Assembly (NCBI GenBank): GCA_016860685.1
Contig: BOJX01000003.1
Coordinates: forward strand, 1-64,000
Length of the DNA: 64,000 nt
Reading direction: 5' to 3'
Source of the DNA: Planctomycetota bacterium
Lineage (GTDB): Bacteria; Planctomycetota; Phycisphaerae; UBA1845
Below, piece after piece: positions 1 to 64,000 of the stretch. The translations under genes were made by a program, and so were the position numbers. Below the pieces are notes generated by a model. It was not told the origin of the DNA, did not search any database, and saw only the letters and a list, made by a program, of their open reading frames with translations. Position 1 is the first letter of the stretch. Each line of letters opens with the position of its first letter.

Positions 1-67
1 CCCTGCCCAACACTCGCCGCTCATCAGCCGTCAACGTAATCACAACCGCCACTCGCATGACGTGCAT
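1..67 (-). CDS. IS630-family transposase, N-terminal part only (runs off the window)
   Basis: Reverse-strand translation MHVMRVAVVITLTADERRVLGR.. resembles IS630 transposase N-termini; the adjacent recombinase loses homology at about 135. Confidence 0.45.
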   Translation of the reverse strand, partial: MHVMRVAVVITLTADERRVLGR

Positions 68-135
68 CCTCCCCTCGAAGAGGGATACACGCCAGGTGGC
101 GATAAGATTCATTATTTCTGAAACATTACAGTAGT

Positions 136-1083
136 TGCCCACGCTTCCACCGCACGGCGCTGTCCTACATCCTCAACAACCGTTTCTACATCGGCATGGT
201 CACCTTCCGAGGGCAGACCTACCCCGGCAAGCACAAGCCCATCATCGAACTGGATGTGTTCGAGCGATGCCAGGACCTGCTCCAAGGCAAGAACCGCCGC
301 GTGCGCAACGCCAACCACTACCTGGCCGGAGGCATGTTCGTCTGCGCCCACTGCGGCTACGGAATCACCGGCGAACGCATCGTCCGCCGGATGAAGAGCG
401 GCAGAGTTCACGAGTACGTTTATTACCGCTGTGGAAACCTCGAACCCGCCCCCGACCACCCCGTGGTCCGATGGCGGCAGGACCAACTCGAGGAAGCCAT
501 CCAGCGCGACCTCGCAGCGCTGCACATCCCGCACGACGAGCGCCGCGACTGGTTCCGTCGGCATCTGGCGGCTGCCTGCGACGATCAGAACCGCCTGCGC
601 GAGGAGCGGAACCGCCAGGCCCGCAAACGCCTGACCGAACTGGACCAGATGCAGCAGCGCCTGCTGGATGGCTACCTCGGCGGCGCGATCGAAAAGGAAG
701 CGTTCACCGCCAAGACGACCGAGATGAAAGCCGAGGCCGAACGGGTGCGGCAGCAGTTGGACGGGGCGGGGACGTGCGGCGACGAGGTTGGCCAGCACGT
801 GCTGGCGCTCTTCGACTTCGCCCAGAACGCGGGCCAGGACTGGGGGGTTTCTGGGAAAGACGCCCGGCGGGCGATCCTCGGGCGCGTTTTATTGAAACGG
901 TCATTGAGCGACGTAAGTCTTGTCACGACAAAGAGAAAGCCCTTCGACGTGCTCATCGAAGGGCTTGATCTCTCGAAAAGTCGGGGTGACAGTACGCCAG
1001 TTGAACTCTTCGTGCAAGGAATCCGGGCCTGGGAGCCTGGAATCAAGGGTCTGCTCTCCCGTGAAACCGTGAAACGCGATTGA
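136..1083 (+). pseudogene. Large serine recombinase, C-terminal remnant (resolvase domain missing)
   Basis: Reads FHRTALSYILNNRFYIGMVTFRGQTYPGKHKPIIE..., zinc beta-ribbon CAHCGYGITGERIV..YYRCG, and the same C-terminal KPFDVL.EGLDLSKSRGD as the 57299-58792 recombinase; no catalytic N-terminal domain. Confidence 0.8.
933..992. repeat. Left 60-bp direct repeat, putative attL
   Basis: gagaaagcccttcgacgtgctcatcgaagggcttgatctctcgaaaagtcggggtgacag matches 58726-58785 at 57/60; contains a perfect 10-bp inverted repeat (937-946/957-966). Confidence 0.8.
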
Positions 1084-1099
1084 AGGGCAAGGTGGCGAG

Positions 1100-1513
1100 T
1101 CAGTGCGTGGAAACGCTTGGCGAGCCTGGGCGGAGCCCCATCGCCAGGAACGGGCGTTCGGGCGGCTTGTCGGCTGCGGTCTTCGCCCAACGGATGGCCA
1201 AATCTGGGGGAAGCTGCTCCGGCCCCGCATGTATCGTCACCCATCGGTTAGGCTCGGCATCCAGGTCGTCGGGCAGTCGCCCCCAACTCTCGATGCGGTA
1301 TTGTGCGACTCCATCGGGTCGGGTCGCCCGAACGAGCCTCATCCCCGGCCGAATCGGATGCACGACCCGGTCAGTTTCGGGGTCGAACACGAAGTTCGCG
1401 GATCGCTCGCTTTCGGTGATGTCGTTCGGCATGGAAGCTCCTGGCCACGGAGAATATGGATAGTGGAATGAGAGGCCAAGTGTCAATAGGACACGGACGC
1501 TGATGCGCGTCAC
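1100..1513 (-). CDS. Hypothetical protein
   Basis: Reading frame with plausible internal start MPNDITESERSANFVFDPETDRVVHPIRPGMRL... Confidence 0.5.
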   Translation of the reverse strand: MTRISVRVLLTLGLSFHYPYSPWPGASMPNDITESERSANFVFDPETDRVVHPIRPGMRLVRATRPDGVAQYRIESWGRLPDDLDAEPNRWVTIHAGPEQLPPDLAIRWAKTAADKPPERPFLAMGLRPGSPSVSTH

Positions 1514-1543
1514 GGCGTTTGCCGTCTATCGACATTTGTCCGG

Positions 1544-2341
1544 TCAGGAGGTAGCGACAGGGATTGGAGCTGGCAGCCGCCACCGGCCCGCGTGCCAAGC
1601 GAAGTAGACGCCCAAGCCCAGCCCGAACACGACGTGGGCGAGCATCGTCACGACCACGAACCGCGTGGTCAAGTGGATGCCGAAGAACTTGGCATACGGC
1701 GATGCGAGCAGGCAGCACTCAATGGCCACGGCCATCAGCGTTGCCCACAGGGCAGGCTTCCAAGCCTGTGCCCTTGTCGCCCCGATCGCCTCCTTCGCGC
1801 CGGCGTACATCGCGGCGAACATGACGCCGAACGTGGCGCCATTCGAGAAGTGGTAGAGCCAGCCCAATAGATGGGCCGCGGACGAATAACCCGCGCCCCA
1901 CGCGGCTCCCGGCTGTCCCGCGGCCACACCCTGCTCCATTGGCTCGCCCAAAATGAGCGCCCCAAAACGCGGGAACACCTTGAACAGCGGCATCTGTGGA
2001 ATGCCAAGCTTTCCCATGCCCCACGCATCGGAGAACACGAACGGCAGGCGGAAGATGTCGTACATGACTGCACCGAACAGTCCAGCGAGCGACCCGATCA
2101 TCACAGCCCGCCAGAGCTTCCGGTCCCCCTTTGCACGGTCAAGTACCGCGAGGGCGTACAGCGCGGCGGTCGCCGGAAGGAGGATCGCGAAGAAGAACGT
2201 TCGCATGTCGCACAGGCCGTACATCTCGCTTAGCAGACACCAAATCGACGCTGCGGAAAGCACGAAAACCAGCAACCGGCCGGGGCCTGTCCACTGGAGC
2301 AAGGCAGGAAGGCGGGATGGCGCGGACACTTGATTGTTCAT
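1544..2341 (-). CDS. Multi-pass membrane protein, unknown function
   Basis: 265 aa with several hydrophobic segments. Confidence 0.6.
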   Translation of the reverse strand: MNNQVSAPSRLPALLQWTGPGRLLVFVLSAASIWCLLSEMYGLCDMRTFFFAILLPATAALYALAVLDRAKGDRKLWRAVMIGSLAGLFGAVMYDIFRLPFVFSDAWGMGKLGIPQMPLFKVFPRFGALILGEPMEQGVAAGQPGAAWGAGYSSAAHLLGWLYHFSNGATFGVMFAAMYAGAKEAIGATRAQAWKPALWATLMAVAIECCLLASPYAKFFGIHLTTRFVVVTMLAHVVFGLGLGVYFAWHAGRWRLPAPIPVATS

Positions 2342-2361
2342 GGCCCGGATCGTAGCGATAC

Positions 2362-2432
2362 CTGCTCGTGGGGGGTAGAGGGTGAGGCTTGGAGCGGGAG
2401 AGGGGCCGCGTCTCCCGCTTCATCAACGCGGT
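2362..2432. repeat. 71-bp palindromic repeat, copy 1
   Basis: Same as 3384-3454 and 19940-20011; stem gagcgggaga/tctcccgctt. Confidence 0.85.
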
Positions 2433-2638
2433 AAGGCTTGGCCCCGTCTGGCAGTAGGCCGGGGTAGTGCGGGGGGCACAGACTGACAGGATAGCGGTGC
2501 AGGCGAGCGCCTAGAGGAATGCCACACCCACGGCGCCCCGTAATTGTAAGAGGGCACTCCACACTCGTCAGCAAACTCCCACGGCGAAGCATGGCAGAGC
2601 GGTGGCGACATCTGGCGCGTCACCATCAGCCGCGATAG

Positions 2639-3325
2639 TCAATAGGTGTAGTCGATCGTCACCCGCGGTTCGAGGATGGCGCTCGCCAATGCGAGCACCA
2701 CGGGCGATACCCCTCCAGACAAGCCGATCTTCTCCAGTCGATCCGTCCAAGGGCTCTGAGCAAATAGGCGGATATCGTCCTCGGTGAACTCCGACGATTC
2801 CGAGAACTCATCGGCGGTTCGGGGAAACACGCGAAGTTCGTTCGTGAATCGAAGGATGGGGTGATCCAGCCAGCAAGAGATTTGGCTGGTGTGGACGAAC
2901 AGCGTGTAACGAGCCAGCGGCGATGGGACGCCGCACAGAACATCTACGTCATACTCCAAATGCTTGTCATCAAGTTCTCGTTCATAGAGCGGAAGGCCAC
3001 GCCAGTATTCTTGCCACAAACGGGGGTCTGGAAAGCGATCGCCTGGGTGCAAGCGCCCTAACAGCTCGATGGCTCTTTCCACACGCTGGGGATCGTCAAA
3101 GCCGATGTGAGCGGACTCCGGCCGAATCGTCGCCGTCTCGTCCCCCTGTTTAGCGAGTCCGAAATACGGTTCCGCACACTGAAGTCGGATGAACTCGGCA
3201 AGGTCGCGTTCTCCTCTCGCAGCAAGCCAATCCGCGTATGCGAGCCGAGGCGAATCGCTGCGCGGATCGTCATGGATCGCCTCCACTATCGCGAGTTCAT
3301 CGGCTTGAAATGGAATTGTCGGCAT
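2639..3325 (-). CDS. TIGR02996 (repeat-companion) domain protein
   Basis: N-terminus FQADELAIVEAIHDDPRSDSPRLAYADWLAARGERDLAEFIRLQCA is the TIGR02996 signature. Start set at MPTIPF because the longer ORF runs into the 71-bp repeat. Confidence 0.8.
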   Translation of the reverse strand: MPTIPFQADELAIVEAIHDDPRSDSPRLAYADWLAARGERDLAEFIRLQCAEPYFGLAKQGDETATIRPESAHIGFDDPQRVERAIELLGRLHPGDRFPDPRLWQEYWRGLPLYERELDDKHLEYDVDVLCGVPSPLARYTLFVHTSQISCWLDHPILRFTNELRVFPRTADEFSESSEFTEDDIRLFAQSPWTDRLEKIGLSGGVSPVVLALASAILEPRVTIDYTY

Positions 3326-3383
3326 GGCTGCACCAGTTCCCGGCCATTGCCAAAAGCGTATTCGCTGACCGTCGGTTGCGAAA

Positions 3384-3454
3384 CTGCTCGTGGGGGGTAG
3401 AGGGTGAGGCTTGGAGCGGGAGAGGGGCCGCGTCTCCCGCTCCATCAACGCGGT
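3384..3454. repeat. 71-bp palindromic repeat, copy 2
   Basis: Near-identical to 2362-2432; perfect 10-bp stem gagcgggaga ... tctcccgctc. Confidence 0.85.
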
Positions 3455-3466
3455 TCGATGGAACGA

Positions 3467-4216
3467 TTAGCCATTGCAATCTGACCGGATGTTGGCCGCA
3501 TAGGCCAGCACGTCGATGCAGGGCACGGTCGCGATCGTCTGCAACGACGCGATGAACCGGAGAAGGAACAGAGCCAGTGAACAAGCGGATTGTTCGGCAG
3601 CGATTGCCGGAGGTTCGTTTGTCGAGTATTTGACACTGAAGACGCCGTGGCGCACGGCGCAGCCCATGTCGAGCCGACCATCGGCGGGGACCACCGCGAG
3701 CGCCTTCCGGAAAGCGTCGCCAAGAGGCGGACTCCAATCGCTTTCCAAGGTCACCAGCCCGCCCAGGATGTAGTGCGGCGGCTTGGCGGGGTACTCGCCG
3801 CCAGCGTGCTTGATCGGGAGGCTGGTGCGGTGCAAACGGCGCACACTCGCGATCTTGTCGGCCGCATACTCGATGTGGCCGGCGTTCAAGTTCTGCTTGA
3901 CTTCAAGGACCGCATAGACGCTCTCGGCTGGGACGTACAGCGCGCCCCCGAGATTGAGCACGAACGGCGAGTATTGGCGGTCGTGGATCACGATGTCCTG
4001 TTGTTGGCTGGCACCGTCCTTGGAGTCGATAACGAAGGCCCTGTTTACCCGGTAGCGCTCGGGAAGGTGCTTGCGGAGCATCTCGATCCATCTGTCCTCG
4101 GTCACCGTCCCCTTGGTTCCGGAGTGGTCGATGGTTTCGCGGGCGATGCCAAGTTCACTCTCCAACTGGCGGTGCAGCCCGCCGAAGAGTTGGTTCAGAT
4201 TCGGTGTGTCCGTCAT
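3467..4216 (-). CDS. nucC: NucC-like CBASS effector nuclease (PD-(D/E)xK)
   Basis: Motifs QQDIVIHDRQYSPF..PAESVYAVLEVKQ, ASVRRLHRTSLPI.HAGGEYPAKP and ILGGLVTLESDWSP match the NucC family; last gene of a CdnC-HORMA-TRIP13 operon. Confidence 0.85.
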   Translation of the reverse strand: MTDTPNLNQLFGGLHRQLESELGIARETIDHSGTKGTVTEDRWIEMLRKHLPERYRVNRAFVIDSKDGASQQQDIVIHDRQYSPFVLNLGGALYVPAESVYAVLEVKQNLNAGHIEYAADKIASVRRLHRTSLPIKHAGGEYPAKPPHYILGGLVTLESDWSPPLGDAFRKALAVVPADGRLDMGCAVRHGVFSVKYSTNEPPAIAAEQSACSLALFLLRFIASLQTIATVPCIDVLAYAANIRSDCNG

Positions 4217-4229
4217 CGGAGTCTCCCGG

Positions 4230-5162
4230 TTACGAAGCGTGGCCATTGCCGCGGAATGGCGGCGTCGGCCTGATGGCACGTACAAGTTCGACGGCGCGTG
4301 CGCCGGTGACGGGGCGCTCGGGAAAAGCGTCAAGCACGATGGTCGGGATGAGCCGCTGGGTCAGGTCGGAGTACGTGAATCCGCAGGATTGCTCGGCCGT
4401 TTCGCCCGTGGCGTCGGCCAGAGCATCTATGTCGCGGTCAGCGACAGCGGTACCCTGAAGGCCAGCACGCAACACGGCGATGCGTTGCTGGCGGTTCGGT
4501 CGGTGAAACTCAAAGACGGCGGCCGCGCGCCGGCGGACGGCCGGGTCGATGGCGTCCAGCCGGTTCGTACACATGACGATGGCAATCGGTAGCCGCTCCG
4601 CGGCGGTCTCGTCCACGCCGCGGATGAGCGCGTTCACCCCTGCGCGGTCCTCGTGGTGCATCTGCGCGGCTTCGCGCGATTGTGCGAGCGCATCCGCCTC
4701 GTCGATCAGCAGGATGATGCCGCGGCCGGATCGTCCGTGGGCGTCGCGCGATTTGGCGACGGCGTCGCGGACCTGCCGGAACGCACCGGAGATTAGCCGG
4801 GTCATTTCGCCGACCGCCCCGTTCCCTCGGGCGTTCAGACTCAGCGCGTAGAGGTGAACCTGAACCTTCGCGCGCTTGGCTACCTCGTTGCCGAACGAAC
4901 GGGCCAGTGCCGTCTTTCCGGTGCCCACGTCACCGGCAAGGACGAAAAGTGACGGTCGGGCCGCAAAGTAGTCGAGGGCGGCGAGTTGGCCCTTGTGGTG
5001 CTTGCGGCTCCAATCGCTGAGCAGAGCGGGATCCACCAGCAACAGCGTCTCTTTGACCAATCGATCCTTGTAGTCGTCGAGTCCGACAAGCCGGTCGTAG
5101 TCGGTCTGCGCTTTGGGATCAGGAAAGTGAATGACCTGCTCGAAGAGATCAGCCGGATTCAT
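4230..5162 (-). CDS. cap6: TRIP13/Pch2-like AAA+ ATPase (Cap6) of type III CBASS
   Basis: Walker A AGDVGTGKTALA, Walker B IILLIDEAD; adjacent to a HORMA gene with 4-bp overlap (ATGA). Confidence 0.85.
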   Translation of the reverse strand: MNPADLFEQVIHFPDPKAQTDYDRLVGLDDYKDRLVKETLLLVDPALLSDWSRKHHKGQLAALDYFAARPSLFVLAGDVGTGKTALARSFGNEVAKRAKVQVHLYALSLNARGNGAVGEMTRLISGAFRQVRDAVAKSRDAHGRSGRGIILLIDEADALAQSREAAQMHHEDRAGVNALIRGVDETAAERLPIAIVMCTNRLDAIDPAVRRRAAAVFEFHRPNRQQRIAVLRAGLQGTAVADRDIDALADATGETAEQSCGFTYSDLTQRLIPTIVLDAFPERPVTGARAVELVRAIRPTPPFRGNGHAS

Positions 5163-5668
5163 ACGCCGCCCCCAATCGTGGCGCGCCGCAATCCGCAGCC
5201 AACGGCGCTATAGGTCTTGTCCAGCGACCACGATCCGTTGCGGATGACCGGCTCGACACCGGACGAGCGCGCGAACGGCAAGTCGCGCTCGATGGATTTA
5301 CGCTGGCCGGGCGTAAGCAAGTCCCACTTGCTGCTGTAGGAGAGAAAGGAATACCAAGTCGCGCCGGTGATGTCAGCGCCCCTGGGGATTCGCCCCGAGC
5401 GGTCGTCGGCCGTGAGATTGCCGTACATGTCGGCGGTGTACTTGAGCGCGGCGACCCATACACCGTCACGCCGAAAGCCGTAACTGACTTCCTTGACGTA
5501 GGCGCCGGCCAGAAGCTCGGTGAGTTCCTGGAGGTAGTTCTCGATGTCTGTGTCAGAGGGCCTGCCATACGCCTGCTGCATCTGTCGGAGGTCGGCAGCG
5601 ACCTTGCCCGCGGCATACCGCGCGTGCGTGCGGGACCATGTTTCTGTTGTCGTGTACGTCTGTGTCAT
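5159..5668 (-). CDS. cap7: Bacterial HORMA-domain protein (Cap7)
   Basis: HARYAAGKVAADLRQMQQAYGRPSD..ELTELLAGAYVKEVSYGFRRDG matches the bacterial HORMA1 family; between CD-NTase and TRIP13 genes. Confidence 0.85.
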   Translation of the reverse strand: MTQTYTTTETWSRTHARYAAGKVAADLRQMQQAYGRPSDTDIENYLQELTELLAGAYVKEVSYGFRRDGVWVAALKYTADMYGNLTADDRSGRIPRGADITGATWYSFLSYSSKWDLLTPGQRKSIERDLPFARSSGVEPVIRNGSWSLDKTYSAVGCGLRRATIGGGV

Positions 5669-5671
5669 GAA

Positions 5672-6649
5672 TCATCCCCTGAACGAAGTGCCGAGCACCA
5701 CCTGCCACATCTGCACGGCGTGCCCTTTGGTGGCCGCCGTGTGAGCTTCGTTCAGGGCGTCAAGCGCGTCCTGCGCGGCAGTCACGATCAGCCGGCGATG
5801 GTTCTCTGTGTACTGCGAAGCCACGTTGTTTTTCGGATTGACTGGATCGAAAATCTGCACGGGGTCCGGAAGCGTCGCCGGCAACTCGCTGGCCGGGTAG
5901 TGATCCTTGAAGGCAATGCGGGTTTTGAGTCCCGTATTGACGACGTAGTTGAAAAACGCCTCCATCGCCACGCGGTAGTCGGCCATGCCTTGACCCGTGT
6001 CGGCAAGATGAGCGCAAATCAGCTCCACCATGAACGACTTGAGGCGGAAGTTGGCGTCGGCACCTTTTTGCTCCGCAGCCCACCACTTGACTAGGCGGAC
6101 GACCTGAGCGAAGTGTTGCGGCTGGGCGTCCTTGCGCTTGCGAGTGAACGCGAGGTGCATCGGGATGCTGGTCAGCATCAGGCGGCCGGATTTCTTGGAC
6201 ACGAGCCAGCCCTTGTCCTGCGGATCGCCCTCGTAGAACACCGGAACGATGTCCACGTCGATGCCCGCTTCCTTGTATTTGATTTTGACCGAGTATTCCT
6301 GCGGCTCGATCTGCTCAGGCTTCATCTGGGGGTACGCCTTCCGCAGTCGTTCCGCGATCCAGTCGGCGAGCTTTCGATCGGCCTTCTTCTCGCCGTCGTA
6401 GTTGATGTAGAGCGCGACATCGACATCGCTCGATGTCTTCAGCGCGGTACCCTTTGCCAGGCTGCCGGAGAGATACGACTTGGCGATGCCGCAGTCAGGA
6501 TGGTCCTTCATCCATTTTGCGAGACGCTCGCGGAGGTCGTTCACCTTCTGGCGGCGTTCCTTCGCGATGTCCGCCGGCAGGTTGACGCGATCCTCGGCAA
6601 ACTGGCGGATGTCGGAGTGGGCGATTGGCGGTGCAATGGTCATGGTCAT
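5672..6649 (-). CDS. cdnC: CD-NTase, CdnC-type cyclic oligonucleotide synthase
   Basis: GSLAKGTALKTSSDVDVALYI (GS...DxD nucleotidyltransferase motif) and IDVDIVPVF; first gene of the operon. Start placed at MTMTIAPP. Confidence 0.85.
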   Translation of the reverse strand: MTMTIAPPIAHSDIRQFAEDRVNLPADIAKERRQKVNDLRERLAKWMKDHPDCGIAKSYLSGSLAKGTALKTSSDVDVALYINYDGEKKADRKLADWIAERLRKAYPQMKPEQIEPQEYSVKIKYKEAGIDVDIVPVFYEGDPQDKGWLVSKKSGRLMLTSIPMHLAFTRKRKDAQPQHFAQVVRLVKWWAAEQKGADANFRLKSFMVELICAHLADTGQGMADYRVAMEAFFNYVVNTGLKTRIAFKDHYPASELPATLPDPVQIFDPVNPKNNVASQYTENHRRLIVTAAQDALDALNEAHTAATKGHAVQMWQVVLGTSFRG

Positions 6650-6768
6650 TTTCGCTCGCTTCCTGTTCTCGGTCCTGCACAGTCCGCAGCCACCTATTGT
6701 GGCCCGCGAACTCGTTGCCCCTACCCCTGGGCCTCCGGGCAGGCTCGGCACAGAACAGGATAGCCACG

Positions 6769-6786
6769 CTTGACGTAGATGTCAAG
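6769..6786. promoter_or_regulatory. CTTGAC-N6-GTCAAG palindrome, candidate operator
   Basis: Between divergent cdnC and the DUF6932/XRE pair; a further gtgtcaag copy lies just downstream. Confidence 0.4.
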
Positions 6787-6822
6787 TAGTGCTAAAGTGT
6801 CAAGGTGACGAGGACGACAACC

Positions 6823-7398
6823 ATGCCAGTGATCCCCCCATTCACGGACGACGGGCTCCTGCCGCGGGGCGATTTTGAGGTCACGTTCGAGGAGCTGCGT
6901 CAATCGGTCCTGGTCCTCGGACCTGGCGATCCGAGCGACTTTCCGACCTGGGACGCCGGATGGCGTGCGAGGCTCGTGGACAACCTGGAAGTCCTGACGC
7001 GGCAGCTCTGGCGGGTGGGAATCACGGAGGTCTTCGCCGACGGCTCGTTCGCGGAGGACAAGGACCATCCGAACGACATCGACGGCTATTTCGTCTGCGA
7101 TTTGAATCGGTTGCGGACCGGTCAACTGGAACGGGAGTTGAACCTGCTGGACCCCGACAAGGTGTGGACGTGGGACCCGGCGTCGCGCCGGCCGTACCGC
7201 GGGTATCCGAAGCGGCAGCTTCCGATGTGGCACAGGTACCGTGTGGAGCTTTACCCGCATGTGCCGGGTCTCGGAATCGGCACTGGTATCCGCGACAAAC
7301 ACGGAAACGAACTGGAGTTCCCCTCGGCGTTCCGCCAATCGCGACGCGACGGCACTCCGAGGGGCATCGTGAAACTGCGTGATGGAGGTCAACCATGA
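6823..7398 (+). CDS. DUF6932-type nucleotidyltransferase-like protein (putative toxin of a TA-like pair)
   Basis: VFADGSFAEDKDHPNDIDGYFVCD nucleotidyltransferase-like core; 4-bp overlap with a downstream XRE gene. Confidence 0.65.
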   Translation: MPVIPPFTDDGLLPRGDFEVTFEELRQSVLVLGPGDPSDFPTWDAGWRARLVDNLEVLTRQLWRVGITEVFADGSFAEDKDHPNDIDGYFVCDLNRLRTGQLERELNLLDPDKVWTWDPASRRPYRGYPKRQLPMWHRYRVELYPHVPGLGIGTGIRDKHGNELEFPSAFRQSRRDGTPRGIVKLRDGGQP

Positions 7399-7841
7399 TT
7401 CGTAACGAGACAGAGTACCAAGAGGCCATGACTCGTCTCGCGGAAGAGCGAAACCGACTTACCGAGCATCGGGCGCGTCTGAAGCAAACGGGCCTCACGG
7501 ATGAGGAAATCAAGCGGGTCATCGATCCGATGGAGTCGTTTCACCTGCAACTCAAGGAGGAAGTCGAGAGCTACGAGCGGCTCAAGCGGCGAGAGTTCGA
7601 TGAACTCGACAACTTTCGCGGATTCGGGCACCTGCTGATCTCGCTTCGCATCGCGCAGGGCATGTCGCAGCGCGAACTCGCGAAGCGCCTCGACGTTCAC
7701 GAATCGCAGGTGTCGCGTGATGAGCGCAACGAGTACTTCGGCATCACGCTCGAACGGGCGGTGAAAGTTCTCGACGCGCTCAACGTCAGGCTACGCACTA
7801 CAGTCGAGCTTGACGCACCGCGTGAAATGGTCCCTGCATAA
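7395..7841 (+). CDS. XRE-family HTH protein (putative antitoxin)
   Basis: LRIAQGMSQRELAKRLDVHESQVSRDERNEYFGITLERAVKVL is a canonical XRE HTH. Confidence 0.8.
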   Translation: MIRNETEYQEAMTRLAEERNRLTEHRARLKQTGLTDEEIKRVIDPMESFHLQLKEEVESYERLKRREFDELDNFRGFGHLLISLRIAQGMSQRELAKRLDVHESQVSRDERNEYFGITLERAVKVLDALNVRLRTTVELDAPREMVPA

Positions 7842-7882
7842 TCAACCATCGGGCGACGTGCCCAACCAGAAAGGAAGTCGTT

Positions 7883-8089
7883 ATGGCCAAGAAACCAGCC
7901 AATCATCGCGAACCCATCACGCCGACGGTCGTTCGGCAAGTGCGTCAACTCGCCGCGGAAAACACGCCGACGCGGGTCATCGGAATCAAGGTCCAGCGGA
8001 CGGAAGCGGCGGTGCGAGCCATCGCTGCGGACAACAACATTTCGCTGAAACCGACGAATCAGAGTCCGTACAACCGGCGGAAGAGTTGA
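7883..8089 (+). CDS. Small conserved hypothetical protein
   Basis: MAKKPANHREPITPTVVRQVRQLAAENTPTRVIGIKVQRTEAAVRAIAADNNISLKPTNQSPYNRRKS, a recognisable small-protein family; RBS aaggaag upstream. Confidence 0.75.
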   Translation: MAKKPANHREPITPTVVRQVRQLAAENTPTRVIGIKVQRTEAAVRAIAADNNISLKPTNQSPYNRRKS

Positions 8090-8160
8090 TCGGATAGGCG
8101 GCCAACTCGTGCGGAATGGAGGATGAGGGGGAAAATGGAGGGACCACGAGTTCCGCGTTT

Positions 8161-8481
8161 TCAACGCGATTGAGCCTGTTCGTCGTGCATGAAGTTCAAT
8201 ACGGTGGAGTCCTCGAAGTCGTACCAGAAGCCGTGCTCGGCGACGATGCGGTCAAACTCGGTTCGCAGGGTGTCGTTTTCGCGCTCGTAGAACATGTCAA
8301 CAAGCGATCCGTCAATCCGCAGGACAAGATAGACGGCTTCCGCGCCCTGGCTCGTATCGATTGATTCTGGAGCTTCGGGTGTATCAAACATGCTGTCGGC
8401 GAAGAGTTCGTGCGATTCAAGCCATTGTTCAAGCGTCTTGCGCAGTTCCGCGGCTCGTTTCTGGTTCAGGCTCAAGGGCAT
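8161..8481 (-). CDS. Hypothetical acidic protein
   Basis: 106 aa, directly downstream of the DUF499 gene, same strand. Confidence 0.6.
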   Translation of the reverse strand: MPLSLNQKRAAELRKTLEQWLESHELFADSMFDTPEAPESIDTSQGAEAVYLVLRIDGSLVDMFYERENDTLRTEFDRIVAEHGFWYDFEDSTVLNFMHDEQAQSR

Positions 8482-8485
8482 GGCG

Positions 8486-11400
8486 TCATTGCTCCTCGAA
8501 CCCGAACTCGGTGAACTTCAAGGTCCGGCAGTTTTCGGTCACGTCGCGGACGGTCTTGTCCGACGCACCCTCGGGCAGGCCGGCGCTGATTTCGAGGGTG
8601 ATCTCCACGTCGGCTCCCACAACGCCGGTCAGGTGTTGCACGATCTCTTCGGCAATGCGTGCGGCGTCCCTCCCCAAGCGGAGCGGGTCCACCTTCACCG
8701 AGCCGTGGAAACGGCGCAATGCTGGAGCGGTCGGCGCTGCTGCGGCCGTCCCACCCGATGTCGGAGTGGCCGTCCCGCCAGAGCCGTTCGTTCCCGCAGC
8801 GGTAGCGCTCGGGGAGCCTCCTGGCGTCGGTGCGGCTCCCGTGCCGGCGCCGGCGGCTTGACGGTCGGCCGCAAGCTGTGCGGCGGCGGCGTCCGGTTTC
8901 ACCAACACAGTCCGGTCGTCCGCGATTACGCGGATCGTCGTCGCGGCACGAAGGCCCTGATAGCGCTTGCGTTGTTCGTCCCATCCCTCTGCATACGCAA
9001 ACGTCTCGCTCTGCCACATGAGCGTGGCGACGCCCTCCTGGATGGCGGCGAACAGGACGTTTTCGTCGCGGAGCCGCGGGAGATACAGGTAGCGGGCCAT
9101 GTATTCGGCAAGCTGTTTGATGCCGACGTGATTACCGGTCCAAAGCGGCACGCGGTCAAGTTCCGTCCGCAGCCGAACGGCCCCCATCTGCACCAAGAGC
9201 GATTCTTCGTTCTTGAGTTTCTTCGCCGCACGGCCAGCGAGACTCTCCTGACCTTGCAGCTTCAACTCTGTCCAGGTCGCCTCGCCCTTCGGATCGGATT
9301 GGCTCGGAACCAGAAGCCATTGAAACGCCTCGGAGATTCGCAAATCGACGGCCTCGGCGGCGCTCTTGCGCTTGGTCTCGGCTTGGCGAGTCTGGAACTG
9401 GTCCAGATTCAGCGGCACGCGCTCGTCCCAGATAGAGGTCCACGCAAGGTACTGCCGAACGGACTGCTCAAGCTCGCGCAGGCGGTTGATGTCGCCGGCG
9501 AGAAAAACGAGCGTGTTCTTGAAGTTGCGAGGCGCTGTTCCGCGCGATTCCAGGATCGCCGCAGCTTCCTTCCGGGCGGCGCTGACGCCGTTCTTGTTCG
9601 TGTGCGGGAACTCCGGCCCAAGGATCACGAGCCGCGCCTCGCGTTCATCGGGAACGTCGCTGCTCGGGACGCAGGCATGGACTTTCGAGAAGTCGGCGCG
9701 CGTGCGGGCCTCCTCCCGCAACCGCTTGATGATCTCGTCGCCGATCTGGTCGTCGGTGAGTTGGCCGGCTCGATCGTCGGCCAGTCGCGTAACCGTCGGC
9801 TGTGTCGAGTACCAGTACCGCTTGCCGTCTACATAGAGGTATGTGGCGCTGTCGGTCAGTCGCCGCAGAGCGTCGCCAAAAGTGGCGACGGACTCGCCCG
9901 GCTGGGCGCAGCCGAGCTTGACCTGGCGCTCGTCGATTCCGCGGTGCGATGCTCGCATCGTGGGCGCGGACCCCATGTAGATGGTGCGCGCAACACGGCG
10001 CGACGCGGAATACCGGCCTAGATTCGGGTTGGCGCGGTCCAGGGCCAGCGGGAGCGAGTTCGCCCCGTCCACGTCCTTCTCGATCACGGGAACCCATTGA
10101 TCTTCGAGGTAACGGGTGAGTTCAAACTGCACGATCTGGTCATCGACGGGCACGTTGCCCGGCATGATGAGCAGATTGCCGTCCTGGCGTTCCCACAGAG
10201 AATGGATTACCGCTGCCATGAGGCGCAGCACGCCGCGCGTGCGCTGGAACTTGTCGAGCGTGGACCAGTCGTTGTAGAGTCGGTCGAACATTTCGGGGTG
10301 AATCGGGTACGCCATCTTGATGCGGCGTTCGTAGTCGGCCTCGCGGCACTCGGTCGGAAACTCCTGTTGTTGCGTGCCGTACCAATCGACGAATGCGCGC
10401 GCCACGGCGTCGCGGGCTACGAACTGGTCGCCCGAAAGCGGCTGGAACAGCCGCCGGCGGACGATCTCGAATCCCTCGTCCGGGCTTGCCGGCCGCCACG
10501 ATGCCTCAACGCGGCCGACGGCGTTTTTGAGGCGGGCCAGTGCCTCACGGCCGCGTTCGCCGCCGACTTCGATATCGGTGACGCCGCGGTCGGCCCGCTG
10601 ATGCGGGCTTTCCGACGCCGGGATGCTCACGACCAGCAAGGTGTGCTTCGCGGCTTTGGCCGCTTCGCTGAGGGCCTGGGCGAAGGTGAACTGCGTGTCG
10701 AACGTGCCCGCGGGAAGGTCGGCCGTGCCGTGAAGTTGCCGTGCGTAAGCGACCCATTCGTCGATCAGGATCAGGCACGGGCCGTACTTGTTGAACAACT
10801 CCGTCATCGTGGCGCCGGGATTCGTCGCCCGCTCGTCATCCTCCTTGACGAGCTTGTACCCCTCCTTGCCGCCGAGTTGCCAAGCGATCTCTCCCCAGAC
10901 GGTGCGGATCGTCGTGCCGTCGGGTTTCTTGTGCGGCTTGCCTGGCGAAATCTGCGTGCCGACGAAGACGGTTCGGTGGACATTTTTCGGCAGCGGGATG
11001 CCGACGGCCTTGACCAGCTCCTCGGCGCCGGGCAGGTCGGCCGGCGACGCGCCGGAGAAAAGGTGATACAGCGCGAGCATGGAGTGCGTCTTGCCGCCGC
11101 CGAAGTTCGTCTGAAGCTCCACGACCGGATCGCCGCCCTTGCCCGACAATCGCAGCACGGCTTGCGACAGCAGTCGGCGCAGGCCCTCGGTGATGAACGT
11201 CCGGCGGAAGAACTCGGTCGGGTGCTTGTATTCGTCGGAGCCTTCGCCCTGGTACACCTGCCACAAGTCGGCTGCGAACTCGGCCTGCTGATACCTGCCG
11301 CTCGCCACGTCGGGGTGCGGGGTGACGACCTCGCGCCACGGCTTCAACCCGCCCTGCGGCTTGCCCTCAGTCGGCTGGGCCGATCGCTTGCGCATCTCCG

Positions 11401-11845
11401 AGCGACGCTGCTCGTCGAACATCGTGCGCATCAGGTCCATCCGCATCTGGCCTACTTCGCCGGCGGAGTCGGCGGCGGACACGGCGTTCAACAGGCGCTC
11501 CATCGAATCCAGCGCCCGGATGGCGTCGTTGCTGGTGAACTGTTCGTTGTGCGCCCACTGGTTACGGATGGTGCGAAGTTCGCTGACGATGCTGCGCTCG
11601 GCCGGTCCGAGCACGTCGCGGAACACGGCATTCCACTGGTCCCAGAGGACGCCGAGCAACGTGGCCGGATCGTCCAGGTTGATCGGCTGAGGTTTGCCGC
11701 GTGGTCCCCGGTTGGATGGATCGGGCAAGGCGTTCTGCCAGTTGTCGCCAAGGTGGGATTTCAGTTCGCGCTCGACGAACGGCCGCAGGCCCGCGGAGAG
11801 CAGGTCCAGTCCCTTGCCGACACGTTCTCGATTGCTTACTGCCAT
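8486..11845 (-). CDS. DUF499 ATPase with Swt1-like HEPN N-terminus
   Basis: ELQTNFGGGKTHSMLALYHLFSG (P-loop), LILIDEWVAYARQL; overall DUF499 architecture. Confidence 0.85.
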   Translation of the reverse strand: MAVSNRERVGKGLDLLSAGLRPFVERELKSHLGDNWQNALPDPSNRGPRGKPQPINLDDPATLLGVLWDQWNAVFRDVLGPAERSIVSELRTIRNQWAHNEQFTSNDAIRALDSMERLLNAVSAADSAGEVGQMRMDLMRTMFDEQRRSEMRKRSAQPTEGKPQGGLKPWREVVTPHPDVASGRYQQAEFAADLWQVYQGEGSDEYKHPTEFFRRTFITEGLRRLLSQAVLRLSGKGGDPVVELQTNFGGGKTHSMLALYHLFSGASPADLPGAEELVKAVGIPLPKNVHRTVFVGTQISPGKPHKKPDGTTIRTVWGEIAWQLGGKEGYKLVKEDDERATNPGATMTELFNKYGPCLILIDEWVAYARQLHGTADLPAGTFDTQFTFAQALSEAAKAAKHTLLVVSIPASESPHQRADRGVTDIEVGGERGREALARLKNAVGRVEASWRPASPDEGFEIVRRRLFQPLSGDQFVARDAVARAFVDWYGTQQQEFPTECREADYERRIKMAYPIHPEMFDRLYNDWSTLDKFQRTRGVLRLMAAVIHSLWERQDGNLLIMPGNVPVDDQIVQFELTRYLEDQWVPVIEKDVDGANSLPLALDRANPNLGRYSASRRVARTIYMGSAPTMRASHRGIDERQVKLGCAQPGESVATFGDALRRLTDSATYLYVDGKRYWYSTQPTVTRLADDRAGQLTDDQIGDEIIKRLREEARTRADFSKVHACVPSSDVPDEREARLVILGPEFPHTNKNGVSAARKEAAAILESRGTAPRNFKNTLVFLAGDINRLRELEQSVRQYLAWTSIWDERVPLNLDQFQTRQAETKRKSAAEAVDLRISEAFQWLLVPSQSDPKGEATWTELKLQGQESLAGRAAKKLKNEESLLVQMGAVRLRTELDRVPLWTGNHVGIKQLAEYMARYLYLPRLRDENVLFAAIQEGVATLMWQSETFAYAEGWDEQRKRYQGLRAATTIRVIADDRTVLVKPDAAAAQLAADRQAAGAGTGAAPTPGGSPSATAAGTNGSGGTATPTSGGTAAAAPTAPALRRFHGSVKVDPLRLGRDAARIAEEIVQHLTGVVGADVEITLEISAGLPEGASDKTVRDVTENCRTLKFTEFGFEEQ

Positions 11846-11861
11846 AGGTCAGGTTCCATCG

Positions 11862-14798
11862 TCAGAAGAGTTCTCGTTGAGATTCAGGTTGCCGGACCCG
11901 GCTCGAAAGGGCAAGCTTCGAGAGTTCCGGCCACGCGATCACGAGGCCGTTGTAGGCCCGCTCCTCGTCGGGCCACTTCTTGCGGCTGGATATCGAGTGC
12001 AGGCGATAAGCCAGTTCGCGAGCGATCTCGCCCATGCCTCCCAGGCTTGCCAGCAATCGAGCAGCTTCGGCCTCGCCTTTGTTCTCCAGCGTGCGGATCA
12101 AATGTTGGGTCGTCTCCCATGCCGTGAGACGGTTGTCCGTCGATGGACTCCAGTCGTCAGACAGTTCGGCCCTGGTCACGAGCCGGACCTTGCCGCCGCG
12201 CGCCTTTACGATGCCCGCTTCGACCAATCCGTTCACGGCGGTGTTCTTGGCCTTGCTCAACGTTTCGGCGACGCCGAAGGAATCCTCGTTCGTGCCGTAC
12301 TGCTCGAACCACGCGAGCGCCCAGCGCGTGTCGGGATCGAAATCGCCTTCCTGTTCGGCGAGTACCTCGTCAAGCACCTGATTGATGATGCCGAGCGCCG
12401 TTCGCACGGTCATGGGAGTGCCGTCGGACTCGATGACTCTCGCGTAGCGCGTGAACACCGCCATGCCCGGCCCGATGACCGCCTGGGCAAGGTCCACGGG
12501 CGCAACGTTGCCGTGTTGCAGCGCCTTGAGAGCGCTCGGCAGTTCACTCCTGAGCGCAGTGAGAAAGTCCCGCCGAGTCGTCATGGCCGCAGTGCTTGAG
12601 CGCAGCCGACACACCAGTACGATGGACGACGCGAGCGAGTTCCGGCCGTGCTCGCGAAGTCCGCCGGGCTGTTCGGTTCGCATCGGCCATGTGCCGGTCA
12701 CGGTCCATCCGGAGTCCACGATGCCCTGGAGGATGGTGTCCCAGCCGCTTGACGTTCGGGCTTCCTCGTCGTCCTCTTCCTGTTTGAATGCGTAGTAGAC
12801 GGTGACGGGTATTTCGCGGTTTGCGCTCTTGCTGATGCCGGTGAAAACTGCTCGCAATCCGTCCTCGAAGAACTGCTTCGCCTGGTCGGCGCTTTCGTGC
12901 CGGGCCGGCTCCGCGATGAGTTCCATCTGTTTGGGCGTCAGCAGAGTCGAATACAACTGCGGAAACAGTCCGGAGAGCGCGCGGCGATGCCACACGTAGA
13001 AGAAGTCCGACAGGTCGGCATAGGGGACGTTGTCGTAGTATGGCGGATCGGTCGATACGACCGGAGCATCGTTGGTCCAGGGCACCCGCGCGTCCCGTTG
13101 TTCGACGACTCCCGGTGCCGCGGCCGGTACGGCGGCAAGCGCGTGGTACAGATACTCGAATTGTCCGTCCACGTTGCCGGATGAGTCGGAAAACGGATTC
13201 GCTTCCGCGTAGACCCAAATCATCGGCAACGCATTGCGCGCAAATACCTGTTCGACAGTCTCGCGGTTGGGGTTGTAGAAGGACTGCGACGCGTGTCGAT
13301 TGGCGACGCGCCCGATGCCAAGAGCAAGATACACGGCGATCGCTCGCGCGTAGTCGTCGTCTGCACTGTCGCGTTTCGCTAGATCAAACGCACCCTGCGA
13401 CGCCTGACAGAGGGTGTCGAGAAGCAGCAACTGGCGGTCGGTGAATAGATCCCGGTGACGACGGATGCCGTAGTTCTGTACCCTGAATCCGAGCGCCTTC
13501 TCCGGCAATGCGGAGTTCAAGAGGTCGGGACTCGTGCTCGGCACTCGTGGAAGATCGATCGCTCCCCCGGGCAGATAGACGCGCTCGCGGTCTCCGGCGG
13601 CGACGACGGTCATCAACTGACGGCCGAGCTTTCCCTTTTGTCCTGCGTCGCGGATGTCGTCGAGCGCGATCGGGGAACCGCACGACGGGCAGGTAGCGCC
13701 GCGCCGCCCGATCGTGGAAAACTTCGGATCGGCCTTTTCTGCGACTACGGACCATTCGGCCGCGGACGCGGCACCACGCGCCCTCTCCCATCTGAGCGAG
13801 TACCAGCGTCGCGGTCGTTTGCAGAGTCCGGGATCGCTGACCAAGGGGACGGATTGACCACACGCGGGGTTGGTGCATGGCGTCGTGCGAGCCCAAATCC
13901 ACGCGATGACGGTCAGTTCCCTACCTATGTACTTGGCGAGGTCCGCGCGGCCTCTGGCCATTGCCGCAGTGACCCTCGTCTTCGGATAGAGTTGCCCCAT
14001 CCGCTTCTCGGCCTCGTCACGCATCCATTTGCCGTAGTAGCGCACGTCTTCGGCCAATCCCTCGGCACCATGCCATTGGCTCGTGGAGCGGGCCTGCTCA
14101 TTCTTCTCGGGCGGATGCACGGGCGGACGGCCGGAGAACTTGGGCGGAATCTCGATCAGCGCCTTCGTAATGAGCACTGGCACTGGGTTCAAGTCGGACG
14201 CGTAGGCGCGGAGGCCGAGCCGCTGGGCTTCGAGCGGAATCGAACCGCCGCCGCAGAACGGGTCAAGGATCGGCGGCGCATGTTCGGCGAGAAACGCGTT
14301 GACGATCTCCGGCTTGGCCTTCGTCGTCAGCACGTCCCAGGCGGTGACGCCTTCGCCGGAGACGGCCCCCTTCGGGTGCTTCTGGCCTTTCCTGCCGCCG
14401 AAGATAATTGCTTCTTTGGCAAGTTCGCCGAGTTCGATCTTGCGGGAAGCGACGCAGCGGGCGATCTCGGCGCGCGCGGCGTTGATGACGCGCGGGTTGG
14501 TCGAGTTCTCCCACTGGACAAGTTCTTCGATCAGGTTGAAGAGCTCGGCTCGCTTGATGCCGGCGCGCTCCTCGTCAACAGTGCCGTCTGCCCGACGATA
14601 GACGGGATCGCTGTCGGGATCATCGACCAGCGAAGCGAACAGGACGGCCCGACACGCGGCAAGAGGCCGCCGCGCCCACCACAGGTGAAGCGTGCTCGGA
14701 TGTCCGTGTCGGATGGACTTCTCCCTCGCGCTGGCCTCGTTGATGGCCTTGAGCGGCAGAGCGACTTCGATCAGCTTCTTGCGGTGCGGTATGGTCAC
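11862..14798 (-). CDS. DUF1156 DNA methyltransferase
   Basis: LIEVALPLKAINEASAREKSIRHGHPSTLHLWWARRPLAACRAVLFASLVDDP (DUF1156) with ILDPFCGGGSIPLEAQRLGL and STDPPYYDNVPYADLSDFFYVW. GTG start overlaps the upstream TGA. Confidence 0.9.
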   Translation of the reverse strand: MTIPHRKKLIEVALPLKAINEASAREKSIRHGHPSTLHLWWARRPLAACRAVLFASLVDDPDSDPVYRRADGTVDEERAGIKRAELFNLIEELVQWENSTNPRVINAARAEIARCVASRKIELGELAKEAIIFGGRKGQKHPKGAVSGEGVTAWDVLTTKAKPEIVNAFLAEHAPPILDPFCGGGSIPLEAQRLGLRAYASDLNPVPVLITKALIEIPPKFSGRPPVHPPEKNEQARSTSQWHGAEGLAEDVRYYGKWMRDEAEKRMGQLYPKTRVTAAMARGRADLAKYIGRELTVIAWIWARTTPCTNPACGQSVPLVSDPGLCKRPRRWYSLRWERARGAASAAEWSVVAEKADPKFSTIGRRGATCPSCGSPIALDDIRDAGQKGKLGRQLMTVVAAGDRERVYLPGGAIDLPRVPSTSPDLLNSALPEKALGFRVQNYGIRRHRDLFTDRQLLLLDTLCQASQGAFDLAKRDSADDDYARAIAVYLALGIGRVANRHASQSFYNPNRETVEQVFARNALPMIWVYAEANPFSDSSGNVDGQFEYLYHALAAVPAAAPGVVEQRDARVPWTNDAPVVSTDPPYYDNVPYADLSDFFYVWHRRALSGLFPQLYSTLLTPKQMELIAEPARHESADQAKQFFEDGLRAVFTGISKSANREIPVTVYYAFKQEEDDEEARTSSGWDTILQGIVDSGWTVTGTWPMRTEQPGGLREHGRNSLASSIVLVCRLRSSTAAMTTRRDFLTALRSELPSALKALQHGNVAPVDLAQAVIGPGMAVFTRYARVIESDGTPMTVRTALGIINQVLDEVLAEQEGDFDPDTRWALAWFEQYGTNEDSFGVAETLSKAKNTAVNGLVEAGIVKARGGKVRLVTRAELSDDWSPSTDNRLTAWETTQHLIRTLENKGEAEAARLLASLGGMGEIARELAYRLHSISSRKKWPDEERAYNGLVIAWPELSKLALSSRVRQPESQRELF

Positions 14799-16075
14799 AG
14801 GGTGAACTCCCTGAACTCGGTCTCGCGGATGTTGTCTGCTGTGACCGTGCCGCACATGCTGCCGTCCGGCATCACGCTTCCATCGAACTGCGCTGTCTCG
14901 ACTTCAAACAATGGCTCTATCGCAAATAACGGAGCTTCTTCCGGGGTTGTCAGCGCACGCGAAATCGCCTCGATCACGTCCACGCGCAATCCGACGATTG
15001 TCATTTCCAAAGCGTCCCGACCGGGGCCGAAGAAGAACCACTCCGGCCAGTGCGGCCAGTGGTGGCGGAAGTCGCGCATGAAGCGCCGCTGATACCGAGG
15101 ATTTAGACCTGCTCCCGTGACGACGTAGGCGTAATCGCGGGGGCCGACTCGTTTTATCGGCAGAGAAAGCGTGACTCCGTCCCGGATAGCGCCTGTGCGG
15201 AGGGCGGCAGCGGCTTCGGGAAATCCCATGCCGAGCAACCATGCCGCATAGTTTCCGCGGCGAATCCAGTCGCGGGGGAACTCAACAGTGAGATCGCCAT
15301 CCTCGCGGCCTTCCGGGTCCACGAAGGCAATCAAGGACGTGTCCTCATGCGGATCATCGACTTCGCGCAGGTACGTCCCGACCGCAAAGGTCTTGGACGG
15401 TTGCGGCGAAATCAATGGTTTGGTCGCCGCGAGCTGCTTCAGTGCATCGCTCAGGTCGGCCTTGATGGTGCTGCTCGTGCCGGGCGAGAGAAGGCTGCCC
15501 TTGGCCTCCGCGAGCGCAGTCTCGGACTTCGCGTTCTCGATGACGAAGTCCGATCGCTTGTCGAGTTTTCGCTTGGCCAGCTTGTTTCGGATGGCTTGGG
15601 CGCGCTTCACGCTCTCCGGGTGTTGCACTATCTGATTTCGTAGTGCGCGCTTCACAAGCACGTCAAACCGATCCCAGAACGCATAGCCCTGGGCCTGCAT
15701 CGCCAGCAGCAGCATTCCTTCCCCAATGAGCCGAGAGCGGCTGCTGTGTGCCGCAGTTTCGTAGTGGTCGGTTGTGCCCGCAGCGAGTCGGAGTTCCCCG
15801 CCGTTCCAGCGAAACATGGCGTGATGCTCAGCGGCAAAGCAGGCCGCGAGGTGATCGACGTGGGCGCCGTCGAAACTGCGAGTCAACTCGGCCTTCTTCG
15901 CAGCCTGATACAGGCTCCAAGCGGAGACCCGCAGTTGCCGTTTCGCGGCTGGTAAAGGGCGGACACGGCCGTATCTGGTACGGATGACCCTACGGTCCAA
16001 CTCGATTACAGGGAGCGTGGCCTGACCCGCCGGAGCGACCGAAAGCGTGAAGGGGGTGAGTGATGGGAGAATCAT
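14795..16075 (-). CDS. Unknown 426-aa component of the DUF499/DUF1156/helicase operon
   Basis: Stop overlaps the DUF1156 GTG start and its start overlaps the helicase stop; no family recognised by eye. Confidence 0.8.
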   Translation of the reverse strand: MILPSLTPFTLSVAPAGQATLPVIELDRRVIRTRYGRVRPLPAAKRQLRVSAWSLYQAAKKAELTRSFDGAHVDHLAACFAAEHHAMFRWNGGELRLAAGTTDHYETAAHSSRSRLIGEGMLLLAMQAQGYAFWDRFDVLVKRALRNQIVQHPESVKRAQAIRNKLAKRKLDKRSDFVIENAKSETALAEAKGSLLSPGTSSTIKADLSDALKQLAATKPLISPQPSKTFAVGTYLREVDDPHEDTSLIAFVDPEGREDGDLTVEFPRDWIRRGNYAAWLLGMGFPEAAAALRTGAIRDGVTLSLPIKRVGPRDYAYVVTGAGLNPRYQRRFMRDFRHHWPHWPEWFFFGPGRDALEMTIVGLRVDVIEAISRALTTPEEAPLFAIEPLFEVETAQFDGSVMPDGSMCGTVTADNIRETEFREFTL

Positions 16076-19000
16076 GCCGGCTCCTGGGCCTGGGCCAAGA
16101 GCGCCGACAGGTCGTAGTTGACGCTGGTCGCCTTGAAGTCGGGTTCCTTCTCAAAGGGCTTGCGGACGTACCGCACGTCCGCCCGATCCTGGTCGATGAC
16201 GGCGATGGCGAGAATGAACTCGTCCGGTTTGTTCAAGGCGGTCAGGATTTCGTTCTTGGTGATGGTGACGGTCCTGGCCCCTCTCACGCGGCCTTTGACC
16301 TCGATGAAGCGAAGCAGGCCCGTGTTCGGGATGGCGGACTCGATGTCGTAGCCGAGATTCTGCTCGCTCACGTCCCGCGGGACGAAGCCGAGCCGGCGCT
16401 CGGTCTGCGCCACGGCGTCCATCGCCAATCGTTCGGAACGCTCGGTGTCAATCGCAAAGTCCGGCGGCGCCGCGGCAGACGCGGCTCCCAGCTTCCGAAG
16501 CAGCCCAACAGGCAGGATCATCGCGCCGCCGAGCACGACCGGCGGAAGCGCGGCGAGCTTGCGTTCCTGCTCGATCTCGGTAAGGCGCTTCTGCAATCGG
16601 GCCGTGAGTTCATCCGCTCGCTGCCGGGCAAGGCCGGAGTTGAGCTTGGCGTTGACCTTGCCGGCGAGTTCCTGGTCCTTGAGTTGGGCCGCGCGGTGGT
16701 CCCAGTAGTTGATCTCTTTGGTGAGCCGGTCCTGGACCGCGGCTTTCGTCTTGTCGAGCAGCTCCTCCTTGCGGCGGCGGAGTTCATCAAGGTGCTGCGG
16801 AACTATGTGGATCGCGGCGTGTTCCATCGCCCGCGTTTCGAGGTCTCCGCGAACCCAATCGGGCAGTTTCACTTGCTCCAGCGCCCTCGCCTCTTCCTCG
16901 GTCGCGGGCCGGTAGTCGAGATACGGGGCGGGACCGGCGTTCTCGGCGTGTCCGTCGGCGTCGATTTCGACGAACTGCAATCGCTTGGAGACGACGCGGC
17001 GGTTGCCGGCGCGGTCGGTGCGGGCATCCTGAATGGCGTGCTCCAGGTAGAGCAACGTCCGCGGGTGTTCTCCGTCGTCCGTGTCGTCGATCAGGATGGC
17101 GCCGCGTTTGAGCAAGTCGCGGTGCCGCTCGATCACAAGGTCGAGCGTCGCGTCCAACAGCGGATGGCCGGGACACACGAACGCGGCCAGCGGCTTGCCG
17201 GGAACGCTGATGAGGCCCTTCTCGAACGCTATGCGCTCGTAGCGAGAGAGCACGGCGTCGCCGCGGCCGATCTCGCGGTCGCGGTTGCGGATGACGGCGG
17301 GCACGTGCTTGATTTCGTAACGGTTCGCCTCGCGCTCGTGGATCGTCCCGCCGAGCAGCTTGAACGCTTCGAGGAAGAATGCGGCGATGAAGTGCGGTTG
17401 CAGGCGGCGGGCTTCGGCCCGTTCCATATCCTCGCGAATCTGGCGGACCTTCGACACGTCCATCGCGTCGTGGGTGAGCGCTCGGACTTCGACCAGCTCG
17501 CGAAGGTGCTCCCGGTCGAGGGCCTTGTCCACGACCTGAAACAGCCTTGCCCGGACCTCGGGCTGGTCGCCGTAGCGGATGGCTTCGAGCAGCAGTTGGC
17601 GAAGCGGCTTGTCCTCGAAGGTCACTTGCCCGAGCACGTCGAAGACCTGGCCGCCGAGTGCGTTTCGCTCCTCGTCCAGTTTTTCGAGAAGTCGGTAGTA
17701 GACCTCGCCCTCACGGGTGTCCTTGGCGACAAGGTTCCACAGGTGGCACACTTCGGTCTGCCCGATGCGGTGGATGCGGCCGAATCGCTGCTCCAAGCGG
17801 TTCGGGTTCCACGGCAGGTCGTAGTTGACCATCAAGTGCGCCCGCTGGAGGTTGATGCCCTCGCCCGCGGCGTCGGTGGCCACGAGGATTTCGACTTCCT
17901 TGTCCTGGGTGAACGCCTCCTGCGCGTTACGCCGGTCCTCGCGGCCGACGCCGCCGTGAATGATGACGACGGCCTCGGGCTTGCCGATGAGCGCCCCGAT
18001 CCGCTCGGCAAGATAGTTCAACGTGTCGCGATGCTCGGTGAAGATGACGAGCTTGCGCCGGTGGCCGTATGCGTCGAACATCTCGGAGTTGTTCTGCAAC
18101 AGCCGTGAGAGTTCGTCCCACTTGCGGTCGGTGCCCGATTGGCGGACGCGGAGCGCCGTCCGCTCCAAGTCCTGCAACTGGGCGATTTCGGCTCGGAGTT
18201 CCGCGATGGTGCGGGCGGCGGACGCCTGATCGACGACGTGCTCCTCGGTGTCCTCGATCTCCTTGTCGGGAGCGTCGTCAAGGTCGTCGATGTCGTCGGC
18301 CGTCAACGCAGGCAAGCCGGCGGTCATGTCGATGCCGACTTCTGCGCCACGCTTGAGCAACTGCTCCTCGCGGAGCCGCTTTTCCAGGCGTTCGCGACGG
18401 CGGCGCAGCGATTGGTAAATGGCTTCCGGGGATGACGCCAGTCGGCGTTGCAGGATGGTCAGGGCGAATCCGACCGTTCCCTTGCGGCCCTCGTTTTCCA
18501 GCGCCTCGGCGCGGTTGAACTCTTCGCGGACGTAGTCGGTGACCTGCTTGTACAGGTCCGCCTCGGCGTCGGAAAGCGCATAGTTGACCGTGTAGGCGCG
18601 GCGCTCGGGAAAGAGCGGCGTGCCGTCGAACTTGAGCAACTGCTCCTTGACCAAGCGGCGCATCATGTCCGTCGCGTCGGTGACGTGAACGCCGTCGCGG
18701 AATTTGCCCTCAAAGCGGTCGCCGTCGAGGAGCGCCATGAAAAGTTGGAAGTCCGCCTCCTTGCCGTTGTGCGGCGTGGCGGTCAGCAACAGGAAGTGGC
18801 GCGTCAACGTCGAAAGCGATTGTCCGAGCCTGTAGCGTTTCGTGTATTTGACTTCGTTGCCGAAGTACGTGGCGCTGAGCTTGTGCGCCTCGTCGCAGAC
18901 GATCAGATCCCAGTCGGTCTGATTGAGCTTCGCCTGGGTGTCTTCGTCGCGGCTCAGTTTGTCCAGCCGGCAGATTGCCAGCGGCGTCTCGCTGAACCAG

Positions 19001-19581
19001 TTGCCGGTGCGCGCGGATTCGAGCGCGTCGTTCGTCATGATGTCGAAAGGCAGGTGGAACCGACGGTCGAGTTCGTCCTGCCATTGCTCGACAAGGTTGC
19101 CGGGGCAGACGATGAGGCAGCGTTGCAGGTCGCCGCGTGCGATCAGTTCCTTGATGAACAGTCCGGTCATGATCGTCTTGCCGGCGCCGGGGTCGTCGGC
19201 CAGCAGGAACCGGAGCGGCTGCCGGGAGAGCATCTCGCTGTAGACCCCCGTAATCTGGTGCGGGAGCGGCTCCACAAGCGACGTATGAACGGCCAGCAAC
19301 GGGTCGAAGAGGTATGCGAGCCGGATGCGGTTCGCCTCGGACAGAAGCCGGAACAGGGCGGCATCGCCGTCGAAGCTCCACGGGCGTCCGGCTTCGACGA
19401 TCTCCAGCGTCGGTTCACGGTCGCGGTAGAGCAATTCGTTGCCGAGTTTGCCGGCGGCGTCTTTGTACGTGACCTCGATTGCGACGCTGCCGATCCAGCG
19501 CACGTCGCTGATGGTGACGAGCGAGTCCGGGAGGATGCCTCGCACGGCCGTTCCGCGTGTGATGGTTTCGAGGGTCGCCAT
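16072..19581 (-). CDS. SNF2-family helicase with C-terminal DUF3883-like domain
   Basis: LADDPGAGKTIMTGLF, VCDEAHKLSA, LTATPHNGKEADF, VATDAAGEGINLQRAH, RFGRIHRIGQ; C-terminal LGYDIESAIPNTGLLRFIEVKGR. Confidence 0.9.
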   Translation of the reverse strand: MATLETITRGTAVRGILPDSLVTISDVRWIGSVAIEVTYKDAAGKLGNELLYRDREPTLEIVEAGRPWSFDGDAALFRLLSEANRIRLAYLFDPLLAVHTSLVEPLPHQITGVYSEMLSRQPLRFLLADDPGAGKTIMTGLFIKELIARGDLQRCLIVCPGNLVEQWQDELDRRFHLPFDIMTNDALESARTGNWFSETPLAICRLDKLSRDEDTQAKLNQTDWDLIVCDEAHKLSATYFGNEVKYTKRYRLGQSLSTLTRHFLLLTATPHNGKEADFQLFMALLDGDRFEGKFRDGVHVTDATDMMRRLVKEQLLKFDGTPLFPERRAYTVNYALSDAEADLYKQVTDYVREEFNRAEALENEGRKGTVGFALTILQRRLASSPEAIYQSLRRRRERLEKRLREEQLLKRGAEVGIDMTAGLPALTADDIDDLDDAPDKEIEDTEEHVVDQASAARTIAELRAEIAQLQDLERTALRVRQSGTDRKWDELSRLLQNNSEMFDAYGHRRKLVIFTEHRDTLNYLAERIGALIGKPEAVVIIHGGVGREDRRNAQEAFTQDKEVEILVATDAAGEGINLQRAHLMVNYDLPWNPNRLEQRFGRIHRIGQTEVCHLWNLVAKDTREGEVYYRLLEKLDEERNALGGQVFDVLGQVTFEDKPLRQLLLEAIRYGDQPEVRARLFQVVDKALDREHLRELVEVRALTHDAMDVSKVRQIREDMERAEARRLQPHFIAAFFLEAFKLLGGTIHEREANRYEIKHVPAVIRNRDREIGRGDAVLSRYERIAFEKGLISVPGKPLAAFVCPGHPLLDATLDLVIERHRDLLKRGAILIDDTDDGEHPRTLLYLEHAIQDARTDRAGNRRVVSKRLQFVEIDADGHAENAGPAPYLDYRPATEEEARALEQVKLPDWVRGDLETRAMEHAAIHIVPQHLDELRRRKEELLDKTKAAVQDRLTKEINYWDHRAAQLKDQELAGKVNAKLNSGLARQRADELTARLQKRLTEIEQERKLAALPPVVLGGAMILPVGLLRKLGAASAAAPPDFAIDTERSERLAMDAVAQTERRLGFVPRDVSEQNLGYDIESAIPNTGLLRFIEVKGRVRGARTVTITKNEILTALNKPDEFILAIAVIDQDRADVRYVRKPFEKEPDFKATSVNYDLSALLAQAQEPA

Positions 19582-19585
19582 CGGA

Positions 19586-19867
19586 TCAGCGGCCCTCCCT
19601 GGAAGTCGATTTCTCGGTCGGACTGCGGGTACGTCGTCCTCGGCGGTTGTTCCCGCCGGATTCGAGGACGTATCGCCAGCCGTCGTCGCGCCGCTCGGCT
19701 CTGATATCGTGCCCGCGCTGCCGTAAGGCCGTCACGTCGCGCGACACGGTCGGGATGGATACCCCAAGTTTTTCGGCGATTCTCGGCGTGGAGTAGGTTC
19801 CCTTGCGGATCATGCCGAGCACGGTCTCCAGTCTTCGCTCGATGTCGAGGGATCGTTGGTAAAGCAT
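19586..19867 (-). CDS. HTH_11/DeoR-like winged-helix regulator
   Basis: RRLETVLGMIRKGTYSTPRIAEKLGVSIPTVSRDVTALRQRGHDI. Confidence 0.75.
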   Translation of the reverse strand: MLYQRSLDIERRLETVLGMIRKGTYSTPRIAEKLGVSIPTVSRDVTALRQRGHDIRAERRDDGWRYVLESGGNNRRGRRTRSPTEKSTSREGR

Positions 19868-19939
19868 CCGCGGGGCCTCCTGACCGCCGCTACCTGTCTA
19901 TCGGAGCATGATAGACATGTCAACCCGTGCCTGCGTACC

Positions 19940-20011
19940 CTGCTCGGAGGGGGGTAGAGGGTGAGGCTTGGAGCGGGAGAGGGGCCGCGTCTCCCGCTCC
20001 ATCAACGTGGT
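19940..20011. repeat. 71-bp palindromic repeat, copy 3
   Basis: ctgctcggaggggggtagagggtgaggcttggagcgggagaggggccgcgtctcccgctccatcaacgtggt, with the same stem as copies 1 and 2. Confidence 0.85.
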
Positions 20012-20054
20012 CGGCTTGCGCCGGACTCGCCGCGTTCAACTTCGGACGCGGTGC

Positions 20055-20084
20055 TGTCAAGTTTTCTTGCCCGAAAACTTGACA
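20055..20084. promoter_or_regulatory. 12-bp perfect inverted repeat TGTCAAGTTTTC-ttgccc-GAAAACTTGACA
   Basis: Direct reading; about 190 bp upstream of the winged-helix regulator. Confidence 0.5.
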
Positions 20085-20157
20085 TCGGTCGCAGCGATTC
20101 GACGATGCTCGCCTCGCCCCCGCTCCGTCTCGCGCGCCGCCGCTTCCAACAGAAAAG

Positions 20158-20183
20158 CACCCCGGCGGTCGGCCGCCGGGGTG
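20158..20183 (-). terminator. Rho-independent-like terminator of the ardC gene
   Basis: CACCCCGGCGG-TCGG-CCGCCGGGGTG hairpin, followed on the - strand by cTTTTct, just 3' of 20194. Confidence 0.7.
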
Positions 20184-20193
20184 CGGTGAAGAG

Positions 20194-21012
20194 TCAGGCG
20201 GCGTGCGCCTGCTCGTCGGGGGCGTCGTGAAGCGCCGCGATGATCTCGGCGGCGACGTGCTGGATGCGGTCCAGCGACTCGGCCAGCGTCTCGGTCTTGC
20301 CGTCATACAGCTGGATGTAGTCGCTGGCGGCGGCACCGGTCTCCAGCCCGATCGCGTTGCTGACGACGAACGCGACGGCCTCGGCTTCGGTTTCGCGGAC
20401 GGTCTTGCTCGCCGGGCGGTTCTCGCCGCGATGCAGAAGCTCGTGGGCGAGTTCATGCACGGTCACGGAGAACTCGTGCGCGGGGACCAGCCCGGCCCGG
20501 ATGCTGATGCGTCCGCCGCGGGACACGCCGTCGGCGCCGATGGGCACGTCGGCGTTGTCGAGCGTGATGCCGCGTTCGGCGATGACCTGGCGCAGGCGGT
20601 CGATGTGGCGGCCGGGATCGCCGTTGACGCGGTGCGGTTCGGGGAGCGGCTGACCGTCCGTCTGCGATACGTCGAAGACATACACGCCGCGGAATCGCAG
20701 CATGGGCTTCTGCGGCTCGCCGTCCTTCGCCTGCTCGTCCTGCACGCGCAGCACCATCGGCGCGATGATGACGATGCCCTTCTCGCCCTTCTTCACGAAT
20801 CGGCCCATCTGCTTCCAGGTGCTGAAGCCGGCGACGTGGGTCGCGTCGGGCATCTGCGACAGGATCAGCATGACGTTTCCGAAGCTGTACCGGTGGAACC
20901 GGGCCAGCATGGCGAGATAGCGGGTGAGTTCTTCGCTGCGGCCGTTCTTGAGCGCGTCGGCGAGTTGTTCGAGGGCTTGGTCGGCGATCTTCTTGGCTTG
21001 TTCGGCTTTCAT
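20194..21012 (-). CDS. ArdC-like antirestriction protein (ssDNA-binding domain plus metallopeptidase)
   Basis: SFGNVMLILSQMPDATHVAGFSTWKQMGRFVKKGEKGIVIIAP (ArdC N-terminal) and HELAHELLH zinc motif; start at MKAEQ. Confidence 0.85.
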   Translation of the reverse strand: MKAEQAKKIADQALEQLADALKNGRSEELTRYLAMLARFHRYSFGNVMLILSQMPDATHVAGFSTWKQMGRFVKKGEKGIVIIAPMVLRVQDEQAKDGEPQKPMLRFRGVYVFDVSQTDGQPLPEPHRVNGDPGRHIDRLRQVIAERGITLDNADVPIGADGVSRGGRISIRAGLVPAHEFSVTVHELAHELLHRGENRPASKTVRETEAEAVAFVVSNAIGLETGAAASDYIQLYDGKTETLAESLDRIQHVAAEIIAALHDAPDEQAHAA

Positions 21013-21542
21013 GTTTTGCTCCTTGTCGGGACCCGCGACGTGCGGTCCCTTCGCCGAGACAGGGACCCCGGCGGGGGTGACAAAGGAGCGAGCGGCGCGC
21101 AGGCCGGCAGCACGCCGGAGAGTCCCGCGAAGCGGAGCAGGACGAATGACGGACCGGACCCGGAGGGCGCCCTTCTTGGCGGGTCCGGCGTGAGGCGTGC
21201 ATGACTCGGAGGCGGGAAGCGAAGCGGTGACGGCCGGAGCGGCGCGATTGAAAGCCGTTAGACAAGCCAAACGCCGACGGGCCGGATGAGCCGACCGGAT
21301 ACGACAGCGAAGGCATCAACCCGTGCCGGTTGCCGACACGTGACTACAGCGGAGGGAATGGTGCCGGTCCGCTCGCTCGACGCGGGTCGTCGGCTGACAC
21401 CGGGTGCGGTCGCGCTAGCGGATTGGCGGCGTGGGCATCGAGAGCGCCATGCGGCAATCTGGGAAAGGCGAAGGCGGCGGTAGGGACGGGCGCAGCGAAT
21501 CCCGGCGGCACAGGACCGACGGAAAAGCCGCCTTCGGGCCGC

Positions 21543-21758
21543 TTATCGGTCGGTGTGGGCCTCGACGCGGGCGATCAGGGCGGACGGTCGGACCTTCAGC
21601 ACCTTGCAGAGCTTGAACAGCATCTGGACGGTCGGCGACTTCTGGTTCAGCTCCAGCAGGCTCACGTAGTTGCGCGAGACGCCGGCCTTGGCCGCAAGGG
21701 TTTCCTGCGTCAGTTTCGCCCGGAGCCGTTCTTCGCGGAGTTCATTGCCAAGCACCAA
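21543..21758 (-). CDS. XRE-family transcriptional regulator
   Basis: ELREERLRAKLTQETLAAKAGVSRNYVSLLELNQKSPTVQMLFKLCKVL. Confidence 0.85.
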   Translation of the reverse strand: MVLGNELREERLRAKLTQETLAAKAGVSRNYVSLLELNQKSPTVQMLFKLCKVLKVRPSALIARVEAHTDR

Positions 21759-21857
21759 AAGAAGGCTAAAGGCTGGTATTGGCCGGGTCTGCCAACTATA
21801 GTTGGAATACGGCAGGGGCGTCCCGGCCGAATGGCTCCATTCCCTGGAGGACCGCTC

Positions 21858-22469
21858 ATGCGCAAGTCGTGTTTTGTCGTAAGTGTTCTGGCCCTCGCCC
21901 TCTGCCCCGCCGCTTCTCGTGCCGACATCGTGCAGAACGGCAGCTTCGAGTTCTTCGGCGGCAGCGGCAACAGCAACATCGGCATGGGCATCGCGCCCTG
22001 GGTCATCGGCGGCGGCGGCATCGACATCTGCGAGCCGAGCGCGCCCAACTACTGGCAGGCCGCCGACGGCCTCGTGTCGTTATCGCTCAACTGGTCCTCG
22101 CCGGGGTCGGTGTCGCAGACGCTCACGACCACGGCCGGACAGGCGTACGAAGTCCGGTTCTGGATGGCCGCTGAAATCTACGGCGGGCCGGCGCTCCGCA
22201 CGATGGACGTGGCGTGGAACGGCTCGGTGGTCGGCTCGCCGTCCTTTCTCTACACGGGGCAGGGTCCGAACAACATGGGCTGGACGGAGTTCGCCTACGT
22301 CATCCAGGGCACGGGCCTCGACACGCTCTCGTTTGTGAGCACCACCTCTGCCAACTATGGCCCGGCACTCGACAACGTGTCCGTGAACCCGGTCCCCGAG
22401 CCGGCGGCGCTCGCGATGTTCTCGCTCCTGGGCGTGTCGTTGCTGCGTCGGCGGAGGAACGGTGCCTGA
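21858..22469 (+). CDS. PEP-CTERM sorting-domain exported protein
   Basis: Signal peptide; NGSFEFFGG choice-of-anchor-type start; C-terminus VPEPAALAMFSLLGVSLLRRRR. Confidence 0.85.
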   Translation: MRKSCFVVSVLALALCPAASRADIVQNGSFEFFGGSGNSNIGMGIAPWVIGGGGIDICEPSAPNYWQAADGLVSLSLNWSSPGSVSQTLTTTAGQAYEVRFWMAAEIYGGPALRTMDVAWNGSVVGSPSFLYTGQGPNNMGWTEFAYVIQGTGLDTLSFVSTTSANYGPALDNVSVNPVPEPAALAMFSLLGVSLLRRRRNGA

Positions 22470-22526
22470 TCCGCATTGCGTTTCGTGGTCCCATCCAAGT
22501 GATCAGGAGTGTAAGGAGTTGAACAA

Positions 22527-23930
22527 GTGTTCCGATTGTGCGCATTGTCAGCAGTTGCTCTGGTGTTGGTAGCCGCGCATCTGGCGAAGGCGCAGGAAAG
22601 CGCGCCTCCGCCCATTCTGCGCATGACGTTCGGACCGGCGCCGGGAGCGCTGCCACCGCCTGTGATCGACCTCGTGTTTTCCGCGGACGGTAAGTCCGTC
22701 GCCGCTGTAGGGGCTACGGCGGCGTGGGTTTTGGAACTGAACACGGGGCGCTGTTCCCTGTCGTCCGTGCAATCGGGTTTCCGGGGACCTCAATCGCCAA
22801 CGGGCCATCTTTCCAAGAGCGGCTCGCTGTTCGTGACCAGGATTGATGTGCAGGATGCGCCGAAGCTGTACGACGCCAACGGCGCGAAGCTGTTGTGCGA
22901 AATGAGATTTCCGACTCATGCCGCGTTGTGGCCCCGCGCCAAGAGTCCACCATCGGGAATCGAGGGCAACTACCCGCCTCATCTTTACAAAGATGGTAAG
23001 CCTCCTACGCAATACGTTGCCGGCTCCCCGTTCATGGACATCTCGCCCGACGGAACCATCGCGGCGCTGTCCTATGACCCGCATCGCCACGACAAGGACG
23101 GTGAATCCGCGGCGAAGGATGTCCTGACGAAACCAGTCAGACCGGTGTCGCTGAGCGAGGTCGCTCTGTTTCGTCCCGGTACAGGTGAGATCGTCCGGCG
23201 GCTCACCGCCCCGAGCGAGGCGCAGCCGGAAGCGGTCGCCGCGTTCCCGCGCGAGCCGAAATGCTTCCTGATTGATTTTGTGGCGTTCTCGCCGACAGGC
23301 AATCGTCTCGCCGCTCGCGTACCGACCGGCGCGATCATCATCTGGAACGTCGCCGCTGGGAGCGTTGAGCAGGTGCTGCATGGCAGGCCCTTCGACCAAA
23401 CGATTGAGCTGACGGATGGTGAACGTGCCCGGCGCGTACTGACGTGGCTCGGCGACGACACGCTGATCACGTTGGCGCCGGTGGATGCGCACGCCTCGGC
23501 GAATGCGCGCCGGTATGTCCGCTGGGATGTCAACAAAGGCGTCAGCGACGAGGTCGCGTGGGAAGCGGCGGCGCGGCGTGGCAGCGGAGCCGACAAGGAT
23601 GATGACGGGGGTCTGCGAGCGCGCGCTGTGCGCGCCAAGGTTGGCGTGGCGGAATTCTCACCCGATGGCCGGTGGGCGGTTTGCATCCGAACCGGTCCGA
23701 AGAAGGGCAAGGCACGCACGGGTTATACGCTGGAGGTCGCCGATGTCGCCGCACGCCGAGCCGTCGGCGCGCTGGCGTGCTCGCCGGATGACGAGCCGGT
23801 CGCGATCCGTTTCTCGGCGAGTTCGGATTCCTTGGCGATCGCGACGCGACATGGGGCGCTGTATGTCGTGCCGGTCACCCGGCTCGTCGAGATGGCGCAC
23901 GACGGGAGACTGCTGGCGGCCCGTGAGTGA
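22527..23930 (+). CDS. Secreted WD40/beta-propeller-like protein
   Basis: Signal peptide; repeated DLVFSADGKSVAAVG, VAFSPTGNRLAAR, AEFSPDGRWAVC. Confidence 0.7.
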   Translation: MFRLCALSAVALVLVAAHLAKAQESAPPPILRMTFGPAPGALPPPVIDLVFSADGKSVAAVGATAAWVLELNTGRCSLSSVQSGFRGPQSPTGHLSKSGSLFVTRIDVQDAPKLYDANGAKLLCEMRFPTHAALWPRAKSPPSGIEGNYPPHLYKDGKPPTQYVAGSPFMDISPDGTIAALSYDPHRHDKDGESAAKDVLTKPVRPVSLSEVALFRPGTGEIVRRLTAPSEAQPEAVAAFPREPKCFLIDFVAFSPTGNRLAARVPTGAIIIWNVAAGSVEQVLHGRPFDQTIELTDGERARRVLTWLGDDTLITLAPVDAHASANARRYVRWDVNKGVSDEVAWEAAARRGSGADKDDDGGLRARAVRAKVGVAEFSPDGRWAVCIRTGPKKGKARTGYTLEVADVAARRAVGALACSPDDEPVAIRFSASSDSLAIATRHGALYVVPVTRLVEMAHDGRLLAARE

Positions 23931-23981
23931 AAGCGGAGGAACGGCGATGCCGTGTGGCGACATAAGCACTGAGGAGCTGAT

Positions 23982-25445
23982 ATGACCTCAACTTGGTTCA
24001 AGATGATCGCGGTCGCGGTTCTCGGGGCGATGACCTCCGTGGCAGCGGCGCAAGGGGACGAACACGGGCTCCCGCTGGCGGCGTTCAAGTTCGGCCCCGA
24101 CGCGGCAGAATCGGTCTCGGTGGTCTCCCTGTCGTTTTCGACGGACGGGCGACTGCTGGTGGCGAACGGCGAATTCGAGACGGGCGCATCAAAGGGTGAC
24201 TTGGTGCAGACATGGGACATTGACAAGGGCGAGAAGCGTTTCTCCAAAGCCATTCGACGGGCAAAGTCGCCCTTCCCGGGATTTGGGTTCTGTGGTGGGG
24301 TTGTCGTTGTTGACGTATCCGTACCCGGTGCCGCACCCACGCGTGGCGGTCAACCTGCCCCCGACACCTTGACCCTCGTGGACGCGGTGAAAGGAATCCC
24401 GCTGGGGCGATGGCGGGCACCAGTCCTCAGCGGGTCGCTCGACGGTTCGTTTGATGCGGGAAGTGGGCCGACATCCGTCGGAGTCATGGACCTCGCCTCG
24501 GACGGAAGCCTCGTCGCCTTCGCGTGCAATCGCTTCACGGAGAACACCATTCGCACGAGCCCGGACGGCAAGCGGCTGCCCGGGGAGTCTGATTCGATCG
24601 TCCTCGTGCGGCCCCTTTCCGGCGAGGTCGTTCGCGTCATCCAACTGCCTGTCGCCCCGCATGAGATTGCACCAGGACTCCCGGGCGATCCCGTTCCGAT
24701 CAATATCCGCTGGATGGCGATCTCGCCTGCGGTGAAGTGCCTCGCCGCTCGCGACGACGATGGTCGCCTGTTTGTGTGGAGACTCGACACTGGCAAGGAA
24801 CTGGCTACGTTCAAGACTGCGGTGCGCGGTCGCCCGAAGTTCGACGAGAACGGAAGTGTCCTGCATCCAATCGAATGGATCGACGACGACACGCTCGTCG
24901 TGCGGCTCATGGATGGCTTGAACCAGGACGCAGCGCGGCGTTACCAGCGTTGGAGAGTTTCTGACAAATCAACCGAAACGCTCAGTTGGACCGTGCCCTC
25001 CAGCCCCCCTCAATCCACGTCGCGGCCCGGCCGGCTACCAATGCCGCAGGATGAACACGGCACCATGCCGTGGGCCGGAAAGGCGGCCTTCTCGCCCGAC
25101 GCACGTCTGGCGGTCTGCGTCGGCGAGCCTATCGTGACCAAGGCTCGCAAACACGGTGTCGAATCGGCATGGTTGGAAGTCTTCGCGGTACGAGACAAGA
25201 AACTGCTGGGGATGGTCCCGTGGCCCGTTGCGGACGCGGTGCCGGACATGCTGCGGTTTTCGGGTGATTCCAAACGCTTGGCACTGGCGAGCGCGGATGG
25301 ACACTTGTGGGTCACAAACACTGCCGATCTCGAGCAGGCGGTGCGGGCCTTCCCGGTGCCCGCAATCCAGCCGCCCGCCGATCCCGCGGACCCCGAACCG
25401 TCACGCGGGCGTCATCCGCGGCGTCCCGGGCGGCGTGGCCGGTGA
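23982..25445 (+). CDS. Secreted WD40/beta-propeller-like protein, paralogue of the preceding gene
   Basis: LSFSTDGRLLVANG, AAFSPDARLAVCVG, LRFSGDSKRLALAS; same layout as 22527-23930. Confidence 0.7.
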   Translation: MTSTWFKMIAVAVLGAMTSVAAAQGDEHGLPLAAFKFGPDAAESVSVVSLSFSTDGRLLVANGEFETGASKGDLVQTWDIDKGEKRFSKAIRRAKSPFPGFGFCGGVVVVDVSVPGAAPTRGGQPAPDTLTLVDAVKGIPLGRWRAPVLSGSLDGSFDAGSGPTSVGVMDLASDGSLVAFACNRFTENTIRTSPDGKRLPGESDSIVLVRPLSGEVVRVIQLPVAPHEIAPGLPGDPVPINIRWMAISPAVKCLAARDDDGRLFVWRLDTGKELATFKTAVRGRPKFDENGSVLHPIEWIDDDTLVVRLMDGLNQDAARRYQRWRVSDKSTETLSWTVPSSPPQSTSRPGRLPMPQDEHGTMPWAGKAAFSPDARLAVCVGEPIVTKARKHGVESAWLEVFAVRDKKLLGMVPWPVADAVPDMLRFSGDSKRLALASADGHLWVTNTADLEQAVRAFPVPAIQPPADPADPEPSRGRHPRRPGRRGR

Positions 25446-25635
25446 ACCGGCAGGCGTGGTCAATGCGGAGCTGTCAGTGGCGCTTGTCGGTCCGAACTGG
25501 GAGATTCTGAGGGAGTGATGGCTGAGGCGCTTGTATCGGTTCGCGGCGCATCCTCCCAGAAATGGGCCAGGAATCGTCAAAGGGCATGTCGTCGCCGTTT
25601 GCTCCCTCCCCTGCCTTGCTCGCTTCCTCCGGGCC

Positions 25636-28600
25636 TCAGAATCGGAATGAACGGGTATCCGTTGACGGATCGGCGCGCATTCCTCTGAATGCCCTCTCCG
25701 GAGTGTCGGGCGGTGTCGCCGCGTCCGTGCCGGAAGGCGATTCCGTGCGACGGCGAATGCGGACCGTGACGGGTTCCTCCGCATCGAGCCGGCGGTTGCC
25801 GGCGCGCTCGGGCGCCGCCTCGATGGTGTGTTCGGCTTTCAGCGCCTTGATCCGTTCGGCGAGTTCGGAAGCCGACGGCGGTGGCTCGTTGCCCGGTTCC
25901 GGCGTAGCACCGGACAGGCTGACCTTGAGTTGATCGCGCAGGCTGGTCAATGCAGATTGGTAAGCGTCATGGACGAAGGGCTTGCCGATGCGAGCCTGGT
26001 AGTCGCGAAGCTGGGCTTCCGCGATGGATAAGTCCTGTCGAACCCTGGCGATTTCGGCGCCATACGCACCGGCAAGGCGGTCGAGGGCGTTGAAGACGGC
26101 GCGCGGTCCGTGACTGCCCCGCAAGAGCCGGTCGTGCCGGGTTGTCGCCCCTTCAAGATAGACCTCGGCCGGGAACTGCGGATGCAGCACAAGGCCGAAC
26201 CGCAGGCCGCGAAACACGCCGAGAGGAATCCGGCGCTCCTGCCGGATCTCTCTCGGCAACGCATCCAGTTGACCGCCCAAGACGGAGGGCGCGTCCTCGC
26301 GTGAGTATGTGCGGCCCCCGATGGCAATGGGATCGCCGGCGCGAGCGGCGGCGACGGATTGGTCTGCGGTGAGGTTGGACAAGCGTTCTGACAGGCCGGC
26401 AATCGTGCCCGGCAAGTCGCGCACGCTGCGCCGGGCGACGTACTGCTCGTCGATGTGCTGCTTCTTCAAGAGTGCGAGCCGCTGCAATTCTGCGTCGGCC
26501 TCGGCCAAGGTCAGCACCGCGGGGTTGCCCGATGCAATCGCCTTGACCTCGGCGTAGGAGAGTTCCTGGCCGCCGACATCCTCGGCGCGACGCGCAGCAT
26601 TGTTGCCGGTGATGACCTGGCCGATGAAGCGGGCCTTGGTTTCGAGGGCCTGCCACATGTAGGCGTCGAATGAACCCTCCGTGACGTAGCGGTAGACCGC
26701 CACTTCCTTGTTCGTGTTTCCCTGGCGGAGAATGCGGCCCTCGCGCTGCTCGACCTCCGCCGGCTTCCACGGGGCGTCGAGATGATGCAGGGCCACCAGA
26801 CGTTGCTGCACGTTGGTGCCGGTGCCCATCTTTTGCGTGCTGCCGATCAGCACGCGCACCGAGCCGTTGCGGACTTTCTCGAAGAGCGCCTGCTTCTTGG
26901 CATCGGAATCGGCATCACCGATGGCCGCGATCTGCGCTCGCGGTATGCCGCCGGCGACCAGCTTCTCGATCACGTCGTCGTAGGCCGAGTATCCCCACGG
27001 GGTCGGGTGAACCCCCATGTCGCAGAAGATCATCTGCGTGCCTCGCGTCGCGGCCGTCCGCTCCCATATCGCGGCGACGTTCTCCACCATCCGGTTGACC
27101 TTCGAGCCGGCGAAATCCGCAGCGGCAGCCGAGAGCATTCTCGCGTCGATAGCGAGCTTGCGGCCGTCGGTAGTGATGTTCAGCGCGTTGTCTACGCGCG
27201 GGTCCACTTTCTCCGAACGCAGACGTTCGTAGCGTTCGACGAGTTTTTCCTGGAGGGCGTGCTGCTCCGCTGACATCGGGCAAGCGACGACGATCGGCTT
27301 GCCGGTTTCCAGTTGCGGCTGGGGCAGGTCGAGCATCCCGGCCGTCTGCACGTCGGAGAAGGCCCGGAACATCTGCTGGAGTTCCGGCAGGTTAGTGAAG
27401 CGGGCGAAGCGGCTCCGCGGCCGCAGCGACGCGCCGTCGGGAGAAATCTCCATCGTGTCGATCACTTCCCCGAACGTGGCCGCCCAGGCGTCGAAGTGCT
27501 CCAATCCGCGGGTCTTGAGTCCGTCCGGGTCGAGGAACCGCTGCATGGTGTACATCTCCACCATCGTGTTGGAGATCGGCGTTCCGGTGGCGAAGGTGAC
27601 GCCGTGGCCGGCATGTTGCTCGCCCAGAAAGCTCGCCTTCATGTATACGTCGAAGGCGCGTTCGCTGCCGCCGGTCTGGATGCCGGCGACACGCTCCATC
27701 TTGGTCGGCGTCTCCAGATTCTTGAAGAAGTGCGCCTCGTCGATGAAGACATGATCGACGCCGAGTTCGTCGAACACCAACCCGTCGTCTTTTTTGTCCT
27801 CGGCAAGCAGGTCTTTCAGGCGTTCCACGCGAGCCGCCTTCTGTTTCTCAATCGCCTTGATGAGATTGCGGTTGGAACCCTTTGCCTCGGCGTGCTCGCG
27901 CAGCAGCTCGTCGTATTCGGCGATCTGCTCGATGAGGAACTTCTCCTGGTAATCCCGCGACATGCCGATCCGCTCGAACGATGAATGGGTCACGAGAATG
28001 CCGTCCCATTCGCCGCTGGCAATCTTGGCGGTCAGAAGCTTGCGGCGGTCCCGGCTCAGGTCGTCCTTGGTGGCGACGAGCAACTTGGCGTTGGGATAGA
28101 GCTGCATGAACTCGCGGGCGAACTGCTCCAGCAAGTGATTGGGAACGACGTACATGGGCTTCTTGATGAGGCCGGCCTGCTTCATCTTCATGCCGGTGGC
28201 CGCCATCGTGTAGGTCTTGCCCGCGCCGACGGCGTGGGCGAGCAGCGTGTTGCCGGAACTCATCCCCCGCCACACGGCGTCGGCCTGGTGCGGCCGAAGC
28301 CGGATCGTCTGGTTCATGCCGGGGAAGTCCAGGTGCGAGCCGTCGAAGAGACGCGGCCGGAGGTTGTTGTACGTGTCGTTGTAGAGCCGCACCAGCCGCT
28401 CGGTTCGCTCTGGATCGGTGAAGACCCATGCGCGGAAGCGCTCCTTGATGAGCTTTTGCTTTTCACGTGCCGCCATCGTGTCTTCCTGGTTGACCACGCG
28501 CTCCTCGCGGTCGCCGTGGTCGATCACGTCGTAGATGACGGGGGACTTCATGTTCAGGGCGAGTTCGAGCAACCACGTTCCGTTGGCGCGCGCGGTGCCG

Positions 28601-30819
28601 TACTCGGAGGTTGCGGCGACGGACGCTTTCGCAGCGTGCCCCGCGTCAAGGTTCCAGACGGCATCTTTCTGAAGGTGAGCGACCGGGACTGCGGACGGCT
28701 CGACGTGGAACAGGTCGGCCGCGAATGCCTGGATGTCGGACGCGGGAATCCACGGCGCACCGAGATTCGCGTCGATATCGCCGGGCAACACGTCCTCGGG
28801 CTGCACGCGCCGCAAGGTCTCGGCGTTGCGGGCGTAAGCGGGGCCGGCCTGCTCGGCCCTGGCGAGCTTGGCGCGCACGTTGCCGGACAAATAGGCATCG
28901 GCAGTCTTCCACGTCTGCGATTCCGGGTCGTGGAAGATCAGGTCTCCCAGTTCGGTAATGACCTGCTCCTCGGGCTTGCCGTAGAGGCCGGCGATGAACG
29001 GCAAATCCACCGTTCCCCGCTGGTTGAGTGAAACGAGCAAGCCTTCCTCGGCGCTGCGGACGTGGGTGACGGGCGGCGTCTTGCCGACCACATCCTTCGT
29101 CATGATGGCGGCCCTGGCAGCTTTTCCCGTGACCTCGTCGTACTCCTCCAGCGACATGACCAGCATGGCGTCGGGGTCTTCGCTGAACTTCACGAGGTTG
29201 GGCCGGCGGCGGATCACGTTCCCGTCGCCGGTTGCATTGAACGTGGTCTTGTTGATCGGGCCATACGCACTTTGGAATCGGTCGTAGGCGCGATTGAGAT
29301 CCCGGCGTGCCGAGTCGCGGTGTTCCGCGGGCCAGCCCTCGTTCTGCGATTGCAGCACGCGGCGCGCGCGGTCGCGCAAATCGACCAGTGCGGCCAGTCG
29401 CCGGCCGGTCCGCGTTCCGTTCGCTTTCAGCGTGGTTCCGCCGTACACCACGGGCACGGCCTGTCTGCCTACCGACTGGCAGAGCGTCTGGTCGGGGCCG
29501 ACGAAGAAGCTCCCTTCGTTGATGTGGCGTTCGGGCGGCGGCGGTGAGAACGCCGCGACCGGCTCTTGTTCTTCGGTCGGAGATGCTTGCGATGGAGCGA
29601 ACTCCGGCAATCGGCGGATGGCGTTCTTTAGCTGGCCGGCCAACTCGCCGTTGCCGACGACGCTGTACCCCTCTCCGCCGTAGAGCGTGTCCTTCCGCGT
29701 CCAGGAGCCGAGGACCATTTCGGGATGACTGAGGAAGTAGCGATTGACTGGGACCGCGACCCCTTCGACGGCCAGCGGCGCGATGCCGAGCCACTGCGGG
29801 TCGGCGTGATGTGCCGGTTCATTCGCGGCGCGTTTGCGCAGAAAAACGATGTCGGTGACGACGGCGGTGCCTTCGCGCTTGAAGGCGTCGGACGGCAGCC
29901 GAACCGCCCCGACGAAATCAGCCTTCGCCGCGAGGTATTCGCGGATGGCGGCATTCTGCTTGTCGAGCGTGAAGTGCGTCGTGACAAGCGCGAGCACGCC
30001 GCCGGGCTTCAAGGCATCCACGGACTTGGCGAGAAAGTAATCGTGGATCGACAGCTTCTGCCCGTGATAGTCGAGCTTGATGTCGGCGAACGGCACGTTG
30101 CCGATCACCGCGTCGATGCGATCCGCCGGCAGACGGGTGTCGCGGAAGCTCTCAATGCGGATGTCCTGGTCGGGGTGAAGCGCCCTAGCGATGCGCCCCG
30201 AAACGGAATCCAGTTCGACGCCGATGAAGCGATAGCGGTCGCTTCCCTGGCTCATGAAGTTGCCGGTGCCGCATCCGGGTTCCAGGATCACGGCGTTGCC
30301 GGGAACGCCTAACCGCGTGATGGCCTCATGGATGGCCGCGATGACGGTGGGAGACGTGTAGAAGGCGTTGAAGGTCGTGCGTTTGGCGCTGTCGTACTCC
30401 GCGGGGCTGAGAAGCGCCCTCAACTCCTCGCCCAAGCCCTGCCATGCGGCATCCTTGTAGTTGCCGGTTACTGGGTCGGGAAAGATCGACAGGGCGACCG
30501 GACCGAAGCCGGCGAAACGCGAGAGCACCTGCTTCTCGTCCGGCGAGGCAAGCCGCTGCTCGTCCTCGATTCGCTTGAGCGTGCGGATGGCGGCGATGAT
30601 GTCGCGGGCTTTCCCCTTCTCGCCGCCGGCGATCTGGCCGGACGAAGCCGGCGCCATGTCTTCAGGCCGGGACGCGGGCGAATCGGAAGGTCGGGGTGCT
30701 TCGGTAGATGCCGCGGTGTTGCCGACCGGGGCCTGCGAGTCTTCTCTCGGCCCTGGCGGTTCTGGTTTGTCAGCGGCCGGCTCAGTCGGAAGCGCGTCAA
30801 ACAGCGACGGAGTTCGCAA
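25636..30819 (-). CDS. Giant N6-adenine methylase/SNF2-like helicase of mobile elements
   Basis: ILEPGCGTGNFMSQ and IGNVPFADIKLDYHG (methylase), LLAHAVGAGKTYTMAATGMKM, DEAHFFKNLETPTK, GSTQKMGTGTNVQQRLVALHHLDAPWKPAEVEQREGRILRQGN. Start uncertain (TTG at 30819 suggested; upstream extension overlaps the 30825 gene). Confidence 0.85.
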   Translation of the reverse strand: MRTPSLFDALPTEPAADKPEPPGPREDSQAPVGNTAASTEAPRPSDSPASRPEDMAPASSGQIAGGEKGKARDIIAAIRTLKRIEDEQRLASPDEKQVLSRFAGFGPVALSIFPDPVTGNYKDAAWQGLGEELRALLSPAEYDSAKRTTFNAFYTSPTVIAAIHEAITRLGVPGNAVILEPGCGTGNFMSQGSDRYRFIGVELDSVSGRIARALHPDQDIRIESFRDTRLPADRIDAVIGNVPFADIKLDYHGQKLSIHDYFLAKSVDALKPGGVLALVTTHFTLDKQNAAIREYLAAKADFVGAVRLPSDAFKREGTAVVTDIVFLRKRAANEPAHHADPQWLGIAPLAVEGVAVPVNRYFLSHPEMVLGSWTRKDTLYGGEGYSVVGNGELAGQLKNAIRRLPEFAPSQASPTEEQEPVAAFSPPPPERHINEGSFFVGPDQTLCQSVGRQAVPVVYGGTTLKANGTRTGRRLAALVDLRDRARRVLQSQNEGWPAEHRDSARRDLNRAYDRFQSAYGPINKTTFNATGDGNVIRRRPNLVKFSEDPDAMLVMSLEEYDEVTGKAARAAIMTKDVVGKTPPVTHVRSAEEGLLVSLNQRGTVDLPFIAGLYGKPEEQVITELGDLIFHDPESQTWKTADAYLSGNVRAKLARAEQAGPAYARNAETLRRVQPEDVLPGDIDANLGAPWIPASDIQAFAADLFHVEPSAVPVAHLQKDAVWNLDAGHAAKASVAATSEYGTARANGTWLLELALNMKSPVIYDVIDHGDREERVVNQEDTMAAREKQKLIKERFRAWVFTDPERTERLVRLYNDTYNNLRPRLFDGSHLDFPGMNQTIRLRPHQADAVWRGMSSGNTLLAHAVGAGKTYTMAATGMKMKQAGLIKKPMYVVPNHLLEQFAREFMQLYPNAKLLVATKDDLSRDRRKLLTAKIASGEWDGILVTHSSFERIGMSRDYQEKFLIEQIAEYDELLREHAEAKGSNRNLIKAIEKQKAARVERLKDLLAEDKKDDGLVFDELGVDHVFIDEAHFFKNLETPTKMERVAGIQTGGSERAFDVYMKASFLGEQHAGHGVTFATGTPISNTMVEMYTMQRFLDPDGLKTRGLEHFDAWAATFGEVIDTMEISPDGASLRPRSRFARFTNLPELQQMFRAFSDVQTAGMLDLPQPQLETGKPIVVACPMSAEQHALQEKLVERYERLRSEKVDPRVDNALNITTDGRKLAIDARMLSAAAADFAGSKVNRMVENVAAIWERTAATRGTQMIFCDMGVHPTPWGYSAYDDVIEKLVAGGIPRAQIAAIGDADSDAKKQALFEKVRNGSVRVLIGSTQKMGTGTNVQQRLVALHHLDAPWKPAEVEQREGRILRQGNTNKEVAVYRYVTEGSFDAYMWQALETKARFIGQVITGNNAARRAEDVGGQELSYAEVKAIASGNPAVLTLAEADAELQRLALLKKQHIDEQYVARRSVRDLPGTIAGLSERLSNLTADQSVAAARAGDPIAIGGRTYSREDAPSVLGGQLDALPREIRQERRIPLGVFRGLRFGLVLHPQFPAEVYLEGATTRHDRLLRGSHGPRAVFNALDRLAGAYGAEIARVRQDLSIAEAQLRDYQARIGKPFVHDAYQSALTSLRDQLKVSLSGATPEPGNEPPPSASELAERIKALKAEHTIEAAPERAGNRRLDAEEPVTVRIRRRTESPSGTDAATPPDTPERAFRGMRADPSTDTRSFRF

Positions 30820-30824
30820 CCATT

Positions 30825-31142
30825 TCAGGCGTGCGACGTGTGACGGCGGATGAACGCGATTGCGGCGTCCAGCGAGAGCGGTTGCGGATCGTTCGGAGGA
30901 AACGCGAGCCGCAAACGACTCTCCACTTCCTGGAGGGCGATCTCCAGAGCCGCGCTCGCGGCCTGGCTCGGGTCGATGTCCGGCCTGTCCTCGGTCAGAT
31001 TCTCCTTCCAGGATTCGTGGCGGGTCTTCAGCTCCCCGGCGAAGTTGTCCACCACGGCGAGCAGCTTCCGCTTCCTGCGTAGCAGGTCGTGGAGCTTCGG
31101 TCGCTGTCGCAGAAGTTGGAGGATGATCGTCTTGTACTGCAT
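30825..31142 (-). CDS. Small conserved hypothetical protein upstream of the methylase-helicase
   Basis: MQYKTIILQLLRQRPKLHDLLRRKRKLLAVVDNFAGELKTRHESWKE..; GGAGG RBS 6 nt upstream of ATG. Confidence 0.75.
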   Translation of the reverse strand: MQYKTIILQLLRQRPKLHDLLRRKRKLLAVVDNFAGELKTRHESWKENLTEDRPDIDPSQAASAALEIALQEVESRLRLAFPPNDPQPLSLDAAIAFIRRHTSHA

Positions 31143-31379
31143 GTTGACCTCCATCGTGTGAATCGGGCGGTTCTTCCAGGGCGACTGGCGGATCATCGGG
31201 ATCGGACTCGAACGGCAAGAATGGATGCTGCGGGGGGCGCGACCTCCGGCGCATGGTCAGGAACGATCACGGTTTTTTCGTTCCCGACCTGCACGTCGGC
31301 CCTTGGGTCGTCTATTTGGCGTTCGACCAGCCATGTTCCCGCATTGTGGTTATTCACGATTTCACATAGCACACTCTGG

Positions 31380-31610
31380 AGCTTGACTCAATCGGAAAGG
31401 TCGAAACGAATGAATCGTCCGCGACTGATGTCGGTGGGTGACGGATCGGCGAGCATTCCCCTGAATGCCCACTTCCCGACTCACCGAGACTCGCAGCCAC
31501 AGCTTCCTGGACAGTCCGCGCAACACTCGGGAACACCGGTGTCGCCTTCTCGTCTCGTTTCAGTTGATGTTTCTCTTTCAGGGCATCATCGGCCGTCGCC
31601 GTCGCCAGCG
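31380..31610 (-). pseudogene. Possible C-terminal remnant of a second methylase-helicase copy
   Basis: ALKEKHQLKRDEKA... HSGECSPIRHP versus IKALKAEHTIEAAPERA... FRGMRADPST; shared DNA tgacggatcggcgNgcattccNctgaatgccc. Confidence 0.4.
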
Positions 31611-31824
31611 CTGTGGGGGCGCGCTCGGCGCCGGCCTTCATGGGTGGTGGTATTGAAGTATAAGAAAGAGCACGGGCGCAACTCGTTGATTTATCTCGCT
31701 CCGAACCGTCACGACTTGTCGGTCGGCCGTCAGGACCAGTCGGCATACCGACAGAAACCGCTTGCGCCTTTGTCGGTCATGTGCCAGTGTGTTGACTGTC
31801 TACAGACACATTCGGAGGCGGAAA

Positions 31825-32451
31825 ATGACGGCAGAACGACAGACCGCGGCGGTGTCCGCGAATCAGATCAGTACGAAGCGGGGCTTCCCTGTCTACCGCA
31901 CGAATCCGAGCGTGCCGTCGGCGAACGGGATCACGACGCGGACCAAGCGGTTCCACGTGCCCGGCGGCAGGGGCTCGGTCATCGTGGATAACAGCAGCGG
32001 CGAGATCAAGGGCCTCGGCGGCATGGGCTTCTGGTGGGAAGAGGAAGTGGACAGCAGCCGGTTCGTGAAGCTCTTCCTCGACGGCATCAAGCAGGCGGCG
32101 GACCTCTCGAAGACGGGGATGCAGGTCTTTGAACTCGTCTACCACGAAATGCGGGCCAATCCCGGATCGGACGAAATCAAGCTGAATCAGTACGTGGCGA
32201 AGGATAACGGGATCAACGACCGAACCTATCAGCGCGGCGTGCGGGAGTTGCTGGAGAAAGAGTTCCTGTACCGGAGTCCGAGCGACGGCGTGTTCTTCGT
32301 GAACATCCGGTTCATGTTCAACGGCGACCGCCTCGCCTTCGTGCGGTCGTACCACTTGAAAGGCGCCGGCCGGCAACAGGAGCTTCAACTCGGCGACACG
32401 GCGGCGCTCCCCTCGCCCCCGCCGGTTGGTTCGGTGGATCAAGACAGATAG
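31825..32451 (+). CDS. RepL-like plasmid replication protein
   Basis: MRANPGSDEIKLNQYVAKDNGINDRTYQRGVRELLEKEFLYRSPSDGVFFVNIRFMFNGDRLAFVRSY; ggaggcgg RBS; next to the par locus. Confidence 0.65.
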   Translation: MTAERQTAAVSANQISTKRGFPVYRTNPSVPSANGITTRTKRFHVPGGRGSVIVDNSSGEIKGLGGMGFWWEEEVDSSRFVKLFLDGIKQAADLSKTGMQVFELVYHEMRANPGSDEIKLNQYVAKDNGINDRTYQRGVRELLEKEFLYRSPSDGVFFVNIRFMFNGDRLAFVRSYHLKGAGRQQELQLGDTAALPSPPPVGSVDQDR

Positions 32452-32750
32452 CCGTGCGTGCGAAGCCAAGGCTCGATGGCTTGCTCCAGGATGTCCTGGA
32501 GCGTGTTCGGCTCGATGCCCTTCAACTGGCGCTCCAGCGATGCGCGTTTCAGCGCCGCCGCGAAGTCGGCGCGGACGCGAGTGCTGATCGGAGCGCGGTT
32601 CACCACGGCTGCGGCCGGATCGGCGGCAGTCGTCGTCGGCTGTCGGGTTCCGGCATTCGTCTTTCCTGCGTGGATGAACTCCCGGGCAACGGCCGCATCA
32701 ACTCCCGGCGTCGCTTTGAGTCCATCGGTGAGTGAGCGGCGTTCGACCAT
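32439..32750 (-). CDS. Small ParA-partner / RHH-like protein
   Basis: Downstream of parA; ISTRVRADFAAALKRASLERQLKGIEPNTLQDILEQAIEPWL resembles plasmid RHH partners. Confidence 0.55.
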   Translation of the reverse strand: MVERRSLTDGLKATPGVDAAVAREFIHAGKTNAGTRQPTTTAADPAAAVVNRAPISTRVRADFAAALKRASLERQLKGIEPNTLQDILEQAIEPWLRTHGYLS

Positions 32751-32762
32751 GTGTCCCCTTCC

Positions 32763-33440
32763 CTACGTTGATGCCGGCTGCCGTCGCATGGACGGCTTCG
32801 CGGTCTTGCGGACCGCCTCGGGGACCAGCTCGCGGAAGAGCCGGTCAACTTCGATGGCTGCCTCCCGCGCGCGTGATCCCAGTTGCCAGACGACCGCCGC
32901 CTGGCCCGGCGCGTCGGCGTAAATCTGGCGCAGCGTCATGAACGTCGGCGTGATGGGAAGCTTCAGCAAAGCCGCGGCTTCCCGCATGTCCTGCGTGAGC
33001 CGGTAGTTTTTTCCGACCATGCTGAGCACGATCTTGGCCTTGGGCATCCCGGAGCGAATCTTCTGCGCCTGGCGCAGCACCTTCGTGGCCGCGTCAAGCG
33101 CCCGGATTTCCAGCATGGATGCCTTGCACGGAACGATCGCCGTATCCGCCACGAGCAGCAACGCCCTGCTCGTTTCGGCAAGGCTCCCCGGCCCGTCGGC
33201 CACGACGTAGTCGGTGTCCTGGGCGAGCATCGGCAGGTCGCTGATGATGTCGTCCGGGTCGCGTAGGCAAAGCGCCTTGACCTGCGGAGCGGCCTCACGA
33301 ATCCACTGCGACGATGACTGTTGGGTATCGCAGTCGGCGAGCGTCACCCGGTGGCCCTGTTTGTCGAGCCAAGCGGCCAGGTGGACGGCGAGTGTCGATT
33401 TCCCGACCCCGCCCTTGGAGTTCGCCACGGCGATAATCAT
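32763..33440 (-). CDS. parA: ParA-family partition ATPase
   Basis: MIIAVANSKGGVGKSTLAVHLAAWL deviant Walker A; LADCDTQQSSSQW. Confidence 0.9.
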   Translation of the reverse strand: MIIAVANSKGGVGKSTLAVHLAAWLDKQGHRVTLADCDTQQSSSQWIREAAPQVKALCLRDPDDIISDLPMLAQDTDYVVADGPGSLAETSRALLLVADTAIVPCKASMLEIRALDAATKVLRQAQKIRSGMPKAKIVLSMVGKNYRLTQDMREAAALLKLPITPTFMTLRQIYADAPGQAAVVWQLGSRAREAAIEVDRLFRELVPEAVRKTAKPSMRRQPAST

Positions 33441-33454
33441 GCTTGATTGCTAGC

Positions 33455-33690
33455 ACGATTTCATGCTGGCTGGCAAGCAGTATTTATTGACTGCATGATG
33501 GCACGCAGTCATGCCAGCAAGTCGGATGGCTGGCAAGCAGGCATGTCAGCTTTCCATCCATCTGTCTTTCTGGCTGTCCTGCTCTCCATCATGCTGTCCG
33601 TCATGCCTGCAATCATGACGGACAGCAAGCCTGCATGATGGCTGGCTTGCCGTCTGGCTGTCATGCTTTCATGCTGGCTTTCACGGTGAA
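33455..33690. promoter_or_regulatory. Degenerate CATG/GGCTGGCAAGCA repeat array, candidate centromere (parS)
   Basis: Recurring catgctggctggcaagcag, gatggctggcaagcagg, catgatggctggcttgc; 14-bp inverted repeat 33592-33605/33614-33627; immediately upstream of parA. Confidence 0.6.
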
Positions 33691-33708
33691 AGACGGCCTA
33701 AGCACCGC

Positions 33709-33840
33709 TTAGGGGAGACGTCTGCTCGCTGATCGCCAGCTGCTGGCACAACTCGGCGATCGTCTTCCCGGCCGACAGCATCCCGTCGGCTTCCCGAAGC
33801 TTCCGAATGATCTGCTCCGCACTATGCCGCTTCTTCTTCA
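33709..33840 (-). pseudogene. IS3-family transposase OrfA remnant
   Basis: MKKKRHSAEQIIRKLREADGMLSAGKTIAELCQQLAISEQT then loss of homology (SPLSGA*). Confidence 0.75.
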
Positions 33841-34076
33841 TCGAGAATCTCCCCGGCCCTTCGGGCCGCAAAGACTCTCATACCAGATGGATCAACTTTT
33901 GGGGAGCAGGCCAGTCGGGTTCTCGCAGGGGCCGGGACCCGACACGAACGGCCGGGCGGTCAGGTTTATTCAACCATCTGCCGGTAAGGTTCGGAGTCAG
34001 AGGGGAACTCTTCTGGGCCTTTGGATTGCAGGGGCAGGGGACGTGACAGGCGCGGCCCCGACTGGCGCGGACCGTG

Positions 34077-34307
34077 CTAGAGATCGGGTTGCTCGGCGAG
34101 AATCTGTCTGTAAACCTGCTGACGGTGTGTGGCCTCGTCGATGACAGCCTGCATCAGATCGAGATAGGCTGGGCCTTGCGGTCCGCCAAGTTCCTCGGCG
34201 TTCTGCATCGCAGCGAGCACTTCATTGAAGACCCATCGTGCGGCGGCAGGCAATGCGCGGGCACGCAACTGCGTGCAATAGGTGGTCGTTTTCTCGTGTT
34301 CGGTCAT
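34077..34307 (-). CDS. Hypothetical protein
   Basis: 76-aa ORF in the same orientation as the methyltransferase upstream. Confidence 0.5.
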   Translation of the reverse strand: MTEHEKTTTYCTQLRARALPAAARWVFNEVLAAMQNAEELGGPQGPAYLDLMQAVIDEATHRQQVYRQILAEQPDL

Positions 34308-34311
34308 GGGC

Positions 34312-35049
34312 TTACCTCTCGAAGATCATGCACACGTCGTGCAGGCCGGGGATGAAGGCGGATCGGTAGACCTTCCTGCCGCTGCTGGCTCCGTGGCTGA
34401 ACCGGGTAATGTCCGTGCAACACTGCCGCAATCCGGCGTCGAAGGCAAGCCGTTTTGTGTGGTACACGAGCGGCACGAACCCGGCCTCGCGGTCGGAGTA
34501 GTCGCCCATCAGAATGGCAAGCCTGCCGCCGGGCACGAGCGAGCCGGCACAGTTGACGATGAGCTGGCGATAGCGATTCAGAAATGCGTCAAGGGTCGGT
34601 GTGCGCGATAGATCACGGGGATCGTCGGTGTACAGCTTCTGCCGCCAGTACGGCGGATGAAGCCAGCAAAACTCGAATGACTCTCTTGGCAGGGCTGACG
34701 GAGAACAGGCGTCAATGCCCTGATGGAGGTCGCTTGACCAGCAGGACACGCCCAGTTCTTGGCACACGTCGAAGCATGTGCCGCTGCCAGTCATCGGGTC
34801 CGCCGCGATGCTGACTGAAAAGTAACGGAGCAGGTCGCGGATCAGGTTTCCGCCGCAGTTGCCTGGGTAGTCGCGCCGGCCGTATTCGCCGGCCTCGGAG
34901 TTGTGGTAGAGGCTGGTCAGGTGAGGGACCGGGCTGGCGTTGACCGGAATGCGCGGGAGTTTCGCGTATCGGCTCGGTGCTGGTGCGCGGGTACTCGGCT
35001 CGACCCGTGACGAGTAGAAGGGATTGACGGATGTGCCGGAGCGATTCAT
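34312..35049 (-). CDS. DNA methyltransferase-like protein
   Basis: AADPMTGSGTCFDVCQELGVSCWSSDLHQGID and FCWLHPPYWRQKLY (catalytic-like HPPYW). Confidence 0.75.
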   Translation of the reverse strand: MNRSGTSVNPFYSSRVEPSTRAPAPSRYAKLPRIPVNASPVPHLTSLYHNSEAGEYGRRDYPGNCGGNLIRDLLRYFSVSIAADPMTGSGTCFDVCQELGVSCWSSDLHQGIDACSPSALPRESFEFCWLHPPYWRQKLYTDDPRDLSRTPTLDAFLNRYRQLIVNCAGSLVPGGRLAILMGDYSDREAGFVPLVYHTKRLAFDAGLRQCCTDITRFSHGASSGRKVYRSAFIPGLHDVCMIFER

Positions 35050-35309
35050 ACGGTCGCCTCCTCTTCCGTGGTATCAGCATGGGGAAAGAGGTCGTCGGCC
35101 ACTGTCTCGATGAGGAGCCAAGTGAAGCCGACTTCGCAGTGGTGGACACGAATGCAGCGTTGCAGCACGTCCCAGGATTGGTTGTCGCTAAGGTCGGGGC
35201 GGACCGCCTGAACGTCTTCGATGCTCCACAAGACGGCCACTTGTCGCCGGGAGGTGACCAGTTCATGAATGTTGATGTCGTCAAGTGAATACGAGGGGTC
35301 TGTGGTCAT
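35046..35309 (-). CDS. Hypothetical protein
   Basis: MTTDPSYSLDDINIHELVTSRRQVAVLWSIEDVQAVRPDLSDNQSWDVLQRC..; ATGA overlap with 34312-35049. Confidence 0.7.
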   Translation of the reverse strand: MTTDPSYSLDDINIHELVTSRRQVAVLWSIEDVQAVRPDLSDNQSWDVLQRCIRVHHCEVGFTWLLIETVADDLFPHADTTEEEATV

Positions 35310-35332
35310 GATCGGAGTCCTTTCCAGAGAAA

Positions 35333-35356
35333 GGGCGGGCCTTTTTCGGCCCGCCC
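35333..35356 (-). terminator. Hairpin terminator
   Basis: GGGCGGGCC-tttttc-GGCCCGCCC, then T-rich on the - strand, just 3' of 35368-35571. Confidence 0.6.
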
Positions 35357-35367
35357 GGTTGGTTGAA

Positions 35368-35571
35368 TCAGTCTTTCTTCTCGCTCGCGACGCGGAGCGT
35401 GATGCGGCCGTCAAGCGGCACGACTTCAAGCTGGATGTTGAAGCCCTTGCCGTCGGCGTGCGGCCATGCGCTGCCGATGCGGGTCCAGAAGCTCTTCTTG
35501 CCTTCGCGGTCGCGTACTTGGTAGGCGACGTGCGTGGGAGCCTTGGAAGCGGTGTTGTTCGTGTCGGTCAT
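35368..35571 (-). CDS. Small conserved mobilome protein
   Basis: MTDTNNTASKAPTHVAYQVRDREGKKSFWTRIGSAWPHADGKGFNIQLEVVPLDGRITLRVASEKKD. Confidence 0.75.
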   Translation of the reverse strand: MTDTNNTASKAPTHVAYQVRDREGKKSFWTRIGSAWPHADGKGFNIQLEVVPLDGRITLRVASEKKD

Positions 35572-36176
35572 GGTGAAGTCTCCTTTTCTTGTTTCCGGCC
35601 GCGCCCATCGCGGCCTGATGGCACGCGGAAACCAGCCGCCTCAGCCGGAGCGACCTTCGGGAGCGCACGGGTCACAGCGGAAAACGGGAGGGACCCGGTC
35701 TGCAACGCAGTGAAGATTGGGAGGAACCGGTTTTCTGCTTGACCTGGACGGCGGCGGCTGTAGCGATGCCGTCGATCAGGCCGTGTGGTGCGCAGGAAAC
35801 GACAAGAGAAGGGGGGACAAGCCTGCCGCACGAGCCGCGACCGGGCGACCGCCCGCGCCGACGGTGCGCAGCGATAGCCGTGCTTCTGGCTCGCATCTGC
35901 ACTGGCCTTACGTGCAAGGGCTGGCGTTCATCGGTTCTCGTGCCCGAGGGATGCGACTGAAGCGAGCGGGAGTGATTACTGATTCATGGGCGGGGCGACG
36001 GCCAAGCACCGGAATAGCAAGCGGGATCAATAGGATATCATAAACCGCGCCGACTGTCACACAAATGGCACGCACAAGTACGTCGGCCCGTGTTGAACGC
36101 ATGTGATCGACAACGGATGGGGGAAAGATGGATAGAGGTGACTGGCCCTGCCGACACATGGCGCGTTCCGGCGCTC

Positions 36177-36401
36177 ATGACATCACTGCCGGAACGAGTC
36201 GCGCCGGCCTCACAAGCGGCACGCGATAGCGGGCCTGCCGTGGCGACGCCGCAGGAAACTCCGCTGGGGGAGTGGCTGCCCCCGGAATGCCGGGCGGATG
36301 CTCGCGCGCAGGAGGTGCTCGCAGAGCTGGTTCGGCGTAGTGCGGCGCGTGCCGCCAGCGTGCGCGAAGCCGCAAAGGGCCTCGGTGGGCCAGGGCGGTG
36401 A
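36177..36401 (+). CDS. Hypothetical protein
   Basis: MTSLPERVAPASQAARDSGPAVATPQETPLGEWLPPECRADARAQEVLAELVRRS...; Pho-box-like site upstream. Confidence 0.35.
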   Translation: MTSLPERVAPASQAARDSGPAVATPQETPLGEWLPPECRADARAQEVLAELVRRSAARAASVREAAKGLGGPGR

Positions 36402-36499
36402 CATGTGTCATGAGGAGTGTTTTGGTACACCTTGAAATGGAATGTCCGCCCGTCGGAGATACGCCTATTGTGATGATGGCACAATCAGGGCGTTACGGC

Positions 36500-36955
36500 T
36501 CAGGCAAGAGTCAACAGGACAAACAATAGCGCAAGAACCGCCGCGTAGGTAAGGCTGGGAGCACAGGCGGCGCGGCGGCGCGCAAAGCAGGCCGCGGCTA
36601 CGCCAAGGCCGACGGCGGCAGACAGCAAGGGGATGAGGTGCGGCGCGCGGAGTGGGATGCTCGGGTGAATCGGCCAAGCACCCACGATACACAGTGTTCC
36701 CGCGAAGGCCGTGAGCGCACCAACGGCGTAACAGCGCTTGGTCAAGGTGACCGCGGCGACACACAGCGCCAGCAGGCCAACGCGGCGGGCCACCTCAGGC
36801 GCGACATGAAGTTGGAGCTGAACAAACAGGATCGTGGACGCGGCGAAGAGGGCTACAAGCCCGCACGCCAGGACGATCCGGCGCTCGACGGGCGCCGTCT
36901 CCAATGGCTCACTGGGAGGCAGGTCAGGACGGGGGTTGCCTGGTCGGGTGTTCAT
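36500..36955 (-). CDS. Multi-pass membrane protein
   Basis: Four or more hydrophobic segments; TTTACCATTTATTTACC upstream on its strand. Confidence 0.6.
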   Translation of the reverse strand: MNTRPGNPRPDLPPSEPLETAPVERRIVLACGLVALFAASTILFVQLQLHVAPEVARRVGLLALCVAAVTLTKRCYAVGALTAFAGTLCIVGAWPIHPSIPLRAPHLIPLLSAAVGLGVAAACFARRRAACAPSLTYAAVLALLFVLLTLA

Positions 36956-37096
36956 CTCGGGGCTCGCTCGGTGGTGCGAACGATGTGTAGCACGTCATGG
37001 TAAATAAATGGTAAACGGTGATGCAGGTAAGTCGCCGAGACCTGTCACATAATTGTCACACACTGGCCCGTTGAAGTGTGCTACCGGTGGAGGTGC

Positions 37097-37732
37097 ATGG
37101 GAGGGTTGATGGGGACACGGGACGGGTCAGACGACGACGTCGAGGGAAGCGGGGCATCGAGCGGCGCGCTTCCGAAAGGCGGCGCGCACGAGAACAAGAG
37201 TCGCACGCGGGAAAAGCGCCGCAGGGCGTGGATGAAGAGCGATCGACGGACCGCACTTCACCAGGCCGTGTATGGCGACTCTGCGGAGGTGCGAGCATTG
37301 ATCAGCGGCGGGGCAAACGTGAACGCGAGGGACATCGATGGAGACACCCCGCTGCACAGCGCGGCGCATTCGGGCAACCGTTCGGCAATCGAAATCCTCA
37401 TTCACGCCGGAGCCAACGTCAACGCGGCCGATCGGAACAGGAACACTCCGCTGCACTACGCGGCGAGCGGAGATGCAGAGGTGATTCGGACGCTGCTGAA
37501 ACTCGGGGCCAAGCCGGACGTACAGAACGTCAACGGCATCACGCCGCTTCATTGGGCGGCATTCTCTGGCAACGTGAAGGGTGTAAAGGCACTGCTCGCC
37601 GCAGGGGCAACGTGCGACAAGAGAGACGTGCGGCAGCGGACGCCGGAAGCCGTCGCTCGGGAGTGCGGCCATGCGGCGATTGGCGAGATTCTCCGCGCGG
37701 CCGCGAAGGGTCGTGGTGACCAGGGCCCCTGA
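37097..37732 (+). CDS. Ankyrin-repeat protein
   Basis: RRTALHQAVYGDSAEVRALISGGANVNARDIDGDTPLHSAAHSGNRSAIEILIHAGANVNAADRNRNTPLHYAA. Confidence 0.9.
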   Translation: MGGLMGTRDGSDDDVEGSGASSGALPKGGAHENKSRTREKRRRAWMKSDRRTALHQAVYGDSAEVRALISGGANVNARDIDGDTPLHSAAHSGNRSAIEILIHAGANVNAADRNRNTPLHYAASGDAEVIRTLLKLGAKPDVQNVNGITPLHWAAFSGNVKGVKALLAAGATCDKRDVRQRTPEAVARECGHAAIGEILRAAAKGRGDQGP

Positions 37733-37844
37733 CGTGTCCTGGGCGGTCGGCCGCTGGGACTGGCGCGGTGAAAGCCCGTGAAAGAAACACGCCCCGCGTG
37801 CGTTCGGTAACGATTTCTCAACCATTGCGGTGTAGAGTCGAGTG

Positions 37845-40484
37845 ATGCTCCGCATCACTCAGAACAGCACGGCTGAAAGAGCCAAGAGTTACTATTCCAC
37901 CGCCGATTACTACACGGAGGGACAGGAGCTTGTCGGCCTCTGGCGCGGCAAGGGTGCGGAGCGCCTGGGCCTTTCGGGAAGCGTGGAGCGCCAACAGTGG
38001 GACGCGCTCTGCGACAACCGCAACCCGGCGACGGGCGGCGTGCTGACGCCGCGGCAGAAGCGGGACCGTCGCGTCGGCTACGACTTCAACTTCCACGTTC
38101 CCAAAAGCGTGTCGGTGCTCTACGGCCTCACGCGGGACGATCGCATTCTGCAAGCGTTCCGCGATTCGGTGGACGTGACGATGGAGGACATCGAAGCGGA
38201 CATGCAGACGCGCGTACGGGCCAAGGGCAAGAACACCGACCGCACGACCGGCAACATGACCTGGGGCGAGTTCGTGCACTTCACGGCCCGGCCGGTGGAC
38301 GGTATCCCGGACCCTCACCTTCACGCCCACTGCTTCTGTTTCAACCAGACCTGGGACGCGGAAGAGTCTCGCTGGAAGGCGGGTCAGTTCGCGGGGATCA
38401 AGCGCGACGGCGAGTTCTTCGAGGCCGTGTTCCATTCCCGCCTGGCACGGCGGCTCGAGGAACTCGGGCTGCCAGTGGAACGAACGAGGCGCGGCTGGGA
38501 GATTCGCGGCGTGCCGCAGTCGGCGGTCAAGAAGTTTTCGCGGCGGACGGCGCTCATCGAAGAGAAGGCAAGAGAGAAGGGCATCACGAATCCCGATGCC
38601 AAGGGTGAACTCGGCGCGAAGACGCGCGAGCGGAAGGTCAAGGACCTGTCGATGGATGAACTCCGCGAACAGTGGGCCTCGCGGCTCTCGCCGGAGGAAC
38701 TCGCGGCGCTCACCGCCGTCCGGGGCCGGCTCGGCGGCGACGGCATCCCGGAGGACGGCCGGCTGGTCGCGGAGTCGGTGCTGCACGCGGTCGGACATTG
38801 CTTCGAGCGCAGCTCGGTGGTGCCGGAGCGCAAGGTCCTGGCGGAAGCGCTCAAGCGTTCCCTCGGTTCTGCATCGCCGGATGTTGTGCGTCGGGCGGTG
38901 GACGCGCAGGGCCTTGTCGTCGGCGAGCGGAACGGACGGCGCATGGCGACGACGCGCGAGGTACTCGCTGAAGAGCGGAAGATGATCGACTTCGCGCGTA
39001 AGGGAAGGGGAGCGTGCCGCACGCTCGGTTCTGCAAACCGCGCGTTCACGCGCGACTGGTTGAACGCCGGCCAGAAGCAAGCCGTGCGGCACCTGCTCGA
39101 ATCACGCGACCGCGTGATGCTGGTCCGCGGCGCCGCGGGTACCGGCAAGACGACGATGATGAAGGAAGCCGTCGAAGCGATCGAAACTGCCGGGACGCCG
39201 GTCCACACCTTCGCGCCGTCGGCGGATGCCAGCCGCGGCGTGCTGCGGGAAGAGGGATTCGGCGATGCCGACACGGTGGCCCGGCTGCTTACCGATCAGT
39301 CCTTGCAGGCACAGGTGGCCGCGGGCGTGGTCTGGATTGACGAGGCAGGCTTGCTCGGCACGCGGATGATGGGTCAGGTTTTCGACCTGGCCGACCGGCT
39401 TGATTGCCGGGTGGTCCTCTCCGGCGATCGCCGTCAGCACGGCAGTGTCGAGCGCGGGGCGGCGCTGCGGCTGCTGGAGGAAGAGGCAGGTCTCAAGCCC
39501 GCGGATATCCGCGACATTCAGCGCCAGAAAGGCGACTACATGTCGGCGGTGCGGGCGCTCTCCGACGGCCGCATTGACGATGGCTTCCGCCAGCTCGACA
39601 AGCTCGGGTGGATTCGCGAAGTAAACGAGACGGAGCGCTACAAGTCGCTGGCGGAGGACTACGTCGCCACAATCGCCGACGAGAAGACTGCGCTCGTGGT
39701 GTCGCCCACGCACCTGGAGGGGGAATGGATCACCGATGAAATCCGCGCACGTCTGAAGCAGGCCGGCCGGCTCCAGGGCGGCGAGCATCGGCTGCTCACG
39801 CTGGAGAACGCGAACCTCACGGAGGCAGATCGCGCGGAGGCGGCGAGCTACGAACCGGGCGACGTGCTGGTGTTCCACCAGAACGCGACGGGATTTCGCA
39901 AGGGCGAGCGCGTCGTCGTCGGCGACGATCCACTGCCGCTCGACCATGCGGACAGGTTCCAGGTATTCCGCCAAGGCGTTCTGCCGGTCGCTGCCGGCGA
40001 CATCCTGCGTATCACGCGCAATGGCATGACGGCCGACGGTGAGCACCGGCTCAACAACGGTGCGCTTTACACGGTCAAGGGATTCACGAAGGCCGGCGAT
40101 ATCCGGCTCACGAACGGATGGACGATCTCGAAGGACTATGGGCACCTGGCCTATGGGTACGTCGTGACAAGCCACGGCTCACAAGGAAAGACGGTCGATC
40201 GCGTGTTCATCGGCCAGTCGTCGGAGTCCCTGCCGGCGTCGTCGCGCGAACAGTTCTACGTCTCGGTGTCGCGCGGGCGCGAGCGGGCGACGGTGTACAC
40301 GGACGACAAGGAAGCCTTGCTCGAAGCCGTGAGTCGTTCGGACGAACGGCTGACGGCGACGGAATTCATCGAAGGCCGCGAGATTCGCGACCGCGCCGCT
40401 GCGCTGCACCGCATGGAGGGACTGGCCGGCCGCGACAATGTGCCGGCGCACCCGGAACGGGAAGGAGTGAACCATGACAGATAA
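37845..40484 (+). CDS. MobF-family (TrwC/TraI-like) conjugative relaxase-helicase
   Basis: MLRITQNSTAERAKSYYSTADYYTEGQELVGLWRGKGAERLGLSG, GYDFNFHVPKSVSVLY, DPHLHAHCFCFN; VRGAAGTGKTTMMKEAVEAIE. Confidence 0.95.
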   Translation: MLRITQNSTAERAKSYYSTADYYTEGQELVGLWRGKGAERLGLSGSVERQQWDALCDNRNPATGGVLTPRQKRDRRVGYDFNFHVPKSVSVLYGLTRDDRILQAFRDSVDVTMEDIEADMQTRVRAKGKNTDRTTGNMTWGEFVHFTARPVDGIPDPHLHAHCFCFNQTWDAEESRWKAGQFAGIKRDGEFFEAVFHSRLARRLEELGLPVERTRRGWEIRGVPQSAVKKFSRRTALIEEKAREKGITNPDAKGELGAKTRERKVKDLSMDELREQWASRLSPEELAALTAVRGRLGGDGIPEDGRLVAESVLHAVGHCFERSSVVPERKVLAEALKRSLGSASPDVVRRAVDAQGLVVGERNGRRMATTREVLAEERKMIDFARKGRGACRTLGSANRAFTRDWLNAGQKQAVRHLLESRDRVMLVRGAAGTGKTTMMKEAVEAIETAGTPVHTFAPSADASRGVLREEGFGDADTVARLLTDQSLQAQVAAGVVWIDEAGLLGTRMMGQVFDLADRLDCRVVLSGDRRQHGSVERGAALRLLEEEAGLKPADIRDIQRQKGDYMSAVRALSDGRIDDGFRQLDKLGWIREVNETERYKSLAEDYVATIADEKTALVVSPTHLEGEWITDEIRARLKQAGRLQGGEHRLLTLENANLTEADRAEAASYEPGDVLVFHQNATGFRKGERVVVGDDPLPLDHADRFQVFRQGVLPVAAGDILRITRNGMTADGEHRLNNGALYTVKGFTKAGDIRLTNGWTISKDYGHLAYGYVVTSHGSQGKTVDRVFIGQSSESLPASSREQFYVSVSRGRERATVYTDDKEALLEAVSRSDERLTATEFIEGREIRDRAAALHRMEGLAGRDNVPAHPEREGVNHDR

Positions 40485-40890
40485 GTCGATTCTCCAGCGC
40501 TACGCGATGCGAAACGGTGACGCGGCAAACGGCAACGCCACGCCAGCCGACGTGGAGGGTACCGATGACCTGGGCGCATTCGGGTGGCTCCGCGGGATTC
40601 GGGACCGGGCCGTGAGCCTGGAGCTGCGGAAGAAGGACGGCAACATCCTGGCCGTGAGCTACGGCTACATGGACAAGGCGGAGTTCGACCCGTCCGAAGG
40701 CATCACGGTGTCGGTCGGCGGACAGAAGATCCGCATCAAGGGCCGCAATCTCAACGCACCCGTCAGGCCGACCGTTCGGTTATTCGAGGGCATCACGCGG
40801 CATCGCGTACCCTGGATTCGCGAGGCGGCTCACGTTGAAAGCATGCACGCCGATGACAACGTGACGATCATCGACAGCCTCGACTGGTAG
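40474..40890 (+). CDS. Hypothetical protein translationally linked to the relaxase
   Basis: 11-bp overlap with the relaxase 3' end. Confidence 0.7.
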   Translation: MTDKSILQRYAMRNGDAANGNATPADVEGTDDLGAFGWLRGIRDRAVSLELRKKDGNILAVSYGYMDKAEFDPSEGITVSVGGQKIRIKGRNLNAPVRPTVRLFEGITRHRVPWIREAAHVESMHADDNVTIIDSLDW

Positions 40891-40928
40891 CGGCGTTAAC
40901 GGTTCGGTAACCGGTTTCGGTTAAACTG

Positions 40929-41747
40929 ATGCCTGATCGTCGGCATGAGAGGAAGATGCAGCAGCGCATAGTACACGAAGGCCGAAGTGCTTCGACGGGT
41001 ATGACGATCATGGAACTGACCGTCGGACTTGTCGTGATCGGCCTGCTCGCAGGGATGATCCTGGTGGGGCGCGAACTACTGGAGTCCGCGACCATGCATC
41101 GCGCTGTATCGCAAGTTGGCCGGGTTCAAACCGGCATCAGCCTGTTCCGGGCAAAGTACAGCGCGTTCCCTGGAGACTTCGCCAAAGCGAGCCAGTATTG
41201 GCCCGGACAAGGCATAATCGATGGCGACGGTGATGAACGGATCGGCGGCGGGTACCTGAGCGACGTGAGCGCGGTGGCCGATGGATCGCTGGAGTGTTAC
41301 AACGCATGGAACCACTTGGCGGCGACAGGTGTGCTGGAGTGGCACGCGGAACCCGTGAGTGCCCCTCCGACCGCGGCGCAGACCGTGGCGATGCCGGGCG
41401 TGCTGGATCGCTCCTATCTTGGCCTGCATCATGACGGAGCGACCTACGGGTACGGCGTTGAGAGCAATTACATCACGCTGACCCGGCTGGCGCTGGGAAC
41501 CACGCGTGAATCATTTCGTGGTATCGTGTATGGGATGCTGACGCTCCCGGGGGTCAGTGACGTCGGCCTTCGGCCGGCGGTGGCCGCCCGGTTTGATGCC
41601 AAGGCGGACGACGGACAGCCGCTCACCGGGGCGGTAACGGCCGCATATCCGGGTGGCGCCTGCTCTGACGCGAGCGCGAACACCTATCTGTATGCCCAGA
41701 CTCGAAATAGCTGCGGATTGTGGATCGCGTTCTCAGCCGCACAGTGA
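40929..41747 (+). CDS. Type II secretion/type IV pilin-like pseudopilin
   Basis: GMTIMELTVGLVVIGLLAGMILVGRELLESA prepilin signal; RAKYSAFPGDFAKA. Confidence 0.85.
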   Translation: MPDRRHERKMQQRIVHEGRSASTGMTIMELTVGLVVIGLLAGMILVGRELLESATMHRAVSQVGRVQTGISLFRAKYSAFPGDFAKASQYWPGQGIIDGDGDERIGGGYLSDVSAVADGSLECYNAWNHLAATGVLEWHAEPVSAPPTAAQTVAMPGVLDRSYLGLHHDGATYGYGVESNYITLTRLALGTTRESFRGIVYGMLTLPGVSDVGLRPAVAARFDAKADDGQPLTGAVTAAYPGGACSDASANTYLYAQTRNSCGLWIAFSAAQ

Positions 41748-41823
41748 CGGGCCGTGGCCATCTGGCTGATGCTCAACCTCGTAGAGCCCATGCTGGTCCG
41801 CCTTGCGCACCTCGCTAACCGGA

Positions 41824-41928
41824 TCAGGGGGTGGCCGGGTGTGGCCGCGGTCTGCTGACAGCGCGGGCGGCAATCGCGAGCGTTGCCGCGAGACCGAAAC
41901 GCCCGAGTCTTGGAATCCATGTACGCAT
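41824..41928 (-). CDS. Possible 34-aa exported peptide (perhaps frameshifted)
   Basis: MRTWIPRLGRFGLAATLAIAARAVSRPRPHPATP; a quadruple Pho-box-like array (42004-42047) points at it. Confidence 0.3.
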   Translation of the reverse strand: MRTWIPRLGRFGLAATLAIAARAVSRPRPHPATP

Positions 41929-42003
41929 AAAGGTCGTTCCCAGTTCGAGCGGCAGCAGGGCACGGTCTGTCGCCTTTCTTACACGTCACTACGTTCCTTC
42001 ACT

Positions 42004-42047
42004 GTGACAGTTTGATGACGGTTCGATGAACAGTCCGTGACAATCGG
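42004..42047 (-). promoter_or_regulatory. Four 11-bp-phased Pho-box-like half-sites
   Basis: gtgacagtttg|atgacggttcg|atgaacagtcc|gtgacaatcgg. Confidence 0.55.
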
Positions 42048-42118
42048 CGGCGGCGGGCCACCTGGAAACCATTTGTTAACCACGGCAGCCATAGACTGAA
42101 GGGAAAGGACACCGGACA

Positions 42119-42874
42119 ATGGCCTTGCACCTAAGCACCGCGCGCCGCGGGTTCACGTTGCTGGAACTGTCAGTCGTGCTGGTTATCATCGGCCTGGTGG
42201 CGGGCGGGATACTCGTCGGCAGCGAGCTGATCGCCCTTGCCGAACTGAAGAGCGTCATGCGGCAGTTGGAGTCTTACAACACCGCGGTAAACACGTTTCG
42301 CGTCAAGTACGGCGGGCTCCCTGGAGATTTTGTGCAAGCTGTGGAATATGGTCTGGGGGATGCGGGTTGCCCGACCGCGAACCCCTGCCCCGCGACACCG
42401 ACGGGATCGTATGACTACGCGGGATGCAATGGGAACGGGAACGGGCGGCTCGATGACCTGGGCGTTGGAACCGACCTCGCGTGGTGCCCTGAGAACCTGA
42501 ACTTCTGGCATCATCTGAGCCGAGCGAGCCTGATAGAAGGTTCGTACGACGGCAAAACCCTGACTGGCGGTGGCTGGGAGCCGCAGTACGGAATATCAAG
42601 CCCGGTAACCAAGCTGCGCGGGATCGGCATCTGGGTTATGCTCGATCAGTACTATCTTGGCATCCGGCAGGGGGACGGCGCCCCGCAGCTCTCGACGAAG
42701 GAGGCTGCATATCTGGATGAGAAGATGGATGACGCGCTGCCGCTGACGGGTCGCGTTCGGCTCCTGATCGGATTTGGATGCAATACAGGAAACAGCTACA
42801 ACACGCGCGCCCTGCCGGGCGTGACGCCGGAACTCTGCTCGCTGAGGATATCCGGCATCCCTGGGTTCCAATGA
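42119..42874 (+). CDS. Pseudopilin
   Basis: RRGFTLLELSVVLVIIGLVAGGILVGSELI; VKYGGLPGDFVQA. Confidence 0.9.
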   Translation: MALHLSTARRGFTLLELSVVLVIIGLVAGGILVGSELIALAELKSVMRQLESYNTAVNTFRVKYGGLPGDFVQAVEYGLGDAGCPTANPCPATPTGSYDYAGCNGNGNGRLDDLGVGTDLAWCPENLNFWHHLSRASLIEGSYDGKTLTGGGWEPQYGISSPVTKLRGIGIWVMLDQYYLGIRQGDGAPQLSTKEAAYLDEKMDDALPLTGRVRLLIGFGCNTGNSYNTRALPGVTPELCSLRISGIPGFQ

Positions 42875-43740
42875 ATGGCGCGCTGGTCGTGATTGGGTTT
42901 GGGCCACGAGGTCCAACGAAACATGCCGCGACAACGAACGTCTGCTTTGTAAGCGGTTTCACTCTCGTCGAGCTTTCGATCGTGCTGCTTATCATCGGAT
43001 TTGTGGCAGGCGGCATACTTGTCGGCAGGGCGCTCGTGCATACGGCGGAAATCAGAAGCGTGCTGACGCAGCTCGGGCACTATGATGCTGCGGCAATGAC
43101 GTTCAAGAACAAGTACGGCGGCCTGCCCGGCGATCTCGCCCAGGCTGAGGAAGCGGGGCTGGCCGAAGCGGGGTGTCCCGACGTATACGGTTACGGGGAT
43201 AATGAGTGCTTCTACGCCGTGGTCCTGCGCGCCGGGTGCAGCGGAAACGGCAACGGCATGTTCGACGACGGTAACGGGGCAGCGAATTATCTGAATTGCC
43301 CGGAGAACCTCAACTTCTGGTATCACCTGAAGCAGGCAGGGCTGCTGGACGGGCCGGCCGATGGTAAAACCGTGTCGGACATAAACCCCGTATGGGGACG
43401 GCCGATCTTCGGCGCCTCGGCACCGCTGACGCGCCTGCGCAATGTCGGTATCATGGTGGCGACCTACACACCACTGCCGCCCCGTCGTGCGAATTACTAC
43501 ACACTTGGTCTGTCCGATCGCTACGATATATTGCCGTCAGCGCGGACGAAGGCGCTTCGCGGCCACGAAGCATTCACGATAGACAACAAACTGGATGACG
43601 GGCTTCCGACAACAGGCAGAGTGCTGGTCTATGTTCTATCAATGCCGCAATGCATTGCGGCCGGCCAGTACAGGATGGCTGACGAGACCAGCAACTGCGG
43701 CTTGTTTATCAATACGGCCGTGCTGGGCGGCCAGCAGTAA
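42871..43740 (+). CDS. Pseudopilin
   Basis: SGFTLVELSIVLLIIGFVAGGILVGRALVHTAEIRS; KYGGLPGDLAQAEEAG; ATGA overlap with the previous gene. Confidence 0.9.
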   Translation: MNGALVVIGFGPRGPTKHAATTNVCFVSGFTLVELSIVLLIIGFVAGGILVGRALVHTAEIRSVLTQLGHYDAAAMTFKNKYGGLPGDLAQAEEAGLAEAGCPDVYGYGDNECFYAVVLRAGCSGNGNGMFDDGNGAANYLNCPENLNFWYHLKQAGLLDGPADGKTVSDINPVWGRPIFGASAPLTRLRNVGIMVATYTPLPPRRANYYTLGLSDRYDILPSARTKALRGHEAFTIDNKLDDGLPTTGRVLVYVLSMPQCIAAGQYRMADETSNCGLFINTAVLGGQQ

Positions 43741-43860
43741 TTGTCTGCCATCGACTCGGCCGCAGGGCGGCACTACGGAACGCCGATCAAGTCCTAACCA
43801 TTTGTTAGGCGTTGCCTGGTATGATCGGGGAGACGATCATTGAAGGGGGGTATTGCGCCG

Positions 43861-44061
43861 ATGACACAGAAGGGCAACGGCCAGTGGGTCCAGGGAATGC
43901 GCGCCGGCGCGATGACGCTGGTCGCTTTGGTTACGGGCACGCACGCGGTGTGTGCGCAAGTAATGAGTCCGGATGTGCCGGAAATTCCGGCTGGGACGGC
44001 ACCCGCGGTATTGGCGGCGCTGTTGGCGCTGACGCTCTGGGTGAGGAATCGGCGGCCATGA
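43861..44061 (+). CDS. Micro exported protein with C-terminal hydrophobic sorting-like tail
   Basis: Signal peptide (MTLVALVTGTHAVCAQ) then PDVPEIPAGTAPAVLAALLALTLWVRNRRP, with almost no mature domain. Confidence 0.5.
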   Translation: MTQKGNGQWVQGMRAGAMTLVALVTGTHAVCAQVMSPDVPEIPAGTAPAVLAALLALTLWVRNRRP

Positions 44062-44149
44062 TAGCGCCTTCGGGAACCGGGAACCAAACGCGACAGGTTC
44101 GTTATCCGGGAAACACCCACAGGGACGTCAGCCTGCGATGTCGCAGCTG

Positions 44150-44361
44150 GCCATGCCGCGGAAAGGGGGGCCGGGGCAGATGCTGCCGTGACCTGGTTTC
44201 CGTCCGAGGTGCGCTGCCGCATCAGCTCCCCCACAACCGAATGCCGGTTGGCACGTGCAAGGTCCTCTGGCGTGAATGTCGATGTCCCGCCGGCGCGCGT
44301 TGGCGCCGGCATCGAGCAGCAGTCTGGCATCGTAAGCAAGGTGCCGATAAGGGCTCATCAT
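44150..44361 (-). pseudogene. Decayed, frameshifted ankyrin-repeat fragment
   Basis: YDARLLLDAGANA (frame of 44361) continues as GTSTFTPEDLARANRHSVVGELMRQR (frame of 44339). Confidence 0.5.
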
Positions 44362-44418
44362 CCGCGCCGGTCCCCGCCCTCATCAGTTATCGCCGCGGCC
44401 CCCGACAGGCGCGTGTGG

Positions 44419-44832
44419 CTATTGGCACGTGAGGGTGCCACTGATCACGTTGCCGCTGATCGAGATGAACGGCACCGGCGTACCTTCTCCCATGGCGTAT
44501 TGACATAGAGCGTCAGCACCCTGATTGCAGAGCGCCGGCGCATAATCAGGGAAGTACAGTGAGGTCGTGAGGCTCAGGACCTCGATGCCGTTGAGAATGC
44601 CGCGGTACTGAACCCAGAATACGCCTTGCTGATCGATACTGGATTTGCAGGAAATGGAGGCGCTCGATGGAAGGACGGCAGAGGCCGCGTCGTCCGCCGC
44701 TGGCTCGGCGGCCACAGTGGTGGAACCGGACATCGTGGGCTTTCTGGCCTCCGCCTGGCTCGTCATGGAAAGAACCGCCGCTAGCGCCACAAGGCCAGCG
44801 ATGCCAGCCACTCTTATTGGTGAAGATTGCAT
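44419..44832 (-). CDS. Exported hypothetical protein
   Basis: Signal peptide MQSSPIRVAGIAGLVALAAVLSMTSQAEA; triple Pho-box-like array upstream. Confidence 0.65.
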   Translation of the reverse strand: MQSSPIRVAGIAGLVALAAVLSMTSQAEARKPTMSGSTTVAAEPAADDAASAVLPSSASISCKSSIDQQGVFWVQYRGILNGIEVLSLTTSLYFPDYAPALCNQGADALCQYAMGEGTPVPFISISGNVISGTLTCQ

Positions 44833-44931
44833 ACATTTCTCCGTTGATAGGTTGATAGAACTGGGTCGCAACGCCGGTGAGGCCAAGCGACATGAGGCGA
44901 ATCCCTCACGATCCCAGCCTACCATAGAAGT

Positions 44932-44960
44932 GTGACATATTTATGACGCTTTGATGAAGG
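44932..44960 (-). promoter_or_regulatory. Three 11-bp-phased Pho-box-like half-sites
   Basis: gtgacatattt|atgacgctttg|atgaagg, about 100 bp upstream of the 44832 start. Confidence 0.55.
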
Positions 44961-45103
44961 TTCTGGGATGGCTGCACCGGCACAACGAGCGGCGCTTGAC
45001 CGCGGAGGGGGCTTGGCCGGTCGCCCCACCGATTGGCGGCGAGCGATGAAGGCACGCGCAGCAACGGCATGGGCTACGCCGGCGCGGGTTGTGGAGGATC
45101 CGC

Positions 45104-45481
45104 TCATTTCATTCCAGCGAGGGCGCACTTGGCAAGGCACTCGGCGAAGGTAAGTCCCCGCGAAACGTCATTGCCAATCGTGCAGTACGTGTCGGTACCA
45201 AACCGGTCGGTCGAGACGTGGTAAGAGCACTGAAACTGCCCGTTGATGTACCCCCAGTGCATAACGCAGTTGCTACCGGGAATGTAGTCAAAGTTGAGGC
45301 CCTGAAACGGCACCCTGGTATCGCCGCCGCCGCAAGACAGTTCGCAACTGTAACAGTCGATGGCAGGATTGTACGACGCGTGCCCCCTAATCAGGCTGAT
45401 GGTCGCAAGGGCGGGCGTACTGGCGAGAAGAAGCATCAGCACACCAGCTACGGCAGATATCTTGAAGTGAGCGTGTTCCAT
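45104..45481 (-). CDS. Exported Cys-rich hypothetical protein
   Basis: Signal peptide MEHAHFKISAVAGVLMLLLASTPALA; about 9 cysteines in 125 aa. Confidence 0.65.
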   Translation of the reverse strand: MEHAHFKISAVAGVLMLLLASTPALATISLIRGHASYNPAIDCYSCELSCGGGDTRVPFQGLNFDYIPGSNCVMHWGYINGQFQCSYHVSTDRFGTDTYCTIGNDVSRGLTFAECLAKCALAGMK

Positions 45482-45499
45482 AATAGCCTACCTCACTGC

Positions 45500-45895
45500 C
45501 TATGGCCTGGGACAAGTGAAGCTCTGGTATGGCAATGCGTTCACGAAGACCGTGACAGTTACAGAGTCTGTTACTTCCGGAACGATCTCGCCGTACTTGG
45601 TCCAGCACTCGTTGCAGTATTGCTCAGTCGTTGCCGGTGCCGTCAATGGCCCAAGGTAGGTTCCAGGCATTGGGGAATAACACGCTGCCGTTACCTTGTT
45701 CTCCAACGGAGCAGGGGTTCCGCCGGACGGATTCGAACCGAATGTGCCCGAGGGGCAGTTGAGCCCCAGCGGATTCAAGAGACAGGGCGGCTGGCCGCCG
45801 GCTGCGTGAGCGGAAAAGTGAGCGGTCGCAAGCAGCGCGACGGCTGCTGCTGTGACGGCGCGTCCGGTAAGACGGCGGTAAGTACGATGTGTCAT
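45500..45895 (-). CDS. Exported hypothetical protein
   Basis: MTHRTYRRLTGRAVTAAAVALLATAHFSAHAAGG signal peptide; quadruple Pho-box-like array 47 bp upstream. Confidence 0.65.
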   Translation of the reverse strand: MTHRTYRRLTGRAVTAAAVALLATAHFSAHAAGGQPPCLLNPLGLNCPSGTFGSNPSGGTPAPLENKVTAACYSPMPGTYLGPLTAPATTEQYCNECWTKYGEIVPEVTDSVTVTVFVNALPYQSFTCPRP

Positions 45896-45941
45896 AGTGT
45901 CATCCTGTAGTATGTTGATGAGATCATCGTAACACCGTACT

Positions 45942-45980
45942 GTGACTGTTGTGTGTCCGTTATGTGACATATTTGTGACA
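45942..45980 (-). promoter_or_regulatory. Four 11-bp-phased Pho-box-like half-sites
   Basis: gtgactgttgt|gtgtccgttat|gtgacatattt|gtgaca. Confidence 0.6.
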
Positions 45981-46156
45981 ATGCGCGCGGACTGGCTGCG
46001 ATAGGCGTACTCAAGTGCCGGGGAAATCAGAATGCCAGGGCTAGGCTACTTCGGTATTCGCCATTTCGCAGCGCAAACGAGCTGCGGGCTTCAGACCGCG
46101 CCCGCAGGACCGCGACCGTACCAATCGCTGCCGGATCTTGCGCCGCAATCGTACGA

Positions 46157-46900
46157 GGGTCATGACTAGCTGAGCCTCCCGGAATCGTCCGGATAGGCTG
46201 GTTTTCCCGTGAAGAACCGCTATGTCGCCCGTTCACGAGTTTCAGAGCACGTTGTCCGCCGGTTCCTGCGGCACGTCGCCGCCGACCTCACCGCCGTCCA
46301 GATCGCCCAGCCCACCGGCCTCAACCGCAACACCGTCAACCGCCTGCTCGCGGCCCTGCGGCTCCGCATGGCCGAGGCGTGTGAACGCGAGAAGCCCTTC
46401 CGGGGGCGGTGGAGGTTGACGAGAGCTACTTCGGACCCCGCCGCGTCAAGGGCAAGGCCGGCCGTGGCGCCAGCAAGAAGACCCCCGTCTTCGGCGTCTT
46501 CAAGCGTCACGGCAAGGTCTACACCGAGGTCGTGCCCGACTGCTCGAAAGCCACTCTCTTGCAGGCGATCCGGGGCAAAGTCTCACTCGACAGCATCATC
46601 CACTCCGACGGCTGGGGCGGCTACGACGGCCTGGTCGACATGGGCTACAAGAAGCACCTGCGTGTCGATCATGCCAGGAACGAGTTCAGCAGCCGTCGCG
46701 TCCGCGGCAACCACATCAACGGCATCGAGGGCTTCTGGGGCTACGCCAAGACCCGCCTGGCACGCTTCCGCGGTATCCATCCCGACACCTTCCTGTTCCA
46801 CCTCAAAGAGTGCGAGTTCCGCTTCAACCATCGCCGCCACGACCTCTACAAGGTCCTCCTGCTACTGTGCCGCGAACACCCGCTCAGCTAGTCATGACCC
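46157..46900 (+). mobile_element. IS1595-family (ISXO2-like) insertion sequence, about 744 bp
   Basis: Perfect terminal inverted repeat gggtcatgactagctgag/ctcagctagtcatgaccc flanked by 8-bp tcgtacga duplications (46149-46156, 46901-46908). Confidence 0.9.
46209..46891 (+). pseudogene. IS1595-family transposase, frameshifted (single CDS split in two frames)
   Basis: KNRYVARSRVSEHVVRRFLRHVAADLTAVQIAQPTGLNRNTVNRLL..EKPFRG, then -1 frame VEVDESYFGPRRVKGKAGRG..IHSDGWGGYDGL..HINGIEGFWGYAKTRL. Confidence 0.85.
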
Positions 46901-47055
46901 TCGTACGAATAGGTATTTAGGATGGGCGCGCTTCGTCCGCGGGGGGCCATCGTCCAGTCTTCCTAGCCAGGGCGAAGGCGGTGGCCGCGAGGGAGACGCC
47001 GCTACCACCGCCCACGGCCCTCACGAATGATACGTCCCGCGTGGGTGTTGCCGGC

Positions 47056-48087
47056 CTATCGGCCACGCATGCCCGGGCCGGGAATGTCGCGGCGCAGGTC
47101 TCCCTGGGACAGGGACCGACGGCAACGCTCCAGTGCAAGGCTCTCCAGATGATGAACATAGGTCTTGGACAGCCCCAGCTTCTGGCCTATTTCCTTGCAC
47201 GTATGACACGGTCCGTTGTCGAGACCGAAACGAAGGCGTAAAACCTCACGTTCGCGGGGCTTCAGGGTGTGGAGCACGCGCCGGAGCTGCGCGGTCTCCT
47301 CGGCGGCCATCATAGAGGCCCCCGGAGGGGCTTCGCGCTTGCCGTCGGGGTGTGAATCCAGCATCCCGTCGTCGGCCGGCGCTATCAGCATGGATCGGGA
47401 GACCGTGTTCCTCACATCCGAAGCGAGGAACGACTTGAGTCCGCCTTGGACGAAGGTGGTGAAGCAGGCATTGCGATCTGGACGGTAGCGGAAGAGCGCC
47501 CGGTCGAAGCGATCGTACGCCAGGTCCAATACATCGTCATAGTCAATGCGTGGAGTATATCGGTCGTACACGCGCTGTGCCGCGACGCGGATGAGCCGGT
47601 CGTGTGCGAGCTTCAGGGTGCCGCCAAGCAGGCCGCCCGCGGGCGTGCGAAGTATCGCCGCATATCGGCGCTGCACGGCGTCCTTGTCCTGAAAGGCCAC
47701 ACCGACGGCGGAGGTAATGTCCGGCGGCGGATAGAGTGCGTGGTCGCTCTCCAACGCGATCCACTGCGTAATCAATGATGAGACAATGGCTTGGTGCAGC
47801 GGGTACATCCGCGAGTCGCCCGTATGATCGGACAGGGCGCGCGCGGCATCCTCGATTCCCTTTTTCGCGTGCCGGATGGCTTGAGGGCCGTCGGCCTGCC
47901 GGCGAACGATTGCGCCGATGCCGTCGCCGAACGCGAGGTCGTCGAGCATAGTTGCGTTGTCGGCGTTCCGGGAATACCTGCCGTGGTCGGTGTATTGATC
48001 GACGAACCGCTCCCAAAGTGGAGCAAGTTCAGCGGGACCGTGGAACGGGACGATTCTTGACCCAATCGAATCCAAGCCGCCCGTCAC
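47056..48087 (-). CDS. Sigma-70-family RNA polymerase sigma factor
   Basis: DYDDVLDLAYDRFDRALFRYRPDRNACFTTFVQGGLKSFLASDVRN; LKPREREVLRLRFGLDNGPCHTCKEIGQKLGLSKTYVHHLESLALERC. Confidence 0.8.
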   Translation of the reverse strand: MTGGLDSIGSRIVPFHGPAELAPLWERFVDQYTDHGRYSRNADNATMLDDLAFGDGIGAIVRRQADGPQAIRHAKKGIEDAARALSDHTGDSRMYPLHQAIVSSLITQWIALESDHALYPPPDITSAVGVAFQDKDAVQRRYAAILRTPAGGLLGGTLKLAHDRLIRVAAQRVYDRYTPRIDYDDVLDLAYDRFDRALFRYRPDRNACFTTFVQGGLKSFLASDVRNTVSRSMLIAPADDGMLDSHPDGKREAPPGASMMAAEETAQLRRVLHTLKPREREVLRLRFGLDNGPCHTCKEIGQKLGLSKTYVHHLESLALERCRRSLSQGDLRRDIPGPGMRGR

Positions 48088-48151
48088 AAGTGCCTCAAGC
48101 CCAACGATGACGGGAGAACGGCACGCGAGCGGGAAGGCAGGGATGTGCGCT

Positions 48152-48361
48152 TCATCGACTTCTGCGCCGGTCGCGGTGATCGTAATTGCGGGTATTCAAC
48201 TCGCGTAGAAGCGGCTGAAGAATCTGCATCACGGAGGCTGCGGCCATGACGCCCATGCAGACCATCGCGACCTTGTTGAATACAACGGCGTCGGCGGCCG
48301 GCGCGAAGCGGGCCATCTGCTGGGCCGTGCTGGCGACGTGGAAAGGACTTGGTCCGTTCAT
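48152..48361 (-). CDS. Small single-TM hypothetical protein
   Basis: 69 aa, hydrophobic AVVFNKVAMVCMGVMAAASVMQIL. Confidence 0.5.
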   Translation of the reverse strand: MNGPSPFHVASTAQQMARFAPAADAVVFNKVAMVCMGVMAAASVMQILQPLLRELNTRNYDHRDRRRSR

Positions 48362-48476
48362 GCTCTCCCCCGGGGAGTTGTGACGTATCCCCCGACAGTA
48401 CCACAGATGTGTTACCGTTTTATGACAATGATGTGCGAGGCGTTGGCCTCAGCTACTGGCTGCCCGGACCCCGGGT

Positions 48477-48635
48477 CTACATGGCAAGCAGTCGGCGCAC
48501 GTACGCGCGGCTGACACCGAGCACGACGGCGATCCGGGTGAGCGAGAACCCTTTGCCGGCGAGGTGGTGCGCCAGCGCGGCCTTGCGGCGTTCAACCGTG
48601 AGGGCGGCCAGAGGCGCAATCGTGCGAGCGGTCAT
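48477..48635 (-). CDS. Small HTH protein
   Basis: ERRKAALAHHLAGKGFSLTRIAVVLGVSRAYVRRLLAM, resolvase-like HTH. Confidence 0.5.
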   Translation of the reverse strand: MTARTIAPLAALTVERRKAALAHHLAGKGFSLTRIAVVLGVSRAYVRRLLAM

Positions 48636-48853
48636 GAATGCCAGCGTACCATGCGGATGGTTAACAACCGATAAAGACACGCCCTCACCGTTAAGCATCG
48701 CCGATGTGTCGTGATAGGGTCTACCTCAACCTGATGTCAGACACTTCCGCTCTACGCCGTCAGGTTGGAGTCGCTTCAAGTATTTGTTGACAGGTGCAGT
48801 GCGATTTCATAGACCTGATCTGACATTTCACAGGGGGGTGCGGCGGTGTCGAT

Positions 48854-48899
48854 TGTCAAAGTGCTCTTCAGCATTCTGTCAAAGTCCTCTTCAGTATGA
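48854..48899 (+). repeat. Two 23-bp tandem repeats overlapping the resolvase start codon
   Basis: tgtcaaagtgctcttcagcattc | tgtcaaagtcctcttcagtatga; ATG at 48896. Confidence 0.75.
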
Positions 48900-49492
48900 C
48901 GGTATCGGGGAAGGGGCAACGGATCGGGTACGTGCGAGTCAGTACCCTCGATCAGAACACGGAGCGACAACTCGAAGGCGTCGATCTCGACCGCGTGTTC
49001 ACGGATACCGCCTCCGGCAAAGACACGGATCGGCCGCAGCTTCAATCGCTGCTCGCCTACGCGCGCGAAGGCGACACGATCGTCGTCCACAGCATGGACC
49101 GTCTGGCCCGCAACGTGGACGACCTTCGCCGGCTCGTCCAGGAGCAGACGAGGCGCGGCATCCGGGTCCAGTTCATCAAGGGGGACCTGCTCTTCACTGG
49201 CGAGGAGTCGGCGACGGCGAACCTGATGCTCACGGTGCTCGGCGCCTTTGCAGAGTTTGAGCGGGCGCTGATCAAGGAACGGCAGCGTGAAGGCATTGCG
49301 CTTGCGAAGCAGCGCGGCGTCTATCGCGGTCGGCGGAAGAAACTGACGCCGGAGCGCGTTGCCGAACTTCGCGCTCGTGCCGCGAAGGAAAAGAAGGCGG
49401 GACTCGCCCGCGAGTTCGGGATCAGCCGCGAGACGCTCTACCAGTACCTCCGCGAGCCGGAGAAAGCGGAGGCGGAATGCTCGACCTCCTGA
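48896..49492 (+). CDS. Small serine resolvase/invertase (Tn3-like resolvase family)
   Basis: GYVRVSTLDQNTERQLEG, VHSMDRLARNVDDLRRLV, AEFERALIKERQREGI; C-terminal HTH. Confidence 0.95.
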   Translation: MTVSGKGQRIGYVRVSTLDQNTERQLEGVDLDRVFTDTASGKDTDRPQLQSLLAYAREGDTIVVHSMDRLARNVDDLRRLVQEQTRRGIRVQFIKGDLLFTGEESATANLMLTVLGAFAEFERALIKERQREGIALAKQRGVYRGRRKKLTPERVAELRARAAKEKKAGLAREFGISRETLYQYLREPEKAEAECSTS

Positions 49493-49809
49493 CGATCTCG
49501 CTCGAAGCGCACAACGACGAGCGGAACCATCACCGGCGGTACGAAGTGTCCGTGGGTCGGGACCTGCTCGGGCACTGGATCGTGACCGTCCGGTACGGGC
49601 GGGTCGGCCGACCGGCGCGGGAGCTTCGGTTCGGCAGTAGGGATGTGGAAACGGCTCGCTCGATCTTCGCCGATCGGCTGCGGCGTCGGCTGTCGGCTGT
49701 GCGACGGATTGGTTGTGCGTATCGCATTCGGGAGCTGTCGGTGCCGTGCAACTCGGCGCTATCCGACTGGGTGCCTCCGCCGGTGGCGGCGGTTTTGATG
49801 GCGGGGTGA
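49477..49809 (+). CDS. WGR-domain-like protein overlapping the resolvase gene
   Basis: RRYEVSVGRDLLGHWIVTVRYGRVGRPARELRFGSRDVETARSIFADRLRRRL. Confidence 0.7.
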   Translation: MLDLLTISLEAHNDERNHHRRYEVSVGRDLLGHWIVTVRYGRVGRPARELRFGSRDVETARSIFADRLRRRLSAVRRIGCAYRIRELSVPCNSALSDWVPPPVAAVLMAG

Positions 49810-49863
49810 TTCAGAGGGCACGATTCGTGGATGGTGCCGCATAGACCGCGGTAGAATGGAAGA

Positions 49864-51303
49864 ATGAGCGGCTTGAACGGGCGAATTGGGCGGGTTCGTC
49901 GGAGTGATGACGGTCGGGTGCCGACGCGACGCGGAAGTCGCGCGCGGCCGGATGAGTTGCGCGGGGACTCTTTTGAGTCTCGCGTCATTCACCTGGCTTC
50001 TCACTTCAGTTGGGTCGTAGACGATACGGACACGGAACGGGCGCTTGCAGAACTCCGTGCGCTCGGCAGTCGAGCAACTACAACGCTCTACGGTCGTCTC
50101 AGGCATGGAACTCCGTCGGAACAGGAACATGCAGCTATGGCGCTGGGTTTCCTGAGGCCGAATCCCCGCAAGGCTGTGCCGGAACTGGAATGCGCACTAC
50201 GCAGCAAGAATTCCGATGTCGCTTCTGCCGCTGCAAATGCCCTGGGACGACTAGGCGCTATGGGCGCCGCATCCCTCGTCGAAGGGTTGCGGAGTGACGA
50301 TCCTCTGCTTCGGCGCGTAGCCGCCCACGGCCTCACGCTGATCGCTGACGAAAATGACGACGTGGTGATTGCGCTCTGCGCGGCGCTTCGCGACCCAGAC
50401 GAGAGCGTGCGACAATCCGCAATCCAATCGCTGGGATTCATGAGGGCACGTGCTGTCCAAGCACTCCCGGCGCTCCTGGCCGCGAAGAGCAGGGAAGGCG
50501 ACAGTTGGCAGGGCTATTTCATCTCCTGCGCGTTGTCTTGGGTGGTCCCTTCAGCCGTGCCACATTTGATTGAGGCACTCAAAGACGGCGATGCCGAGGT
50601 GCGCCGTAATGCTGCCCGCCATTTCGCGGACGCCGTCAGTTTCAGCAAGAAGAATATCGAGTTGCTCGCAAAGGCGGGCAGGCATGATCCCGTCGAAGGA
50701 GTTCGAGCGCAGGCGCTCATGGTGATGGAGCAGATAGGCATCGATGCGGCTGAGGCATTGGCAACGGTCATGGATGCGCTGGAGAAAGCTGAGCACAGTC
50801 CGAACCACGCGGAAGTTCGTACACGGAGCCTTCTGTCACAGGAGAAGATTCGTACCGAAGTGGCTCGCCTCCTGCGAGTACCTCGGTCAACGCTTCAGCT
50901 TACGCCCGTCGTGTCCAGCAAAACTCGGAAGCCAAAGCGCTTGCCCGACGACTTCGGAAAGAGCGTGCTGGCATTGCTGAGAACGTGCCGGTACTGGGCT
51001 CACGACAGCGTGTCCGAACGCAAACTGCACGCTTCGGAGAATCTCAAGGATCAGCGCAGCCGTCTCGGCCTGGATGAGCAGGTAAGTCAAACCTCGGTTC
51101 ATAATCACATGATGTTTCTCGCGAAGCTCTGTGGGTTGGATAGCCTCGTAGAGGTGGACAAGAAGCGGCAGGTATCGCGCTTTCGGAAGGGTGCGAAGGA
51201 GAGGCTGGCGACAATCGAAAATAGTCTGGGGCAATACGTTCGGGACGAGGCCGATCTTGCGGCAAGGAAGATTCAGACACCACCATTCGATCGAGCCACT
51301 TGA
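49864..51303 (+). CDS. HEAT-repeat protein
   Basis: Repeated ALGFLRPNPRKAVPELECALRS, ALCAALRDPDESVRQSAIQSLGFM, LIEALKDGDAEVRRNAARHF. Confidence 0.8.
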   Translation: MSGLNGRIGRVRRSDDGRVPTRRGSRARPDELRGDSFESRVIHLASHFSWVVDDTDTERALAELRALGSRATTTLYGRLRHGTPSEQEHAAMALGFLRPNPRKAVPELECALRSKNSDVASAAANALGRLGAMGAASLVEGLRSDDPLLRRVAAHGLTLIADENDDVVIALCAALRDPDESVRQSAIQSLGFMRARAVQALPALLAAKSREGDSWQGYFISCALSWVVPSAVPHLIEALKDGDAEVRRNAARHFADAVSFSKKNIELLAKAGRHDPVEGVRAQALMVMEQIGIDAAEALATVMDALEKAEHSPNHAEVRTRSLLSQEKIRTEVARLLRVPRSTLQLTPVVSSKTRKPKRLPDDFGKSVLALLRTCRYWAHDSVSERKLHASENLKDQRSRLGLDEQVSQTSVHNHMMFLAKLCGLDSLVEVDKKRQVSRFRKGAKERLATIENSLGQYVRDEADLAARKIQTPPFDRAT

Positions 51304-51356
51304 CACTGCGCATCGATGTGTGCTTTCGTGCAGGGTGAGTATCACGAAAGCAGTGG

Positions 51357-51725
51357 TTGTTCGTGCCCGAGCATTCCAATCCTCCCCCCAGCGTTGACTG
51401 GACGAAGGTGCCTTTTCCAAGCGACCGTTTGACGCTCGGGCATTTGCGGCAACGCGCGGCGAGTGATCCCGACGAGCTTGAAGTCCTCGCCTACAACTTG
51501 TTGAGCTTCGAGCTGGACGTGGCCGGAGCGGTACTGCTTCAATACCCGCCGGGCTCCAACACCGCGCGCGTCAGTGACGCGATCAAAGAAGAAAACTGCA
51601 AGCAACTGGCGGCGCTTTACGTCGAAATGGGCGTGGCCTCTGGTCCCCAGGAAGCGAAACTCCTCGTCGATGAACTGATCGCGGCAGTTCGGGCGCATGT
51701 ACGCGCGCCCGGCGGCCGTGTGTGA
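51357..51725 (+). CDS. Hypothetical protein
   Basis: DWTKVPFPSDRLTLGHLRQRAASDPDELEVLAYNLLSFELD... Confidence 0.55.
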   Translation: MFVPEHSNPPPSVDWTKVPFPSDRLTLGHLRQRAASDPDELEVLAYNLLSFELDVAGAVLLQYPPGSNTARVSDAIKEENCKQLAALYVEMGVASGPQEAKLLVDELIAAVRAHVRAPGGRV

Positions 51726-51920
51726 CGGCGTCCCTTCCCATCAACCGCTGATGTGCTCACGTGCTCAACTGGAGTTGAGCGCGCTGACCCACCAGTGGGT
51801 GGTCCATATCTTCTGACATGAATAGTCGCCGCGAGCGTTCGGCGAGCGACAGAAGCGGAAGCTCTACGAAGAACTCGAACTCAAGGACCTCCAGGACAAG
51901 GCGACCAAAGGAATAAGGCA

Positions 51921-52170
51921 ATGCCGGAGCGCATCGTTCAGGACATTCCGACAGAGAAGCCCATCTCTCGCGGCAACATGCGGACGCGGTTCGATGAGGA
52001 AGTGCAGGTGTCGCTCACGCAGAGCATCGCGCAGAACGGCATTCTCGTGCCGCTGCTTGGGCACCCCGAAGGCGACAGGATCGTCGTCGATGACGGGCAT
52101 CGCCGGCTCGACGCGGCGAAACGAGCAGGTCTCGCCACGGTGCCGATGGTTCAGGCGCAACACGCTCAGG
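51921..52170 (+). pseudogene. Truncated 5' duplicate of the parB-like gene
   Basis: MPERIVQDIPTEKPISRGNMRTRFDEEVQVSLTQSIAQNGILVPLLGHPEGDRIVVDDGHRRLDAAKRAGLATVPM, paralogous to 52204-52440. Confidence 0.75.
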
Positions 52171-52203
52171 GGCTTACACGACAAGGCCACCAAGGAGTAA
52201 TCC

Positions 52204-53031
52204 ATGCCGAAGCGAGTATTTCAGGATGTTCCGACGGAAAAGCCTGTCTCTTGGGGAAACGTGCGGGAGCGATTCGTCGAGGAAGAGCAGGTCTCGCTCG
52301 CGCAGAGTATCGCCCAGAACGGCATCCTCGTCCCGCTGCTCGGGCATTCCGAAGGCGACCGGATCGTCGTCGATGACGGGCATCGCCGGCTTGACGCGGC
52401 GAAACGTGCGGCCCTGCCCACGGTGCCGATGATCGTCGCCGAACACGCTCCGACGGCGGCGGAGCGCGGGATGCTTCAACTTCTGGCCAACACGCTACGC
52501 GTTGATTTGAAGATCATGGAAAAATCCCGCGCCCTTGCCGGGCTGATGAAGGAAACGAACTGGTCGGCGGCGGACGTGTCGCTCAAGCTCGGCGGGCCGT
52601 CTCCCGCATCGATCTCCAAGCTCCTGACGCTGCTCGTTCTGCCGCGCGAAGTGCAGGACTTCATCGACGCCGGGCGCATCCCCATGAGCAGCGCGTACAT
52701 CATCGCAACGGTCGCGGACGCCGCGGAACGCGAGCGACTGATTCAGGAAGTCCTCAGTGGCCGGCTCACGCGCGATCGCCTGGTGGCACAGACGAAGGCG
52801 AACAAGTCGGCAGCGGGCGTCACTCGGCCGCGCAAGCCACGGCAGGCACGGCGCGAGCGCTTGGTCATTCCGCTCGGGCCGGGACGATCGGTCGCGCTGT
52901 CCGCTCCGACGCTGAGTGTCGAATGCGTCCTCGCCTGGCTCACGGACCTCGTTGATCGAATCAGGACCGCCGGCGCTAACGGCCGCGCGCTGGGCGATGT
53001 CGTCAAGGAACTTGCGGCAAATGCCAAGTAG
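52204..53031 (+). CDS. parB: ParB/RepB/Spo0J-family partition protein
   Basis: VSLAQSIAQNGILVPLLGHSEGDRIVVDDGHRRLDAAKRA; LANTLRVDLKIMEKSRAL; HTH LKLGGPSPASISKLLTLL. Confidence 0.9.
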   Translation: MPKRVFQDVPTEKPVSWGNVRERFVEEEQVSLAQSIAQNGILVPLLGHSEGDRIVVDDGHRRLDAAKRAALPTVPMIVAEHAPTAAERGMLQLLANTLRVDLKIMEKSRALAGLMKETNWSAADVSLKLGGPSPASISKLLTLLVLPREVQDFIDAGRIPMSSAYIIATVADAAERERLIQEVLSGRLTRDRLVAQTKANKSAAGVTRPRKPRQARRERLVIPLGPGRSVALSAPTLSVECVLAWLTDLVDRIRTAGANGRALGDVVKELAANAK

Positions 53032-53157
53032 GAGGCCGGGACAATGGAAATGCTCCTGATCGCGATGCTGCTCATGTGCGTGCTCGATTGTGAATCGGAA
53101 GGATCGCTCTACGACCGGGATCAGCGGTGACAGAAAGACGGTAACGGAGGCACTCGG

Positions 53158-54660
53158 ATGTTCGGATTGTTTCGGAACAAGCAGAAGCTCAAGACTGCGA
53201 AACACGCCGCGGCGTGGAACATGGACGCGGCGGTTCTGAAGCTGTCGAACAATGAGTTCATCTCCCTGCTCTGGGCGATGGCCGGGCTGTTCATCGCGGG
53301 CATGACGGGGAGTTCCAAGAGCACGTCGTCCGCCAAACAGGCGGCGCGGGCGCTGCTTCGGCTGGGCTGTGGCGGACTAATTCTCACAGTAAAAAACGAG
53401 CGGGCGATGTGGGAAAAACTGTGCAAAGAGGAAGGCCGGCTCGACGACCTAGTGATTTTCAATCCGCAGAACCCCTGGCGGTTTGATCCGATTTTGCACG
53501 AGACCGAACGCAAGGGTCCCGGCGCGGGGATGACGGAAGTCATCGTCGAGCTTCTCATGACGCTGGTTGAGTTCACGTCGCGGGATCGGAATCAGGGCAG
53601 CCGCGAGAACGAAGCGTACTGGCGGAATTCCTGCATGCGCCTGCTGAGGTCCGCTACCGATTTGTTGCTGCTGGCCGGTCGCCGCGTGACGGTGCGTGAC
53701 CTGTACCGCGTAGTGATCAGCGCGCCGCAATCGCTCGCCGATGTCGTCTCGGAGCAATGGCGCCGCTCGTCGTTCTGCTACGAGTGCCTCGCCGAAGCTG
53801 ACAAGCGGCCGCGAACTGCCAGTCAGACAGCCGACTACGAGATCGTCGCTGACTTCTTCTTGGCCGAGTTTCCTGGAACAAGCGATAAGACGCGCAGCAT
53901 TACCGTGTCCCAATTCACGTCCACGTGTGACGTGCTGCTCCGCGGCACGCTGCGTGAAATGTTCGCCGGCGGGACGAACATCACGCCCGAAGCGACGGAA
54001 GAGGGACGGATCATCCTTGTCGATATGCCGCTCAAGACCTGGGGGGCTGTCGGTCTTTGCGCGAATCTCCTGTGGAAGACGGCGTTTCAGCGGTCGATTG
54101 AACGCCGTGACGTGCGCGTCAGCCCTCGTCCGGTGTTCCTGTTCGCCGACGAAGGGCACTACTACCTGCATCGTGACGACAGCCTTTTTCAGACGACCTG
54201 CCGCAGTTCGCGGTGTGCGTCGATCCTTGTGACCCAGAACATCGCAAACCTCGACGCCGCGTTGGGCACGGGTGACGCCGGACGCGCCGAAGCGGAGAGC
54301 CTGCTCGCCAACTTCGGCACGCTGATATTCCACTGCAACACCTGCCAGCGCACGAACGCGCTGGCATCTCAGCTCTGCGGCGAGCAGCGCGTGCTGATGG
54401 CGAGCGGCAACTCGACGTACGACGCCGACTCTCAATGGTCTGGCGTACTGGGCCTCGACTGGCTCGGTCACAGCGGGAGCACCTCGGCCGGATTCAGCGA
54501 GCAATACCGACCAATTCTAGAGGCGGCGGCGTTTACGCGCCTGAGAGCGGGCGGCAAGGTCAATGGATTCGAGGCCGACGTGATCGTGGTCAAGAGCGGC
54601 GATTTGTTTCGGAGCACGGGCACAACGTGGCTGCCCGTGACTTTCCGACAGGACTTTTAG
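53158..54660 (+). CDS. Type IV coupling protein-like ATPase (VirD4/TraD family)
   Basis: IAGMTGSSKSTSSAKQAARALL (P-loop), FLFADEGHYYLHRDDSLFQTTCRSSRCASILVTQNIANLDAALG. Confidence 0.85.
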   Translation: MFGLFRNKQKLKTAKHAAAWNMDAAVLKLSNNEFISLLWAMAGLFIAGMTGSSKSTSSAKQAARALLRLGCGGLILTVKNERAMWEKLCKEEGRLDDLVIFNPQNPWRFDPILHETERKGPGAGMTEVIVELLMTLVEFTSRDRNQGSRENEAYWRNSCMRLLRSATDLLLLAGRRVTVRDLYRVVISAPQSLADVVSEQWRRSSFCYECLAEADKRPRTASQTADYEIVADFFLAEFPGTSDKTRSITVSQFTSTCDVLLRGTLREMFAGGTNITPEATEEGRIILVDMPLKTWGAVGLCANLLWKTAFQRSIERRDVRVSPRPVFLFADEGHYYLHRDDSLFQTTCRSSRCASILVTQNIANLDAALGTGDAGRAEAESLLANFGTLIFHCNTCQRTNALASQLCGEQRVLMASGNSTYDADSQWSGVLGLDWLGHSGSTSAGFSEQYRPILEAAAFTRLRAGGKVNGFEADVIVVKSGDLFRSTGTTWLPVTFRQDF

Positions 54661-54746
54661 TGCCACGGACACCCTGGATGCGGATGAGACGGCGTGGACC
54701 GTCGGCGCGATCGGTGCGCGCACCGATCGGCGGAAAGGAAAGACGA

Positions 54747-55334
54747 ATGAATCAACCACAACCTGCCAATCACAGCGACGGACTCAGGAACGCGGTCGGG
54801 CTTCTCGTGATGGTCTGTCGCGCCTTCGCGATATCGGTGGAGGTCTTCCTGCACCGGACATCGACGTTCGGCGAGCGATACCTCGGCGTCCAGGTCTTGA
54901 TGGCGATGGCGCTGATCTTCTTCTGGCCGGCGTTCTGCTCGCCGCATCACGACCCTGAGCCGCTTTATGTGTTCCTCGCCCTGTTCGCATGCATGTGCGG
55001 GTGCATCCGCGCGCAGAACGCCCTGCGGCGCAAGCGCGGTGGTCCGCAGCCGCACACTTTTTACACCGGCACGCCCATCGTGATGCGTTTCACTGGCCGC
55101 ATGAGCGAAGCCTCGGTCAAGTGCATTGAGCCGGTGATCGTGTTCCTTGCCGGTGCGGTGGTGTGTGAGTTCACCCCGCCGCTAGGCGGGTTCCTGATGA
55201 TTTCTGCGCTGGGCCTCCTCGTCTCGACGCAGCTCACGGTCGGCTACGAACGCCGGCGCGCACTCGACATGAATGACGCCGCTATTGACACACAACAAAC
55301 TGTCTCGCGGTTTCGCGCAATGCGCCGCGATTAG
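54747..55334 (+). CDS. Membrane protein, unknown
   Basis: Several hydrophobic segments; RBS ggaaaga upstream. Confidence 0.65.
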   Translation: MNQPQPANHSDGLRNAVGLLVMVCRAFAISVEVFLHRTSTFGERYLGVQVLMAMALIFFWPAFCSPHHDPEPLYVFLALFACMCGCIRAQNALRRKRGGPQPHTFYTGTPIVMRFTGRMSEASVKCIEPVIVFLAGAVVCEFTPPLGGFLMISALGLLVSTQLTVGYERRRALDMNDAAIDTQQTVSRFRAMRRD

Positions 55335-55357
55335 TCCGCGATCAAAGGAGAACAGGC

Positions 55358-55645
55358 ATGGCACGAAGTGAATCAAGTCCAAAAATCGGCGCCGGATCAT
55401 TCGGTGCGTGGATTCGCACCGGGTGGCGGGAAATCAGGGCAGCCCTGTACCCGGATTCAAACGTGGCTCAGCAACCCGACGCGGGGGTATGGGGCAATAA
55501 GACGCCCGGAGAAGTGATGTTGGAACGCCAAGGCGAGGCGCGCGATCCGGACGAGCGCCCGTCGATCCTCGGCGAGCGATTGCAACAGGCAGAGAAGGCC
55601 CGCGACGGTCGCGAGCCGGAGTCCCCTCAACTCGAAAAGGAGTAA
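55358..55645 (+). CDS. Hypothetical protein
   Basis: MARSESSPKIGAGSFGAWIRTGWREIRAALYPDSNVAQQPDAGVWGNKTPGEVMLERQGEARD; aaaggag RBS. Confidence 0.7.
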   Translation: MARSESSPKIGAGSFGAWIRTGWREIRAALYPDSNVAQQPDAGVWGNKTPGEVMLERQGEARDPDERPSILGERLQQAEKARDGREPESPQLEKE

Positions 55646-55648
55646 CAC

Positions 55649-55786
55649 ATGTTCGTCTTCTTCAGCATGATGGTCTGGGCCATGTTCCTCGGCTGGATCA
55701 TCCCCAAGGCATACCGCTTCGCGGTCAACAACCCCGATGCCGTCAAGGGCGGCATCGCGAGCCTCCGCCGGATGTTCGGCCGGTAG
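55649..55786 (+). CDS. 45-aa membrane microprotein 1
   Basis: MFVFFSMMVWAMFLGWIIPKAYRFAVNNPDAVKGGIASLRRMFGR; aaaaggag RBS; not in the ORF track (too short). Confidence 0.75.
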   Translation: MFVFFSMMVWAMFLGWIIPKAYRFAVNNPDAVKGGIASLRRMFGR

Positions 55787-55865
55787 GCGGCAATGACCAT
55801 CGCACTCGCGGGCGGGGCGCTCACGCGCCCTGCCCGCATTCCCCGGCTCACTGAAAGGAGAAGTC

Positions 55866-56030
55866 ATGGATCCAAATGCTCCGCTCATCATTGTCGGCTG
55901 GCTCTTCGGCATCGTCTTCTGGGTCGCCGTGTTCAAGTACATCCTGATTCCCGCGTATCGCTGGGGATCGCAAAACCCTGAGTCCGTCAAACGCGGGATT
56001 CTCATCGCGCGAAAGCTGCTGCGCAAGTGA
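55866..56030 (+). CDS. 54-aa membrane microprotein 2
   Basis: MDPNAPLIIVGWLFGIVFWVAVFKYILIPAYRWGSQNPESVKRGILIARKLLRK; aaaggag RBS. Confidence 0.75.
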   Translation: MDPNAPLIIVGWLFGIVFWVAVFKYILIPAYRWGSQNPESVKRGILIARKLLRK

Positions 56031-56109
56031 GTCGGTATCGAAGCGACAGCCTGGTCACGTCGCCAGTCGCGGCCGGACCACCTGTGTCACTGCCAATGGA
56101 GGTGTTCTC

Positions 56110-56265
56110 ATGGCTCTGTTCAATCTCATCATCAACGTCGTCGGCTGGTACCTGATCCTGCGGTATGTGGCTCCGCGCGTCGTCCGGTTCCTCGCCGGAA
56201 ACCCGGAAGTCGCCAAGGGCGGAGCCTCACTGCTCAAGCGGCTGTTCAAGTGGCTCATGGCGTGA
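56110..56265 (+). CDS. 51-aa membrane microprotein 3
   Basis: MALFNLIINVVGWYLILRYVAPRVVRFLAGNPEVAKGGASLLKRLFKWLMA; ggaggtg RBS. Confidence 0.75.
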   Translation: MALFNLIINVVGWYLILRYVAPRVVRFLAGNPEVAKGGASLLKRLFKWLMA

Positions 56266-56323
56266 CGCAGAGCGGGCGCGGCGTCTAGCCGCGCCATGTC
56301 CGCAATCGAAAGGAGCGATAGCC

Positions 56324-57043
56324 ATGTGGGTCGTCAGTCTCATCAGCATCGCGATCATCGGGTGGTACGTGTCGAAGCGACTCAGGTGCTCAGGCACGCG
56401 CTGCGAAATCGCTTGGAGCCATTTTGACTGTATCGCGTACCCTGCGGCGCTTGTCTGCGATGTCCTTGACGAGTGCTTCGGTACGGCGGATCGCACCTAC
56501 CTGGAGGATGGCAGCACCATCAACGTGTACCTCCGTGGTGATCCGAAGGCAATGCGGGTGTCGGACCCGCACAAAGTACGGTTTTGCGACATTCCGTCGT
56601 GCTTCAGCGTCACAGTTGTCCCAAGCGAACTCGGGACGCTAGTCAGCCTTCGGATCGGCCTTCACCCGAAGGTGAGAATAAGCCCTTCGGCGGCGAAATT
56701 CTTCGAGCCTACAGCGCAAGACGTGTTTGTCGTGGCAGTTGAGCGGATGAAGCGGGCGGCGGCGCAGCGACGATACGAGCGCAAGGCTCAGAAGCAGAAC
56801 ATGCCCGGTGCTGTTGCCTCAGGCGATGGCCCAGACTACGTGACACTGGGCGTCAAGCCGGGGGCGACCCTGGAGCAGGTGAAGGCTGCGTACCGCGATG
56901 CCTGCCGCAAGTACCACCCCGACCGGCTCAGCGGCCAGAACGTGGAGCCGCAGTTGGTTGAACTGGCAGTGCAGCGCTTCAAGGAAGTCTCCGCTGCCTA
57001 CCGCCGGCTAAAGGACCACCTCGCGCAGCCGCAGCACACCTGA
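56324..57043 (+). CDS. Membrane-anchored DnaJ-domain protein
   Basis: N-terminal TM MWVVSLISIAIIGWYV; C-terminal J domain DYVTLGVKPGATLEQVKAAYRDACRKYHPDRLSGQ with HPD motif; aaaggag RBS. Confidence 0.85.
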   Translation: MWVVSLISIAIIGWYVSKRLRCSGTRCEIAWSHFDCIAYPAALVCDVLDECFGTADRTYLEDGSTINVYLRGDPKAMRVSDPHKVRFCDIPSCFSVTVVPSELGTLVSLRIGLHPKVRISPSAAKFFEPTAQDVFVVAVERMKRAAAQRRYERKAQKQNMPGAVASGDGPDYVTLGVKPGATLEQVKAAYRDACRKYHPDRLSGQNVEPQLVELAVQRFKEVSAAYRRLKDHLAQPQHT

Positions 57044-57076
57044 ACCGCCCGCACGCGAAACGGAGAACCGCGAGCG

Positions 57077-57292
57077 ATGCCGCAGGAACGGCTCCAGGTC
57101 GAAACGACGGACGAGCGCGAAGGCGCGTGCGCCGCCGTTCCGCCCGGCACGCCGGAGTGGATCACGCCCGAACTGGTCCGCTTGACGCAGAAAGTGTGGA
57201 ATCCTCGCTACAAAACGTCGCTGACCCGCGACGAGGCGATTACAATTATCCAGAACGCTGGACGGTTGTTCGACCTCTTGACGCGGGAGTGA
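57077..57292 (+). CDS. Small hypothetical protein upstream of the recombinase
   Basis: 71 aa, ends 6 bp before the recombinase start. Confidence 0.65.
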   Translation: MPQERLQVETTDEREGACAAVPPGTPEWITPELVRLTQKVWNPRYKTSLTRDEAITIIQNAGRLFDLLTRE

Positions 57293-57298
57293 TTCGGC

Positions 57299-58792
57299 AT
57301 GAAGCGATTCGTCGCACTGGCACGGGTCAGCAGTCGGGAACAGGAGCGGGAGGGCTTCTCGCTCGCGGTCCAGGAGGACGCTCTCAGGCGATACGCGGTC
57401 ACTGCCGGCGGCGAGATTGTCCGCTTCTTCCGCATCGCGGAGACCGCAAGCAAGAGCGATGAGCGGAAGACCTACCGCGAGCTGATCGCCTACGCGAAAA
57501 AGAACGCGGAGGAACTCGACGCGCTGTTGTTCTACAAGGTCGATCGTGCGGCCCGCAATCTCTTCGACTACGTGGAACTCGAACGGCTGGAAAGCGAGTA
57601 CGGCCTCGCGTTCGTCTCCGTGTCTCAGCCGACCGAGAACAACCCCGCCGGCCGGATGATGAGGCGCACGCTCGCCAATATGGCGAGTTTTTACACCGAG
57701 CAACAGTCAGTCGATGTCCGCGAGGGCCTGGCCCGTCGCGTCCAGGAAGGCTGGTTCGTGGGCAAGGCGCCCTACGGCTACCGCAACGTCCGCAAGGATG
57801 GCCGCTGCGTCACCGAAGTCGATGCGGACGCGGCGGAGAATGTCCGGAGAATCTTTCACCTCTACGCCTACGAACCGCTGACGCTCGATTCCCTGCGTGA
57901 CCGGCTGCACGACGAAGGCATGACGTATCGGCCGGATGCTCCACGGTTCACGCGGAGCAAGCTGCACGCGATGCTCACCGACCGGGCCTACATCGGAGAG
58001 ATTCCGTTCAAGGGACAGTGGTACCCCGGCAAGCAGAAGCCCATGATCGACCGTGAGACCTGGGACCGGGTTCAAGCCCTCCTGGGCGGGCACGTCCGTC
58101 ACGCTCACCAGATGACCTTTGCCGGCGAGTTCATGACCTGCGGTCATTGCGGCCGCGCCGTCACCGGTGAACAGGTGATGAAGCGCTTCAAGACGACCGG
58201 CGAACGCCGGTATGTCTACTACCGGTGCAGCGGGTACACCGCGGCCGGGCATCCGCGGGTGCGGATACCAGAACCCGAACTGGATCGGCAGGTGCTTGAA
58301 CTCTTCGGCCGGATGCGGGTCGAGGACCCGGAGGTACGCGACTGGTTCCGCATGGTGCTGGCGTCACAGACGCGGGACGCTCAGACGGACGCCCGCGCCC
58401 AGCGGGAGGAACTCCAGCGGCAGGCGTCGCTCCTGGTCGGCCAGCAGGACCGGCTGCTCAACCTGCGGCTGGGAGAGGAAGTCGATCAGGACACCTTCGC
58501 ACGGAAGCACACGGAGCTACGGGACCGCCTGGCGTCGATCAAGCTGCAACTGGACGTTCTGGACCGCTCGCACGACGAAACGGCCGAACTCGCGGCGAAG
58601 GTGTTTGAACTCTCGCAAACCCTGCAAAATCAGTGGGTTTCTGCTGATTACACCACCAAGCGGCGAATCCTCGAAATCGTCTGTTTGAACTGCCGCCTCG
58701 ATGGCGTAAGTCTCGTCCCCACAATGAGAAAGCCCTTCGACGTGCTCGCCGAAGGGCTTGATCTCTCGAAAAGTCGGGGCGACAGGATTTGA
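57299..58792 (+). CDS. Large serine recombinase (integrase of the island)
   Basis: FVALARVSSREQEREGFSLAVQEDAL, FYKVDRAARNLFDYVELERLE; zinc beta-ribbon TCGHCGRAVTGEQV; ends within the tRNA-Pro gene. Confidence 0.95.
   Translation: MKRFVALARVSSREQEREGFSLAVQEDALRRYAVTAGGEIVRFFRIAETASKSDERKTYRELIAYAKKNAEELDALLFYKVDRAARNLFDYVELERLESEYGLAFVSVSQPTENNPAGRMMRRTLANMASFYTEQQSVDVREGLARRVQEGWFVGKAPYGYRNVRKDGRCVTEVDADAAENVRRIFHLYAYEPLTLDSLRDRLHDEGMTYRPDAPRFTRSKLHAMLTDRAYIGEIPFKGQWYPGKQKPMIDRETWDRVQALLGGHVRHAHQMTFAGEFMTCGHCGRAVTGEQVMKRFKTTGERRYVYYRCSGYTAAGHPRVRIPEPELDRQVLELFGRMRVEDPEVRDWFRMVLASQTRDAQTDARAQREELQRQASLLVGQQDRLLNLRLGEEVDQDTFARKHTELRDRLASIKLQLDVLDRSHDETAELAAKVFELSQTLQNQWVSADYTTKRRILEIVCLNCRLDGVSLVPTMRKPFDVLAEGLDLSKSRGDRI
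58726..58785. repeat. Right 60-bp direct repeat, putative attR
   Basis: 57/60 identical to 933-992; last 12 bp lie in tRNA-Pro; internal perfect 10-bp inverted repeat 58730-58739/58750-58759. Confidence 0.8.
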
Positions 58793-58849
58793 ACCTGCGA
58801 CCTCTGGACCCCCAGTCCAGCACTCTAAACCAGGCTGAGCTACGCCCCG
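58774..58849 (-). tRNA. tRNA-Pro(GGG)
   Basis: CGGGGCGTAGCTCAGCCTGG...CTGGACTGGGGGTCCAG...GGTTCGAATCCTGTCGCCCCGA folds as a cloverleaf with anticodon GGG and C1:G72. Confidence 0.92.
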
Positions 58850-59023
58850 ATAGGATTGAATTTCGTCATGACACAGATGCGAGCGCGGGGCGCCGATGGG
58901 CGGTTGTCTGCTTTACCGCCCGTGCGATTTCCGGCGGGCGCGCGACTGTTCCTCCCGGCCGCTCGGCGCCTCAACGGCGGAATGCTCGGGGCGTCGCCGA
59001 AGACGTCGCCCGAACCGCCAAGC

Positions 59024-59095
59024 TTACGCCAGGAAAACGTTTAACAGCGTCAGCCCCAGCAGCACCCCGACGATCAATGCAAACAAAGCTTCCAT
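59024..59095 (-). CDS. Possible 23-aa hydrophobic peptide
   Basis: MEALFALIVGVLLGLTLLNVFLA. Confidence 0.3.
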   Translation of the reverse strand: MEALFALIVGVLLGLTLLNVFLA

Positions 59096-59356
59096 CGCGG
59101 TCCTTTCTCCGATCAGACGCTGCGCGGCGCGGCACCCTGCGGCCCGCCGCCTCCACCACGTGCATCAGGCTACCTCACAGGCAAACCCGGCACAAGCGTC
59201 GCAGGCCTCTCGCCGAACCGGTCGGCAACGTGGGTTTGCGGGTGTCGGTCAGGCCGGTCCAGCCCCATTCCCCACTGTTTATCGCACGAATACTCGGGGT
59301 CATTCCCGAACACGGAAGATCGAACCCCGAGTGCATCCGGCGATGGGGGCAAGTCT

Positions 59357-60610
59357 TCATGCCCCTCCGCAGCATCGTTTGTACTTCTTCCCGCTGCCGC
59401 ACGAGCACGGTTCGTTACGGCCGACTTTTCCGCCGGAAGTCACGGGCGCTAACGCGTCGTCCTCCTCCTTCGGATTGAACAGCAGCGACGCCGCGGAGTC
59501 CTTCACCGTCCGCGCCCCCATAAGGCGGGCCATCTCGTTCCGGCGACGCTCCCGGCGCAGCTCGTCATTCTCGCGCTGGCGGCGCCAGTCGTCGCTCTCG
59601 GGAATCGTCAGGCCCAACACGTCAGCGGCGACGAGAATCTCGTCTTCAAGGTCCACCATCATCCGGTCATACCCGTCCGCAACCTGCTTCCGGGCCAGTT
59701 CGACGCCACGCGGCGAAAACAGGCGGCAAAGGGCGTGGCAGAGCATCGTCCGGATCGTAAGATCCGGCTCACCTTCAAGCAGCGCGATCCCCGCATCCTC
59801 CGACTCCGGCAGGCGCAGCCCCTCGAGCACCTCCGCCGCCATCATGCGGAAACCGAACCCGCCCGACGGATAGTCCTCACGGATCAGCCGGACGGCGTCC
59901 ACGTCGCCGATCCGCACCAGCGCATCGCGGACGCGCTGCGGCATCCAGTCGTCGTCCGCGCCCAGGCGGCGCACCAGCTCGGGGACGGCCTTTCGCATCT
60001 TGCACGCACCGGCCAGGTCGACCAGAACCAACTCCAGAAACGAGTTCTCGACGTCCGGATCCGCAAGCCGCTCGCACACCGCCTCCGCGCCGGGAAAATC
60101 ATGCCGGCCCAGCGCCTCGACCAACCCATCGACATAAGTCCAGTCCAGCTTCCACGGCTCCCGGGCGTTCTCCGCGCGCCGCGCGAAGGCGACCAGCGCA
60201 TCCCAGAGTTCCGCCGCGGACAACCCGGCCGCTTCGATGCGGTGGGACATTGTCTTCGCCTGCTGCGGACTGAGCAGCCCCTCGCGGCGCAGCCGATCGC
60301 CGCCATCCCGAAGCAATTCGACCGGCGCCTTCACCAGCAGGTCGCCGGCGCATTGCCCCAGGGTTCCCGGCCCCAGCGCTGCACGGGCCGCCACGACGTC
60401 CTCGAAGACCGGCGAATCCAGCGGAAACCGATCCCAGGCGTGCAGCGCCGTGTCGTTCGCCGCAAACCCGAACCGCCGGCACGCCGCCAGAATCGTCGGC
60501 ACCAGCTCCGCGTCCCGCGCCCACGCGTCACGCAGACACCGGACCACCGTGTCCCGCACGTACCCGTCCGAATGAAGGAGCAACGGCTTGAGCGCTTCCA
60601 CCGTCAGCAT
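59357..60610 (-). CDS. SEC-C motif protein with HEAT-like repeats
   Basis: C-terminal [19 protein letters not shown]; start at [12 protein letters not shown]. Confidence 0.85.
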
Positions 60611-60692
60611 AAAAGACGATCTCCGGACCACGCCGGTGTCGCAGCGATCAGCACGGAGGCCCTGAGATCCACGCGAGACCTCGACGCGCGAG

Positions 60693-61355
60693 TTACTCGC
60701 GGCATCGCGCCGTGCGATCAAACTCCGGGCAATCAGGCTCGACCAGCGAAACCGGAACCCGGCCCGAGTCACCGGAGTCGCTGCGCACCTTGGCACGATC
60801 GCCGCGGACGCGCGTCGCGTGCTCCGTCTCGCCGATCCGGATCCGCACGCGCTGCCCGTCAAACAACGCGTTGACGAGCCGCAGCTTCACCTTGACTTCG
60901 CCGGATTTGCACCGCGCCTTAAGCGACGCGACGTCCGCACACCCGACCTCGCATCCGCCAACGCGGACCGGCGACAGACGCACGCGCCGGTCCGCCTCCA
61001 ACGCCAGCTCGACCGGCGAACCGTCGCTCGACGCCACGACCCACGACGTGACGCCTACCGGATCAAACGGCGGCGTGGCCTCGTCGCCGTCCACGTCCGT
61101 GAACGCGGCGGTTACGCCCCAGTCTCCCGCCAGCCCGCTGATCCCGAATCCGTCGGTATTGCAGCCTTGCCAACCGTTCTGCGCCGTGAATTCGCGGCGA
61201 TCCTCGGCGAAGAAGTACTGCTCGGCTTCACTCTCCTGGCCGTGCGGTCCGTCCTGGATCGTGTTCTCCAAATCTTGACGGTTGCCCGTGAACGTCAGCC
61301 TCATCTGTGCGGTTCCATCCACCGCTTCGCCGCTACAGCTGCAATTGCCCGGCAC
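60693..61355 (-). CDS. Hypothetical protein
   Basis: 220-aa ORF, no family recognised. Confidence 0.45.
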
Positions 61356-62277
61356 GGTTGTGAACGACCAACGCCGTCATTCCCTCCCGGGCATCCAGAA
61401 ACGCAAGCGTGGTTCGCGTCTTCTGCAGGTCCAGCATCTCCTGAAATTCTCCGTAGGAGACGGGATTCGAGGTCATCCCGTAGGAATACAGGTGGCAGAC
61501 GCTCGGCGTCGGCGGCGGCGGCGAACGCCAGGGGCGGACGACTCCGAGCACATTTGCATCAAAATCCCCTGCGCCGGGCGCCGACTCCTGCGCGACTTGA
61601 ATGAAGAATTCAACCGGCTGCGGCTGCGGGTCGCGGAACACGGACAATGCCCCGAGCGAGAATCCCAGCGACCCTCGGGACGACGTTAACTCCACGCGCG
61701 TAAACGGCTCATGATCGTCCGCCCACTCCGTGAACCGTCCGCTGCGCCCCGTGCAGTCCTTGTGCGACTGCACCGACTGCTCCGGATCGCCGTAGTAGGC
61801 CCGTACCTGGGGCAGTACACCCCCTTCCGGGATATTAACCCAGAACCGAAACCCGCGCGCCGGCGGATCGAACGTGATCCGAATCGGGCGAAACGCGAAA
61901 ACGTCGCCCCCCTTCCCCACGGGATCCGTCAGCCCGTGCGCTACAACGCCTTCCTCGCACGTCATCAACTCCTTGATCGGCGTGTCGTCCCCGTCCGGGC
62001 CGGTGAACGCAACCGCCGGCGAACCTTCCGCCACCGCGATCGGCGCGCCAGGACCGTCCGCCAACGAGAAATACACTCCGAAGGCCGCGTACCGGTCCGT
62101 GATCGAGTCCCCTTCGGTCAGTTCCTGAAAGTTGATCCGGGTGTATTCCGGAACCTGCGCGGCGATCGGACAGGCCGCCCCTGCGCAGACCAGAACAAGC
62201 ATCAGAGCCCGAACGCGCACGCTTCGGGAAAGGAGATTCTCGGGACGGCTCATGCAACGACTCCCGCTAAGAGACAA
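61333..62277 (-). CDS. Exported hypothetical protein
   Basis: Signal peptide VRALMLVLVCAGAACPIAAQ; INFQELTEGDSITDRYAAFGVYFS beta-sandwich-type N-terminus. Confidence 0.65.
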   Translation of the reverse strand: MSLSGSRCMSRPENLLSRSVRVRALMLVLVCAGAACPIAAQVPEYTRINFQELTEGDSITDRYAAFGVYFSLADGPGAPIAVAEGSPAVAFTGPDGDDTPIKELMTCEEGVVAHGLTDPVGKGGDVFAFRPIRITFDPPARGFRFWVNIPEGGVLPQVRAYYGDPEQSVQSHKDCTGRSGRFTEWADDHEPFTRVELTSSRGSLGFSLGALSVFRDPQPQPVEFFIQVAQESAPGAGDFDANVLGVVRPWRSPPPPTPSVCHLYSYGMTSNPVSYGEFQEMLDLQKTRTTLAFLDAREGMTALVVHNRAGQLQL

Positions 62278-62409
62278 AGGGAATCATGTCGCTGGCGTCC
62301 CGGTCAGAACTGACCCGCCGGTCTCGCCGCGCAAGCAAACGCTCGTCGAAAGTATATTGAGTTGTTCGGACGCTTCAAGAAAAAAATCGCACCGCGGATC
62401 GGCCCCTCG

Positions 62410-62745
62410 TCAGCGCTGCCGCTGCGGGTCTGGAAAAGTGCGGTACAGCGCCGAGCGGAAGTCTGTGACGCGGGCGTAGACGTTGGCGTGCAGCTTCTCG
62501 ATGTCTCCGCCGCGCCGCGCGATGACCTCGAACGCCTGCTCAAGCTGCGCCAGATCGCGGCACGCCAGCGACATATTGAACTCGCCCAGCTCCGCCGGTC
62601 CGAACCCGAGCTTCCGCCGGGTCAGGCGGTAGTCCTCGATCAGCCCGCGCCGCTTCAACTCGCCGAGGTAGGCATGCACCGCGTCGGCGAACTCGATGTC
62701 CTTGTGCGTATCCTTGAGATTGCACCAGATTTCATAGTAGTTCAC
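62410..62745 (-). CDS. Conserved hypothetical (DUF6614-like)
   Basis: GTG start; (V)NYYEIWCNLKDTHKDIEFADAVHAYLGELKRRGLIEDYRLTRRKLGFGPAELGEFNMSLAC. Confidence 0.7.
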   Translation of the reverse strand: MNYYEIWCNLKDTHKDIEFADAVHAYLGELKRRGLIEDYRLTRRKLGFGPAELGEFNMSLACRDLAQLEQAFEVIARRGGDIEKLHANVYARVTDFRSALYRTFPDPQRQR

Positions 62746-62861
62746 GTGGGCCTCGCAGACCGCGGATTTCAAGCCCGCGCAAAACCACAGCCGGGAAACC
62801 CTTGCACGGAATGCAACAACGGGGGAACCCAGGACGAACGATGCGCGGACGCCGCCACGCT

Positions 62862-63995
62862 TCACGGAGAGATCATCACCGTCTGCACCGCGATGTCCAC
62901 CACCGGCGGACTGCCATCGAACACCAGCGGATCGCCCGCGCGGCGCCCGCCCTGCACCGGCGGCGGGAACACCCAGACCGTCCGCAGACGCTCGCAGTCG
63001 TCGAGAACCCGGTTCGGCTGAACCTGGCATTCCGTCCGGTCAGGGTTCCCGCAGGGATCGCAATCCGGGTCGTTCGGATCGCACACGCCGTCCAGCGTAC
63101 CGAAGTCCACATCCTCCCGGAAGACTTCGCGGTCCAGCGTCAGGTACGCCGTGCGGTCGTCGTCGGTGAGACGGGCTTTCTCGACCCGGTAGATATTCCC
63201 CGAAAGCTCGTCGATGAACACCGCCCCGCGATCGAACAACCCCGTCACCCATGCCGGCTGGTTCCGGTCGATTTCCGCGTCCTTGTGATTCACGGTGATC
63301 TCGGTGGCGACGCCCGTCGGGCAGTCATCCGGATCGGACGTCGCCTCGCACCCGCTGCGAAGCTTCAGGTCGTCCGGGAAGAGCACCTGCACGCGCCAGG
63401 GCGTCGGCAGCATCACGTCCTGGTCCGACGCCAGCGCCGCCACGCGCGTCGCCCCGTCCTCGTAAGCTTTCCGCGGGTCCGGGTTCGGCACGGCGTCCGG
63501 ATCCTGTCGGGCATAGCGCGCCGTCGGCTTCGGACGGCGGAGCGTGACGTAGTACATCGCTACGACGCGCGAGTCGCTGATCGTGTCCAGATCGAGGTAG
63601 CGGTCGCCGTCGTTGTCGAGGCAGCTTCCGGCGTTGGCCGTGCAGACGTACTCGTCGTCGAACCGGTACAGCGCCGCCCAGGCGTAGCGCCGCGCCGAGT
63701 ACGCATCGTCCCAGCGCCGGTTGTCCGCCGAAAGATCGGTGAAGTCGTCGGTCGGCCGGCTCGGCAGCGGCGGATACACCCGGTCCTGCACGGCGATCAC
63801 GGGCTTCAGCACGTTCGGCAAACGCGAAAAATCCACCGTGTTGTTCGACGCGCGATACGGGCAGTTGCACGACGACGGGATGTTGAATGTCCCGCCGCCC
63901 CGGAGCAACTCGCCGACGCGCGTCTGCTCCAGCATCCACGCATCGTCGCCCACGAACGCCCGGTTCTCAAAGAGCACGTTGCCGAGGTTCAGCAC
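62862..63995 (-). CDS. Hypothetical protein, possibly continuing past the window end
   Basis: Long frame with coding-like composition (VFIDELSGNIYRVEKARLTDDDRTAYLTLDREVF). Confidence 0.6.
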   Translation of the reverse strand: MLNLGNVLFENRAFVGDDAWMLEQTRVGELLRGGGTFNIPSSCNCPYRASNNTVDFSRLPNVLKPVIAVQDRVYPPLPSRPTDDFTDLSADNRRWDDAYSARRYAWAALYRFDDEYVCTANAGSCLDNDGDRYLDLDTISDSRVVAMYYVTLRRPKPTARYARQDPDAVPNPDPRKAYEDGATRVAALASDQDVMLPTPWRVQVLFPDDLKLRSGCEATSDPDDCPTGVATEITVNHKDAEIDRNQPAWVTGLFDRGAVFIDELSGNIYRVEKARLTDDDRTAYLTLDREVFREDVDFGTLDGVCDPNDPDCDPCGNPDRTECQVQPNRVLDDCERLRTVWVFPPPVQGGRRAGDPLVFDGSPPVVDIAVQTVMISP

Positions 63996-64000
63996 GTGAA

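Follow-up and report, generated by a model that had tools for sequence, protein, structure and literature searches.

Tandem single-pass membrane microproteins in the coupling module of a Planctomycetota mobile element

What might three very short reading frames, placed in tandem between a coupling protein gene and an integrase gene, do for the mobile element that carries them? The question was raised by a preliminary description of 64,000 nt of DNA (the whole of this stretch is referred to here as the window) from a Planctomycetota bacterium (GCA_016860685.1, contig BOJX01000003.1, positions 1 to 64,000), in which three ORFs of 45, 54 and 51 aa were reported as paralogous membrane microproteins; their positions and sizes proved to be exactly as claimed.

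55649 to 55786, plus strand: microprotein A, 45 aa, transmembrane (TM) helix at about residues 1-19, tail NNPDAVKGGIASLRRMFGR
55866 to 56030, plus strand: microprotein B, 54 aa, TM helix at about residues 5-23, tail SQNPESVKRGILIARKLLRK
56110 to 56265, plus strand: microprotein C, 51 aa, TM helix at about residues 2-20, tail GNPEVAKGGASLLKRLFKWLMA

Coding evidence, relatives and ancestry

A clear Shine-Dalgarno site lies ahead of each frame (AAAGGAG for A, GAAAGGAG for B and TGGAGG for C), in keeping with the strong ribosome-binding sites attributed to all three, and the codon-position bias is strong (GC3 of 0.96, 0.76 and 0.84 in A, B and C, with GC2 of 0.42, 0.39 and 0.37). Microprotein A starts 3 nt past the end of the gene for a protein of ~95 aa (55358-55645). 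The predicted features bear out the proposed architecture of one TM helix followed by a conserved tail, which is basic, in every ORF; the motif NPxxVKxG, said to be common to the trio, is present in A and B but not in C, which reads NPEVAKGG. That the three are tandem paralogues was confirmed with 5000 shuffles in which TM and tail composition were kept separate, the similarity lying far above that of the shuffled sequences in each of the three pairs (p<=2e-4). The two spacers within the trio (55787-55865 and 56031-56109) are both exactly 79 nt long; the A-B spacer forms a strong hairpin (z=-3.08), and because neither the B-C spacer nor that of the related locus L190 is unusual, no general RNA element is claimed.

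No above-chance profile match to A, B or C was obtained in Pfam-A, PHROGs or NCBIfam, a PDB sequence search returned no meaningful match and tblastn with B gave no plasmid or phage match. A profile made from the trio only recovered the window alone among 392 phylum genomes, and therefore the neighbouring coupling ATPase (53158-54660) was used to reach relatives; weak matches of the trio profile elsewhere lay mostly inside long unrelated ORFs, and the one that was checked (L005) was no relative by context. ATPase relatives are present in 12 of the 392 phylum and 41 of the 397 class genomes (the window genome being counted in both), and also in 176 contig stretches, from which the 80 best loci were retained; the ORFs downstream of these ATPases were subjected to iterated HMM searches. 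Two microproteins in tandem occupy the same slot in both L190 (genome G599, of the same genus as the window) and L191 (G621, from another family of the class), and one does so in L066 (G547), while a single 46-aa homologue in G555 (E 3e-11) came from a later profile search. In a six-frame search of the loci collected before the G555 match, the scores separate sharply, members being found at ~5e-20 or better and the next match at 0.4. Strong family matches are confined to 5 of the 397 class genomes, 294 phylum genomes having yielded no further one; the family is rare and its distribution modest. A match in G556 (3e-5), which contains a stop and is located elsewhere in the genome, was set aside, and the slot proteins of 79-85 aa with 'HGIYPAIRFV' and the L195/L198 ORFs, possible distant relatives, were not counted as members.

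In the resulting nine-member family the Asn and the Arg of the 'RF' position are invariant, besides the start Met, and the Pro is found in seven of the nine. Synonymous-biased conservation of the frames in homologous islands had been named beforehand as the check on the preliminary description, and the frames survived it: between L190 and L191, dN is 0.188 and dS 0.830 for the first copies (dN/dS about 0.23), and 0.177 and 0.400 for the second copies (dN/dS 0.44), values which show purifying selection on the orthologues. A 189-aa antisense ORF (55457-56026) overlaps the trio and gives a long open frame in the window, but that it should be the true gene, or the three frames spurious, is extremely improbable in view of the L190-L191 changes by codon position (11/5/23 and 15/4/14), of dN/dS below 0.5 in both comparisons in the sense frame, and of independent sense-frame homologues with E-values down to 1e-27. 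A, B and C are genuine, and the family to which they belong, one of single-pass microproteins of the inner membrane, had not been named before.

In the microprotein tree, built from ~50 columns and with some weak branches, window A groups with the G555 protein (88/85) and window C is their neighbour; window B joins the second copies of L190/L191 (80/88). Judged from this grouping of A and B with copies from other islands, the paralogues split before the islands did; they are divergent paralogues retained over time and not a recent amplification, which would suit functional copies that have diverged and agrees with the earlier remark that divergent copies are kept in tandem.

The coupling module and its mobile element

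The gene context bears out the proposed tie between the trio and a conjugation (coupling-protein) module. The trio does lie between the coupling protein and the integrase, as described, but is adjacent to neither, since two genes intervene on each side: the conserved 54747-55334 and 55358-55645 towards the ATPase, and the J-protein and 71-aa genes towards the integrase. The module ends at tRNA-Pro and runs in the order ParB, TM-less coupling ATPase, multi-TM partner, ~95-aa protein, the slot, J-domain protein, 71-aa protein and serine integrase.

52204 to 53031, plus strand: ParB; present in most relatives
53158 to 54660, plus strand: TraD/TraG-type coupling ATPase (Pfam TraG-D_C 1.8e-6, above cut-off)
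54747 to 55334, plus strand: multi-TM protein of ~195 aa, directly after the ATPase; 82 downstream ORFs fall in one family
55358 to 55645, plus strand: ~95-aa protein with an acidic C terminus; borders the slot on its upstream side in 50 islands
56324 to 57043, plus strand: J-domain protein of 239 aa (Pfam DnaJ 5e-12), N-terminal TM, C-terminal J domain with HPD
57077 to 57292, plus strand: 71-aa protein that precedes the integrase; 25 relatives

Searched against the PDB, the ATPase profile has DotL/IcmO as its sole match (1.7e-8); the Walker A motif occupies residues 48-55 after a short N terminus, and inspection revealed no TM-like stretch. This Walker A reads GMTGSSKS as against the usual G.TGSGK[ST], a form shared with the nearest relative, L169, and with no other readable relative. 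The product of 54747-55334, whose AF2 model (pLDDT 90.9) has five main helices, is a candidate membrane partner of the TM-less ATPase; because a Foldseek search of it against the PDB gave chance long-helix matches only and no fold match, the reading of a split coupling protein draws on gene order and size. A DUF1275 match to this protein (2.5e-4, below cut-off, in 1 of 37 members) was set aside. The multi-TM and ~95-aa genes co-occur at every locus listed; the ~95-aa protein has no family match in Pfam, PHROGs or NCBIfam, and a core of the type 'ELRxALYPESNVAQPxxYG' is conserved in its family.

The contents of the slot vary between microproteins, a J-domain protein and other small TM ORFs. J-domain proteins were found in it in 27 islands, with HPD in 25 and a clear N-terminal hydrophobic segment, by our own threshold, in 17 of the 27. 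In a count over 50 slots, 19 small TM ORFs that have a Shine-Dalgarno site are in sense and 3 in antisense orientation, and small TM ORFs in the slot that are not family members outscore off-slot ones with the family profile (Mann-Whitney p=1.4e-5).

Carriers of the microproteins are scattered on the ATPase tree and their nearest relatives are without them. The closest relative of the window ATPase (L169, 68% identity, its sister on the tree) has a slot with the J-protein only, and there is no microprotein in the slot of L200, beside L190 on the tree, or of L077, beside L066; the ATPase therefore does not need one. In G555 the microprotein comes after a full-length VirD4-type coupling protein (PF02534, 1.5e-71) whose N-terminal region is itself hydrophobic, and after a small protein of 82 aa, and it precedes a serine recombinase; the association is thus seen with coupling genes of two different types. 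Taken with the patchiness on the ATPase tree, this makes the microprotein gene an accessory that moves between backbones, optional and not core in the coupling module. The G555 island also encodes a 1372-aa NACHT-domain protein (L209 823-4941), ahead of its ParB and coupling-protein genes.

As to the element itself, several features expected of an integrative and mobilizable element (IME) are present, namely an integrase, attachment repeats, a tRNA target and a relaxase of its own.

57299 to 58792, plus strand: large serine recombinase (integrase), its 3' end overlapping tRNA-Pro
58773 to 58849, minus strand: tRNA-Pro(GGG), by Rfam; putative integration site
58750 to 58779, plus strand: att-like 30-bp perfect repeat, right copy
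957 to 986, plus strand: att-like 30-bp perfect repeat, left copy, inside the 3' end of a serine recombinase (196-1083)
37842 to 40484, plus strand: MobF (TrwC/TraI-type) relaxase-helicase (Pfam TrwC 3.1e-70; NCBIfam MobF 9.3e-56)

The left repeat falls inside the end of another serine recombinase, and elements may therefore be stacked in tandem; 196-1083 is what remains of a second serine recombinase, and probably two elements have integrated in tandem. Searches of the genome, whose assembly is ~90% complete, with PF19044 and PF03135 as markers of a VirB4-type gene gave no match; with a MobF relaxase and no match to these two profiles in an incomplete assembly, the element looks mobilizable rather than self-transmissible. 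Its minus strand carries CBASS-type cargo at 4230-6751 (cyclase 5672-6751, HORMA 5159-5668, TRIP13 4230-5162, all strong PADLOC matches), an apparently complete Hma defence system at 8486-19581 (HmaA, HmaB and HmaC, PADLOC matches at E=0) and, at 25636-31254, the gene for a protein of 1872 aa weakly similar to helicases and methyltransferases. Also inside the element are the ORFs 42119-42874 and 42778-43740, both with an N-terminal methylation motif like that of type IV pilins; for 42778-43740 the match falls short of the curated cut-off.

Possible roles of the microproteins

The net charge is +3 to +7 in the tail and 0 or -1 N-terminal of the TM, from which, by the positive-inside rule, we infer an N-out/C-in topology; the TM is preceded by no more than about 1-8 residues, and the conserved part is the predicted cytoplasmic tail, with an amphipathic moment of 0.55-0.86. 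The AlphaFold2 model of B (pLDDT 83.5), made from a shallow alignment of nine sequences and with no bearing on oligomers, consists of a helix at 5-36, a break at N37 and a helix at 38-52, and with the break placed at the invariant Asn, this residue and the following Pro-Asp/Glu (NP[D/E]) may be read as a helix N-cap. The tail would then be a short basic amphipathic helix lying on the inner leaflet and capped by the conserved Asn-Pro-Asp/Glu.

The best explanation, which we put forward tentatively, is that the microproteins are N-out/C-in accessory subunits of an inner-membrane coupling complex. They may help to keep the ATPase, the multi-TM partner or the relaxosome in place or in order at the membrane, the divergent copies giving a mixed or specialised set, and substrate remodelling could be served by DnaK, brought in by the membrane-anchored J-protein of the same operon; on this view the microproteins would touch the ATPase, its multi-TM partner or the J-protein. 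The shared slot in the window, L190, L191 and L066, the G555 homologue behind a second type of coupling protein, the tight packing of the genes, the purifying selection, the charge and amphipathicity of the tail, the two-helix model, the sense-strand excess of small TM ORFs in the slots and the published precedents (PMC7434980) argue for this role. Close ATPase relatives without a microprotein, the rarity of the family, the lack of a fold match for the multi-TM partner and the failure to find a VirB4-type gene in the ~90% complete assembly argue against it. The preliminary interpretation of the trio as a hetero-oligomeric membrane component (pore, mating or exclusion factor, or toxin-like) is supported in part, in its coding, paralogous and tandem nature, its TM and basic tail and its coupling-module context; a hetero-oligomer and a pore or mating role stay at the level of a proposal, and an essential mating component is argued against by the nearest relatives of the same ATPase, which are without the genes. 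It is rather unlikely that divergent microproteins act as a new class of exchangeable modulators, hetero-oligomerising with TM-less and VirD4 ATPases and the membrane J-protein and setting the substrate or mating channel used by a mobilizable Planctomycetota element.

The microproteins could instead be partners of the membrane-anchored J-protein, recruiting or regulating J-protein/DnaK rather than the coupling ATPase. The J-protein is in the same slot in all four of the window, L190, L191 and L066, and in L190 and L191 the stop of the second microprotein overlaps the J-protein start as ATGA, a translational overlap that favours partnership; however, no J-protein was seen beside the microprotein of G555 and many islands have a J-protein but no microprotein, and we regard this possibility as unlikely.

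Entry exclusion or immunity, by which a second, related element would be blocked, is possible insofar as the genes are accessory and divergent: they encode patchily distributed small inner-membrane proteins adjoining coupling genes, and divergent tandem copies could give several specificities. Against this, the few residues ahead of the TM leave almost nothing outside the inner membrane, it is the cytoplasmic tail that is conserved, and orthologous copies are conserved across host families; we know of no exclusion target for these elements and consider the role doubtful. Membrane-acting small toxins are generally small, with a hydrophobic helix and a basic amphipathic tail, and by analogy the microproteins, which resemble them in all three respects, might be toxins or holin-like peptides of type I toxin-antitoxin or abortive systems. 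Yet the genes belong to a tightly packed operon on the sense strand and have strong ribosome-binding sites, among described RNA families Rfam finds the tRNA only over 53000-58900, no sigma-70-like promoter site was found on either strand and no antitoxin ORF was seen, and the helix-cap motif is conserved, which makes toxin action quite improbable and the least favoured of the functional roles weighed.

The module offers a testable case of a coupling ATPase whose membrane part would be divided among separate genes, some of them exchangeable. The microproteins add a family that the searched libraries do not contain to a DNA-transfer module with relatives in Planctomycetota and, by its ATPase, in Verrucomicrobiota, Bacteroidota, Acidobacteriota and Cyanobacteria records, and the elements concerned carry anti-phage systems.

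Comparison with known transfer systems

TM-less coupling proteins function with small membrane partners, and TraG-TraJ pairs require a ~200-residue multi-TM neighbour, according to the portion of the source drawn on here (PMC7434980). The window is similar to TraJ/TraI of pIP501 as described there, where the ATPase starts near Walker A, without a TM, and membrane proteins are encoded adjacent to it; it differs in that its trio consists of optional tandem paralogues of 45-54 aa placed two genes away, and in that the immediate neighbour of its ATPase is a ~195-aa multi-TM protein, likened by description and not by sequence. Also by description, 54747-55334 is comparable with the ~200-residue protein of up to five TM helices encoded by the coupling gene in the IncHI-type TraG-TraJ pair, although the coupling protein there has its own TM region and the same portion of the source describes no microprotein trio (PMC7434980). 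In Dot/Icm, DotJ and IcmT around DotL likewise give a coupling ATPase beside inner-membrane accessory proteins, but DotJ and IcmT are placed in the inner-membrane complex and not in the coupling complex, the comparison again being one of description (PMC12981334).

At the level of the whole element, the likeness is to IMEs as set out in the consulted sections of a 2017 review (PMC5704250): an integrase, a relaxase, a coupling protein of its own and a tRNA target; the two VirB4 profiles searched gave no T4SS gene in the ~90% complete assembly. No canonical IME with a MobF relaxase was known according to those sections, and the tRNA-targeting examples given in them use tyrosine recombinases, whereas the element of the window combines MobF with a serine recombinase (PMC5704250).
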